A stretch of 64,000 nucleotides of DNA from positions 5,757,001-5,821,000 of the forward strand of contig NC_080561.1 in assembly GCF_030253575.1 (NCBI RefSeq). The letters run 5' to 3'. How positions within the stretch are numbered: the stretch's first letter is position 1; each line of letters opens with the position of its first letter. The DNA is from Rhododendron vialii. Its lineage: Eukaryota; Streptophyta; Magnoliopsida; Ericales; Ericaceae. The position numbers and the translations under genes were made by a program. Of the stretch, positions 1 to 64,000 are shown piece after piece. The notes below the pieces were generated by a model that saw nothing but the letters and a program-made list of their open reading frames with translations, did no database searches and was not told the origin of the DNA.

Positions 1-797
1 CTGACTCAAAGGGTCTAGTTCAAGACATAGTTCACTATGATCTTTCAGAGGTAAACTATTAACACTAAGTGAGGTTCAAGTCCGGAAGACACCTTCACCT
101 ATTGCACAGTATATAGTTGCCCAATTTTGTGTTTAGTATGTATTTTCAAAGTCATGTGATTTTAAAAGTCAAACTATAAAATATTTATTTTATTAAAAGT
201 GGGGGATTGTTGGAATATTTTTAATAAAATAAATATTAGTATTAACTCCTCACCTTTAGTGTTTTACCGTTACAATATTAATGTAGTATTGAAATATCGG
301 TTACAAAATAAAGAGTATTTATGCTCTATCATTATCTCTATATTAATGGTTATTACTCCTATATATATGTGTATCTCATATAAGGGAATTGAGAGAAAAA
401 ATAGAAAAGACAAAAACTCATGTTCTTAGAGATGTACAAAAAGAGAGATACAAATATGTTTGTATGAAAGTTCACATTCTATTTTCTATATTTTCTATGT
501 TGATTGGGCAACTCGGTTTGTGACTCGTTCAAACCTCTCGGTGGTCGTGAACATCGGATGAGGAATGCTTGTGAGCGCTTGGGTTTAATCTTGGGGCTAG
601 TACACTCCGGTGGAACCTTCACGAGGGGAGAAATATTAGCCTTAAGACAGTGACTATATGACTCTCAATCTCACAGGCAACATCTTTCTTACTCTTAATA
701 TTTTCATATTGTCATATTTCTAACTTCTTGTATTTCCATACATTATGTGCTCTATTTATTCTTGTGAAAAATAATATTTGTGAATAAAATCCAAACA
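1..797 (+). mobile_element. 3' end of a Copia-type LTR retrotransposon
   Basis: A purine-rich tract (195-206) is followed directly by TGTTGG at 208, the usual junction between polypurine tract and 3' LTR in plant Copia elements. The LTR is taken as 208-797 because TCCAAACA at 790-797 mirrors the TGTTGGA start and receptor-kinase coding sequence begins just after it. The rest of the element lies left of the window, so the target-site duplication cannot be checked. The 1-207 stretch shows no convincing coding sequence and is probably the region between pol and the LTR. The right boundary is uncertain by some tens of bases. Confidence 0.55.
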
Positions 798-2590
798 ACA
801 TCTTGGTCAATGGTTCCGAACAAGCAAGCGAACAAGACCGAATTCAATTTTACATGGAGATTACCAGTGGATTTGGGATTTCGGTACCTGCTTAGATTGC
901 ATTTCTGTGAGCTTGAATATGAGGTAAAAGAGAGTGGCTGGAGGGAGTTTAGTATCTTTGTTAATGAACAGGTTGTTGAGGCTAAAGGTGACCTTGTCAA
1001 ATGGAGTGGGGGAAATGGGGTTGCGGTGTACAAAGACTATGTGGTGATGATGGAAGGAGATAGGATTGAGGGCAAGCAAGATTTGCTTATAGCACTGAGC
1101 CCTCACAACCATGGATGGACGGAACCAATTGATGCAACTCTAAAGGGGATAGAGGTATTCAAGTTGAGCAACCCCGACAAAAATCTTGCTGGGGTGAACC
1201 CAGTGCTGCTAGCACGTGCTTCGACATCTCCAAAGCCCAAGAAGTTGGTGTTTGCTACTGGAGGAAATGCCATTGCAACAGGTGTAGTAATTTTACTCAC
1301 TGTGTTGAATATCATTGTTTACCAATTGCGTAGTTTAGGTGAAAATAGTGCGGGGAGAAATCTCTCTTCGTCAACATCGGAGGGGTTGTGCCGTCGTTTT
1401 ACACTTGCTGAGCTCATGTCAGCGACCAATAACTTCGATGATGAATTGGTCATTGGAAGTGGTGGATTTGGTAAGGTCTACAAAGCGCTTATTGATGATG
1501 GCGCAACAACGGTTGCCTTAAAGCGGTGTAAATTGAAGTCTCAAGGGGCAAAAGAGTTTTGGACAGAAATCGAGATGCTTTCCAAGCTTCGACATACGCA
1601 TCTCGTAAGTCTTTTAGGCTATTGCGATGAAAGCAATGAGATGATCCTTGTTTATGAGTTTATGGAGCATGGTACACTTGCCGATCATCTCTACAAAACA
1701 AAAACCAGCGGTGATGGTATCTTTGACCATATGTCATGGGAGCAAAGGCTCAACATTTGTATAGGTGCTGCTCGTGGATTGGATTATCTCCATACAGGTA
1801 TTCGTCACGGTATAATACACCGAGATGTGAAGACCACAAACATCCTATTGGACAAGGATTGGATAGCTAAGATTTCAGATTTTGGGTTGTGTAAACTGGG
1901 CTCAACAAGCCATTCCCACACGCACGTTAGCACAGATGTTAAAGGCTCATTTGGGTATTTCGATCCCGAGTATTTCTTGACCCGTAGGCTAACTAAGAAG
2001 TCAGATGTGTATGCCTTTGGTGTCGTGATGTTGGAAATGCTTTGTGGGAGGCCAGCAGTTGATATGCGGGTTGATGAGGAGCAACGTAGTCTTGTCCTAT
2101 GGGCTAAACAGGGCATCAAAGAGGACAAACTTGATCAACTTATTGACCCCAGTTTGAGGGACCGAATCTCGGCACATTGTCTGAAATTGTTTGCGGAAGT
2201 TGCTAATAAATGCTTAGATAGTCTTCCAAAGGGACGGCCTACAATGGCTGATGTGGTGGTGAGACTCGAGTACGCATTGGCTTCAGAGAGGGCTATGGAC
2301 GAGCAGTTTGGTGAGAACGCTCAAAGGGATGACTCTCTTCCACGAGGCGATGCTCCTTCCTCCTCCACTTCGGCCTTGTACAGTGAGAACACCCAAGGCC
2401 AGAATAGGTCAAAGGGAAACGTTAGCAAGGTGTTTCAGAGGACTATTAAATTTCTAGCTAAAGGTGATCATATCAAGTTGAAAAAAAGAAAGGGATATGA
2501 TTCCAATGGTGAACAATCACTTTCAGCTGTTAGTTCCACCCGTTCAATATTGAAGTGGAAAAATGTCACTCTTCCATTCCGTCGTTTCTC

Positions 2591-2674
2591 AGTTGGAGGC
2601 AAAATCCCTAGGAACTTCTCATCCTACTTTACAGTTGGAAGCAAAATCCCTAGGAACTTCTCATCCTCAGCTGC
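2591..2674 (+). repeat. 42-bp tandem duplication in the inter-kinase linker
   Basis: Two consecutive copies of a 42-bp unit encode a 14-residue repeat containing GKIPRNFSS and SKIPRNFSS. It lies in the linker joining the two kinase domains and keeps frame. Confidence 0.8.
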
Positions 2675-3419
2675 AAGTGGTGGCAATGAGGCATATCCCA
2701 GTGGGCAGATCTTACCCACCCCGAATTTAAGGATATTCAGTTTTTCAGAATTGAAGACTGCCACCGGAAATTTCAGGATTGATACGGTAATTGGAGAAGG
2801 AGGTTTTGGCAAAGTTTACAAGGGTTGGCTTGAGGAGGTGGTCACATCAAAGAACGGTAATGGTTCAGTTGTTGCTGTCAAGAAGTTGGACTCCGAGAGC
2901 AAGCAAGGATTCGAAGAGTGGCAGGTAAAACCAATATGGGCTGAATTATTGCCTTTCACTTCAGCTCCTTGTTAATTACCTGCTTTGATACTTGGAAAGT
3001 GTACTTGTTCTTAATCTCTATGTCATTCGAAGCTGGGATTTTATGTGTAACTGATTTGTGTAAACAATACTTGTTCTGAAATGGCCTTCAGATATGAGTA
3101 TGAATGCTTTAGAGGATTCTTTTTTCATCACGTGCGCATCATATAGCAATATCCAAAGAACATTAGGTCTTCTGTTGGATGAAGTTATTAGGTTGGCTAG
3201 AGGTTAAGACTTGTCGTGCCTATAGAACTGTCTGAACGTAGATGACTTGCTTTGTAGAGGGATTGATGGAAAGGCATTTTAGTGCAGAATCCACGACATG
3301 AAGTACTAATCATCCTTTATCTCCCATTTGTCTCAATAAAGGAAAAACAGAAACTGGTCTTGGTTCACAGGTGGGAGTGATGCAGTTAGAATTTGAAAAA
3401 AAATTAAATTATTTAAGTC

Positions 3420-3840
3420 TGTTAGTTTTATTAGTATAATGCGAGTCAAAGAGTCTTTATCATTTTCTGTGTTAGTCAAAGAGTCTTATCATTTTCTATG
3501 TTAGTCAAAGAGTCTAGTTGTCTTTGTATTTGTTCTATGAGTCTTCCTAGTTTTTCGGAGTCAAAGTCTAATTTTCATTATGAGTTGTCTTGAAAGTTTA
3601 AGTTTGTATTTCCTATTCTTGGAGGGTTGTTCCTCGAAGTCCTATATAAGCTTTGCTAGTGAAATGAAATAGGAAGAGTTTTGAGTTTATGAAACTATTG
3701 TGCAAGTATTTCTTGCTTGAGAGTGAATGATTCCTCCGACAATCAAGTGTGTGACTTGGTCGCGTGAGTGTCTTCCACGATTAGCAACGTCGAGTCGCAT
3801 CCCAAGACTATCCTAACCTTGCTGGTTTCGGCCTGCATCA
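3420..3840 (+). mobile_element. LTR-like fragment in the tandem-kinase intron
   Basis: The stretch begins TGTTAG and ends TGCATCA. It holds a TATATAAG promoter-like box near 3643 and a short internal repeat (gtcaaagagtct, three times), as in small plant LTRs. No internal element region and no matching 5-bp target duplication was found, so it is at best a solo or decayed LTR. Confidence 0.4.
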
Positions 3841-4948
3841 GGGAGGCAGGAATGGGGATTCTTTTGTTCAGAATTTGGGTATTGTGTATTTCTTAACAAA
3901 ACAATCTGTTCTGTACTATGCTTGTCATGAAAAAGTGGCTGTGTAGTGTTTGTTATGAAAAGGTGGGTGCCCGGAATTGTTACTGTAACCAATGTAGCTA
4001 ATTGTTTCCTACCTTCCTGGCATCTGCAACCACTTGAATGGAAGTCATTGGAATGTGTATGGTTTGGATCTGGAATTGATTTGTTATTCTTAGAAACTTT
4101 AAATTGGACGATATCCTAGCTCATAGTTTTGTATGAGACTGAGCATTTGTACTTTTCCCTGTTTGTTTTGGGTGATGTATGTTAAACTTTGATGTAACTC
4201 ATTTTCTCAATTATATTTCGGATAACTAATCATTTCACTAATTGCTCTCTTTATTAATGTCTTCTGAATGCCATTTGCTTACCTGTTTGTTCACTGATTG
4301 TGCAGTCTGAGGTCCATTTCTTAGGAAGGCTTTCTCATCCTAACCTTGTCAAGCTATTGGGATACTGTTTGGAAGACAATGAGCTACTCCTTGTGTATGA
4401 ATACATGAAAAAGGGCAGCTTGGAAAACCACCTTTTTGGAAGTAAGAGCTAATGGATGTCATTTATGAAACTATTTATGCGAGATATGCTAGCATTTGCG
4501 ATGTGAGAATTGATTGTCTTCTGCTCATTAACCTAATTCATTCAGCTTACATTATACATTTTATGCTTTGGTTTTTTCTAGTGGGCTCTGCTGTTCAGCC
4601 ACTTCTATGGGACATAAGGCTTAAGATATTAATAGAAGCAGCTCAAGGTCTCGCATTTTTGCACACATCAGAGAAACAAGTGATCTATAGAGATTTTAAG
4701 GCCTCGAATATATTGCTTGATGGGGTAAGTTACACAATGAACTAATTAGCACCAGGTGACATACAAAGGAATGCAAATGTATTTCATGGTTGAACATTAT
4801 TCTTTCCTTCTACGAAGGTTACGTGATGACTTCTGCCAGACTCTCCCTATGTGGTGGATATGCATCCAAACATGTCCCATTACCTTTAACCTATTTTCAG
4901 AACGAGAAATGCTTTGAGTAATTGCAAGATGGTGGCCGTATTTACAGA

Positions 4949-4968
4949 CACACACACACACACACACA
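4949..4968. repeat. (CA)n microsatellite
   Basis: Ten CA units in an intron of the tandem-kinase gene. Confidence 0.95.
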
Positions 4969-5877
4969 AACACACGGGAAAAAAAGGAAAAAAACATGCA
5001 TGTTTGAGAACAGTAACTATGGAATAATGGAAGCACTTAAATTGCACCCATCTACCAGGTAAAAAAGCCCCTCTTGCTTGGCTTGTTTTTATCATGTCGA
5101 TGGAAGAAATAGGGGATGGTAGCAATATGGCTCATGTATATCTGAATATTTTCGGAAAGAGAAGCATGATCACTTATACTTGGTCTGACACAGTGTTTCT
5201 TTTGGCAGTGTTACAATGCCAAAATATCGGATTTTGGGCTGGCTAAATTGGGTCCCTCAGCTAGCAAATCACACATTACAACACGGGTTATGGGCACATT
5301 TGGCTATGCAGCTCCAGAGTATGTTGCCACAGGTAATCCCCTCAACCTTTTCAGATCTTCAATTTCTGAGGCTGAACAATCGCTGGAGTCAAGCTTTTGA
5401 AATAATCATGCTTCAGAGCCAGTTGAACTATACCCACATAACTTCAGTGTCTCGTACTAATATTACTCATCTGGTTAACCAGGGCAGTTGTATTTGAAGA
5501 GCGACGTGTATGGTTTTGGTGTTTTGTTGATTGAGATGCTAACAGGACTACGAGCAGTTGATCCAAACCGTCCCCATGGGAGACTAAATGTTGTTGACTG
5601 GATCAAACCACATTTATCTGACAGCAGGAAGTTGAAGCAGGTAATGGACTCCCAGTTGCAAGGAATATATCCTTCCAAAGCAGCTCTTCAAATAGCTTAG
5701 CTTGCCCTAAAATGTATTGAACCTGAACAAAAGACGAGGCCATCGATGAAAGTAGTAGTGGAGACGCTGCAACATCTTGTAGAAAACGATGAGAAGCCTA
5801 AAGAGCCTAGAGTTCATCCCAGAAATCGTACTACTTCTCATCACCCTCGTGGTCCACAGCAGCCTTTGCACCATTGA

Positions 5878-7368
5878 TCTCCACATCACCCGAGGCACCA
5901 CGACCACCAGTCCTATCAACTCCCTCTACCCGCACGGTAGCTTTGGTACACCACTTCCCACGAGGGCTGAGCAGGTTGTGATGAATCTGCGTGTGAAGAT
6001 TCTATCGATATCAAACTGCCCCTCTCTCTCGTCTGCTACAGAAATTGTAATGAGTTTTGCTGTTCTAGTGGTGCTATGTTCTTAGAAGAAAAGAATGTAA
6101 GGAATTGAGATGTAATTATTTTTGTTGGTCTCTTGACTTGTGCTTGACAACATGTTAACACGGCCATTATATGTACACCAGGAAGAAACAATTTCTGTTT
6201 CGTTGAGTTGATCAAAATCGTATGATAACGTGCGTTGTTGCAACCTCATGCATTGAAATTTATTTGAAATGAAGATTGCCATTCAATCTACGAAATGGGG
6301 ATAATAGTTAGTGTTTTGTCAATCACTAGAGCAGCTATTTTGTTATTGTAGTTTTTGTCTTGAGAGTGAAATTGCTGCGATTCTTCAAACATTAACGCTA
6401 GCAATGCATATCTGAGGTGGATCTTCAGAGTAAAGAAGTTCAGTGTTCTTATAATCTGGCAGATAATGCAGTTTATCCTGTGTCAATGAACTTGGCTTGG
6501 ACCCACTGTCTATGGCAACATTTGAAGAATTAACCAATGTGGTGTGGTTCAATATGGAAACAACGCAAATACCCTTTTACAGGATCCTAAATATGTGAAG
6601 TTGGGCTTACCTGGAAGAAGATACCAAGGCCAGTGGCAAAACTACGGAGGATCCAAGCTCCTGTCGGGAGTATCCGATGGTAAAATAGCGTGAACTTTGA
6701 AAACTGTTTTGGAAATCATTGTTGAATTCTTTTCATTATCGATGGATCCCACTGTTAACCCATGAGTTTCTACCATTTGACCCACATTTCTTTTAGCTTA
6801 CAGACTGCCTCCTTTAAGAATGGTTTCAACAGATTTGCAGAACCCTTGTTATCACCACTTGTGCACAAATCTGGCATCTAAACCTGCAATTCTACTGGTA
6901 GTTTGTTAGGTCTATGTTTTCAAAGCTCAACACCCATGAGGCCATTTGCTTGACAATAGTTCAAATCTATCAGGAGTCCGGACAACCATACAAATCACTG
7001 GTCATTGTGAAATTTCAGTCTACAGATAGACATATATCTGAATATATACGCGGGCCGAGGCAGAAACACCCCAGAAGCCTAGCAAATGTTCAGTGCCCAT
7101 TGAAACAGACTTAAGAGTAAGAGAGACATGCAGGAGACAAAAGAATAATGAGGCTATCAAAATGGAAATATTCACTAAATATACCACCTTACCTATTTAT
7201 TACTAGTATGGAGAAGTATTTAGTACAGAGCAGTACAGTTTCCTAAAGTATTTCCAAGAATTACAAATGCTGCTTTCTCCCAGTTCATGGAGCTAACATA
7301 CAAAAGCATTACAATGTAGTACCAAACAAGGAACAACACAAATAAAGTCCTACCTAACATAAATTTCC
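5878..7368. other. Intergenic, no gene seen
   Basis: Follows the ancestral stop of the tandem-kinase gene and precedes the 3' end of the zinc-finger gene. Short open frames here have no recognisable content. The right part is probably the 3' UTR of the minus-strand zinc-finger gene. Confidence 0.5.
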
Positions 7369-8502
7369 TTACAGTCCCAACCTTAAATCCAAAGCCAGCC
7401 CAGAAGAAGAATAAGACAACAAGGACGACGACAAATCGTTTTCAACAGGAGCAGGCAAATTCAAGTCCAAAACACAACTTTGCCTTGATCCACCAGAAGG
7501 GTTGCAGTTAAAACCACCTTGTGTTACAAGTGACAATGAAGAGGGTTCATGATCATCGTCTCCTTTCTCCCAATGGCACCTCTTGTGCCCTCCCAGGGCT
7601 TGACCGGTCGCGAAAACCCTTGAACAAATGCCGCACTTGTGCCCTCCTGAAACCATGCCCTCCCCTAACTCTCCACTCCCACTAAAATCCACATTTTGGG
7701 CGTCAACGTTGTTGCGATCTTCTATCACTACTTCTTCGCAATCGCTCCTCATTATCGCGAAACAACCCTTGACATTCTTGTGGGTAGCCCTGTGCCCTCC
7801 CAATGCCTGATGGGACCCAAACACTTTCTTACAACTCGAACACTCAAACCCACAATCACCATTGCCACCGCTGCCGCCGCCGGTGGCTGCCACATCCCTA
7901 ACCACCACATCATCACTTTCCAACTTCCCATGATTAGTACCACTAATGGTAACGAGACTAAGGCCCTTTTTCTCGAAAGCACTAGGGGAACTAGCCAACA
8001 TCAACAAACAGGCAGCAACCTCATGATCCTCCTCTGTCCACTCGGTTCCAACCATGACGCCATCATTCTCCGGCCGCCTGAAATCCGGCGGAGGGTTAAT
8101 TCCACGCCACTGGCGTTCTGGGTGGCACCGCATGTGGCCGAAAAGTGCCTTCCATGACCAGAACTTCTTTCCACACTCGCTGCACGGCCGCGTAATCTTC
8201 GGTGCACTCGGGTCTGGCTTTTTCCCTCCATACTTCGGCTTCTTCACTGCAACACCACTAGTAGTAGTAGTACAAGAACTAATACTTGGATTCAACCCAT
8301 CTGGGTTTTCAATTCTGATCAATTTGGTGCGTTTCTTTTTGGGATTTTGGTGGTGCTTGGCGGGGTTACGGCGGAAGTAGTTTTCGCCGCCGCCGCCGAT
8401 GATGCTGCCGGGGAAGATTTCTTGGGTCGGGGAAACAGACAGTTGAAGGTAGGCGGCGGCGGTGTTGGTTTCAGTGTTGATGTTTCTTTCTTGGTTCGTC
8501 AT
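7369..8502 (-). CDS. C2H2 zinc-finger repressor, ZAT2/ZAT3 (DAZ)-like
   Basis: A 377-residue intronless gene, as usual for plant C1-type C2H2 factors. Three fingers lie at about 107-127, 221-241 and 290-310. The second and third carry the plant QALGGH helix. The first has the diverged KALFGHMRCH form followed by PERQWRGINPP, which I know from Arabidopsis ZAT2/ZAT3, also described as the DUO1-activated DAZ1/DAZ2 proteins. A basic run at 54-60 may be a nuclear signal. The end carries two EAR-type repression motifs, DLNLP (346-350) and LDLRLGL (371-377). The family acts as nuclear DNA-binding repressors; DAZ1/2 act in pollen germ-cell division. The ATG at 8500-8502 fits the family N-terminus (MTNQE). 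A coding-strand (CT)n tract lies about 110 bp upstream. Confidence 0.93.
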   Translation of the reverse strand: MTNQERNINTETNTAAAYLQLSVSPTQEIFPGSIIGGGGENYFRRNPAKHHQNPKKKRTKLIRIENPDGLNPSISSCTTTTSGVAVKKPKYGGKKPDPSAPKITRPCSECGKKFWSWKALFGHMRCHPERQWRGINPPPDFRRPENDGVMVGTEWTEEDHEVAACLLMLASSPSAFEKKGLSLVTISGTNHGKLESDDVVVRDVAATGGGSGGNGDCGFECSSCKKVFGSHQALGGHRATHKNVKGCFAIMRSDCEEVVIEDRNNVDAQNVDFSGSGELGEGMVSGGHKCGICSRVFATGQALGGHKRCHWEKGDDDHEPSSLSLVTQGGFNCNPSGGSRQSCVLDLNLPAPVENDLSSSLLSYSSSGLALDLRLGL

Positions 8503-8614
8503 CTCAATGGTTTCAATAATGCCCTTTTGGGATGAAAATGCAGATTTGGCGAAAAAAGTTTAACAATGGGGTCGTGGGTGTTTTAAAGTGGCCGAGACCA
8601 GCGGTTACCACTAC

Positions 8615-8615
<1 letters not shown>

Positions 8616-8645
<30 letters not shown>
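8616..8645. repeat. (GA)n microsatellite upstream of the zinc-finger gene
   Basis: About 15 GA units, reading as (CT)n on the coding strand, in the presumed 5' leader or promoter of the ZAT2/3-like gene. Confidence 0.95.
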
Positions 8646-8649
<4 letters not shown>

Positions 8650-10892
8650 TTGAATTTGGGTAGTTATTTTCAGTTATGCATCTTTATCTCTTTTAAAACT
8701 TTCTGGGGAGTTGTTGGGTGTGTAACACTGAGGGAAATGAGAAAGGTTTGACGACATCAACCGTCGGATATTGCATAGCATGCGCACCATCGGATGCCAT
8801 ATGATCATGTAGGCAAAAATGCTACGGCCTCGGGTTGTGTCAGAACTATCCGATATGTGGTAGACTCCACATCTATTTCGTGGGATCCACTGTCATCGAA
8901 TGATTTCGGATACATTTATGTCTAAAAACGTGCATGGGCAAAGTCAATTAAGGCCTAGTGGGTCACATGTCCCGTGGATTTTTATCTACCTACTCCCTTT
9001 TTTTTTTTGTTACACCTACTAAAAAAATGTTTGAGAAATTGGAAGTTTTGGGCATTGGGCTTATTGTCTATTGTGTTGTCGTGGGTTTTCAAGCAAATCA
9101 ATAGACCCTTTCAATAATTAAATGCTCGTTTCATCGTGGCAAATAGCAAATTGCTATTTTGTGTGACCTGTTTAATCCATCCAACTCATTTTCTAGCTTT
9201 TCAAAGTAAAAGTTGAACAATCAATTGAGGAACCGAATGAACGATCAATGGTTGAACAACGGCTTGGAGGTATACATAGAGGAGTTGTTTTTAACGGAAT
9301 TACTAACAAACCCAACCATGCAGAACTTTCAAAAGATGAAAACTCGTCGGGGTCAATTGTAAAAAAAATTAGTAACGAATACTTAGACCTTTGTACTTAT
9401 GTTTACAAATTTTTGTCCCTAAAAGATAATATTTGAATTTTTGTGCTTAGTATTTCTTTACCCTATTTTACTATGAATATTTTTTAGTTCATTGGAAAAA
9501 GTGCCCAATTTGAATGAAATTCCTGGCTCCGCCATCCTCTATCTGTGCTTGTAACATTGCTAGTAGCGTAGGGAATAAAAAGAGAGGGATTATCCAGTGA
9601 TGCACGGTAGAACCGCTTAACAAAGCTTGAGGGCCAAAGAGCACACTATGGCTTCAACTAATGGAAGTGATAAGGGAAAATTATTGGGTCGTCCTTCGGC
9701 ATGGCCATTTATCGATCCAACCCCTTCACGATCACACAACCATCTAGGTCTGTACATTGTTATAGACCCTACATTGTGAGGTTACCAAGGATGTAGGTGT
9801 GCAACGCGTCTTTCCAAAATGGACACTAATTTGGCAATTTGCTTTCTTCACCTTTTTTAAGAAAAGCAAACAAGATTACTTCTCATTTTGCTTGCAAGGC
9901 CAATTTAAGAAAATCCACAGCTCTTCTCTAACAACTTCCCCTCTTCACTTTCTTTCTCCAGGAACGAAATGGACATTTCACTTTGCCTATTAAATATTGG
10001 ATGGTGAAATTGGAATCACAGAGAGAAAAATGTAAATTTGGTTGGTGCAGGCAACCTGACAGCCACAATCATCAGTGAACCAGGCATTATTAACCCAACC
10101 CCACTCTCCAGTAAACAGTTCTTGAGCGGAACCCCCACAGTAATAATGGGAGGCCCAGGCAGTTTCGGCCCAAACTGAGGGCCCATTGGGTGTGAGAATG
10201 GGGTACCATGGCTCGAACTCTTGACATGGCAAATGACACCACAAGAGTTTCACCACAAGGGAAATCAAAGCTTTGGTGAAGGCTTGAGAAACGATGCAGA
10301 AGCAACATCAAAAAAACACAGGCACAGCTGCAGAAGGAATCATATGATGTCAAAGAAAAGTTCCAAGAGGAACCAAAAGAACAGAAGAAAAGACCGCAAT
10401 CCATAAGGTGTGTATTATTTAGTAATAACTGCTTACAGTTACAAAGACAACCAGGAAAAATCATAGCTAACATTACAATGATACAGTGCTAACCAATTGC
10501 TTCATATATTACAGGTTGTGCCCACGATAACAGATAACCATCCAAACATAATTGTTACATTCGGCGTTCATTTTCATCACTGACTGTGTGTCTTCAGCGA
10601 CTCTAAAGTATGCAACTTTACAGGGTAAGAAGGCACAGGTTTTAAGAACCTAAAGATAGGCTGAGAGAATAGCTACAAATGATTTAAGGGTTACTACATT
10701 ACAGCGTCTGCCATTATCAACAGGTTTAACTGTTGGCAGTACGGAGTTCAACAGAAACAGGTACAGGAAGATTTTTACAGGAAATAACAGCAAGCTAATT
10801 GAAGGACAGCCACACAGAAATTTAGGGAAAAAGAGAAAGAAATCATGCTCTTGAGTCCAGAGCACAATGAACCCTAGGTTCATTGCATCCTA
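8646..10892. other. Intergenic with dispersed repeats
   Basis: No gene is supported. About 9010-9535 is a dispersed repeat also present at about 33620-33897; both share a tract with caaatagcaaattgct and end in a 'cct(g/a)(g/a)ctcc(g/a)cca' sequence. The stretch from about 10400 to 10892 probably includes the 3' UTR of the minus-strand gene that follows. Confidence 0.5.
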
Positions 10893-11291
10893 TCAGTACT
10901 CTAACTGCCCTTGTTGAGCAAAGGGTGATCTAGAAATCTTTGGATATTTACCCAGGACATCAAAAAGCCGAACCCTTTGTATCTCTTTTGCTGTGGAATT
11001 GAGAAAAATAAGAAAGTTCAGAACCTGAGGCACTTCTTGCTTCAATGAGCAGGACTAACTATGTGATTACTGAAGCAAGATAACTCCCGTAAAAGCCTGA
11101 ATTCGATACATTAAAGAAGTAAAGTTATTGTATTACCTTCCTCCAAAGAAAGTTGAATTGATCTCTTTTCTAGTTCAATAGCACGTCTGCTAAGTTCAAC
11201 TGAGGAGAGCGATCGAAGCACTGACGATAAAACATGAGGCAAATCAGCAATACAGGAATCACAGCTATGAAATGGAACGTATATAGAACCA

Positions 11292-11343
<52 letters not shown>

Positions 11344-12990
11344 ATTGAAATTTCACATACTCTGCATGTAATCTTCTTGATTTGACTGATCCAACACTTT
11401 TAACAAGTCCTGCAATTGGCAATATCGCTCTTCCCAGTGCCGACTATGCATTTTCTTTGGATATTCCAATGGAGGGATGGCAGGAGAAATGGGATGATGA
11501 TTAGAATTTGGTAAGGGAGAAACTGAAGGCTTTCCAGATGAGAAGCTCATCAAAGAAGCTCTTGTGATAGGTGCAACTTCTGGAACACAAACCTCAGGTT
11601 CCTTTCTATGGGATTTTGTTTCCGTTATCTCATCGTGGCCACCAAGTTTTCTTTCTCCTTGTGGAACGTTGATAATTTCTGTTATCACATCGTGGCCACC
11701 AAGTTTTCTATCTCCTTGTGGAACGTCGGTAATATTGCTAGTGTTGTCGGAAGTGCTGCTTTTAGCTAGTTCCATGTCCGGTCTTCTACGAACGTACACA
11801 AGATGCCCATTCGCAGCATTAGTTGGAGACTGGAGGTGCAGTGGGCTCACGAGATACTCAGGCGCAGGTCTTTTGGTACCACAAGCCTTAGAATCCTCAA
11901 TTATAGGTCCACTCTCCGTATGAAATAAAGATTTTTCCATAGATTTGGGTCCTGTAATTCTAACTTCATTCTGCAGATCTCTCAGAGGGGTCTTCTTTGC
12001 AGTCGCAGGCAATGTGGGTTGATTATCTTGATTGGCCAAGCGAGTTTCACAATAAGGCAGCCCATATCCGCTAAACTTAGAATCAGTCATCTGTTGAACC
12101 ATCTGAAGTAACTCAATCTGTTGCAACAAAATCTAAGCTGAGGAAATGCACCTTCAAAAGATAGTGGCAACACAAGAATACTCATGAAGCTATAAAACAG
12201 TCTTATGTTTATTACCCGCAAAGATAATGCATTGTGACAGGAGAAATACCACTTCACAAAACCCTCTTCCGACATAGGTCAAAAATCACACTATACTGTA
12301 TATATTTTCCTTGGTATTATGAATGTAAGTTATGAACTTTCCAAACCACTAAGTGTAAGCACAAAATTAACGACTCGTACATGAATATTAATATGTCTGA
12401 AAACCTATGCAAAACTTCAAGCAGATAACTCAACATCAAATTCATCAATTCATCCTAAATGTACATGAGGTCCCGAACATTATGAGGTCTACGACTAGAC
12501 TACTTGATACATTTGCATAATTTTTCCCCTAGGCCATCCGCTTTTCTCACCGTGTCACTCCTAATCCATGTAACGACTTCCATTTGAAACCATGCTCATC
12601 CATTCCCGCAAGTACAGTGACTACTTTTCGTTGCACAACAGCAAACACGGTAATACTGTCATTCTTCCTGGTCATGTTCTCTTCGTTATCAAACTATGAG
12701 TAAATGAAACCGAGGGGAAACAAACTCATGTTGAATAGCACTAGAATTGCGAGAAAAGGGCAATGCAATCGCCATCAGAACTTTTTTTCTTTTCTTAGTT
12801 ATTAAACTTGGAATAAATTCTGCGGGCAAACAAAATTATTGAGCTTTCTTTTTTATGGCGCAGAATATTGAGCTTATACACTCCAATTTATTATACCTCA
12901 AACGAATGAAAGTACTCAAAGTAGTATGAAAAACTATGATCTGAACATTCACCTTCATATGCTCTCATCCACGACGCAAACCATTTTGAG
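10893..12990 (-). CDS. Plant protein of unknown function, LRSLSSVELS region (5' end unresolved)
   Basis: Three exons are firm: 11361-12117, 11137-11220 and 10893-10990, all with GT-AG junctions and continuous frame (312 residues to the TGA at 10893-10895). The C-terminal part reads HWEERYCQLQDLLKVLDQSN, then YMQMLRSLSSVELSRRAIEL, then EKRSIQLSLEEAKEIQRV. The charged, regularly spaced layout suggests a helical or coiled-coil region, and I remember similar unannotated proteins in other plants. The middle is low-complexity and contains a 19-residue tandem duplication. Two candidate upstream exons fit by phase: 12216-12265 (FVKWYFSCHNALSLR) and 12953-12990 (SKWFASWMRAYE). An ATG at 13738-13740 followed by a GT donor could be the first exon, but its phase does not join directly, so an exon is missing or mis-drawn. 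No function can be assigned. Confidence 0.7.
11294..11340. repeat. (GA)n microsatellite in an intron
   Basis: About 23 GA units between the two penultimate exons of the unknown plant gene. Confidence 0.95.
11625..11738 (-). repeat. 57-bp tandem duplication within the coding exon
   Basis: Two 57-bp copies encode repeats with VPQGDRKLGGHDVITE and VPQGERKLGGHDEITE. The unit is a whole number of codons, so the frame is kept. Confidence 0.85.
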
Positions 12991-13019
12991 CTGCAGAAAT
13001 TCAAGGAGTCGCTTTAGAT

Positions 13020-13330
13020 AACTATGTTGGGTTTGTAACGCCTCATTCAGTCAATTTACAATTTGCCGAGGGATATTATGGTAATTGATGAGGTAAACCC
13101 TAGATTATAAATAATTTCTATATGCAGCCAATGGAAACTGATGGAATCGATTATATAGTGGAAAAGCCGTGGATGTACTTAAAAATACAGTTGGGGAATC
13201 ACGTAAAAATTTATGTCTTGTGTTCTTTGTTTGTTTTCTTGATTATTCTTCACGCATTGTGTGGTTGTTGGTTTGGCCAATTTCTCAACAACCTAATCCC
13301 AACTCAACACAATATCTCAACAAGGTCAAG
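13020..13330. repeat. Dispersed repeat, copy A
   Basis: About 250 bp resembles 36060-36330 in the same orientation, sharing 'aaaccctag.ttataaat', 'atgtgcagcc'-like and 'ttgttggtttggccaatttctc' stretches. Probably a fragment of one old transposon family. No terminal structure was identified. Confidence 0.5.
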
Positions 13331-15783
13331 CTGAGTTCTTTAACACCTAATCAAGCCCAATTACTCAAATTTAAACAAAAAAATTGCACAATTCAATGCT
13401 CAATCCGTACAATAAAACGCTCAGGCAATCAAATTACACATGACTCTATGTACATTGACACAGAAACCTAGATGATCGTACCAACTTCACAAATTAGAAC
13501 AATTAAATCCTCAACGGATCGCGCCGCAACCCGAAACAAAACACGGGGGAGAGAGAGTTGACAAAGAAACGAGCGGAATTTCATGAGATTCGACATATTG
13601 ATAGGAGGTGCTATTGATTTTACACGCAAACATAAATATTTTAACATGTGCGAATGAATGATTATGTACAGTTGACAAACGAAAAGAATCAATTTCTTCT
13701 TTAATCGAAAGAGCGGGGTAAGAGGATTACCTGAGAACATTGAAGCCGGAGAGAGAGAGAGAGAGAGAGAGGTGGGGTTTCAAAAGGAGGGTTGGCTCTC
13801 AAAACGAAACCCAAGCTTTAGGGCCTGTTTGGAACACGTAGAAAAGGAGAGGGAGGTAAGGAGTAATTAATGACACACTGCCGAAACGGAACACCAGTAC
13901 ACAACCTCATAGGCAAGCAAGTACAGACTGTACAGTAGATGGATTGATAGTTACAACCTAATTGGCAAGTACAATTTTTTTTTTTTTTTTTTACTTCGGA
14001 ATACTGCAAGTACAGTGCTTCAACCATGGATCATGAGAACATCTCAAGGAGTTGTAAATAAGTGTTTGCAGTACTCAATCATGATCGTCCAAAATAATTT
14101 TGGACGGTTAAGATGTTAATAAATTTTTTTTGGAGAAGAGTTAATTGTGACCGGTCACAATTGAAAACGAATCTCAGCTATTAATTGCCCGAATAGACGG
14201 CTGAGAATGGTTGGTGGTGGTGCCGTAAACAAATTATTTACAACACCTCCGTAAATAAGACAGTCTCATTGATCATAAGATAAAATATTGTGCATTTTGT
14301 TATCAAAAAAGTCTACTTGCACAACTTTAAAATCACTCCAAATATAATTGTGTTCGGAGTTGTTCATGTAGACTCATGTGCATCGAACGGCTATAGATTG
14401 TTGCACTTGTATTCATAGTTGTATTTTAAAGTTATTTGGGTAGCTTTGCTCGTTTGTTAGGTGTGTATACCTCCTCATTCCAATTTATATGGATGTTGGA
14501 ATCCAATAAAACTAGCCGTACCGACGTCGTGCAGAGTCTACTAAAATTATTTAAAAAATAATGAACGGTTTGGATTATTCGTGTGGGACCAAAAAATGGG
14601 CTCGACACACCAAAAATAGGCCTTGCACACTGTTTTGTACATTTCGGTACCTACAATTCCGGTACCAATAGTCGTACTCGATGAAATTGTAGAAACCAGA
14701 TGAATATAACAACATTATCAAAATCCGTCAAGCCAGTGGCGGAGCTATTGTGGCCCTACCCAGAATTTATTTTCTCAAGTATTAGTTCGCATGCGTTTTG
14801 TAGATACTTATAATTTAAAAAAAAAAAACTGTAAGATTTCAACTATAATAAAAAAAAGTAAGAATAATCTTCATTTTGAGTGAAGGTGATTGATACTGTG
14901 CGATAATTGTAGTCATGATAACAACAATACTCAAATTATTGTTTCAATTTACCAAAATCATTCCATAAAAACTCGAGTAACTGGATTTAATCTTGAAAAA
15001 TTATCGTACCAAAATTTGTTTTTAAAATTCCAGCCCCCCTTCTACTTCGATTCCTAGCGGCTTGAACAAAGCAGTTAATTTAATACTATCTTGATGTATG
15101 GCCGAGCAAAATAAAAAATATCTTGATGTATGCATTACAATAATACTAGCTCCTTCCAATCGAGTGAAAAAAAATACTTCCACTTACTTTATTCTATTAC
15201 TTTTTTTCTTTTTCCACAAATTCCAAGCACAACCAATGTAAAGGGAGAAGTTTTTGAGTACAAATAGGGTATAAGTCCACGTGGTATCCAAGCGTGCATC
15301 TAAGTCGTCCAAAGTACGACCAAACATATTTTGAACGGCCAGAATTTGAGAGAGAGAGAGAGAAAGAAGAGAGAGGCTGATCAGCTGAGGGGGAGAGAAA
15401 GTATTCGGATCTGAACCGTTTAAAACACGTTTGGACGGCTCGTATGAGCGCTTGGTAACGCCACTTGCTCGAACATAACACCACATGGATTCACCGCACA
15501 AAGTCCACTACACGTGTGTGGGGCCCACTCCGGGTCCTACAAAAATATAAAAAAATGTCCATATATTTTAAATTTTTTTTTTATGAAACTCTGTAAAAAA
15601 ATCAACTCTAATGAATATTAATAAATATTATTATTTTTTGATTCGTAGAGTAATTATGCGATGGCCATAGACTTTTTTGGATGGATAATGATCGAATTTT
15701 TGTTCTTTCGAATTTTTGTTTGATGCTAAAAATTGAGTAATCTCAATTTTGAAAGAAAAGCCCACGCTCTCCAGCACCACTTA
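13331..15783. other. Intergenic, repeat-rich
   Basis: Contains a (GA)n tract at 13749-13771 just upstream of a possible start of the unknown minus-strand gene, A- and T-runs, and MITE-like fragments at about 14090-14260 and 14500-14760. Nothing coding is supported apart from the possible first exon at 13731-13740. Confidence 0.5.
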
Positions 15784-15887
15784 TAACCGTTAAACAGACC
15801 GACACAAACTTTCCGCCTTTCTTTCGATCCAACGGCCAGCCCGAAATAAATTTCACATCCGACGGTCACTGCTCGCTAGCCGTTACT
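15784..15887 (+). promoter_or_regulatory. Cluster of MSA (mitosis-specific activator) motifs
   Basis: TCCAACGGCCA at 15828-15838 matches the plant MSA consensus YCYAACGGYYA exactly. Two further AACGG cores lie in reverse orientation at 15784-15794 and 15877-15887. MSA elements are bound by three-repeat MYB factors and drive G2/M expression of B-type cyclins, which agrees with the cyclin gene 0.5 kb downstream. Confidence 0.75.
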
Positions 15888-16177
15888 TTCAGACTTCTTA
15901 GTTCTGCTGACACTTTCCTAATTGCCTCACCTCTTATTACTTGGTAATTTACTTCCCTATTTAGTACTACTTCGGAGTCTCACACAGTACCCGATATCCA
16001 GAGAGAGAAGAATGTTTTCAAGATCAATGCTTCAAATACTTTCTGGGTTTCTTCATAGTTGTCTCCCTTCCTGGGGCACGGCAGCTTGAGCCTCAATCTG
16101 TTTCATCAGAAGTGATAGAGAGGTCTTTTCTTTGTTCTTAATTTTCTGGTGAATTCCTTAAATCTTTGGATGATCTT

Positions 16178-16178
<1 letters not shown>

Positions 16179-16221
<43 letters not shown>
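16179..16221. repeat. (CT)n microsatellite in the cyclin leader
   Basis: About 20 CT units between the MSA-bearing promoter and the cyclin ATG, in the 5' leader or a leader intron. Confidence 0.95.
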
Positions 16222-16225
<4 letters not shown>

Positions 16226-16343
16226 GACATGAAAGGGGTATGTGATGGTGTTCTTTTGGCCGGTTGAATGATGTTCTTGGTTGAATAAAGCTTTCTAGAA
16301 TTGGGTTTTGTTTCTTGCAGATTAGTCTTGAAGGAACTGAAAC

Positions 16344-19300
16344 ATGGATGGATCGGACGAAAACAAAAACCCTGTTGTTACTAAACAATTAAACTCTCAA
16401 GGTAAGATATACATATACGGATATACCCGTCTCGCTCTCGATTTTGATCAAGTATTTCCGATCTCCCGTTAAAAGAACAACTGATTTAACTTGGTAATTT
16501 TGATTGAGTACGGAATGTTCTAACTTCGTAATTTTTCTTGTTCTTTCTTCTTGAATTTGGAAGGTGGGTTGAGAATGGGCGGCGTCAGGTTTCCACAGCA
16601 TAAGATTAACAACAACCGAAGGGCTCTGAGCAACATAAACCAGAATATTTTGGGAGCTAAGAACTGCCCTTATGTGGTCAACAAAAGAGGATTCTCAGAG
16701 TAATTTCCACACTCTTGCTCTGTATTGATCCAATGCCAAAAACTTTTGCAACAGCTTTTTGTTCTTATGGTTAGTATCTCGTTTGGTTTATAACGTGTTG
16801 AGGAAAGATCCACAGCAGGGTTTTCAATCGTTAGTATCGCGAAACGGAGTACTACATGATGTCTAATATCGGAAAGTATTGGCCGTAAAGTAGGTAAATA
16901 ACGATATCGGAGGTTCAAAATCCCGTTGCTTAACGGCTGATATGATACGTAATGGTCTTTCTTTAAAACCCTGATCCACATGCTCTTTGGATTGTGAGAA
17001 AGGAGAGAAAAGAAAGGGTTGTGGTTTCTGACCAAATGTCACCTTTGGACTTTGGTCTCCAAAAGTGATGAGATTTGTCAGAAACAAAATGGACAAAAAA
17101 AAGTTTTCATGAGTTCTTACCATTTGTCATCTGTTTTAGCTATCCAAATAAGTGAAAGGGTTTTCCTTTCTTCTCTTTTCTCGCCTTTTCTCACCATCCA
17201 AAGGTCAAGGCCTCAAGGGTGAGAACAATGCTGCTTTGTTATGGAGTATACGGATAGACCAATTTCAAGGTCGGACATAACCTTTTGTTTCTCTTCCCCT
17301 TCCATTCATATTGAGGTAAATGTTATTTTGTTATTTGATGATTCCTTTAGGAAGGTTTCTGGACAATTGAGGAGCAACCAGCAGTCCTTTTTCCCTAAAG
17401 TATGTCCTTCACAGTTCTCACATCAAAAACTTTCTTACTTCTGTTTATTTATCATAACCCATGCAAACGGGATAAAAATGGTCCACTTGAACAGAATTTA
17501 AACTCAATGTAGGAGGAAAATGAGGAACCAAAACCGACAACATTGAATCCCAAGGGGACCGGAGATTGTGCCGCTACTGGTATGGAGGAGTGTGAGTTAG
17601 CTAGCGATGAACTGATCCCAATGTTCGTGAAGCACACAGAAGCCATGATGGATGAAATTGATCAGCTGGTATGTCCATCCGACCATTCAAGTTTTGCCTT
17701 TTTATATGGGTTTTTTTGGTATACATGTGTGCGACCTGAATAAGGTCCGAAAGCTGCAGGTGGAGGTCGAAATGGAAGACGTTGAGGAGGACCATGTTCT
17801 GGATATCGACAGCAGTGATGTAAAGGATCCGCTTGCAGTTGTTGAGTATATTGAAAGCATTCATGCTCACTACAGAGGAACTGAGGTGAAGTTAACAATA
17901 ATCATCAGAATGTTCTTGCTTTTGGGAGGAACTCAAACCCATGTATCAGCGTAAACTGTTAAGACACACTATATTGCTACTGAAGTCTGAAAACCAGGCC
18001 TTCCAATCTAGCCTGTCAAGACCATGAAACTTAACACCCCTCCGTGTGTTTCTGCCTCAGTAACATATACTTGTTTTCTGTTTTACAAAATACTGGAAAC
18101 CTCACCCCATGCATGCCACTGAGTGCACCGCAGTTTTTTGATAGGACATCTAACCTTAATTTTTGTTTTTTACTACGCAGTCCATGGGTTTAGACTCCCG
18201 GTACAATATGCTATCTGCACAAGTTAGGCCTGTCCTCTTTGATCTAGGCCACAAGCTCTTACACCTCATTTTGTTACTGGCATCTTTTGAACCATTCAGT
18301 CAACAGATGGAGAATTACTCTCACTGTCAGAATATATATCTTTTGAAGGGGAAGAACTGCATAATATATGAGAATCAAATTTTGATCTGCTAAATTAGGT
18401 CTTTACATAAATACAGAGTCAATTGCCTGGATTAGTTGATGAATTAAACATATTCTACCAACTACTCCACCAGTTAGTATTGGATAATTTGACATCCACC
18501 AGTTAGAAGCGATTAATATGATTGTTCACATGCAGGATTCTGGTCGTGTCTCACCAAATTATATGATGCGTCAGTTTGATATAAACGAGAAGATGAGGGC
18601 CATCCTTATTCATTGGCTTATTGAGGTATGTATTTCAAGCTTAGTTTATTATCTACTGAGCACAATTATGGCCGGTATTTAGCACATCACATGTAAAGTA
18701 AATCAATCCATTATGAGTTCTACATAACATACTGACTATATTTGCTCTGCAGCATCCTTTTATGAGTTCTACATAACATACTGACTATATATGCTCTGTC
18801 GAATCCTTTTACCTATTCATATTTCTCTTTTGAATGGATTGCTAACTACGTTTATTGAATTATAACAGGTGCATTACAAGTTTAAACTCATGGAGGAGAC
18901 GTTGTTCCTCACTGTCAACCTTATCGACAGGTTTTTAGAGTGCGAAACTGTGGTCCGAAAGAAGCTTCAGTTAGTTGGAGTGACAGCCTTGTTGTTAGCA
19001 TGCAAGTATGAGGAGATATCTGTTCCTCTTGTGGATGACCTAATTTTCATATCAGATCAGAGTTATACAAGGAAGGAGATTCTGCAGATGGTATCTTGTC
19101 TCAGATGGCTATTTTCTTTCTAACTTTGAGACAGTTAAGAATCTAAAGAGTTTCATTTCTATGTCTGTGCCTATAGGAGAAGGAAATGGTGAATGCACTG
19201 CAATTCAACATGTCTGTTCCAACACCTTACGTATTTATGAGGAGATTTCTCAAGGCTGCTCAAGCCGATAACAAGGTTAGTTCTAGGACTCCTACGAACT

Positions 19301-19823
19301 ATTTACCAACTTAGGTGGAAGAAGAAAACCCATGTGCGAGATAAATCCTAATGATTCTTTTTACATGCTTCTAATGAAATGGATTCAGCTTGAGGCTCTG
19401 TCTTTCTTCATCATTGAGCTAGCCCTGGTTGAGTATGAGATGCTCAAGTTTCCACCCTCTATGCTGGCGGCAGCCGCCATTTTCACTGCTCAGTGTAGTC
19501 TTCACAGGTCTAAGCAGTGGACTAAAGCCACTGAGTGGCACACCACCTACACAGAAGACCAGCTTATGTGAGTTTTTTTTTAATTTCTTTCATTCTCCTA
19601 ATTTCCTGCTAGTTTGTCCACAAAATATGCAGATTAATAAAAGCCTCCCAGGGGGATAAGGTGGTACTTTTATTGTGTTTACAGGGACTGCTCAAGATTG
19701 ATGGTTACTTACCATCAGAAAGCTGGAACACTGAATGGTGTATACAAGAAGTATAGTTCGCGCAAGTTTGGGTGCGTGACAAACTTTGAACCGGCTCAAT
19801 TCCTCTTGAATCTTTCGGTGTAA
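16344..19823 (+). CDS. CYCB2: B2-type mitotic cyclin
   Basis: Ten exons join in frame with GT-AG sites: 16344-16401, 16564-16699, 17351-17399, 17513-17668, 17760-17885, 18536-18625, 18869-19090, 19177-19275, 19389-19567 and 19685-19823 (417 residues, normal for the family). The destruction box [10 protein letters not shown] is at residues 38-47. The N-cyclin box runs from [11 protein letters not shown] through VHYKF, NLIDRFL and LLACKYEEI, and the C-cyclin box through [12 protein letters not shown] and KYSSRKFG. The HxKF signature in VHYKFKLM points to the B2 subgroup. Such cyclins activate CDK at G2/M and are removed by the APC. The first box has His where nearly all mitotic cyclins have Asp (MRAIL-x-D-W). 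Upstream MSA motifs support mitotic expression. Confidence 0.95.
18712..18809. repeat. 49-bp tandem duplication in a cyclin intron
   Basis: Two close copies beginning tatgagttctacataacata, between exons 6 and 7. Confidence 0.85.
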
Positions 19824-20020
19824 AGCCTCAAAATCTGAAGGTAGATTTACTGAATGACTACGCAGGCAACTGAGCAACTCAAGTTGCCGCCAGCAAATGA
19901 AGCTTTGAGTCTTGTATCCCTACAATCTTGGTGGGTTGCTTTGGTGTCAGAGTCTATCCCTACAAACTTGTTGTGACAAGAAAGGATTCGTCTTGTTTGT
20001 TTGTTTGTTTGTTTTTTACA

Positions 20021-20143
20021 AGGTTCTTGTGTCTTGTTTAATTATGTACTAGTAATATATAAGGTTCTTGCGTCTTGTTTAGTTATGTACTAGTAGTATA
20101 TAAGGTTCTTGCGTCTTGTTTAGTTATGTATTAGTAGTATATA
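20021..20143. repeat. 41-bp unit repeated three times downstream of the cyclin
   Basis: Three copies of a 41-bp unit beginning aggttcttg(c/t)gtcttgttta, starting about 200 bp after the cyclin stop and so possibly in its 3' UTR. Confidence 0.9.
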
Positions 20144-20609
20144 AATGCCATCTTACTTGTCACGGAGTGGCAACTCGCCCGCTAATTCCTAGTCATATTC
20201 AAAGTTTTCTGAAGCGAAAGTGCAACGCAAGACGCTTGACCTCTTATGAGGCGAGGCATTGAGGTGCAGCCTTTGGAGTTTTACCCTTTACAAATAAAAA
20301 TGGAATTAATTATATAAATACCATAAAACAAGGGGATTGTGTTTGCGCTATACAAAGGCGCTTAGATCTAATCGTTAAAAGCATTCTGAGTCATCTCGCA
20401 AATAGGCGGAAAGCCCTAACAACTTGTGCGGTTCTCTGCTAAAAAATCAACACCCAGGCGTCTTCATCTAATTAAAACAACCTTTTGGGACGCTATATTA
20501 TTGTTGCTTCACTCCAATAACATCACATGACAAGAATGTGTCATAAACGAAAATTAATTTCAGTAGCTAATTAGCACTTGGGTTTTGTCCACTCCATAGA
20601 AGCTATCAT
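20144..20609. other. Intergenic between convergent genes
   Basis: Separates the cyclin gene (plus) from the histidine-phosphatase gene (minus). Nothing specific is seen. Confidence 0.5.
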
Positions 20610-23600
20610 TTATATGACTGCCCTAAGTTCTCCAGTTAGAAGGGCATACTTCCGGTGTTGTGAGAGAACAGATGGGACTTTAACTTCCTCTATTCTTGAT
20701 GCCAATTCACAATTGGGTCCATCATGCTCTTTAGCTGCATGGAGTATTGTCTGCAAGATTTGAAGGGGATCACCATGACTGACAACCAAGATTGTGCAGC
20801 TGCAACACAGAAGCATTCTTAGCGAATATCAGACTTTATTGATGACTGTTGGCAAAACATTGAAATTTGAGAGTAACTAGTGATTTAGTAAAACTTAAGA
20901 AGGATGTGGGTGGGTAATAATGTAGGTCAGTGAAAATAGTATAATTACATGCCTGATATCTTTAACATCTGGACCCATCATGCCTAACTTTAGGTGTAGA
21001 AATAGATGCACACTTTCTTACACTAGAAGTCCAGACCTAGAATCGAAAACAAAATAAAGAGAAGATTTTTTCACCCTTGAAACGCTGACTCAATGGTTAT
21101 CAAAGCCTTCGTGAGTCTAGAAACAACATCCGAAACACTTTCTCCACCTTCTGGCTTCACAAACGGATATTTCTCATCAAGAGCCCATATCACTGAATAC
21201 TGTACATGGAAGAGCACAACATCAGTATACAAAACCCAAATGGATACCCAATTCTTGGTTTAATAATCCACTCATTACTCAATTGATACTGTTAAGTGCT
21301 ATAGCATAAGACAATCACCAGCCTCTTCCACTTCAAACAAAATCTACCTTAGTTCCTTAAACGGATTACATACCATATCATGAGATGAAAGTTCCAATGA
21401 AGGACCAAAGAAACGCTCACGGAGATCTTCTACGACCTATCCAGCAAATTTTTTACGTCAGCTGAAGAGAAAATTTGAAACGATATCTCAACCACATTTT
21501 TGAAACCTAAATCCATACTATGTGTGGGGATCTACAACCAAGTTTATCCCATTATTCATGGCAGAAAGTTTCAGAGAGAGCAGGCAACCACGAGGGTGGT
21601 AAATGTCTACAGTAAACAAAGCTACACAGTATACATGCTTAGTGTTGGGTATCAAATTCTAAGCAAAATGGGAGCAGAACTTAATTTATTTAGGGACATT
21701 CCCTCTGTGGAAGAACAAAGAGTGACCTGGTGAAATAAATACTCAGAACAAAACCTTTGTCCTAGTTTACCTGGAGTTTGGTTACATTGATCCAATTCCT
21801 AGTTCATGAGTCAAAATTTAATGCAGACATCTAAGGTAACCACAAGGCCCACAGAAAAATTAAGAACATGATACTGTAGATGCACAGGAGTATATATCAG
21901 GTCCAAAAGAGCCCTGACGCGCATAGAATCTAATCTAGTTTATAGTGCTGACATTACTCAGACATAAGATATACCATTCGCGCACTGATTTAGGACAATA
22001 ATTTTAACATCACCCTCGAAAGAGTGACAAAAGTCTGTCCTCCTTTAAGCATCCTCAAGGGAATGAATCTGTCAAGATTGGATAACATGCCTTACACTGA
22101 GGGCCATCAAATGGTATATCCAAGACAGATGCAACGACTTTAGCAGTGTGACTTGTTCTTGAGAAGGGGGAGTAGCAAATTCGCACATTTTCGATCAGTA
22201 TTTTCTTTTCCATCAGCTCCTGCACATATTTATTTCTCCTCTAAAAACAACTTATATATACAGGCATAAGCATCTGTAAAAGAAAGGAACCGAGGGAAAG
22301 ACCATTAGTATGCACACGTACATATCTTTAGGCCCATTAAAAGATAGCAACACTATGGAAATGATTATCAAAATCTGGAATTTATGCAGGTCTTTCTAAC
22401 TGCAAGCATTAGAATTAGCTTGCGAAAGCTGCTTTGGACCAGCACAACCCAGGTATTTCGGAGGAATATCCTTGCCAATTGGATATTTGACAGAGGCATA
22501 CCTCTTTGTTTCCATAAGACAGGTATTTCACAGGCATACCTCTTTGTTTCCATAAGACAGACCTTTATTGGAATCTACCTTTTGAAATAATTCTCCTGCC
22601 AATTGTGCTTGATTTACACCTTCAGGAGCTAAACTGTATTCCTCAAGTGTGCCATTTTCCTGTTAAAATACCAATTGCTATTAACAAATTGACGGCTGCA
22701 GTAATCATAGAAACTTGAGATCCTGTAGATTGCAGAACCATTTGAATATATAAACCACAGATAAACTCGTAGGATAAGAGCAAGACAATTATTCAACACA
22801 AATATTTCACAATAATAAATAGAAATTTCGTTATGTACAGCAAAGTTGAAGATTTATCCAATTGAGAGCAGTCATCCCATATATCATTGGTGAGTTACTC
22901 ATTACATTCCTCAAATTGTCATTGTACCCCAAGTAGATAATTGCAACTTTTACCCAAATATTCCATTCCTCTCCTTTCCAACACAAGATTGTCAAATCAA
23001 GAATCGAATTGACCCTTTTCCAAATCGTGAATCGAATCAAATCGCGAATCGTAATGATTCAGTCCAAATTCCAAAAATACATTAGAAAATATCTATGCAT
23101 CTACATAATAAAGATGCATTTAAAATTAAAAGTTTTAAGCTTAAATCAATATTGAAGTTTGTTCTCCATTATTGATCGATGATCACGTGGTCTAATAGGA
23201 AAGACACGTGACATAGTGGTAAATAAATACTACAGTAAACGGATGTGAATATAGATGGTAAAGATTAATGATAGAAAGGAAAGCTTAGCCTTAACACAAT
23301 AACAGTTTGTCACCCAACAGGTACGAAACTAGCTTATATAGCAACATTGCCAACATATGTGGATCCGTCCAAGGTTTTGAGCCCTTTCCTGGTCTGTGAT
23401 TCAGAGGATACAAAAGTTTTAAGATTTGTGAGATTACGCAAAAATGGTTTCATATTAGTCGAATGCAACAATTATGATAAACCTTGATTCACCTAAAGAT
23501 TCGTATCATTTTTTGCAAAAATCGTGAATCAAATCGTGAATTTTGCAATTCGGACAACTATGCTCCAACGGTCTAACGCACATCTTACTCAAACAAGACA

Positions 23601-24262
23601 CCTTGCAATTTTCCCCCTACTTAAATTTGAGATTGCAGATTGGAGTGTTTCATGTCCAATGACGCATTTCATTCAAACTTCTACTCAATTCAAGTGTAAG
23701 TTTGAAGGGTTGAAGACGGATTTACAACGAACAGAACTGAAATTCTCACCCTTTTTCTCATTTTCTGGCTTCTGTTCATCGAAATAACTAAAATTATCTA
23801 CTTTATGTTATTGACAGCACAGTAAACCACATTCCTGAAGAAACCCCAAGAAAGCATCACGATTTGAAATTAGTAATTATTAATCAACTAAATAACATGA
23901 TAAGTTAAAACATTTGGCGAAAATTCGGATAACCCTGTTCCTTATATCCCAATGCAATTCAAAGAATCACCAAGCACAAAACAAAGAGCAGGAGACATGG
24001 TCATGTAATATTTCAAAATAGCCTTCGCTCCTTGCTCGTGCTCCCGCACACGCCCCCAGCTTATGAGGAAACCATCAAAGACGAATATAAATAAACACCA
24101 TAAACAAAAGCTTCTACCCCCAGAATTGATAGATCGAAAAGTAATGGAAAAAAAGGAAGGAGGACTAACCATGGATGAGACAATAAGACCCATCTCGTTT
24201 GGAATGCTTTTACCATGTCTCAACACCCAGTATCTGTTTCCTAGGAAAGACGACGTCGCCAT
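20610..24262 (-). CDS. Histidine phosphatase family protein (phosphoglycerate mutase-like)
   Basis: Six exons join in frame: 24170-24262, 22579-22659, 22091-22219, 21374-21436, 21075-21199 and 20610-20799, giving 226 residues. The N-terminus NRYWVLRHGKSIPNE carries the catalytic RHG motif (His16). YSPFSRTSHTA gives the second phosphate-binding arginine, and ILVVSHGDPL contains the second catalytic histidine (His172). EDLRERFFGP lies between. This pattern matches the small plant 'phosphoglycerate mutase family' proteins, which are probably phosphatases rather than glycolytic mutases; the substrate is unknown. The third exon must end at AAG followed by GC to keep the frame (PQCK joined to VVEDLRERFF), so that intron is GC-AG. 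A (CT)n(CA)n tract on the plus strand lies right upstream of the ATG. Confidence 0.93.
22980..23560. repeat. Motif-rich repeat in the phosphatase intron
   Basis: Both ends are made of repeated gaatcg/gtgaatc motifs in opposite orientations, with ordinary AT-rich sequence between. It resembles the hAT-like elements with motif-built interiors elsewhere in the window, but its termini and target duplication are unclear. Confidence 0.4.
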
Positions 24263-24264
24263 TG

Positions 24265-24265
<1 letters not shown>

Positions 24266-24305
<40 letters not shown>

Positions 24306-24306
24306 G
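24266..24306. repeat. (CT)n(CA)n compound microsatellite
   Basis: Sits just upstream of the start codon of the histidine-phosphatase gene, in its likely 5' UTR. Confidence 0.9.
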
Positions 24307-26723
24307 AGGCAGAAGTGCGCGCTTGGAACACAAGCGAGGAAAGGAAATCGAAAGTACATCGATGATAGAAAAAGGCGTAAACTGCACTTTGACACCTTGT
24401 GGTTTGGGCGTAATGCGGATTGACCACTATCATTTTTTAAATCTTGCACATAACCATCCTCTCAAATGTATGCCTCCCCCGGAACTGAAGGAGCATGCTC
24501 TGCGGAACGCCGTTCTTACCGAGGTTGTATGTTTTTCAGCCTACTCAAGTCCAACCCATTTGGACCCAAGAGGTTCTAACCATAGAGCACACATATCCAA
24601 GGAACTAAATTTTGTAGGTCCTTGGACAGATTCCACTTTTCTTTCTTATTGTCAGATAGTACAAAAAGTAATGAAATAGGTGATTGTTCTTGAATCAATA
24701 ATCAGGATTTTGGATGAATTGATTTTCATTTCCAAGAAAAAAAAGAAGAGAGAAAAATGAAAATAATGATTAGAGATAAAGGGTTATAAGTGGAGAGTAA
24801 TGATTGAAAGTATGAGTAATAAATATTTTTTGAGTTAGAAATTTTTTTTCAAAAACCAAACCAAACAAGGCATCAATCATTCACAAAAACCTGATCCGAT
24901 ACAAAGTAACAAGATGCAGGCACACCATCTAACAGCCAAATTGCCCAGAGGAGGGGCTGTAGCTTAATCCAAATCTAAGACAGGTAAAGTTCTCTTTCGC
25001 AATTGCGAATTAGAATGCAAATGCAAATATATATACTACGCGGGCCTTGAACTTAAAGCAAGGCATACTAGGAAGCCAAATAGAAGTCAGTGACAACATA
25101 AGCCCGGTCTAACATTTATAACCCGGACTATATCAGTCACAACGAAATAGGTATTCTTTCATTTTGTCTGACTAAAACTGGAGCTGAAAGGAGATTACAT
25201 GTGTGATAAAGAAAAAGGACAGAAAAATTTGCAAACATAAAGTAATGCTATGGACCTTAGGAAGTTGCCAATATGGCACTCTTTGCATCCCTTGCTTTTG
25301 CATGATCATTGAAGCATATTCCGGCTTGATTTGAAGGAAGAAAGTAAATGCGAAGCTCTTCATTTGATAGCTTTGAAGGCCTCTGATCTACAAATCCATT
25401 GGACTTAAGAACCAAACGATTTTTTCTCCCTAAATTTATTCATCTCTACTCCCGAGCAAAAAAAAAAGTAGCAATGTCATTGCACCGGATCAAAAAAAAA
25501 AGTCATTGCACCATGTTTGTGCCATTTTGCCAAAATCTCGAATCCAGACCATTAAATTACAAACCCCTCATTTTTCGATGCAAATTAAATGGCTCGGATG
25601 ATGTGCTAAATTAGAGGATAAATTTGACAACAAAAATGAAGGATGGAGAGAGTTTTGCCGCTCTCGATGCCAAATTTTGGCTGTGGCCCAAGGGTGGACT
25701 TGCTCTCGGTAGCAGTCCATTTCATTTTCAGTTTAACATGCTATTAAGAGGTTTTTTCCCACTTTATTCCGCAATCGTTCCTGATTAATCTCTACCTACA
25801 GCTGAACTAAACTGTATATTTGTCCCCGGTCCCTACCTCACAAGAACATCACATCCATGAGAATCACATGGTAAAACCTTATTAGGGTTTACGAAAATGT
25901 AGTTGAGTCTGATTCTGTTCACAAAATTTACGAATGAATCGGCCTAGGATAAAAATTGATACCCAACATAACAATGATTTTTTATTTTTTATTTATGAAG
26001 GTCAAGAGGGTAATTTCACTTACCAACATGACAATGATTTGTAAACATTTCACGATGCTTACATATAATGGGTAGACATTATAGTTTCTCTAATTCTGGG
26101 TGAAAGCAAACTTCAGAAAGTTTGCTAAAGTTGTCATTTTCTCACAATGCTCGAAGAAGTTATAGAGGTATATTTCCAGACAATTCAGGGATTTTTTGCA
26201 GAACCAAGTTTCATATGGGAAAATGACACCATTTGAATTATCTAGACCAACAAATAAATACATTTTCCCATCCAGAGTTTCAACGAAGACAGGTTAACAA
26301 TCCAATTAAAAACATCACATCCAGCAGTTTGGATTGGTAAATAAAACATAAGAGTACTTATTCACAATCAAAAACCAAGGAAAAAAACCAAGGCCTCAAC
26401 CTTTAATTACCTAATTCTAAAAAGGAAATCAACTACACTACAAAAATAGACTATGACCTTTCTTTTTCTTTTTTTGGTTGGACGGTCAGGGGTGTCTCGC
26501 CTGTCCGGACTAGCTTAGGTGCAACTTGACTATTCCCCTCCCTGGTTCGGTCAAGGGCAAGACATCCACACCGGGACTAGAGGATTCACAAGAGACCCCA
26601 AGAAGTTGCCAAGTTTGGAGCTCATGTCTATTGCCACTTGAGCTCCCTTGAGGTTGACCTTTCTTTAATATATACACGCCCAGAACACAACAAAAACAGT
26701 AGTAAGACGTTTCTCTAATAGGT
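24307..26723. other. Intergenic, no gene seen
   Basis: Divider between two minus-strand genes. The stretch at about 26480-26660 looks like a dispersed repeat (phrase 'ggggtgtctcgcctgtccgg'). Short open frames at 25172-25363 and elsewhere have no recognisable content. The last part before 26724 is probably the 3' UTR of the WD40 gene. Confidence 0.5.
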
Positions 26724-29700
26724 TTAAGATCTCTTTTGATTTCTTAAGTTACCATATCTTCGGGAAACCCCTGCATCAGATAGGGTATCCCACACCTGCA
26801 AATAAAGGCAAAAGCAACTCGTCACTTATGTTGCATGGGGCTTCCACACACACACACAGATGCAAAACCATGAAGCACAAAATGTTACTCACTTCCAGTG
26901 TTCCCTTGGAGCCTCCTATGGCCAGCAAAAAGGGGCTATCCTCTGAGAAGGAAATGGAATACACATCTCCCTGACAACAATATGAACAGGATGGATAAAG
27001 CACCTCAGATGTTCTACCAAACATGAAGAATCTTTATTACGTCGCAGTTGTACATTTAAAGCAAAAAAAAAAACTACATACGGCTCTCGGATTGTAAGAT
27101 GAAACCCATGATGGCTGCTTGTTTGACAAATCCCAGAGTTTAACCTGCAACAATCAAGAGTAGTCAGTGAAGAAACCACAAATCATACAAATTTGAGGAT
27201 ATGGAGGCCAACTGAAATGTATAGGTGAAAAGATTACCATTCTATCAGTGGATCCCGTTGCAAGAAGCTATGACAATCAGTAGGACAAAGAGTTACAACA
27301 GCAATACAGTTAAGTCGAGCATTAAAGACATATCTATAGAGAGAGGAGAGATGTGTACATTTGGCACCAAAGGATTATAGGAGATTGTGCAAACTTCTTT
27401 ATCATGTGCATGGAGGGTGAAACTGGGCTTCGAATCCGAAGATTGATCAGACTTAGCAGCTCTGATATCAAAACCACTAACTGTACCATTTTCAAGACTG
27501 ACCTAAAACACAATTTGATGGTGACATTTTGTTATAAGAGGACTCCAAAAAAAACACACCACAGAGAGCCTGCCACTGCAATACAAAAAACCTTGTGCCA
27601 TGCATTGGGGACAAGAAGTTGAACATAGTTTGAGAAAGATAGAGGATAAACATACCACAAATGAATGCTCAGTGTGTGGATCCCAAGCCATGCTTTCAAC
27701 ATCAGCTGAAACAGACCACTTGAATCCTGTATGAGATGGTATCCTTCCATCCTTCTGCAGTAATAAACACGAATCTAATCAAAATAGTGCCAAGGTAATA
27801 TAGATTACAATGATAGTTCCAATTCATAGATCAATAGGGGTGTCAAATGGGTGAATTTGGGCCAAATTGGGTACGTTGTAACAGGGTTGGGTCTTTAATG
27901 GGTCATTGACCCATTTAGAACCCATTAGTTATGACTTATGAGCCTAAGAGCATCTCCAATCCTTACCCATTTTGTCACCCAAATTTGGGAAGACTCAAAC
28001 CCATACCTATTTTTTCAAACCTTATTTTCACTCATTAATTACAATTGTGCCACTCATTAATCACAGGTGTGCCATTCTGTAATAGATTTGGGTTAAAAAA
28101 ATGTGTTTAGCATTTGAGATGCCTTACCCAAATCAAGCTTACAACCCAAATCTCTCCCCAAATTTGGGTGAAAAAAGGGTAAGGATTGGATGTGCTCTTC
28201 TTAACCATACCCAACCCGGCCCATTTAGAACCCATTAATTATGAGCCTAATTACTCATATCCAACCCGACCCGCTCATTAACCCAATTATATATATATGT
28301 GTGTGTGTATTAAAATTTTAAAATGACTAAAATACTCATGTACGCTGAAATGACCCTATTACCCCTATACATAAAATTTTGGATGTAAACTTTTAGAAGC
28401 TCAACTTTCTCCCACACAGAAGAAACCAGACCTAGAAAAAAAACTCAAAATGCTTTTTCTCCTCCTCAAGCCTCTCCAAGAGGAGACCCTCCATCAACTT
28501 CTGCTGATCATTGAGCCTTTCCTCTCACAATTCAGCCTCTTCAATACACTCCTCGGCAGACCTTCGAATCTCGTCGGGTTGCTTCTTTGATTTCAACAAC
28601 TTAGTATGAACTTCAAGAAAGGAACGAAATTCCTTCTCCTTACCTACGAGTTCGTCCTCCCGCGACTTGATCGATTTCCTAACCAAATCAAGCTCTTGGT
28701 TGTCTCTTTCACTGATTCTCGAAGCGATTCCAAGTTCTTCTTTCTGCAGTGGAGTTCATTGATGCATTCACCAAAGCAGTTGTCGGTTGAGTCCAATTGC
28801 TCGTCGAAATCCTTCCATTCGAGCGCCAATATCAAGGAGACCCACTAATGGGTTATGTTCATGTTGTTGGGTCACCATTAGTAAATGGGTTAGATGGGTT
28901 GGGACTCATTCTAACCCAACTAATAAATGGGTTGGGTTGGGTCTATTTTTCAATGGATGGGTGTGGATTTATTAATGGGTTTCTGTTCAATTTGCCACCC
29001 CTATTTAAGATTTTATTGATAACTACCATAAGCACCCACAATGCTATTACAATGCAACACAATAGATGAACGCAAGTTATCAATATCAATATCCATTAAA
29101 AAATCAGATTACCAGGACCACTGTATGATCGAAGGATCCACTAAGTAAAACTTGCGGCACGTGATGATTCCATGCAACGGCTTGAACCTGAAACCAAATT
29201 ATAGGAAGGTGAATGCACTTTTACTTCTTTATTTGATAGGTTGAGCAAGGTGCCACAAACACATATAATTAATCTAGTCAAAACGGAAAAGAAAAATTCA
29301 CTTATGATTTATTGTACAAACACTAGTGTTGAGTGAATGTGTATAGAAACATTTGTTCATAAGCATGAGATAAGACACAATAGGAGGACTAAGAAGATGC
29401 ATACATTTATCATGTATTCTACATTATATAAGGGAAATAAAACACATAGGGAGATTAAGGTGCAACACTTGCCTTGTCTGCATGGTGCGCCATGGTAATA
29501 TCGCATTTTCCAGTCGCCACATCCCAAATCTTGACTAGTTTGTCTGCACTAGCACTAGCAAGTATATTCCTGTACATGGATTGTAGTTCATAACAAATGA
29601 CTTGTGCTGAAGTTTAGCACCAATATACCACTTAACAAATCAAACAAAAGAGAGGAAACCTCCCCAGACCTGTACTCCTTGTTCCAAGCAAGACCAAGCA

Positions 29701-32700
29701 CTGCAGCAGTGTGGCTGTCCTCCTTGTACTTGATTGATTTCTAACACAAAGAGATTACCCATAATAAGCAGTAGCAGAAGAAAGTGGAATCATTGTGATG
29801 CAGATCACAAGGAGGCCGACAAATTGCTTCGTTTCAAATAGAACCACTTCTACCCCATTGGGTTGATGTAATCACCAATTTACACTTACAAAAGATCTTA
29901 TTTACAGTCACTGAGGCGGGGTATTCATTTGGTGTGATGTAAATTTTATAGTGATCACAGAATTCTGGGTATTTTCCTAATTTCAAACGGAGGTCGTGAG
30001 TTGTCATGGGGGTCAATGTATGCAACTTGTTCACATATATGCACAATGTTACTTTGACAACAACATCCTGATAAGCCCTCAATAGCAGTGTTCTAAAAGT
30101 CGCTCGGCGTTCGTCGCTCGGTCGACCACCTTCGAGCTTCGAGACCTATTAATCGCCGATTAATCGGCTTGTAGCAATTAGTCGGGTTTTCATTTATTTA
30201 TATATAAATATATACTCCCCAATGACAACTCTTATAAAAAATTGAACATTCATCTATCAATCCATCAACATCAATTGTTTTTCAAATATGACATAGAAAT
30301 CTCTTCTTTACAGAAAACTGTTAACATGATTATAACACCAGCTGGTACTGGGTATGGGCCGTTCATTTATTAGTCACTTACCAATTATAATAACTTTATT
30401 TATATACACCAAACAGTACTACACTTCGTTTTAAGATTTAATAAAAAATATTACTACACTTTGTTTCTAGAATCACTAACGTGTCACAAACTAATGTTCG
30501 AGGTCGGTAAAGACGTGGAATGAGAGGAGATCTTGAATTTGAGAGAGAGAGAGAGAGAGAGAGGCGATAGGCGGCTCGGAGATCTCGTGTTTTAGGATTT
30601 CACAAAGATAGACAGGTGATTCCGAGATCGATCAATCGATGACTGGGTGTTGAACAAGCCCTAAAAACTGTGATTCGAAGCCCTTAAACTGGTATGAGTA
30701 TATAACAGTTACACCCTTTGATTTTTCAAAATTATAAATTTTACCCTATTAATCACCAAATAGCCGACTAATCGCCCATTAACCAATTAATCGACTAATT
30801 GTCGCTAGACGCTGACCGACTAATCGCCGGTTAATCGCCGACTAACTCTGATTAACCTCCCGACCTACTAATTCAATCGACTAGGCATTAATCTAATCGG
30901 TTAGGCCAAATTTCCGATTAATCGGCTATTAATCGGTGATTAAATCCTTCTTTTAGAACACTGCTCAATAGTGTAAATAAAGGGCTTATCTCTCTCGTTT
31001 TTGTCATACTCGCGCACAATTTGCTTTATTTGAATGATCGGAGTTGGTGATTTTGACCTTTACAGGTTAACTGTAAGAATAAGGCATCAATCCATAGGGT
31101 ATCCAAGGCCCCGAGGCCACATAGTACCCTGCGGCCAAGCCCGAAATGTCATAAAAAGAAGATTTGAAGCATACTCGGGATGCCCAAGGGTCAGGGAAGT
31201 GAGAGATACGAGGATTTTACCAAAACAAATTATTTCTGATCCAAACCACTTGGGTTAGAAAGTAGACTCAACAAGCTTTCCAATGGTCTAAAGAACACGC
31301 AAATCTGAGTTCGGAGTGTCCGGAATGAGCCCGCAAAGTTTTTTTTTTCGAGGCAAAAAGAAAGTTTTATTAACTCATAACACGAAGTACAGAGCTAATA
31401 GGATTACGAATACACCAGCCTGACCATCCATGACCCTCTTCTCCTAACCACGCGGAGGATACTGATTTAGGCCCAACAGGCTAAGCCCAAACTAGGAGGA
31501 AAAAACCCAAACGACTGATAAGGAACCAACCCAACTCCCATTGGGACAACGCCAAAAACACCTATCGGGGCAAGCCCATAACACCTATTGGGCCAAGCCC
31601 AGCACCTAAAAACAGCAAACCCTAACAACACCAAAACCCTAAAACCTCCGAAAGAAACCTAAAGCAAACAGCAAGGGGCCGCCGCCATCGATCCACCACG
31701 CAAAGTTGTGCAAGAAGAGTAGAAGAAGAGCCTGCAGAATCCAGCAAGCAGTGGTATCGATATCCCAAATCATGGGTATCAATACCCAAGCCATTCCAGA
31801 GCCAAACAACACTTATCAATACCCCAACACTTGGGTATGATACCCAAGCCACTTCGCGAACATTTCGGTGGCAATTTTGTAATTAACTTATTAAGGGGGT
31901 ATACATACCATCCTTGATCCGTTTTTAGGGCGTCCTTCATTTTAGCACTTCTCCCTCTACCTCCCTCTTCTCTTCTCTAGCTCTCTTTCTCTCTTCAAAG
32001 GTCTTCAATGGAGGAGGATTGCTAAGGTTTTGGGATAGATTTCCTTCATTAATGTTATAAGTATTCACGTTCTTTATATAAATCTAACTTTTATTTCCGT
32101 TTTTCTCCATGTTTTGCATTCTCTCTTCTTCTCCATTGAAGTGTTCTTCGTCCATGGAGGAGTAAACTCAAGGCTTGGTCATAGGGTGATTTATACCCCA
32201 TGACTTTGGTAGTTTAATGGCTTCTCTCTATTTTGTGCTTAATCTATGTTTGTGAATGGATTAAGTTCTTACCTATTTGATCCAAAGCTAGGGTTAAATC
32301 TTTGCTTATGTGTAGGAAATAAACCTTGGCACACATAATACTTAGATCCATGTCACTCTATGTGTTTGATAAAATGCCTCAAAGAACTTGTTGAGCTCTA
32401 ATCTTTGGTCTAAAACTAGAGATGTTAACTTCTTTGATTGGGTTTAGTCTATAGACAAGTCTCTTGGCACACCCAATGCTTGGAACCATGGCTCTTTGTG
32501 TGTTCGATAAAATGCCTAAACGAGTTTTCATCCATTTCAAACCTCTTGTTATGAGTTAAACTAGATTTTCATGGTTAAATCTTCCGAGTGAGATCAAATG
32601 ATTGTGACTCTCACTTGAGTTATCAAAGAGAAGGATTAAACGGCCTAAGGTACGGGTGGATAATCCCCTAAACCTTGCCGCATTTAATTTTAGTTCAAAC

Positions 32701-35700
32701 TTCATTTTCTAGTCTAAATTAGGAGGTAAAGAGAGAATTCCACCCAAATCAACTCTAAAGGTCGCCCGTCCTAACGGCCAACAACCCCTTTGTAAAACAA
32801 ACCTCCGGCCAAGCTACATTGGCTCCCTATGGATTCGACCTCGGACTTCCAAGTTTATTATGCTACAACTGACCTAGCCCTACGCTTGGGGCGCTCTTTA
32901 CTACAACACACAATTAGGTCGCAAGCACATCCACAAAAAGGCCATGAGCAAGATTGTAGAATATCTTAAGTAGCCTAAATTTAAAATGGGAGAAACGGAG
33001 AATAAATTCACCATGTCACCTTCTTTCCATCTATCTTCTTCATCGTCTTCTTTTCAACAATACCACCTAACACCACTGATGGTTGGACTTCATCCATCTG
33101 ATAACAGCGACAATGATAGAAGTATTACGGCTAGTATACACTATAAGTTGGCACTACATTCTACAAAGATCGAGGTCCATAAATCACATACAATGTCCAA
33201 GTCCCATATTTCAATGGATGGTTCCATTGAACCTACAGCTATGAAGTTACCTGCCAAAAGGAAGAAAAACATTTAAAGACAATACACAGGGAAACATAGA
33301 AATAATGACCAATAAAGTTCCAAAAAGAAGGGCGACCTGGGTGCAGCAGAGGATCCAATGTAGGCACAAGAGGGTCACATGACCCTTCTGAAATAATCGG
33401 GATTTTTTTGTGTGTAAATCAAAATAGGAAGTAATATGTATTAAACTACCCCAAGTAGGGTAGGATGGACGCCTAGTGCAAGTGGTAAGGTCTTCGGCTT
33501 TCCACTTAAGTGGTCACGAGTTAGAAACTCGGTAACCCCCTTCAATTATTTCTCTTTACAGTAATGATGATACACACACAGCAAAAATACACAGATTTTG
33601 TGCACAATTCCGTTGTGGGCAAGGACGGAGCCAACATGTGAAAGGCCCACCCCCCCCCGGGATTTTATCCCCTACACTTTTTTTTGGAGTACACCTACTT
33701 AAAAAATGTTAGAGAAATTGAAAATTTTGGGTATAGGGCTTATTGTTTACTTTGTTTTCACGTACTTTCAACCAAATCAATGGACCACTTAAAAAATTGA
33801 ATGCTTGTTTCAAACGGCAAATAGCAAATTGCTAGTATTTTTTTATCTTTTGTGCTTATGTTTTTTATCTTTTGAACGGGATTCCTAACTCCACCAGCTG
33901 ACGCCAGGGGCCCACTATGGGTCCCACACAAACAATCTGAGCCGTTCATTAAATATAAAACAAGATTTCCAGGCTCCCCGCGAAAAATCAACTCAATCGT
34001 GATACCTATAGTTGCTCAATTCAATCATCTAAATTTCATTATCCTGAAATTCGAATGAAAAGTTAGATGATTAAATCGAGCACCTATAGGTATCGGATTG
34101 AGCTGATTTTTCGCGGGGACCCTTAAAAAAATGTTTTACATTTAATGAAGGGCTCAGATTGTTTGTGTGATCTGTGCACAAAATTTGTGCATTTTTGCTG
34201 TGTGTAGCCTTATTGTTCTTTGTAACTGGCTTATGCGTTTAGAAATAAAGAGTTGTTCAAAACTTGCTGCTAAAAAGAGTTGAACCGTTTAGAAACAAAG
34301 AGTTGTTCAGAACTTGCAGCTAAAAAGAGTTGAACAAGGTTCATTCTAGACTTAGGTAGTTGTAGTACCACAAAGCCAACCCATACAATTCTACAAATTA
34401 CTCAAATAAAAATGTAACGATCCAGTGAAAATGTAAAAACACTAATACATTCATTTTTTATTCTCGTTATATTTTTTTTGAACGCATATTCTCTTTATAT
34501 TGGATTGTGAGTATTTTTATTAAGTTTATGTTCAAAAGGTGATGCCTTTGTCTGAAATTTCTGGATCCACCATTGGGTGCCTTAGCTTCCTGCTAGAGCA
34601 GGACTTAGGCAGGGCAAGATGTATGCAGACTTACCCATTTTTGCAAAGGTTTTGTTTAAAAGTGGCGGACAATGGATTAGTTCTCACTCTCATTGGAAAT
34701 CAATAACACTGTTCTGACTCTCTTTCAATCTCGGAGTAACCACAAAGCCAAGTTGTTGCAAGGTAGCATACAATGTTAGACTTGATCACTAAGGAAAGGA
34801 AACAGAACATGTGAACTGGTGAAGGGAAACATTTTCCAAAAAACATTTGTTCAAGTATGTTACCTTTTTCACCACCTTTAATTGGGCAGTTGAGCCAGGC
34901 TAAGCAGAGGGGAAAAGCTGGAATGATGATATCGTGGTGAACGTACATGTTCAAATCACCACCGGCCAGGTCCTCATAGATCCAAACCTGTTTGTAACAT
35001 TAAACACGCCAATTGACTGACAAGCTTAAGATAAGAGAAAAGTGGGAGGAATAACACACTATTGTCTAGCAAGGAATAGCAAGTATTATATGCCTCTAGA
35101 TGGCTGACTTCATCCTCGGTACATGCACATATTAACACAGCATCCTCAGCCTTTATGATCACGTCCTCGAGCTCTTCAGAGTCATAATCCTAACACCAAC
35201 AACAAATCAGCCCCCAACTTAAAATACAATAACCAAAAAAAAAAAAAAAAAGCAAAGAACAAGAGAGAATGAATTCAATACTTGCACCATAACCCCCAAA
35301 GAAGTAACGAAATCCAAAATTTGTCAAACTTACAGCCTGACCCTGCAGATATGGGTCCATGTCGTTACTAGGATAATATGTGCCCCCAATCCCCGCACCA
35401 AAAATATCAATACCTGCAGCAATCTTGCTTGATCAAAAACCCATTAAAACATTTTTTGTATGGAAAAGACCAATTTCATTGTTACAATCAGTTTGGTTCC
35501 GGTTCACATTTCCTTAAACCTATGAGCTATATGACAAAACAATAACAAATGCTTCAAGGTTAATCCAGGTCTCAAGGAATGCAAAATCTCGGCAAGCAGT
35601 ATGTCCCAATTCAATTATCATAGATGAAATCAAGGGAGGGATGTACCGTCATCCTCATCATCGTAATCTTCCATGTTCAGCTCCTGTAAACCATCAGTTA

Positions 35701-36546
35701 TGTCCTCAAAATTGGAACTTGAAGAGGTACTTTTTGAGGCTTTTCCAAGTGCATCTGCAGCAGCTAACGCTTGGGTAACTTCTTCACCCTTTTTAGCAGC
35801 TTTGGCATCCATACCTTCATCTTGCTCCTCATTTTCACTCTCCTCACTGCAAACCCCAACAGAAATTACACTTACTATAATCTACACAAATCTCAAGTTA
35901 CCAAAAATCTAATTCTCTTACTTTAATGAATAGGCTTGACTTATTATGAGCTCTATTGCAACACCATTACTAGGAGCAGCACATTGAAATATGCAAAGGA
36001 GAAATGATGTTGCAGATCAATATTTCTTTTTGGGTTTGTGAAGCCTGATTGGTCTAATTTGCGCTTTGCTAACAGGGGCATTACGTATTACAAATTTACA
36101 ATAATTGATGGTGTAAAACCCTAGCTTATAAATACATGTTATGTGCAGCCGATGTAACTTGTCCTGCATTCTTCATTCAATCTAAAGTGGAAACTGGTGC
36201 GAATCAACAAAAGTTGGCAACCATGTAAAAATCTTAGTGTCTTGCGCTCTTCGTTTCTTTTCTTAATTGTTCTTTGCACGTTAGCATGCTTGTTGGTTTG
36301 GCCAATTTCTCGACATCTCTATCTTCTCCAAAAATGACAACCCATCGTCTATTTCAATATCTGATCACACATTAACAGGCGGAAGAATATTCAGCTAAAT
36401 TGCATGCCATGTGAGCGTGAAATTTTTAACCTTTTCTCTAAATTACTCTTCAGAATCTCTTCAATATCTTCTTTGGAAGGAGGATCAGCCACATCTGGGA
36501 CAGACTTTGAAACCCCTTTCGGAACCCAAGAAATCGCTGCTATCAT
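26724..36546 (-). CDS. PWP1: WD40 protein of the PWP1 family
   Basis: Sixteen exons join in frame: 36431-36546, 35647-35846, 35334-35413, 35094-35189, 34864-34987, 33192-33250, 33020-33097, 29670-29740, 29473-29569, 29113-29187, 27656-27754, 27359-27502, 27238-27267, 27082-27144, 26893-26970 and 26724-26795, giving 493 residues. The start MIAAISWVPKGVSKSVPDVA and the acidic N-terminal region are typical of PWP1 (periodic tryptophan protein 1). WD repeats follow: SIEIWDLD, LVKIWDVATGKCD, VVLKDGR, TVSGFDIR, VKLWDLSN and LEVWDTLSDAGV. PWP1 is a nuclear/nucleolar protein linked to rRNA production and growth in other eukaryotes. Introns 4 and 9 use GC donors. Introns 7 and 10 are swollen by transposons but leave the coding frame intact, so the gene is probably functional. 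Confidence 0.95.
27835..29003. mobile_element. hAT-type element in a PWP1 intron, carrying a gene fragment
   Basis: Terminal inverted repeats TAGGGGTGTCAAA and its partner ending in TTTGCCACCCCTA frame a 1.17-kb element whose subterminal regions are packed with AACCCATTA/GGGTTGGGT motifs. These termini resemble plant hAT elements, but the flanking 8-bp sequences do not match, so the class is inferred from the ends only. Inside lie a smaller MITE (about 27948-28200, ends AGAGCATCTCCAATCC and its complement) and a captured coiled-coil gene fragment. Confidence 0.6.
28436..28845 (-). pseudogene. Captured coiled-coil gene fragment (FRIGIDA-like 5 type)
   Basis: The minus strand encodes LILALEWKDFDEQLDST and then, after a one-base frame change near 28740, a highly charged helix-like run (SISERD-like, NQELDLVRKSIKSREDEL, GKEKEFRSFLEVHTKLLK). 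One in-frame stop occurs near 28530. The 'LxWKDxDEQ' block followed by KS(I/L)xxxxxELxxKEKE units is the style of FRIGIDA-like 5/USO1-like plant proteins. It lies wholly inside the hAT-type element. Confidence 0.55.
30086..30963. mobile_element. hAT-type element with TAATCG-rich interior, 8-bp target duplication
   Basis: CAGTGTTCTAAAAG at the left end and its exact complement at the right end are flanked by CTCAATAG on both sides (30078-30085 and 30964-30971). An 8-bp duplication and a CAGTG terminus indicate hAT. No transposase is present, so it is non-autonomous. Both ends consist of interleaved taatcggc/gccgatta motifs around an AT-rich core with a (GA)n tract. It lies in PWP1 intron 7. 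Confidence 0.85.
31035..32945 (+). mobile_element. Probable LTR of a Ty3/Gypsy-type element in a PWP1 intron
   Basis: The right half reads as the downstream part of a long LTR, with a 'ccctatggattcgacctcgg' phrase near 32825 known from Athila-like elements and two related stretches around 'cttggcacac..aatgcttgg'. No gag or pol is seen. Exact ends and target duplication were not identified, and the left part (31035-31870) may be a different repeat. Confidence 0.4.
33460..33550 (+). repeat. SINE-like tRNA-derived fragment
   Basis: Contains an A-box-like 'ctagtgcaagtggtaagg' and, about 30 bp on, a degenerate B-box-like 'gtcacgagttagaaactc'. This layout is common in plant SINEs. It is not a functional tRNA. 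Confidence 0.45.
33571..34206. mobile_element. Foldback MITE with a nested repeat, PWP1 intron 5
   Basis: Outer ends (tacacacacagcaaaaat at 33571 and its near-complement ending at 34206) and an inner pair of arms (ccccgcgaaaaatca at 33976-33990, exact complement at 34104-34118) form a long foldback. A second repeat at about 33620-33897, related to 9010-9535, interrupts the left arm. No target duplication was confirmed. Confidence 0.6.
36060..36330. repeat. Dispersed repeat, copy B
   Basis: Related in sequence and orientation to 13020-13330. It lies in intron 1 of the PWP1 gene. Confidence 0.5.
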
Positions 36547-37005
36547 TCTTCTGGCCGAAGTTCTACCCAAGGGCTCGAAAAGAATCGATTAAACGCGAAT
36601 ATAAGAAAAGAGGGAATGTTTCTCTCTCTGATGGAATATCTTTCACAGACAGACTGGTTGGAAATTGCTTAAACCCTAGAACGACGACGACAATAACGTC
36701 GGTTTTGGGCCGTGTGATTATCTGTGTTCAGAGGGTACGGAGTCTCCATCTTCAAGTCCAGCCCAATTAAAACAACCTACAATATGGTGTAGGCCGACCC
36801 ATAAATGCGGGTATTCCACTGGGCCTGGCAACAAACAGAATCAGGAATGACATGTCCACCTAGAGTGTTCGGACAAATAAGCCAAGTAGCTTATTTTTTG
36901 TCCTTATTCAAATTTTTTTTTATCACTTGGCTTACTGTCAATCCATTAAAGTCAACTCACATGGTATTCAAATCATGATAAATCATGATCACCCAAGGTG
37001 ATCAT

Positions 37006-37412
37006 CAGGGCTGGCCCAGGCCCAAGAGGTCTGGGCCTCGGGCATCCAAAAAATTTTAAATTTTCGGGGCACTTCAATATTATTTGTTCGTTTTATGATA
37101 CAAATGTCTTTGCTAGCTTAGTGGTAAGTTGATTTTAGTTCATGTAGAGTGTTTGAGTTCAAGTTTGGGCAATTTTTTCTTTTGAAATATTTTTTCCCCA
37201 AAAATAATGTTATTGTAAGTACTAGGTTTCGAAAGCAAGCTAAGTAGAATTCAAGCCAACCACTTTGGCCGTTGGTGAGAAAGCAATTATTATGCATTAT
37301 AAAGTCTAAAATAGTAATATAAAGAAATATTTCTATTGTTTAATTCTAAAAATACATAGGGCGACACTCCACAATTTAACCTGGAGCATCTAAATTTCTT
37401 GGTTCGGCCCTG
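37006..37412. mobile_element. hAT-type MITE
   Basis: Ends CAGGGCTGGCC and GGTTCGGCCCTG are inverted repeats. The flanking octamers gtgatcat and gtaatcac match at 6 of 8 positions, consistent with an old 8-bp hAT duplication. The interior has no coding content. Confidence 0.55.
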
Positions 37413-39017
37413 GTAATCACCATAGTTTTATTGTATTAGATTAGTCGTGCTATGGTGGGAGGATAAGTGAAACATATTACAGATAATATCAACGAACAAT
37501 GAGTTGTATGAAGTAGATGTAAAGTTAGTGTAATGTGGATGGTGGTCACACACATAATGAATTTAGAATTTGCTCGGGACTCAGATTAAAGGGAATTTTT
37601 TTTTTTTTTGGCCCCCTATGTTTGATTCCTAATCAAACAAATATAAGTTAAAATTCATTTTACCTTCTTAATTTGTTTAATTTTTTTCATCTCACAATTT
37701 ACTTCAATCTTTCTTTATTTTTTGAAAAGCCAAAAAGAGAGGAAAACTTTGCATTTAGCGGATAATTTCTTTCGTACTATTTCTCTTTTGTTTGTTTTTT
37801 TTTTTATCAGATTATTTCTCTCTTGTTTAATTCTCTTCTTTTCCTTCTCTTCCAAACACAGTATTTAGCCATTATTCTATAAGTTTTACTTTCTGGATAC
37901 TTTTCAAACCAATTTTTTGAGTATATAAAATTGTTTAAACATGAGTGATTAGCAACCAACCTAAAAATATTAGATTTTTATACACGTTTTATCATAGAAA
38001 TTTTACATTGTATTACCATTTCATATATTTACTACGTTTGATTAAGGAACAAGAGGGGAAAAAAAAAAAATGAGCATTTCTATTTCGCATCAGATTTTTC
38101 CCGATAGAATAAAATCTTGACTTCATCTCGAGTCTATCATACTATCATAGTTAATGACTCATTCCGGATTTTATTTTATTTGCATATGTATCAATTTCAT
38201 TTCTAGCATCCTCATCTCATATCCTTTGGGAAGAGCCAAAGGTCGAGCAAGTTGGTGGTCAATAATTGTTTTATACTCCAATTGGTTGGTGAGTTTGCTC
38301 CTCAACAATAGATTAAGGTTTGATTATTAGAGTCAGGCCGCAAAAAATGATTTCTCGTGAATTCTCTAGTCTCAGCGTAGATAGCTTGCCTTTAACTGAA
38401 CCAAGAGAGAATTAGTTGACGTGGGCATAAATTGGCCTAGACACCTTTTACCGTAAAAAATTGTTCATGCATGTTGCAAATTTTCTCATAAGCTTTTCGA
38501 ATTGACATTCATTCTAGATTTGGTACTTTCCAAAGGGAAAAAGAATATATTCGGAGTACAAATTCACATATGAGGAAGTTTTGAATAATCCATGTGCTAT
38601 AAATAGATAAGTTGAAGCCCCAATTAAAATGGCATCTTCTCATTGGAGTATGGAGTCAAGAGGGAAGAGAGGTCTCACATGTAGATAAGAGGTTTGTTGA
38701 GTAGCCAAGGATGATTTGCCTGCTTCTACTCCTCAAGGGATCTGGAAATAATGAAGCATTATTCACAACCCTTTGCTTGGTTTCAGGCAATCACCTGACA
38801 ATCTCTTCTGTTTCATGTCAGACCCTTCTCTTCTTCCATTGCCAGTAATGCATGCTTGATATTGTCTTCAAGGATAGAGATATTGTCGAGTGTCTATGTT
38901 GTGACAAATACAATGAGGCAATACTTCTCCGGTAAAATTCCGACGGAAGGTTGGTAAGGTACATGCAAAAAATCTAGATGCTCAAGTAATGTTAGACTTC
39001 TAACAGCTTATACAATA
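37413..39017. other. Intergenic, no gene seen
   Basis: AT-rich sequence between the hAT MITE and the first MULE-type element. No exon-like or repeat structure could be supported. Confidence 0.5.
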
Positions 39018-40523
39018 GGAGAAATCTTCAATACACACCCCTTTAAGGTGCATATCATATGCACCTATTGTGTGGTCCATATTGTGCCACCTCATTAAAA
39101 ATTACCTGCTGAACCGGTCATTCATAACATTTTAGGCCTATCGTAACTTTTATACCAAAAATTCGTAACTTTTGATTCATAACCTTTTAGTGTATATCGT
39201 AACTTTTACGAATGAATCGTAACTTTTTAGCAACAGATTCGTAACATTTTTAGAATCGTAACATTTTCAGTTCGTAACATTTTCACTACGGAATCGTAAC
39301 ATTTTAGTCTATTTCATAACTTTTCTAAAATCAATTGTGCAATCAATTACTCAAACAAATTTTTTTTTTAACGGTAGTTAATCAAATATGTAATCTATTA
39401 TGTGAATGTTCAATTCCATAATCGATTAGACTTTATAATTGATTTTTCAATTGATTAGACATTATAATCAAATATATAGTAATTGATTACATATTCGATT
39501 GGACATCATAATCGAATATGTAATTAATTCTATTATGTTCAATTATGTAATCGATTAGACAATGTAATCAATTTTGTAATTGAATTGAGTACGATTGGAT
39601 AACAATGTGAAGTCTATTACTCAATCAATTTGCTAATTGATGGGCCTCAGTAAGTTCTCTAATCAATTGCGAAATAAGTTAAAAACAACATTGCAATAGA
39701 TTGAAAAATCAATTGTTCTGAATAGCACAAATAACTGATTACATGATAGATTATATTTCTCTGCGGTTTCAATTACGTAATTGATTGGTATTGATAACTC
39801 TTGTAATCGATTACATTATCAAATACGAGTATTAGTTATTTGTAATTCGGATGGTTGCACTAATTCACAAAACACTAGTAGTACGTCTATTGACCAAAAA
39901 ATAAATAGCACGGCCTAAATATTATTGTCTTTTACACATAACCTAAAATGTATTGGTAAATTTATCTCGTCACCATCACTCTTTTGATCACCCATATTAA
40001 TTTTTTTGTTAGTGTTTCCTACTTATTAATACAGATGATCGACTTCGCTATTCCTTTTAGTTAGACTATTTATGAGAAAGTTTACCTGCAAAGACATGCA
40101 AAGCGTAAATTAAAGGGATTGAAATGGGTGCTTTTCATTTTGCATTCTGCAACTTTTGGCAGCTGCAAGAAAGCAAAAATGCCAAATACACAGTGGAAAC
40201 AATAACTCGCACAAGGGGGTTGAACCCTTGGAATTTCTAAACTGCAGAAAACCAACTTCACAAATAGAACTTTAAGACACCAGATCCATTCTTAACAGGT
40301 TATTGCCAGGAGAAAAATAACTAGAAAGACATCTAAACTGCAGAAAACCTATCCAAGCATGGAAGAACTTTACAAAAAGTGGCAGGAATAACATCTAAAC
40401 TGCATCTTAACAGGACCTATAAAATGATCAAAATACCTAAACCATCCAAAAGAAGGTTGCAAAAACATTGAAAACATAAAGGAATAATAAAAAAAACTTA
40501 GATGTTCAACAATTTGTATCCGT

Positions 40524-41043
40524 TTATTCATCTCCATCTTCATTGTTATCTGTATCTTCGCTATCATCTCCACATTCACCCTCGGTTCCATCTTCTTCCT
40601 TCCCGGTCCCATCATCACTCTCCGCCTCATTTTTGCCCCCAGTCCCATCTTCACTCTCTGCTCCATCTTCGCTCTCATCAGTGCTTGAATCATTTTCACA
40701 GTGAAGGAGGGCTTTTCGCATCTCCTTCACCTCTGCCTTGAACTTGTTCATATCCTTCTTGTGGTCTGACTGCATTTTTTTTATCAAGGCTAGTGCCTCA
40801 TCCAATCGCATAGGCATTGTAAAAAGCATGCGCATTTTCCTCAGAATCAAACTTCATTTTGAAAACATCCCTTGCAGTGAGCATATTCAAACCTTCTAAT
40901 CCTATTTGGGAATCTAAACCTTGTTTCCCATTAACACAACCATCTTCAATTGAGTCTCCTAGATCATCTTCTTCTTCAGGAAATTTATTCATATCATTTT
41001 TCACATTGACATCTTTGCTCGTACGACTTGAGGATTGATCCAT
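40524..41043 (-). pseudogene. Internally deleted FAR1/FHY3-like (MULE transposase-related) gene
   Basis: From the ATG at 41041-41043 the frame runs through a charged N-terminus to KMKFDSEENAHAFYNAYA, the start of a FAR1-type DNA-binding domain. At about 40800 it meets a different frame reading LDEALALIKKMQSDHKKDM and an acidic tail ending at 40524. The rest of the FAR1 domain, the transposase core and the SWIM finger are missing. FAR1/FRS proteins derive from MULE transposases, which fits the element it sits in. Confidence 0.65.
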
Positions 41044-41623
41044 CAAACCTAAACAAAAAAACCCACAAGTGACAATGTTTAGAATGGTTACTTTTTTGAT
41101 GATTTGGGTGGGGGAGAGTTTCTCATCTATTGCAGTTCAAATAATTTTATCCTAACCATGATCTATACCAATTGAAACAAATTGAATTTGACTTCAGTAA
41201 CTCTATTGCCCTTTGGGTTTTCTATTAAAGAGCAGCAACTTGATTGGTTCCTCTTGAACATACCAATAAAAGGTTAGACACCAAATAGACCAAAGTAATA
41301 CCACCATCATGTATTACATGTATTTGGTTTTCACGCATGCGTTTGGTACTTGAATGAATATCAAAATTGAAAGAAGCATTATGTCAAACACAAAAAAGTC
41401 AGTCAATTGTAACTCCAGCAATTTTACAACTAACCAAACTTTCTTTTTTTCAGGAATTAATGCAAACACTGAATGAAGACAATTGTATGCAAGTAATCCT
41501 CACTTTTAATTTACTACTATTTTTTTGTTCATTTTGAACTCTACAATTATTATTTCACAATACTCAGTCAATCTAATTGGCATTTTATCAAATAGTTTGT
41601 GAGCATTACATGTAACTTCTATG

Positions 41624-41845
41624 CATTCAGTAACCCAACAACTAGAACCTTCCAAAATCTATTTAACCTTCTTTCATAAACAAATTTATACCCAAATCAC
41701 TGAATCCATGTACAGATATACACGTATACACACACATTCAGTAGCCCAACAACTAGAACCTCCCATAATCTGTTTAGGCTTCCGTCACAAACAAATATAC
41801 GTTCAAATCTCTGAATACATGCACAGATACACGCGTATACACACA
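41624..41845. repeat. 111-bp tandem duplication followed by a GA tract
   Basis: Two copies starting cattcagta(a/g)cccaacaact, period 111 bp, inside the long MULE-type element. Confidence 0.85.
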
Positions 41846-41861
41846 CATGTATATGTATGTG

Positions 41862-41863
<2 letters not shown>

Positions 41864-41933
<70 letters not shown>
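41864..41933. repeat. (GA)n microsatellite, about 35 units
   Basis: Longest dinucleotide run of the window. It creates spurious Ser-Leu and Arg-Glu open frames. Confidence 0.97.
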
Positions 41934-41937
<4 letters not shown>

Positions 41938-42609
41938 ATTCATACCTGAGAGAAGCGACGATGATGGACAAGGAGGAGTGACCACGACTGACGAACTGGG
42001 ATGAGGGAGGGCGAACGGCAGACTAATAGGTCTGGTTTCGTCGAAGGAAAAGAAAGAGATACACTGGTTGGGAAAAAAGTGAGAGACGGGATTTTCTTTC
42101 CATTTTGGTTAATTTACAAGGTTTACCTGTTGCATTGGTAACAAGTTTTTTGTTATTAGCCTATCGTAACATTTTAAAGGGTCCAGATCATTTCTCAAAC
42201 ATCTAATGGTAATAAAAAAGGGTGTATATGATACACACCCAAATAAAGGGTGTGTATTGTAGCACTTCTCATAAATTAAAAGAACCAGAGAAGGAAAAGG
42301 AAATGCTAACAGCACCGTAGACAACAACTCATTGATAACGAGGGAGACACACACAATGTTTCGATAAGAAGCTTAAATACTGAGACAAGAGAATAGATGC
42401 GTGAATAACAAGTAAACCTCCACAATATACTATATGAAGAAAGAGTCGCATAGCACATTTCCGTAACAACACTCCAAAAGGATTCCCATCCCACATAGGT
42501 TTAAAATTACTCAATACTATCTAACTGGCCAGGTAAAATTCTTCAATGCTGAGTGCGAAGGGCAATTTCTCATTGGACATTATTCTGTAGGTTTTGAAGA
42601 ATGAAATAT

Positions 42610-44109
42610 CTACTGCTGAAATAGAGAAGCCAGGTTTCGCTCTCTCTTCTTTAGCTTTTCGGTCAAATGGATTATCACCAATGTACAAATCTAAAATTGA
42701 CCAACCAAGAAAATTACTCTGGATACTTCCCACCTCCTTTCCATCAACTACAATATCAACCAAACACAAAATTAATCTTGGGTGCAAAAACATCACCACC
42801 AAAAAGGATTTTTCACTGTTTTTCAGTATGAAATAATACCCTGCTTTGAGCTGAATCGTTACAATGCCTACAATTGGTACCAGTAACACAGGAAGAGAAC
42901 AGTATCAGAAGCCTGTAATCCTTGATCAGGTTCCATTTCACAGCTGTCTTTCAGAATTTTTGATTTCCAGTTCAGTGTATCACAAATAGTTTCCCCTAAT
43001 TAGCTTTGGAGACTTGTCAATACGGACACAAACAGAGTGATAACTGAGGTACAATAACGGCAATAACCGAAAGGGCTCAGGAAGTAATAGACATTTTGCT
43101 GAATAGAATCAATGAGTATCTCTATTATATCTGTTATACACCAATTGGAAAACTACAAAAGCATTTTTAGAAATAAGAAGTCTTAGTTGTTGTGTGAACC
43201 ATATTGCCCAGTTCCCTTGAAAGATCAATTGTAGATCCCCGAGGAATCATGTATTCGTCTTTAAAAAATGATGTGAACCTGTTGAGCAGGCTGTTAGGCC
43301 CAAAGCAATGACTATACAACAATAAACAATTACTTTACAATAACACATTCTCTATGAACCCTTATTCTTCACGTCTCTCTTTTGAATTTATCAATTAGAT
43401 TACACAAAGTTTCTATCACAAGAACTTCCAACAGAAACATCAAAATCAGCAAGGGAGAGGGCAAAGGCAGTTTTAAATGCGACCAAAAAAATGCCATATA
43501 CACAAAGAAGAGCTGGGATCGAGGGTAACATTTGGTGTGCTATATAAACCAGCATCAAAGCGAAGTGAAGCACCTAAAGGTCAACTTAACTCAACAAGCC
43601 GTAGTCCCAAATTCCTGGTAACATGGGGTCAGCTACTTGGATCCACTTGCTCTAGAGTCCCAATTGATTTCACCAGTCACAACCATGTAACGGTCCACAG
43701 TCCACTGAAATAGCCATCACAACTACTTAAGAAGATAAGAAAATGAATAAGTAGAATGAAACAATGATACCGAAAGCATTCAAACATGAGAACTTCATAA
43801 TTTTTCAAACCATAACATCTCAAGACTTTAAAATTCAAGGATGATACACTACCAGAAGCTTATTCTCCATAGCAACCAAGCGATGCTATACTCTGACAAA
43901 AGGATGACTTACCTTTGAAGCAATTCTTTGTTATCTGACGAGTCTGACCCAGCAAACTTTTGTAGTCTGTTTCCAACAGATTCTTCGAAAGCACTATGTA
44001 CAAAAAGAACGCTTAATTTTCCATAAACTATTTGAAGTCTAACAGTCATGCAAACATCACTATTCTTAAGATCATCGATCAACTCCTTGGCAAGAAGAAT
44101 CTTCACCAA
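42610..44109 (-). pseudogene. Chalcone isomerase-like / fatty-acid-binding protein (FAP) remnant
   Basis: Three exons survive. 43913-44109 reads DVCMTVRLQIVYGKLS then HSAFEESVGNRLQKFAGSD and ends ELLQ(R). 43187-43278 reads FTSFFKDEYMIPRGSTIDLS. 42610-42747 reads DGKEVGSIQSNFLGWSILDL and YIGDNPFDRKAKEE. This is the conserved C-terminal half of plant chalcone-isomerase-fold FAP proteins, plastid proteins that bind fatty acids. Exon 2 must end at ACAACAA to give TTIDGKEV, but the next bases are CTAAGA where GTAAGA is expected. Exon 3 loses frame in a GA run (42639-42650): one frame reads on into extra residues, the other gives RNLASLFQQ and the expected stop. Upstream exons were not identified, and transposons lie immediately upstream. 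Confidence 0.75.
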
Positions 44110-44113
44110 CTAG

Positions 44114-44952
44114 AGTAAAGGTCAAGTGTGACTGTTCTCTGGAGAATTTTCTCTCTCTAGAATCACCCTCGATCTGTCTAATCGTCCCCCCAAAGTGTGG
44201 GAGAATGTCCTATTTATAGGCACACCCGACCTCTCTTTCTTTCTGCACTGAGTGGCCTTATAACTTTTGGGTGGTGCCCGCTACACCCCCAGTAGTCCCG
44301 CGGGTGCTACTTTGTGAGCACCCCTTCATGAGGGTCCATTTTTCCAGGGCCCACTTCCCGATTTTAGGTCAACGGTGACAAAATCGTAAAGAAAATTTTC
44401 GTATACCAAGTTCTATATAAAATAATGATATTGACTTTGGTTGAAAATTTGTTGGGCCTAGTATATTTTATTTTGTTGTGCTATATTATCTATTTATTTA
44501 TAAATTGAAGTGAAATTTCATTTACTTTGGCTATCTATAAGCAATTTAGTGCCGACAATATTAAAGAAAAATTAAATTATACATGAAAAAATACAAAAAA
44601 TTTAGTGCATTTTTTGACCGCAGGTAGTTCGCTTGAACCCCCTGAAAACAGTGTACCGCCCCTACCTTATTCTTTATCCACCAAGCCGCAAGATCTCCAT
44701 TGATCCTGGATGAACGGTGTGCTTGAGGTCGGCTTTGGCCTTACCACCACCGCTAAGGCGGCCTAGCCATGATCCTCTTTCGGTCGTGCCGACCCTGCGA
44801 CTAAGCCTTTAGTGGCTTCTCCTTGGGCCTTGCCAAGTCGGCCAGGGCGAAATGTCGTCCGAGTCAAGTTACTTGAAGGGTCGACATCTCTCTTTGTCTC
44901 GACAAAGTCTTCGGGGAATCACAACTAATCCCCCCTCAGCCGCTTTCAACTA
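44114..44952. other. Repeat-derived sequence, no gene
   Basis: Contains LTR-like phrases such as 'gaatgtcctatttataggca' near 44200. No intact structure was delimited. Confidence 0.35.
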
Positions 44953-44953
44953 G

Positions 44954-45085
44954 GGGAAAATGACGACCAAGGACGTGTTTTGATAATTAATACCTGCCAA
45001 GTACATGCTGAGAACATTTGTTAATGCTGAAAATATCCTTGGCAGGTATTAATTATCAAAACACGTCTTGGGCCATCATTTTCCC
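44954..45085. repeat. Long imperfect hairpin (48-bp arms)
   Basis: The arm at 44954-45001 and the arm at 45038-45085 are reverse complements except at about four positions near the outside. The inner 30 bases pair perfectly (core taccgtc-free segment gttttgataattaatacc). The 36-bp loop is unrelated sequence. Confidence 0.85.
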
Positions 45086-46150
45086 TTGGCATTATTCTAC
45101 CTTAGCAACCGCTCAAGCAACAAGGCAGACATGCTGAACAAGCAGACCGTCTAGGCAAACCAAGCAAAGTGGTCATGACCCTGAGACCGCGAGCCGTAAT
45201 CTTGGCCACCAACCGATTTAGTTGAAGGGAAAATGACCTGAGCGAGCAGTTAGTTAGGCATGTAACAATGCTTGGTCGCTTGGTTATCCATCCTCACGGT
45301 GGCTAGTGTTAGCACCTTGATTTCCAAGGCATGCTAAGCTTGGCTAGCGGTGGCACCTTGCACCCTAGCCAACCGGTGGAAACGAAGGCATGAGGCAGGC
45401 ATGTCTTTACAAGGTGACCCGACGGTGTCGGTTGGTGTCGGCACTGGTCCCTAAGGCAAGTGGCAGTCGTGATGCACGTGATGGCCCGATGATATCGAGG
45501 CAGGGATGCTAAACGGGAAGCAGGCTTGTGGGACAAGGCAATCGAGAAAAATGGCTAAGTATTGGGAGCTGGGGTTGAATCACGAAATTGGCCAGGCAGT
45601 CTTCACTTGGCTCGGGCAAAACGGAGGCAGACTTGAGTTGGCTCAGGCAAAACAGTTATTGACGGTTAACAGCATTTCTGCACATGTTGCTGGGAGCATG
45701 GGACAGGTGTCCAAGGCAGAAACGGGCTGCATGTGTTGCTGGCAGCATGGGACAGGTGTCCAAGGCAGAAACGGGCAGTTATCGGCAGTTATCTCCAGGC
45801 AGTTTCACAGTTCAGTGTGCTGCAGGCAGTGCCAGCACAGCCCTAGGGCAGTTGGGGGTGTCAACTGCAAGATCATGGGTTGGCCCCATGATCTCATGTA
45901 CTTAGTGGCCACGTTTTTATGATTGTAAGCCTATTTAGGCAGGCATTTTCGTAGCCTAAGGCAGAGGGTTGTTCTGTCTAGGTTCTTGAGTGTATTCCTT
46001 TGTAAGTTGGTGCTTAATAAAGGTTGGGACGGTTCCCGTAACTCTTGAGTGTGTTTCTAGACGTTCAAACATATCGGGTGTGTGAGTAAACACTAGTTGG
46101 CTGAGACCAAGTTGTTGGCAAACTTGGTGCCATCACGGGCAGATTTCTAG
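45086..46150 (+). mobile_element. Degenerate LTR-retrotransposon sequence
   Basis: The stretch 45900-46130 reads like an LTR: a transcription-start region, 'aataaaggttgggacgg' polyadenylation-like signal and an 'acttggtgccatcac' end typical of plant LTR/primer-site junctions. Within it a 48-bp unit (gggacaggtgtccaaggcag) is duplicated at 45677-45778. The open frames here are accidental. Confidence 0.4.
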
Positions 46151-46382
46151 GCGAAAAATAGCCCCGTGACAGCTAGCATAATAAGGCCTCTACCCATGTT
46201 ACCATGATGGCTAGGCTAGGCGATCTTCAAGGTAGCGGCCCGACTTGTCGATGGATCGGGCACTTTGTGTTCAAAGCAGGCAGAGGTACGGGTTGTAGAC
46301 CTCAAGCTGTGAGGCTAGGCTTCCTAAGCCAAGTTGCTGGGGTCATACCACTCGTCGCTTGGTACGCCACACTAGGCAATTG

Positions 46383-46452
46383 GGTTTGCTAGGCGACCGG
46401 GCAACCGGCAATCGGTTTGCTAGGCGACCGGGCAACCGGGCAATCGGTTTTA
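46383..46452. repeat. Tandem repeat of a 34-bp unit
   Basis: Two copies of a unit containing gctaggcgaccgggcaaccg and ending caatcggttt. Confidence 0.8.
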
Positions 46453-46621
46453 GGCATTTGTGGCACGCGCCACATGTCGTCTCAGACATGCGCCATATGG
46501 TGCCTCTTTTGACATGCCACGTGTTTGAGCAATTTTTACCCTCTACACCAATCATTTGATGAATCTTACTTCAACATTAAAAGCAAAAATTTCCCAGCAC
46601 GTACAAAACGATCTTTAGTTA

Positions 46622-48245
46622 GGGAAAATCTTCAATACACACCCCTTTAAGGTGTATATCATATGCACCTATTGTGTGGCCCATATTGTGCCACCTCATA
46701 AAAAATTACCTGCTGAACCGGTCATTTATAACATTTTAGGTCTATCGTAACTTTTATACCAAAAATTCGTAACTTTTCATTATCGTAACTTTTACACTAA
46801 TCAATCATAACTTTTTAAAATCATAATATTTTGGTGTGTTTCATAACTTTATAAAAAAAATCGTAACATTTTCACAACGGAATCGTAACATTTAAGTCAA
46901 TTTCATAACTTTTTAATAACGTATAATCAATTGTGCAATTGATTACTTAATCAATTTTTTTAACAGTAGTTAATCTATTATGTCAATGTTCAATTCCATA
47001 ATCGATTAGACTTTATAATTGATTTTTAAATTGATTAGACATCATAATCAAATCTATAATTGATTTTGCAATTTTATAAATAGAAATTATAATCAATTAG
47101 ACATCATAATCGAATATGTAATCAATTCTATTATGTTCAAATATGTAATCGATTAGACAATATAATTGATTTAATTTGTAATTGAATTGAGTACGATTAG
47201 GAAACAATATGAAGTCGATTACTCAATCGATTTGCTAATTTATGGGTCTCAGTAAATCATCTAATCAATTGCGAAATAAGTTAAAAACAACATTGCAATA
47301 GATTTCAAAATCAATTATTCTGAATAACACAAATAATTGATCACATGATATATTATATTTCTCTACGGTTTCAATTACGTAATTGATTGGTATCGATAAC
47401 ACTTGTAATCGATTACATTATCAAATATGAGTATTAGTTATTTGTAATTCGGATGTGAGCACTCATTTACAAAACTCTAGTAGTACGTCTATTGACCAAA
47501 AAATAAATAGCACGTCCTAAATATTGTTGTCTTTTACACATAACTCTAAAATGTACTGGTAAATTTATCTCATCACCATCACTCTCTTGATCACCCATTA
47601 ACTTTGTTAGTGTTTCCTACTTGATTAATACGAATGATTGACTTCACTATTCCTTTTAATTGGACTATTTGTGTGAAATTTTTTTTTTGATCCGCATGTG
47701 AAAGTTCATTATGCAATTAAAGGTATTGTGAAAAATGTTAAACATCATAATATTTCAAAAAATTCAAAAAAAAATTGGCTACATATATGAAACACTTTAA
47801 AAATCCTGTAAAAAAAAATGCCTTAACTTGACTTTTTATTACATTATGATAATAATAGTATCTTTTTCCTTTAGTAATAATCGAGAACAACATATTTTAA
47901 AGAAGAAAATTATTTTCACTTGAAATAATTTTAGCTACAAAGTTTTTAAAAAATAAAAGTATTATTTTTAACATAAATTAATTATCAAAAATAAAATTGG
48001 GCCTAATTTTTCGAAGGAAAAGAAAGATATACGCTGGTTGGGAAGAAAGTGAGAGGCTTGAGAGGATTTTCTTTCCATTTTGGTTAATTCATAGGGTTTA
48101 CCTGTTGCACTGGTAACAGGTTATTTGTTAATAACCTATCGTAACATTTTAAAATGTCCAGATCATTTTTCAAACATCCAATGGCAATCAATAAAGGTGC
48201 ATATGATACACACCTAAATAAAGGGTGTGTATTGTAGCACTTCTC
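46622..48245. mobile_element. MULE-type non-autonomous element with 9-bp target duplication
   Basis: CTTTAGTTA occurs directly before (46613-46621) and after (48246-48254). Ends GGGAAAATCTTCAATACACA and the complement of GAGAAGTGCTACAATACACA are inverted repeats about 45 bp long with mismatches. The left 350 bp again hold repeated tcgtaac(a/t)ttt motifs, then aatcgatta-type motifs closely related to the long copy. The interior (47680-48000) is AT-rich and non-coding, so the element must be mobilised in trans. The 9-bp duplication is the MULE hallmark. Confidence 0.9.
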
Positions 48246-48254
48246 CTTTAGTTA

Positions 48255-49532
48255 TGTGTAAGAACAGAATGTCCCTCTAAAATAAAATTAGTGGTTGTCA
48301 TTTATCCAAGGAATATAGGTCATAGTGCTAACAAAATTGAACTATAGCATGTGAAGATAAATACAAACAATACAAACAAATTCAAAAGAAAGTCTGGATT
48401 ATATTTCCTTGGACTTTTAAGACTACCCAAAAGCAACGGTATAGAATATTCAAATGCCTAGGTCTTCGCTTGTGATTTGCTTGTACAAGTTTTTTGATAA
48501 TTCACCTAGGGCTATGTCTCTCATATCTTTTTAAAAAAAAATCCATATGCTTACATTTGCCTGCATCCATGAAGGAACGGAAAGATGGTAGTCATGGGAC
48601 TGACATGGTTTCCATAAAAGTTTCTGTAAGATCTTCAGAATACCCAATAACTTACCAGTTCATAAAGGCTAAAGGTTAAAAATCATACTAATCATACTGA
48701 AACTTGTTCTTAGTGTTTGCTCTCTGGGTCCTCCATTCAGATTATGTCATTTGTGGGATTTCAAGAGACCATTTAGTTTTAGTCTTTGATCTTATCAAGA
48801 TCTCAAACAGTGATTTAATAAGTAACATGAACTGGGAAAAGTGGTCCAAACATCAAAACTACAATAGCACCTGTGGTTTAAAAAGCAACACACTGACTAT
48901 TACTCGAGTAGCTAGTTGTACCTCACCCAAACTAATTCTATTTCATAAATGACAAATCAGAGCATGTATAATTTTCCGCTTGACCAAAAAAAAATCAGAG
49001 CATGTCATCTGAAAATTCAAAAAACTTTTAAATTAGATCATCTTACCTTCTGGAACCCAGGTTCCATGCTCACATCGTCTACCAGGGGTGCACAATAAAA
49101 TAAGAGAAAAATTCCCGTGTGTTTTGATGGCTCCACCAAGCGCTCTCCCAAAGCTAGCTTACTTTTGATTGCTTCACGTTGTTCTGAACAACGCAAACCA
49201 ATTTTGAAGAGTCCGTGTAAGATAGGATATACATTCATCCATTCATGTATTAGACGTATAAGAGGGCTTACCTTCTTCTTAGGTTCTTAATTAGTTTTAG
49301 GGGGAGCCAGAATTGGAGTTGCCCGAAGCCTTGGGTGCACCATCTTTGGATGCTGCTGTAGGCTCCTTATTGGCTTGCCCAAAGAGTTGAGTGCCCACTG
49401 ATTTTCAGCCTTCATTGATGCCATTTCTTTGATCTTCACACACCCCTTTGAACAAAGACAATCAAAAATGGGTACATATCTAATACGCTCGACTTGTAGT
49501 ATTATGTCTGACCAGAAACATGAGATATTTAT
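48255..49532 (-). other. Unassigned; possible decayed exons at 49038-49538
   Basis: Two minus-strand stretches look partly exonic: 49053-49240 ends ...VDDVSMEPGFQK followed by a GT donor, and 49287-49450 includes MASMKAENQWALNSLGKP. I cannot identify them. By position they could be upstream exons of the FAP remnant, but nothing in sequence proves this. Confidence 0.25.
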
Positions 49533-50392
49533 GCGCAAACCACCAGATCCTTAAACCAAACACACACACGAGAAATTCAGAGAGAATTTCACTCTATATA
49601 AATCACATATAGAAAGTTACAAAAAACTCTCCGGGAGCCACATTCCGGCTCACCGCCGGGAGCCACACCGGCTCCCTGATAAGCACCCAATAATGCATAT
49701 TCTTGGTGCTTAAGTCCATAGTATGTTGTGTTTATACATATATGTTATCGTTTTTTGGAGCCATAACCTGACCGTAGAACCACAGAACATGACCAAATAG
49801 GACGGTTCGGTCCGGATCGGATTGGTTCGGTTTTGCGGTTCAGACGATTTTCTTGAACATCCCTAGATTTTCTCTATCATAGTAAGTCAAATTGACTAGA
49901 TCAAACCAACTCGAGCTTTCCGCACCCCCAAACCGGGATACACTGCTCGAATGAGTGTCTCCTTGCTTACTAACTCCAAATCACCATCTAAAAATCCTTG
50001 CTACAATACACTGTAAGTGCCTGTGTCATTACTAGACGAGCAAACCCGCTTGAATGTAATGTATCCTTACTTACAAGCCAAGCCTCCATGCAACCTAAAC
50101 CACCTCTGAACACATGTTTTATGCTCCACTAAGCAATCACACTACTAAGCAATCGCACTAGCCTAGGAGCCTCCAAAATGAAAAACGGAGCACAAGGTTG
50201 CATTTGGAACATCAAACCCAGTCCAGAACCGACCGTGAACTAGCCGAAACTCTCTCTGAACCCTTGAACCAGCTCGTTGAACTCTCTCTGAACCCTTGAA
50301 TTGGCTGACGTGGCACTTTGTGGGACCCCTCCTGCTGACGTGGTAGTGCCACATGTTGCTGATGTGGCAGCCACGTGGCTGTTGACTCATCT

Positions 50393-51809
50393 TGATGCAG
50401 AACAGAAAAATGAATAATATAAATTAATTACGCAAAATTTCTACTTTATCTAGGAAATCAAATACTAGAAAGAAATATAAGGTTGCCAAAACAAGAGGCA
50501 ACTAAAACGGAATTTACCTCTAGTTCATATCCATTTGTGTTTATGTTTCAAAGAGAGAATCTTTAACATAAGCAAGTTCGTGATCTCTTCTTGCAAATAG
50601 TTTCGTAAAAGGTGGCTGCCCTGCATCAGTTGGTATCAAAGCTCTCGTTTCAATCCTGACTCTGGCTGGAGGACGTGCTGGAGGTCGAGGTGGAAGAGGA
50701 GGTCATACAACTAGTGTTGATGAAGTCTATGAACGAGATGAGGTTGCTCGAGATGCTCGAATGGAGGAAAGATTGTAGCAAGTCTTGGCGGCGATTGGGT
50801 TGCTTACCCAACGCATGGAGGCTTTTGAAGTTGCAATCCCATCTCGCCATCGTCCAGTTCAACCTTGGTTTCCGAAAGAGGAGGAGGTGTCGGATGATGT
50901 TTCTATCACCAAACCTTTGGCTGATAATCATCGGACGAGGGGGAGGGCAATGGTGAATGAAGCTACTATTGAGTGGCCATTCACAGTAAATATTATTCCA
51001 AATCCAGTAGTGGATTGGAGTAAATCACCAGTTTTTGATGAAGAACCGGTGGAGAAAATTACAAAAGAAAAAAATCAAAAAAAATTGGAAAAAAAAGTTT
51101 TTACCATGCTTGAAGGTGATGAGATTGGTTGGGGTAATCAATTTGAGGATTCTTTTTGGGAACGTACTGAAGCTATTATGACAAAGAATATTTGGATTGC
51201 ATACTTAGAGCTAATTGTGGCAAACAATATTGCTTTTATTTTTCCTGACTCATCTTTACAATTTGGGGTCCGAAAAATTAATTTGAAATACAAGATTGAT
51301 GCAGACAAGTCACGACGAATCCAACTTTATAAACTCGAGGACGAGTTTCTTCAAGACGGGGAGAATGATGCAGAATGGAAATGGTTTATTATTTAAGAAA
51401 TAGATTTTTAGTTTTATTATTTTGGTTATAAATTATTTTTGAATATTCCGCTTTAAGTGCCATTTGTTTTGGCAAGTTTTCTTTTAATATTTAGTATTTT
51501 GAGATCAAATCTTTTGATTTTGGTAATATTGAATCAAATAGTGATTCACCGGGATTCAGCTTCCTGTTTTGCTGATTCCTTTATGGTCTTAGGTTTTTAG
51601 TATAAAATAAATTGTAGGGTGACATTAAAATGGAGTTGTTATTGAATTAAAGAAAAATTGAGAGTTTTCTCATTATTGTGTGTTCGAAGAGGGAGTACCT
51701 CTAGTTCATATCCATTTGTGTTTATGTTTCAAAGAGAGAATCTTTAACATAAGCAAGTTCGTGATCTCTTCTTGCAAATAGTTCCGTAAAAGGTGGCTGC
51801 CCTGCATCA
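50393..51809 (+). mobile_element. Small LTR-flanked non-autonomous element with target duplication
   Basis: The left LTR is 50393-50628, starting TGATGCAG and ending CTGCATCA, followed by GTTGGTATCAAAGCTC, a primer-binding-site-like sequence. The last 114 bp of the LTR recur almost identically at 51696-51809. CATCT flanks the element on both sides (50388-50392 and 51810-51814). The first half of the left LTR is not found before the right copy, so the 3' LTR is shortened or rearranged. It inserted into the leader of the minus-strand Copia-like element. Confidence 0.85.
50785..51396 (+). CDS. ORF of unknown function inside the small LTR element
   Basis: A 203-codon frame; the listed first codon is not an ATG (the frame opens with TTG/GCG context), and the first real ATG is at the MEAF motif near 50815. 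The first part (LLTQRMEAFEVA) and preceding Gly/Arg-rich sequence look like the start of a Gypsy-type gag. The rest (RGRAMVNEATIEWPF, WGNQFEDSFWERTEAIM, LEDEFLQDGENDAEWKW) matches nothing I know. It may be a gag deletion derivative or a captured host fragment. No protease, zinc knuckle or reverse transcriptase motifs are seen. Confidence 0.4.
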   Translation: MAAIGLLTQRMEAFEVAIPSRHRPVQPWFPKEEEVSDDVSITKPLADNHRTRGRAMVNEATIEWPFTVNIIPNPVVDWSKSPVFDEEPVEKITKEKNQKKLEKKVFTMLEGDEIGWGNQFEDSFWERTEAIMTKNIWIAYLELIVANNIAFIFPDSSLQFGVRKINLKYKIDADKSRRIQLYKLEDEFLQDGENDAEWKWFII

Positions 51810-52620
51810 CATCTCCTACGTGTCGTCCACGTGGAATTGACCTGCCCCTATGTCGTTGACCGCACACGCCTTGCGTGTGCCAGCATGTGCCCTCCACGTG
51901 CTGGCGTGTGCCAACCCAACTCCCATGCGTAGATCTAACACGCTCCATACGCTGCCCCTTCCAACCCGGCTTGCTGCCCACCCCAACCTTCTCTGGTGAC
52001 TTTTTGACCACTCCCGACCTCGTCTTCGATGAGATTAACACAACCCCGTGCTCAAATTTTGCATCGACAACTCTTGTTACCCGCCACCCTTGAAGCTATA
52101 ACTCCGCCGCCTTTCGCCGTACTTCAAACGGCTCCCGAGCCTTATTCCGGTGTCAAAATCTGATGCTGACACCACTGATGTACTCATCTCTGCGAGGTGC
52201 ACAATACCCACTGATCAAAATCGAGTTTCCACCAACTTCGATTCAGACCAGTTCTGAACCAGTGCTTCAAAGGTGATTCCGTGTGTTTGTCCGGTGTTCT
52301 GAGGTTCCCCATGCTCTGATACCAATTGTTGTGCGCACACCACCAGGATCCTCAAACCAAACACACACACGAGAAATTTAGAGAAAATTTTACTTTATAT
52401 AAATCACATATACAAAGTTACAAAAGAACTCTCCGGGGAGCCACACCGGCTCCCCACTCTACCTCATTTTCTCAGCACTCTACATTGTACACCCCACACC
52501 TCAACCTCTCAAATACAACATGTATTTATAGGGAAAACCAGGGGAGAAAATCCAAGAGCATTCAATGCTCTTTCCATGCGTGAGATCTTCCAAATTTAGG
52601 CGTGCTTTTGTGAAGTCTAC

Positions 52621-54546
52621 TGTAGACACCCTATTCTGGACTTACCAAATTAGTTTACTTACGGTATTTGATTTCCCAATGATGAAATGGATCAAGAACA
52701 CCCTAGGAATGTTAGTGTGTTTGAGCTTCGAGAGTTTGAACTCCTTAAACCTAACCCAAAAAGTCTAAGCCAAAACCCTACATGCATATGCTGGTCCCAC
52801 ACCAACATGCGCTTGTCCACTTGCCACGTGTCAGTCATTAGTTAGCTTTGACTGTTGACCAGGCTTGGACCCGCACACGCAGGTCAACTACCTGCGTACG
52901 CCGGTCAAACCTAGTCCCATCACCTTTATTCAGCCATGGTCACATGACTTTTGGGGTGCCCCAGGCACTGTTTATTCATCTGAGGACAATCTTCGGCCAG
53001 GGGACAAACCCCTCACCCTCTCCCATCACCTTTCCCTCTCATCCAATGAAAGGGAAGACTTTAAGCCTAAGCAACCAGCCTTTGTTAGCTGGTGTAGCCT
53101 TTTCTCTCACCCTCTCCTCCTATATATACCCTCTTCCATCACCCATGCAAAGGGTTACCAAAATTTACTAAGTGTTAAGCTTTCTTCCCCTTTGTTTTGT
53201 TTCCTTTCTTGCCAAAGAAAGGTTTTAACAAACTACAAAACTCTCATACTTGCACTACATTCCCTTCCATCTACATTCATCATCCAAGCCTCTACTCAAG
53301 CTCAAATACCATCCAAAATCTCAAACCAAAGGTATGAAACCCTTGGTAAAACATCTCTGTTCTGATCCTTGAGGGGGGCTGGCAGGGTCAAGGCTAGTAA
53401 TCATTACCAGTCCTGGCTTTAAAGATATCAAGGTTTCAAAAACTGTCAAAGCAAGGACCAACGTGCGCCAGTCCTTAAGTTGTGTACACCACTCTGCGGC
53501 TGTGCACGCAGGTCAGCATGGGGATTGATGCCTTGCTATTTTATGTCTTTCTTTTCATATTCATCACTGTGAAGCATGTTAAAATCGGTTTACTTCTTTC
53601 CTTCGATAGAACTGCTAGTTTTAGTTTCAATATTAATATCTGCTGCAATGGAATACCTCTAGGGTCCTTCTAATCATGTCTCAGAACCCAAAAAGTGCAA
53701 AGCCAAGCACTGACCAAAGGGGGACAACCTGTCTGCTACAGTGGTTTACTCGCGCACACAAGTAGTAACCAGGCCAGGCCTTGGCCTCTATTTTATCCCC
53801 TCACACTGTTTATGGGGTGTTCTATTCTTTTGTTGGCCTTTAAGCCCATTCAAACTGTTTATTACTATATATTATCTGCTATATAATACTGTTTGGTTTG
53901 TCTTGGATGTGCACTGGTCATTTCCAGAGCCCAGAGGGTTGGAAATAAGAGCTGTGGGCTTAAGTTTACTGGCATTCTCAAGTCAAGTAGTGGCGTACGC
54001 ATGTGGGATCAGCATGCAGTGACTTGATTAGTGCATGCTAGTTTCTTCATGTTTATCACTCTAGAACAATGTCTTCCAGTCTGCGTAAAACTCTCACACC
54101 CACAGGAGTCTATTTTCATCCTATACTAATTGTTTCAATAAACGAGCACACCATTTTATCACATCCTGCCAACATGTTACAGTTTTGATCTTCTTTAACT
54201 GTTCTCCCGCCCTAACTGGCTAAAAATTGATTAATAAGAGAAAATCAAATATTTTGCAAAATGCCCGAGTAAGGACCGATCTCCGGATTGGGCGAGAGGG
54301 GTGCCTTAAAACCCTTCCCCTCTCATAACCTGGCTCCTGAACCTCAGATATCAAAGGTGATGACAGACCAATCTACAAAACCTTTTTCAAAATCAAACAA
54401 CGTGACAAAAAATGTTTTTAAGTTCGGTTCCTTGGGTGATTTACCGCAAAAATCCGAGTGGCGACTCTAAATCGAAGTGTTTTGCTGCACTTTCCAAAAT
54501 GGGCACACCCGATTTTATACCAAAATTTTAGGAGCGTGTGCCCACA
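52621..54546 (+). mobile_element. Solo LTR of a long-LTR retrotransposon, with target duplication
   Basis: It begins TGTAGACACCC and ends GTGTGCCCACA, with TCTAC immediately on both sides (52616-52620 and 54547-54551). At 1,926 bp it is in the size range of Tat/Ogre-like Gypsy LTRs. A promoter-like ctatatatacc lies near 53119. 'gagtggcgactctaaatcga' near 54455 resembles the end regions of such LTRs. Recombination between two LTRs is the usual origin. Confidence 0.85.
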
Positions 54547-54551
54547 TCTAC

Positions 54552-55059
54552 AAAGGCTGCCATGCCAATCCAAAGCCTTGACTTCAATCACCCACTTGGG
54601 TGAATTCCAGCAATATTTATAGAAGAGGCTACAGTCGCGTAAACTGAAAGCAATTAAAATTACACTTTATAGGAGAGAATGTGCTGGTAGTTAACTGATG
54701 AGAACGGCAAAGCACCAGACAAGACTAAGACCAAATCTCTAAACCACCAGCAATTTTAACTACTACAAATGAATCTTATGTGCAATCCCCAAGTGTCACT
54801 GATGCTTATATATATTATCCTAATTTCCTCTAATAACAGGACATATCTACGAGCTAATGTGTCCCTTCAAGATCTATCAATCCTTGCTAGAACCCCCTCA
54901 ATATTAGGCTCTTCAGCTGGAAAATTCTGTTATTTCTTTCGTGCAATAAGTGCTGTATAGTTTCTAGTAAAGCCTATTTCACCACAATATGCTTAGCATT
55001 CTTCCCCTTGCAGTGCTTAATTAGTTAAAGAAAATGGTGACATGATGTTGTGGCTTATG
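54552..55059. other. Repeat-derived spacer, no gene
   Basis: Probably continues the interrupted Copia-like LTR for some distance. Nothing else is seen. Confidence 0.35.
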
Positions 55060-55383
55060 GGTGTGCAAAAAACCCGCAACCCGACCCGAAGGGTCTTGGG
55101 CAGGTCTGAACAGGTGCTTCGGTCAGGTATGGGTTGGGTTCTGTAAAAAAAAAAGAGTTTCGGTTTGGACTTTGGGTTTGTGCATTCCTTACCTGCGGGG
55201 TTGGACCCGACCCGACCAACTCAAAGGCTAAAACCGACCAACCCGACCCGAAGTAAAAAATAGGGCTCGCGGACGGGTCTATACCATCGGTCGGTTAGGT
55301 TGCGGGCCTGAATTTTCCTTACCTGACATGATCGGGTCGGGGTCGGTTTCAGGTTTCGGGCCATGCCCGACCCATGCACACCC
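55060..55383. mobile_element. hAT-like MITE with GACCCG-rich interior
   Basis: Ends GGGTGTGCAAAAAACCC and ...CCATGCACACCC are inverted repeats. The 324-bp body is largely built from gacccgacc/gggtcggg motifs. The flanking octamers do not match, so the class is inferred by analogy. Confidence 0.5.
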
Positions 55384-57636
55384 TTACTGTGGCTAATCAA
55401 GCACTGCTATTGAGGACACCCTTCTTGTCTTAGTAAATGCCTTTTAAGTGGATTACCTTTTGAAAAGACTCCTAAACAAGTGGTGTGATTCATGATAGTC
55501 TTTTGTAGCTTTTATTTATCTCACACACGGTCCAAAAATTTAATTAAGCTTACTTGCTAGTCCAATGTAATTGGTCCACCACTAAGTATATACGACTACT
55601 TGAGACTGTCAATTATACTAACATGTCGCGCAGACACGTACCGTGTTGGTGATCTAGGACCTAATCTGAGTGTAGAAGGGAAATTGGTTAAACAAAGATA
55701 CAAATTGTGGAATAAAAAAGCAAAGTTCAATGTTGAGTCTCATTAGATTTGGTTCTAATTACACTTCCTTAAAAACAATTGAAGAAGAAGAACCATTTAA
55801 AGTAAGTGCCAATCTAGGAGTCGTTTTTAAATACTTTCCGGTTGCTCCTATGAACAAGGGCTAAATAGTGATTCACCTTGGCACCTTTTTACTTGTACAT
55901 GCATAACAGTTCTTGGATGTTTATAAACTGATAGTCCCTGAAGATTGTTACGGAGAAAACAGAATTTTTCTTAGAGTTGCACTATATATGAGAGAAACCA
56001 AGAGTAATGGAGAGAAACCAAGAGTAATGGCTGGAATCTAATGGAAAACAATGCAAGGGCATCTGTTAGTTATCAGAATTTATGCTGTGCATCTGTGATT
56101 GTAGGCTGTTTTGGAATATGCTGCAATCAAAGTGCTCAAATTACAGAGGATCATTACTGCTTTTTGGTACAATATAACATCACCTAATGATTTTTCCAAA
56201 TGCTTCAGGTTTGCTACCACTGCATCATCCATGGTATGTTAAGAATGATTCAAATTGTGAAAAAATTCAACATCCTGACTTGTTTGTTTTGGGAGAGTCG
56301 TTTTCTTACGTATTTCTTCGTAAAGACCAATTTACCACATTAACTAATTTCTTCCCATTGAATGGATTTGTCTCAAGTCATTCAAAGCTTCCATACACCA
56401 TTATAGCACAATTGCGAGGCCACAAGAAATCATGCTCGTTTTATTTACCAAGTCTGAGCCTGAGAAGGGCTACATAGATATAGATCGCAAGCCAACTATT
56501 GATAAACATTCCCGGAACAGAATAGGCAGCTTCATAGAATCTGAAACCTATGTACATTTTGAAATAAGACGAACTAATCTATTTGGTGAAAACAAACCAA
56601 TTTCCTTCTCACTTTCCAATCTTCTCTCAAGAAACAAACAGAACATCTACAACATCAGAATTTAGAATCATCAAAGATCCAAATACCCAGACGTAATTGA
56701 TCCCAAAAAGTTGACCCCGAAGAACAAACCGTTCTGGGAACAAGCACCGGGCCAAAAAATCTTCCCTTTCGAAATTCCAAGTCTAATTCCCAAAAACAAT
56801 TATATCAACACACGCATGCATTTTTTTATTTTTTATTTATAAACAAAACTTTTCCCCGAGGGGTTACAGAAAAGGAGAAGCATCTCTACCAATAATTGAC
56901 AAAACAAAAGAAGAGGGGGATGACACCCAATTTACAGGTAAACAGTCCTTAATTGCTTCTGCTGCCATTGTCTGTTTATGAGGGTAAAAACACATGCATG
57001 CATTTTCAATTTGAATCACAACGAGAAAAAGGACCAAGCGTTAACTTTCATCAAATGGTCCATCCATTGTCTGTTTATGAGGGTAAAAACATGTAAATTG
57101 ATGGTTGCTAGTACACTAATCTGGAATTCTTTGAGCACTTAATTCCACTATCCCTAGGTTTCAGATCCTCTCTTCATCTTCATTCCACTGCAAATTCTTG
57201 CCAGAGAGCAATTAGGGTTGGTATTGTGGTGAGAGAAATTTTAGTCAAATCGGGTCTCAAATAACTTACCAACTACGGAGTATTGACATTATAACACTAT
57301 TGCCATGGGGAAAAAAAATCCGAGTACATATTTAGCCCAAGGAACTCAAATTTTCAAGAAAAACTAACCAGAGCATCAATGGTTATCAAGGGGGGTTGTA
57401 GACGGAGGAAAAGTTGGATTGCCTCTCCATCTTCTACGAGCTAGCAGCTCACCAAGGGAAAGGCAGGCAGACGCGCTTGCCAAAGGTAGAATTTTAACTT
57501 TTGACGAGTGCAGAGGAATGAGACCACAGAAAGTTTCCCTTCAAATTCTGGGCAGGGCTGGAGATGAATGGATATGGATTAGCTAGGTGATGCTTTGGGT
57601 GGTAACAAAGAAAAAAAGAATTAAGGAGGAGGTTGA
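55384..57636. other. Intergenic, no gene seen
   Basis: Open frames at 56187-56477 and 56432-56665 have no recognisable content. A 'gtctgtttatgagggtaaaaac' stretch is duplicated about 100 bp apart near 56970 and 57068. Confidence 0.45.
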
Positions 57637-58105
57637 CTATTCATCAAATTGACAGTAAAAAAGCCCCATTGCTGCTATAGCCCCAGATTCATCTGTTATC
57701 GAAACCATAACTAGATAAGGAAGTGATAGAATGAGCTCTAAAATTTCTCTGGGAAAAGAGACTCTAATAAAGGAACGTTCCAAGATCTGTGGTCCTGCTA
57801 CATCAACAAATCCTTTACAAAAATGTCTCTTTATGAACAAATCTACCGTTACTCAAAAGTGCAAAATTCAAAGTCATGGATTAAGAGCAATAGGAGTGCA
57901 TGAAGGAACCAAAAAAATCATTGCAAAAACACATGGATTGCCCAGAACCAATTTGCCATCTCAAACCGCATTCAAAGCATCTCTACAATGCCATATGCTT
58001 TTCCAACACCATGATTGGGAAGAAGAAGGGCTAACACTAAAAGAGGAGGAAGATGAATTGCAGTATTTTGCCAGGAAAAATCTAGGAATCGAGACATAAA
58101 AGAAT
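57637..58105 (-). mobile_element. LINE (non-LTR retrotransposon) fragment, zf-RVT region
   Basis: On the minus strand, SWCWKSIWHCRDALNAV is followed, after a frame change, by RWQIGSGQSMC and then FVDVAGPQILERSFIRVSFP and EILELILSLPYL. This order is typical of the region downstream of the reverse transcriptase in plant LINEs. Several stops and frameshifts show it is dead. Confidence 0.65.
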
Positions 58106-58844
58106 CCTCCAACATTGTTTGGCCAGACAGGATTCATTCACAGGGTTTAGTGTCTATTTCAAGAAATTTGAGAAAACACACCGAAAAATTGTCGTACTCT
58201 GTAGTATTTTGCTCTAGTTTTCTTAGGGTAAATGGTATGTGCTAGGTGGCTAGTTCACTTAACGTGTATTGCAGGAGATTATCGATAGTTCAAGGTAAGT
58301 TTGATTCCCCATAGGTGAGTGTCCAACTAAATATGTAGGACACGGATCTCATACCTAAGTAGGAGCATCGAGTGTCCCACAGGTACTTTCTACTTGTAGT
58401 CATAGGTTCAAGAGCGAGCCGCAAAAGCCTCTAAAACATGAATTCAAGAATACTTGAGTGCCACGGCGGAGAAATCAATGTTTATTGACACAACACATAC
58501 ACAATACCTAACTAACTGCACGATCAACTGAATGCTCAACAGACTTGGTTGAGTATCACTGGCAAATAACACGCAATTCATCTTAAAAACTTCAACTTGC
58601 AGCTAAATTGGCTACAACAATCATTTATCGAGGCAGAGAACACACAATGTCACGATAAAAACATCAATTTGCAGCAAACTGGTCATTACGTAAGTCTGCT
58701 AATGAAGCGTTAAAACAAGCAACAGATGCTCGACTACTCCAGACCAAAACAGATTGTGAAACATAACGTCAAAACAAGCAACGGATGCTTGACTACTCGA
58801 TACCAAAACAGATTGTGTAACATAAAGTGACTGAGACTAAAGGA
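58106..58844. other. Intergenic, no gene seen
   Basis: Contains a short imperfect duplication around 58690-58820 (cgttaaaacaagcaac(a/g)gatgct, twice). Part may be the 3' UTR of the decayed minus-strand gene. Confidence 0.45.
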
Positions 58845-60634
58845 TCAAACTCTGCGTTTGAGTTTGGGGCCCTTGATTACCTTGGCCACAATTGCGCCTG
58901 ACCTAATCCCACTCAAGTGCTCCACCTCCTTCACAATGTCAACGTTTTGGCCCGCGTCCCTCTGAGAAATGTTCAACATCTTGAAAACTATAGTTCTTGT
59001 AACTTCTCGTTTTTCTTCCTCAATAGTTCCTAGAGCTTTAGCCAACCTCAACATTAAAAACTCCCTTGTTTCTGTAAATCTAAGACTCAAAGGATTGCAC
59101 CAAAGCATTTTTTCTAAACTATGGACTGCTTCCACGCTTTCCCCTCGGCAGACAATCTCAAATATTTCTCGAAATATAGCGTCCATCAAATAGTGGCAGC
59201 CCAATTGCTCCATTCCATAGGTCACTGTCAGAGAACCAACAACTTCCAGCCAAATGATCCTACTGTTCCCATTCACAACACTCGGGTCATCAACTCCTTC
59301 ACACACATACCTGTAGAGGACAACTTCAGCCATAAGGTTACTGCTACATCCCCTCACAGCTGCATCAGCAACACTACCCAAGAAAAAATTTTCCACCAGT
59401 CGCAAACAGAACTCCATATCCTAGAGTCCCTTAGAAGTGCTGTCCGCTCCCTTCTCAACTGTGTCCTATCAAGTTTAGAAAAAGCTTTCTTGATTTTTTC
59501 TATCAACTTTTCCCCTGATCGCTCATCAACCAAACCTAAGGTGCCCAGATAACATACCAAGAGATCTTCTTTCTTTAAACCTTCCAGCCTTGGCACAAAT
59601 TGAGGATGTTCAATATCAGCATATATTGAACTTAGTCTTTCAAAAATAGCAGCTTCCTTCCCCCACAGGCTTAGCAGATATTCAATTATTTTCCTTCTTT
59701 GTTGCCTCCTAATTTCTCTATATCGGGTGAGTAGGATCCTAATATAGTTTTAAATATCGGCCGATACGGTACGTATCGGCCGGTTCGTACCGGAATTTTC
59801 GACTCCCGGTTCGGATATAGGCCGATATATCGGTGAGATTGAAATTCACAGGCGTATCGGCCGGTTCCCGATACGTATCGATCTGTAACTGATTTTTGGA
59901 CCGGTACGGCCGATACAGCCGTTACGGCCGGTACGTATCGGTTCTGAAAAAAAAAAAAAAAACAGAAAAAACCAAAAAACAGAGCTAAAAAAAAAACAGA
60001 AAAAATCAAAAAACAGAGCTCCTTCCACACATATGTATATATTTGCTTCCACGTCATTCATGTACGTATCGGTACCTCCACGTCATTCATTCTGGCATTG
60101 AAGTTGTATTAGCAAAATTATGTTTGACTTAAAAGCTATGAGCTTGAAACTAGTTGTGGCTAGCGATTATGTAATGTAAAACCTCTATGGTGTGTTTATT
60201 TTAATGTCTTCATCTTATTTTTGCTATTTATGTCAATTATATCGAAACTTATAATGTTGCATTTTTCTCATATTTGTAAAATCTTATTGACTTGCGAGTT
60301 TTGATAAATTATCGGATATTTCACATGAAGAGAATGGGCTATTACATGTCTTAAACTAATTAAAATGTGATAATTTAAGCCAATGTTTGGGGCAACAGTA
60401 TATTTTTCAAGTTTTATACATGTTGCTGATGATTTTTAAAAATTCACGACCGCGACACCCGATTCCCGCGACGTATCACCGATATGTCCCGATACCGATA
60501 TACCGCGACCGATACCGCGACGGCGACCGATACCGCGATTTAAAACTATGGATCCTATTCAAAGCTCCAACGGCAAAATGTGCCAGTCTTCCTCCGGCCG
60601 CCAGTAACAAATCCGAGATTTCTCTCAATTTGAG
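58845..60634 (-). pseudogene. Decayed gene of unknown function, exon split by a hAT-like element
   Basis: The exon starts near 60634 (after AAG) and reads EISDLLLAAGGRLAHFAVGA, is interrupted by the 59742-60549 insertion, then resumes RILLTRYREIRRQQRRKIIE and continues through IFERLSSIYADIEHPQFVPR. Near 59417 one base is missing (DSR then MEFCLRLVENFFLGS in the next frame). The second frame runs to a TAA at 58845 via ADAAVRGCSSNLMAEVVLYR and IRSGAIVAKVIKGPKLKRRV. The sequence is strongly protein-like (charged helices, no stops). I do not recognise the family; the layout recalls helical C-terminal regions of some plant BTB-domain proteins, but this is weak. Two lesions make it non-functional. 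Confidence 0.65.
59742..60549. mobile_element. hAT-like element with TATCGG-rich interior, 8-bp target duplication
   Basis: GGATCCTA flanks both sides (59734-59741 and 60550-60557). The ends ATAGTTTTAAAT and ATTTAAAACTAT are inverted repeats, offset by two bases at the left. The subterminal regions consist of overlapping tatcggccgata/ggtacgtatcgg motifs, and on the right cgataccgcgac motifs. No transposase. The 8-bp duplication points to hAT. Confidence 0.8.
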
Positions 60635-60649
60635 CTTGTATTAAAACTG

Positions 60650-60981
60650 CAAAAAATGAAACACAGACCAATAATTAATAGATACACACCTTATGTTAAG
60701 GAAAAGGAAAATAAAATAAAATGTGAGAAAAATTAGAGGGAAAATTTACTATTTACAAAATTTACAATTGTTACTCCATTTTCTTCTCTCTTCTTCCTCC
60801 AACCAAACAATACAAGGGACAAATTTTTAGTTTTCCTTTTCTTTCCTTAAGTTTCAAACGGAGTCTTAAAACACACTACTCAATAGTTTCCTGGATCGTA
60901 TCCATACGATGAACGAAAATTAGAACGTGCTCCGCGACATAGCTAAATTGTAAAACGCTAAAGGTAGACTTCTAAATTGTA
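60650..60981. other. Intergenic, no gene seen
   Basis: AT-rich. The last part (60920-60981) is one copy of a short tandem duplication whose second copy lies at about 61230-61300. Confidence 0.5.
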
Positions 60982-61217
60982 CTCCCTCCGTCCCATTTTT
61001 ATTGTCCATTTTCGTTTTTCGTGTCGTTCTTTCAACGCTTATATCTCCTAATCTACAATGTTTTTCATAATTTTGAAAACTTAGTATTATAGATCTAATC
61101 GAGAACTATCAAACAAGATCCATATTGCATATTTTTGGAGATTCATATTGGAAGATATAAGCGTTGAAAGAACGGTACGAAAAACGAAAATGGACTATAA
61201 AAATGGGACGGAGGGAG
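60982..61217. mobile_element. Stowaway-type MITE, copy 1
   Basis: CTCCCTCCGTCCCA ends in perfect inverted orientation, flanked by TA on both sides; 236 bp. This is the classic Tc1/mariner-derived Stowaway terminus. Confidence 0.95.
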
Positions 61218-61326
61218 TATAAAACTACTCTAAAATTAAAACGTGGTCCGCGACATAGCTAAATTGTAAAACGCTAAAGGTAGACTTCTAAATCGTATAA
61301 AACTACTCTTCGGAGGATAAAAATTA

Positions 61327-61562
61327 CTCCCTCCGTCCGGATTTAATATTTCTTTTTAGGAGTTTATGTCATTTTTCAATCGATTATATCTTATAATTTA
61401 TAATATTTTATGTAATTTTGAAAAGATTGTCTTGTAGAACTAATTGAGATCTATCAAATAAGATCCATATTAGATATAAAAATCATTATCAATTTAAAAA
61501 TATAACTCATTTTTTATCCAATTAAAATTGAACGAGAGATTATTAAATCCGGACGGGGTGAG
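61327..61562. mobile_element. Stowaway-type MITE, copy 2
   Basis: CTCCCTCCGTCCGGATTTAA and its near-complement at the right end, flanked by TA; also 236 bp. The interior is only loosely related to copy 1. Confidence 0.93.
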
Positions 61563-61803
61563 TAAGAGAAACAACCAAAAAAAAAAAAAAACGATTAGAA
61601 AGACCAAAAAGAATTAGGCTAATCTTTGAGATAGAGTGTGTTAATTGCTAAAATGCACATGGACAAGGAAATTCGTCGTACACGTGGACATACACATGCA
61701 CATTCATTCATATACTATACACATAGCATATGAAATTCATCGCGCATTCACACCCCTACACATGCACATCCATTCATATACTGTATATACATACATATGA
61801 AAT
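61563..61803. repeat. Short degenerate tandem repeats
   Basis: The phrases 'cacatgcacattcattcatata' and 'tatgaaattcatcgc' recur with variations between about 61685 and 61815. No gene. Confidence 0.7.
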
Positions 61804-62465
61804 TCATCGCACATACACTGATACACATACATTCATACTATATATGAGAGAGGTTTTATTCATCGATCGCACTGTACACATGGCATGCATACATTGTAAG
61901 TCGTTTATTCTATATTGGAGAAGTTTGGGGGAGATCGGTTCACCTTCGGCCTCGTTGTCTTCTTCATCAGATGAGTCGTCGTTGGAGTCGTCGTCGTCAG
62001 ATGAGTCGTCGTCGTCAGATGATCCGTCGTTCGAGTCGTCATTGTCAGATGATTCGTCGTTTGTCTCGTCGTCTACAGCGATCTCCCCGCCCGCAGCTAG
62101 TACCTCGTCTTCTTCATCAGATGAGTCCTTGTTCGAGTCGTTTTTGTCTTCAGCGATCTCTTCGTCCGCAGCTAGTACCTCGTCTTCTTCTTCCCCTGCA
62201 GCGATCTCTTCATCCACAGCTACTTCGTCCCCTTCTGGATTTATCTTCAACCTCCTTGGATCAGAAAGGTCCATTGATCCTCTCTCTCTCTCTCTCCCTC
62301 TCTAAATTTCCCGCCAGCTTTGTCTCCAGCTATCTCCTCATCCGCAGCTACTACCTCATCTTCTTCCCCTACATTGATCTCCACCTCCGCAGCTACCTCG
62401 TCCACTTCTGGATTTAGCTTCAACCTATTTGGATAAGGCTCCATTGGTCCTCCCTCTCTCTTCAT
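61804..62465 (-). CDS. Acidic low-complexity ORF(s), duplicated start region
   Basis: Two minus-strand frames, 62247-62465 and 61804-62274, begin with similar blocks (NRLKLNPEVDEVAAEVEI and RRLKINPEGDEVAVDEEI) followed by EEDEVxAADEEIA repeats. The second continues into a long Asp/Ser-rich run (SSDDDDSSDDDDSNDDSSDE). Each is preceded on the coding strand by a GA tract, so the second looks like a partial duplication of the first. Whether either is translated is unclear; the composition fits an acidic nuclear or chaperone-like protein or repeat expansion only. Confidence 0.35.
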
Positions 62466-62467
62466 TG

Positions 62468-62469
<2 letters not shown>

Positions 62470-62512
<43 letters not shown>
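62470..62512. repeat. (CT)n microsatellite
   Basis: About 21 CT units between the acidic ORF and the E2F-motif repeat array. Confidence 0.95.
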
Positions 62513-62514
<2 letters not shown>

Positions 62515-62527
62515 AACTATCACGAAT

Positions 62528-63072
62528 GCAGTGTGTGTTTGGTTTGTAAATTTTCCCGCCAGCTAATAACCGCCTCACTCACATGGAGATGCCGTCGGTG
62601 TGTAATTCTAATGTGAATCTGAATTTCATTTCGAATCCCATTTCTTCATTTCGTTTTTAACATGTAAGAGTGAGTGAGAGATTGCATTTTACACGAGTGC
62701 CGTGTGTGTTTGATTCGTAAATTTTCCCGCCAGCTAATAACCGCCTCACATGGAGATGAGATGCCGTTCTTACGTAATTATTATAATAATTTGAATCCGA
62801 ATTTCTTTTCGATTTCCTCCTCGATCCATTTCGTTTTTAACATGTAAAGACTAAGTGAGCCACTTACTAGAGATTGCATTTTATTGCTGGCCGATATTCG
62901 AGCGGTTATGTAATTGTAATTCTAATTTGAATCCGAATTTCATTTCTAGTTTCATTTCAATTTCCTCCTTCATTTCGTTTTTAATAACATGTAAAAGAGC
63001 GAGTGAGCCACTTATTAGAAGAGAATTAATGCATTTTATTTATTGCTGGCCGATATTCGAGCGTGTGTGTTC
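62528..63072. repeat. Tandem array of about 170-190-bp units with E2F-like sites
   Basis: Three diverged units share phrases such as gtgtgtgtttg, ccagctaataaccgcctcac, catttcgtttttaacatgta and ttgctggccgatattcgagc. Two units contain TTTCCCGCC (62552-62560 and 62723-62731), an E2F consensus. A third TTTCCCGCC lies at 62305-62313 inside the acidic ORF region. Confidence 0.75.
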
Positions 63073-63740
63073 TGGTTAGCTCCATTACATTGTAGTATTA
63101 CACCTCATGTTAAATGTTTCTCTGAACTATGACAGACGGACGGACGGACGAACCGGCTGCGGTGACTGGAATTTAGATTTTCAGTTTATTTATACTGACT
63201 CTTAAGTGAATCAGCTACTACATCAGCTACCACAGCTGCCACATCAGCAAGCTCCAAAACTAAAGACAGCTCATCTATCTAGTCAGTTAGTTAGTGCTAA
63301 GTTTGTTTTAGTGAGTGGTGGTTAGTTTGTAATCTGTTAGTTAGTAAGTGGTGGTTATCCTTTCTCGTGTTGTATAAGAGAGACAAAAGGTCAATGTAAT
63401 GGGTATCAAACTCAACAAATCAAGAAATGAAAAGAGTGATTTCCTTCGTGTTCTAGAAAAGTTTACAATCACAAGTGGTGATATTGACAAGTTCTATCCC
63501 ATTGAATCCCTATATCTTATTTCTGTCAGTGTGTTGTACCAAAATAGATATTCATTCTGTCTTTTGCTTTGGAAGATTTTGGAGTCCTGGTTAAGTACTT
63601 GGCATTACGTCATAAGTTCATCATCAGTTTGCCAAAAATCGATTTGACAACATTGGTGGTTCTTATCTTCACTTCTTGGGGTAACTAAATAGCTGTCTAG
63701 TTTGGGTGTCCAAATTTCAGAGCAGCAGATCAAAGCTAAC
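63073..63740. other. Probable LTR-like remnant, no gene
   Basis: 63200-63460 resembles a Copia LTR (gttagttagt repeats, TGTATAAGAGAGAC promoter-like box), but termini were not identified. Confidence 0.3.
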
Positions 63741-64000
63741 CTTGACCGGCCATCGTTTTCGGATTTAGAGATTCGAGAAGCTATTTTCCATATGGGAAGT
63801 TTGAAGGGCCCGAATGGTTTCGTGGCAGCTTTTAATTGGAAGAATTGGGAGTGGGTGGGTTCGCATGCAACTCAGATGGTTCAAGGCTTTTTCCATTCGG
63901 GAGTACTTCTCAGAGAACTTAATTGCACTTTCATCATGCTCATTCTCAAGGTTCCTAATCCGGTGCCAGTAAATGACTTTCACCCTATTAGGCTGTGTAA
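63741..64000 (+). mobile_element. LINE reverse-transcriptase fragment, runs off the window
   Basis: An open frame reads FSDLEIREAIFHMGSLKGPN, then FFHSGVLLRELNCTFIMLIL and KVPNPVPVNDFHPIRLC, the N-terminal portion of the plant L1-type reverse-transcriptase domain. The usual GPDG and FRPISL motifs appear as GPNG and FHPIRL, suggesting a decayed copy. It continues beyond 64000. Confidence 0.88.

Follow-up and report, generated by a model that had tools for sequence, protein, structure and literature searches.

The window analysed here is a stretch of 64,000 nucleotides from Rhododendron vialii (NC_080561.1, positions 5,757,001 to 5,821,000), and the features described below lie on its + strand. 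From position 768 a reading frame is open that encodes the end of a malectin-like ectodomain, a membrane segment, a FERONIA-like kinase, a linker and a PBL/BIK1-type kinase. Its exons, which have GT/AG sites, occupy 768-2924, 4306-4441, 4582-4724, 5209-5332 and 5483 onward, and the four junctions are in frame with phases 0, 1, 0 and 1. The ectodomain part (798-1217) is C-terminal, matching residues 271-411 of the FERONIA ectodomain (6a5b), and the membrane segment (1263-1328) contains the most hydrophobic windows found along the frame (mean hydropathy 2.19 over 19 residues). Kinase 1 (1383-2282) is of the CrRLK1L type, with FERONIA as its top match in a PDB search (382 bits), and has its G-loop, Lys, HRD, DFG and RPTM motifs. 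The linker between the kinases (2283-2702) is common to the paralogues and consists of a receptor tail followed by a PBL-derived start. A junction alignment places the beginning of homology to the unfused PBL gene near 2632, and the block common to the family reads NRSKGNVSKVFQ..IEFLAKG..IKWKK. The linker also carries an in-frame tandem duplication of 42 bases (2590-2673), which in alignment is shared by the partial locus L052.

Kinase 2 starts on the exon of kinase 1 (2703-2924, donor CAG/GTAAAA) and continues through exon 2, exon 3 with its YRDFKASN motif, exon 4 with DFG, and exon 5 as far as a premature stop (5483-5697). It is of the RLCK-VII/PBL type, its top PDB matches being PBL2 (392 bits) and BIK1 (389 bits), as compared with 227 bits for FERONIA. 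An origin as an internal duplicate of kinase 1 was ruled out, as the two kinases are 40% identical and have different best relatives. The initial annotation credited both kinases with Lys, HRD and DFG, which describes kinase 1; kinase 2 keeps Lys and DFG but has YRD in place of HRD, a usual state for its group, since YRD also occurs in the unfused PBL genes used for comparison. An Rfam scan of the window gave no match at the gathering score.

Judged from its sequence, the window copy is a decayed member of its family rather than a working example, being split by a retrotransposon and cut short by a stop codon. The 3' long terminal repeat of a Copia-type element lies in the malectin exon at 208-797, the whole element spanning C5:5752090-5757797. 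Its partner repeat (L009:2090-2679) is 99.66% identical to it over 590 bases, and ACATC flanks the element on both sides as a target duplication; the insertion is evidently young. Position 798 is the edge of the repeat, which rules out a gene start there. Of the receptor part, the membrane segment and CrRLK1L kinase stand as first described, but the receptor is not whole: the window copy covers positions 230-330 of the 331 in the Malectin_like profile, and a further part of the ectodomain lies beyond the element. At the other end, an in-frame TAG (5698-5700) at a position that is a sense codon in 5/5 aligned relatives precedes the last conserved kinase-2 block (RPSM at 5737), and the remaining kinase-2 homology (5701-5877) ends at a TGA (5875). 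The proposed continuous frame from 798 to 5877 thus survives as two kinases joined over four in-phase junctions and fails at the TAG, which also rules out a complete second kinase in this copy. It is unlikely that the window copy still produces the fused receptor.

Intact paralogues in the same genome show that the fusion is real. Three loci (L014, L015 and L016) have complete models with both kinases, of 1233, 1250 and 1257 amino acids, with no internal stops and junction phases identical to those of the window. The search for an intact full-length relative proposed by the initial annotation was thereby successful within this genome. Its central idea, that one chain combines a CrRLK1L receptor with an RLCK-VII kinase, is supported by these paralogues and by kinase-2 frames that have been kept open. 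L014 matches positions 1-330 of the 331 in the Malectin_like profile and bears a kinase, as expected of a CrRLK1L protein; ectodomains were found in L010 and L012-L014. It is most improbable that two separate adjacent genes were joined by an artefact of gene prediction. A single exon encodes kinase 1, the linker and the beginning of kinase 2 in the window, L014, L015, L016 and L051, and no in-frame Met occurs between 2295 and 4405 (amino acids 510-753 of the window frame), nor a Met-Gly pair in the linker, and we rejected a separate downstream kinase gene on the shared exon and the lack of a start codon. In simulations, chance left the interval 2280-2837 open in 5 of 20,000 sequences when its own base steps were used and in 0 of 20,000 with the base steps of 6301-7300. 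What speaks for separate genes is that in L017 and L055 an in-frame stop follows the kinase-1 frame and precedes the kinase-2 part, so that at these loci the two parts would be joined only if spliced. The unfused PBL gene begins with MGLC, and its acylation-type first exon is gone from the PBL fusions; the membrane segment of the receptor thus occupies the place of the lipid anchor. As it has no acylation start of its own, kinase 2 is better described as a captured PBL kinase than as an RLCK protein.

The first exon of the family encodes a signal-peptide-like N-terminus, the malectin-like ectodomain, the membrane segment, the FERONIA-like kinase and a tail or linker, with the second module following. 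All relatives come from the one genome of R. vialii, and copy numbers are lower bounds because only the best 150 of 832 and the best 130 of 2355 candidates were scored in the genome searches. Eighteen CrRLK1L loci were read together with their downstream sequence, and by homology the second module differs among them: it is an RLCK-VII/PBL kinase in 10, a SOBIR1-type kinase in 2, the C-terminus of a CNGC channel in 1 and a CrRLK1L-type pseudokinase in 3, while 2 have no second module. A nineteenth locus, on the opposite strand of L010 and truncated where the stretch ends, was left out of this count; the part seen also has a second kinase-like match behind it. Four further PBL-type matches on C10, near 5643657, 5685958, 5743812 and 5813023, lie outside the reading.

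The second kinase of L013 matches SOBIR1 at 521 bits, with the next molecule at 201, and shares 91.7% identity with the kinase of the LRR-bearing SOBIR1 encoded in this genome; a SOBIR1 gene adjoins both copies that have the SOBIR1-type kinase. The tail of L054 matches CNGC5 (283 bits) and includes a cNMP_binding domain. Because the malectin part of L054 carries a stop, its CNGC fusion was perhaps never functional. Two kinase stretches each were found in L010, L012 and L013; the second kinases of L010-L012 are without HRD or DFG in frames read by eye. Within the chassis, kinase 1 has HRD in 15/15 copies and DFG in 14/15 (DYG in L017), and kinase 2 has lost both motifs in L017 and L055, DFG in L052 and HRD in L053.

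Could the second modules simply be by-products, formed as unequal crossing-over in a large tandem cluster joined receptor fragments to their neighbours, mostly neutral, decaying and without a selected function? Of the PBL-type loci, 3/10 are complete and the other 7 are broken or incomplete in the stretch read (in L018, which ends in kinase 2, exons 2-5 were not found there), and much of the family is therefore decaying. The retrotransposon and stop in the window copy agree with this picture, as do kinase-2 dN/dS values of 0.74-1.01 in one comparison and 0.74-0.87 in another among L014-L016, whose intervals include 1, so that fast evolution may reflect relaxed constraint. We nonetheless regard this explanation as unlikely, since it sits poorly with the three complete models of 1233-1257 amino acids, the one SOBIR1-type fusion model of 1165 amino acids and the two long CrRLK1L-pseudokinase frames of L010 and L012, and since 0 of 5000 unconstrained simulations left the kinase-2 frames open.

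The two kinases of the window have different recent histories, kinase 1 resembling copies on chromosome 10 and kinase 2 a PBL gene upstream. In the trees, kinase 1 groups with the chromosome-10 fusions, which most of the linker also resembles, and kinase 2 groups with an unfused PBL gene that is intact and lies about 37 kb upstream. Kinase 2 is 90% identical to that unfused C5 gene (dS 0.10), as compared with a dS of 0.60-0.69 to the C10 fusions. For the window copy against L014-L016, dS is 0.04-0.30 in 26/30 pair-windows up to residue 611 and 0.29-1.02 in 18/18 pair-windows after it. A clade test gave a p-AU of 0.017 and was made post hoc, with the pattern already seen. The kinase-2 tree has 13 rows and leaves out L056, L018 and L053, as well as those PBL loci among L034-L050 without models of all of exons 2-4; L051 occupies 48% of its columns, and L017 and L055, for which exon models are rough, branch far from the remaining rows. 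Kinase 2 on C5 may have been replaced by gene conversion or unequal crossing-over, or the receptor part may have been homogenised; the data do not distinguish these histories.

We favour, with a probability of about 0.6, the explanation that this is a family of receptor chassis with captured second signalling modules, of which the window copy is a decayed member. On this view, a conserved receptor chassis would carry an interchangeable C-terminal module, through which a copy of an immune signalling component is held at the membrane. As to its role, our tentative first choice is that the second module is an integrated bait or sensor by which pathogen interference with RLCK-VII, SOBIR1 or CNGC proteins would be detected, with kinase 1 as the output. 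NLR integrated decoys are conserved immune receptors that bear captured copies of host proteins, and here PBL, SOBIR1-type and CNGC modules occur on one chassis as captured host signalling domains. A more speculative extension is that the CrRLK1L chassis is a cell-surface counterpart of those decoys, spread by duplication, in which the C-terminal module was repeatedly replaced by RLCK-VII, SOBIR1 and CNGC-tail copies, twice from a gene near the landing site, to give interchangeable tethered baits or effectors. The Rhododendron chassis differs from NLR proteins in being a cell-surface receptor kinase.

Next after the bait, and rather improbable, is a tethered partner: receptor and RLCK-VII or SOBIR1 would act in one chain, kinase 1 phosphorylating and activating kinase 2 in cis, with no bait role. 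FERONIA and the RLCK-VII kinase RIPK are described as phosphorylating each other (PMC10515002), SOBIR1 as acting with BIK1 and PBL30/31, and RLCKs as regulating CNGCs (PMC12170986). Kinase 2 of L014-L016 and, by eye, the SOBIR1-type kinase of L013 retain Lys, YRD or HRD, and DFG, which is no less compatible with an active tethered partner than with a bait. However, the non-kinase channel tail of L054 and the second kinases of L010-L012, L017 and L055, which are without HRD or DFG, are unlikely active partners, and dN/dS among L014-L016 is higher in kinase 2 than in kinase 1 (0.24-0.39, six pairs).

Tandem kinase proteins are important in disease resistance, and the present family bears on the origin of their kinase pairs and the role of the second kinase. 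In Yr15/WTK1, a WAK and an RLCK_8 kinase share one chain, and family members are stated to have no extracellular or transmembrane domains, the main text of that report making no mention of CrRLK1L (PMC6170490). Like those described there, L014-L016 join kinases of different families in one open frame; unlike them, the intact Rhododendron paralogues have the whole ectodomain as well as a membrane segment, and the second module varies from one paralogue to another, so they are a variant rather than standard members. WTK7-TM (Pm36) is a membrane-linked tandem kinase in which both kinases are reported to be required for resistance, but its membrane segment is C-terminal, its origin is by duplication, and the architecture described has no ectodomain (PMC11006675). 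The FERONIA-RIPK pair also combines a CrRLK1L and an RLCK-VII kinase, but as two separate proteins (PMC10515002). Among open-licence titles and abstract openings, we found no report in which the ectodomain of a CrRLK1L protein is joined to a kinase of the RLCK-VII or SOBIR1 type. Sunflower CrRLK1L-1 is described as having many members with at least two kinase domains, and two H. anomalus genes, one of them labelled and one similar to RLCK-VIIa-2, match one H. annuus CrRLK1L-1 gene contiguously; the OrDeb2 genes described there differ from the Rhododendron fusions in having no transmembrane or extracellular domain and two CrRLK1L-like halves (PMC8866362, PMC11646777, PMC10884359). With a full-ectodomain receptor fused to the family of its usual downstream partner, and SOBIR1 and CNGC sisters, the bait and tethered-partner readings would become directly testable. 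Since intact, broken and apparent donor genes occur in one genome, the capture step can be placed in time and its junction examined.

The fusion gene at the start of the window is real, the window copy itself is broken, and it belongs to an unusually built gene family that has intact members. Its first exon, on the forward strand, lies in a frame that is stop-free from 768 up to the splice donor at 2924, and is followed by exons at 4306-4441, 4582-4724, 5209-5332 and 5483 onward (phases 0, 1, 0, 1). First in the frame comes the tail end of a malectin-like domain, covering profile positions 230-330 of 331. A membrane segment, a first kinase whose closest match is FERONIA, a linker, and a second kinase most similar to PBL2 and BIK1 follow; over 272 aligned positions the kinases share 40% identity. 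The initial annotation had described a single frame from 798 to 5877 with its junctions in phase. The in-phase fusion stands, but a premature TAG at 5698-5700 on the same strand interrupts kinase 2 and breaks the frame, and kinase-2 homology continues past it as far as a TGA at 5875. Intron 1 holds a short 29-base tandem repeat (3444-3515).

The genome searched was the window's own assembly (532.6 Mb, 13 contigs), with at least 67 malectin-like matches and, among the best 150 of 832 candidates scored, at least 91 matches to the linker and start of kinase 2. Three loci on contig C10 (L014, L015 and L016) give complete fusion models of 1233, 1250 and 1257 residues, each running from a signal-peptide-like start through ectodomain, membrane segment, kinase 1 and linker to kinase 2, free of internal stops and with exon phases identical to those of the window copy; the earlier proposal that a CrRLK1L and a PBL-type kinase occupy one chain is thus supported. 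All three kinase-2 frames remained open in 0 of 5000 simulations run without constraint at the observed number of substitutions. For kinase 1, dN/dS is 0.24-0.39 (six pairs). For kinase 2, pairing the window with each of these three copies gives 0.27-0.36, and pairing the three with one another gives 0.74-1.01, where the intervals contain 1. Small extra kinase fragments, weakly matching both kinases, lie 3' of two complete fusions (L014:8636-8827, L016:8000-8164).

The malectin exon of the window copy is split by a Copia-type element. One LTR occupies window 208-797 and its partner lies at 2090-2679 of L009, the stretch with the upstream end of the element; the LTRs are 99.66% identical (2 differences in 590), and ACATC flanks the element on either side. 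The upstream part of the exon corresponds to residues 57-297 of the L014 protein (83% identity) and stops at the element start, and the remainder picks up directly past the element. No match to L014 residues 1-56, the signal-peptide-like start, was found in the 1361 bases upstream of the split-off part. A substitution rate as in rice, 1.3e-8 per site per year, would make the insertion roughly 0.1 million years old. Another fusion copy, L018 (C10:5660001-5669000), has a Copia-type open frame behind it (reverse strand, 6350-9001), so that at least two family members carry retrotransposons inside or alongside.

Across 18 CrRLK1L loci of this genome, read with their downstream sequence, the second module is a PBL-type kinase in 10, a SOBIR1-type kinase in 2, part of a CNGC in 1, a CrRLK1L-like pseudokinase in 3 and absent in 2 (L019 and L020, ordinary single-kinase receptors). 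The PBL-type loci are the window copy, L014-L018, L051, L052, L055 and L056, and 3 of these 10 are complete (L014-L016). L018 stops within kinase 2, and L052 and L056 have frame breaks; L017 and L055 have an in-frame stop before the kinase-2 part, in which HRD has become CRE and DFG has become DFS. The first exon of L051 is open, and its exons 4-5 were not matched anywhere within 8.5 kb. Of the SOBIR1-type loci, L013 is a single open frame of 1165 residues from Met (521 bits to SOBIR1), and L053 has its kinase, with HRG, in a separate downstream frame. L053 also has a CNGC-like scrap between the linker and this kinase, which suggests that the SOBIR1 kinase took the place of a CNGC tail. In L054 (C10:5820501-5828000), the C-terminal part of a CNGC channel, with C-linker and cyclic-nucleotide-binding region, at 3465-3746 and 5222-5983 and separated by an apparent intron, lies behind a receptor part with a stop in its malectin portion. 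The second CrRLK1L-like kinases of L010, L011 and L012 lie in single frames of 1349, 1005 and 1284 residues, the L011 frame starting within the malectin part; neither HRD nor DFG was seen in these second kinases when the frames were read by eye. Kinase 1 keeps HRD in 15 of 15 receptor copies and DFG in 14 of 15.

A candidate source of the window's kinase 2 lies nearby: a PBL gene that is intact and unfused, encodes 419 residues and starts MGLC (C5:5710357-5714464). It is separated by about 37 kb from the malectin part upstream of the Copia-type element. The window's kinase 2 shares 90% identity with this gene (dS 0.10) and 67-70% with the C10 fusions (dS 0.60-0.69), and for kinase 1 the window and C10 fusions are 85-91% identical (dS 0.15-0.25). 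Up to residue 611, 26 of 30 pair-windows comparing the window with L014-L016 have a dS no higher than 0.30, the other four reaching 0.40-0.47 (L015 432-491; L016 72-131, 432-491 and 552-611); past it, dS is 0.29-1.02 in 18 of 18, with the minimum at 732-791. The kinase-1 tree places the window in a nine-row group with eight other family copies (support 98/98), and the kinase-2 tree groups it with the unfused PBL and L052 (100/99). Forcing the fused kinase-2 rows together was rejected (p-AU 0.017, in a test chosen after the pattern was seen and with L017 and L055 apart on a long branch). The junction motif RNFSSSAAS is common to the fused copies and missing from the unfused PBL, which favours a replacement of kinase 2 inside a fusion that was already there rather than a newly formed one. 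Among the best 130 of 2355 candidates scored, at least three SOBIR1 matches (E up to 1e-70) were found, all within 17 kb on C12: the LRR-bearing gene L058 and the fusions L013 and L053. Between L013 and L058 the kinases share 91.7% identity (dS 0.10).

Fusion-type tandem kinases are already known. WTK1 combines WAK and RLCK_8, and its family was reported to have neither extracellular nor transmembrane domains (PMC6170490), WTK7-TM has a C-terminal membrane segment (PMC11006675), and CrRLK1L-1 is the sunflower subfamily richest in multi-kinase members, with 67 (PMC11646777). The CrRLK1L-1 multi-kinase members described at OrDeb2 lack both transmembrane and extracellular domains (PMC8866362), and at OrAnom1 one longer CrRLK1L-1 gene is matched contiguously by two short genes, of which one is labelled RLCK-VIIa-2 and the other resembles it (PMC10884359). 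Among the titles and abstract openings listed from an incomplete open-licence collection, none described an RLCK-VII or SOBIR1 kinase joined to a complete CrRLK1L ectodomain.

The fusion anatomy, open frames and exchange of modules are plain in this genome, and the receptor tail may be the joint at which the C-terminal module gets replaced. The membrane segment may stand in for the lipid anchor of PBL kinases. The RLCK-VII kinase RIPK acts together with FERONIA (PMC10515002), SOBIR1 acts with BIK1 and PBL30/31, and CNGCs are regulated by RLCKs (PMC12170986), which places the three captured modules in connected immune pathways. One possibility is that the captured module serves as a bait. Several second kinases have lost catalytic motifs that kinase 1 nearly always keeps, and one module is a channel tail; these observations lean towards it. 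Alternatively, the module may be a tethered partner, towards which the catalytic motifs kept in the second kinases of L013-L016 lean.

The genes in the window (C5:5757001-5821000) are of plant type. Next to the fusion on its downstream side, a single frame at 7372-8559 of the opposite strand encodes a C2H2 zinc-finger protein of 396 residues with three zf-C2H2_6 stretches. Two direct-repeat pairs (39016-40083 and 46620-47682, 84% identical; 42041-42270 and 48011-48245, 88%) keep their order at a spacing of about 6-7.6 kb across 39016-48245, as a segmental duplication or related repeats would, and a tandem-repeat tract at 61967-62461 comprises overlapping arrays of several periods, including 48 and 173.
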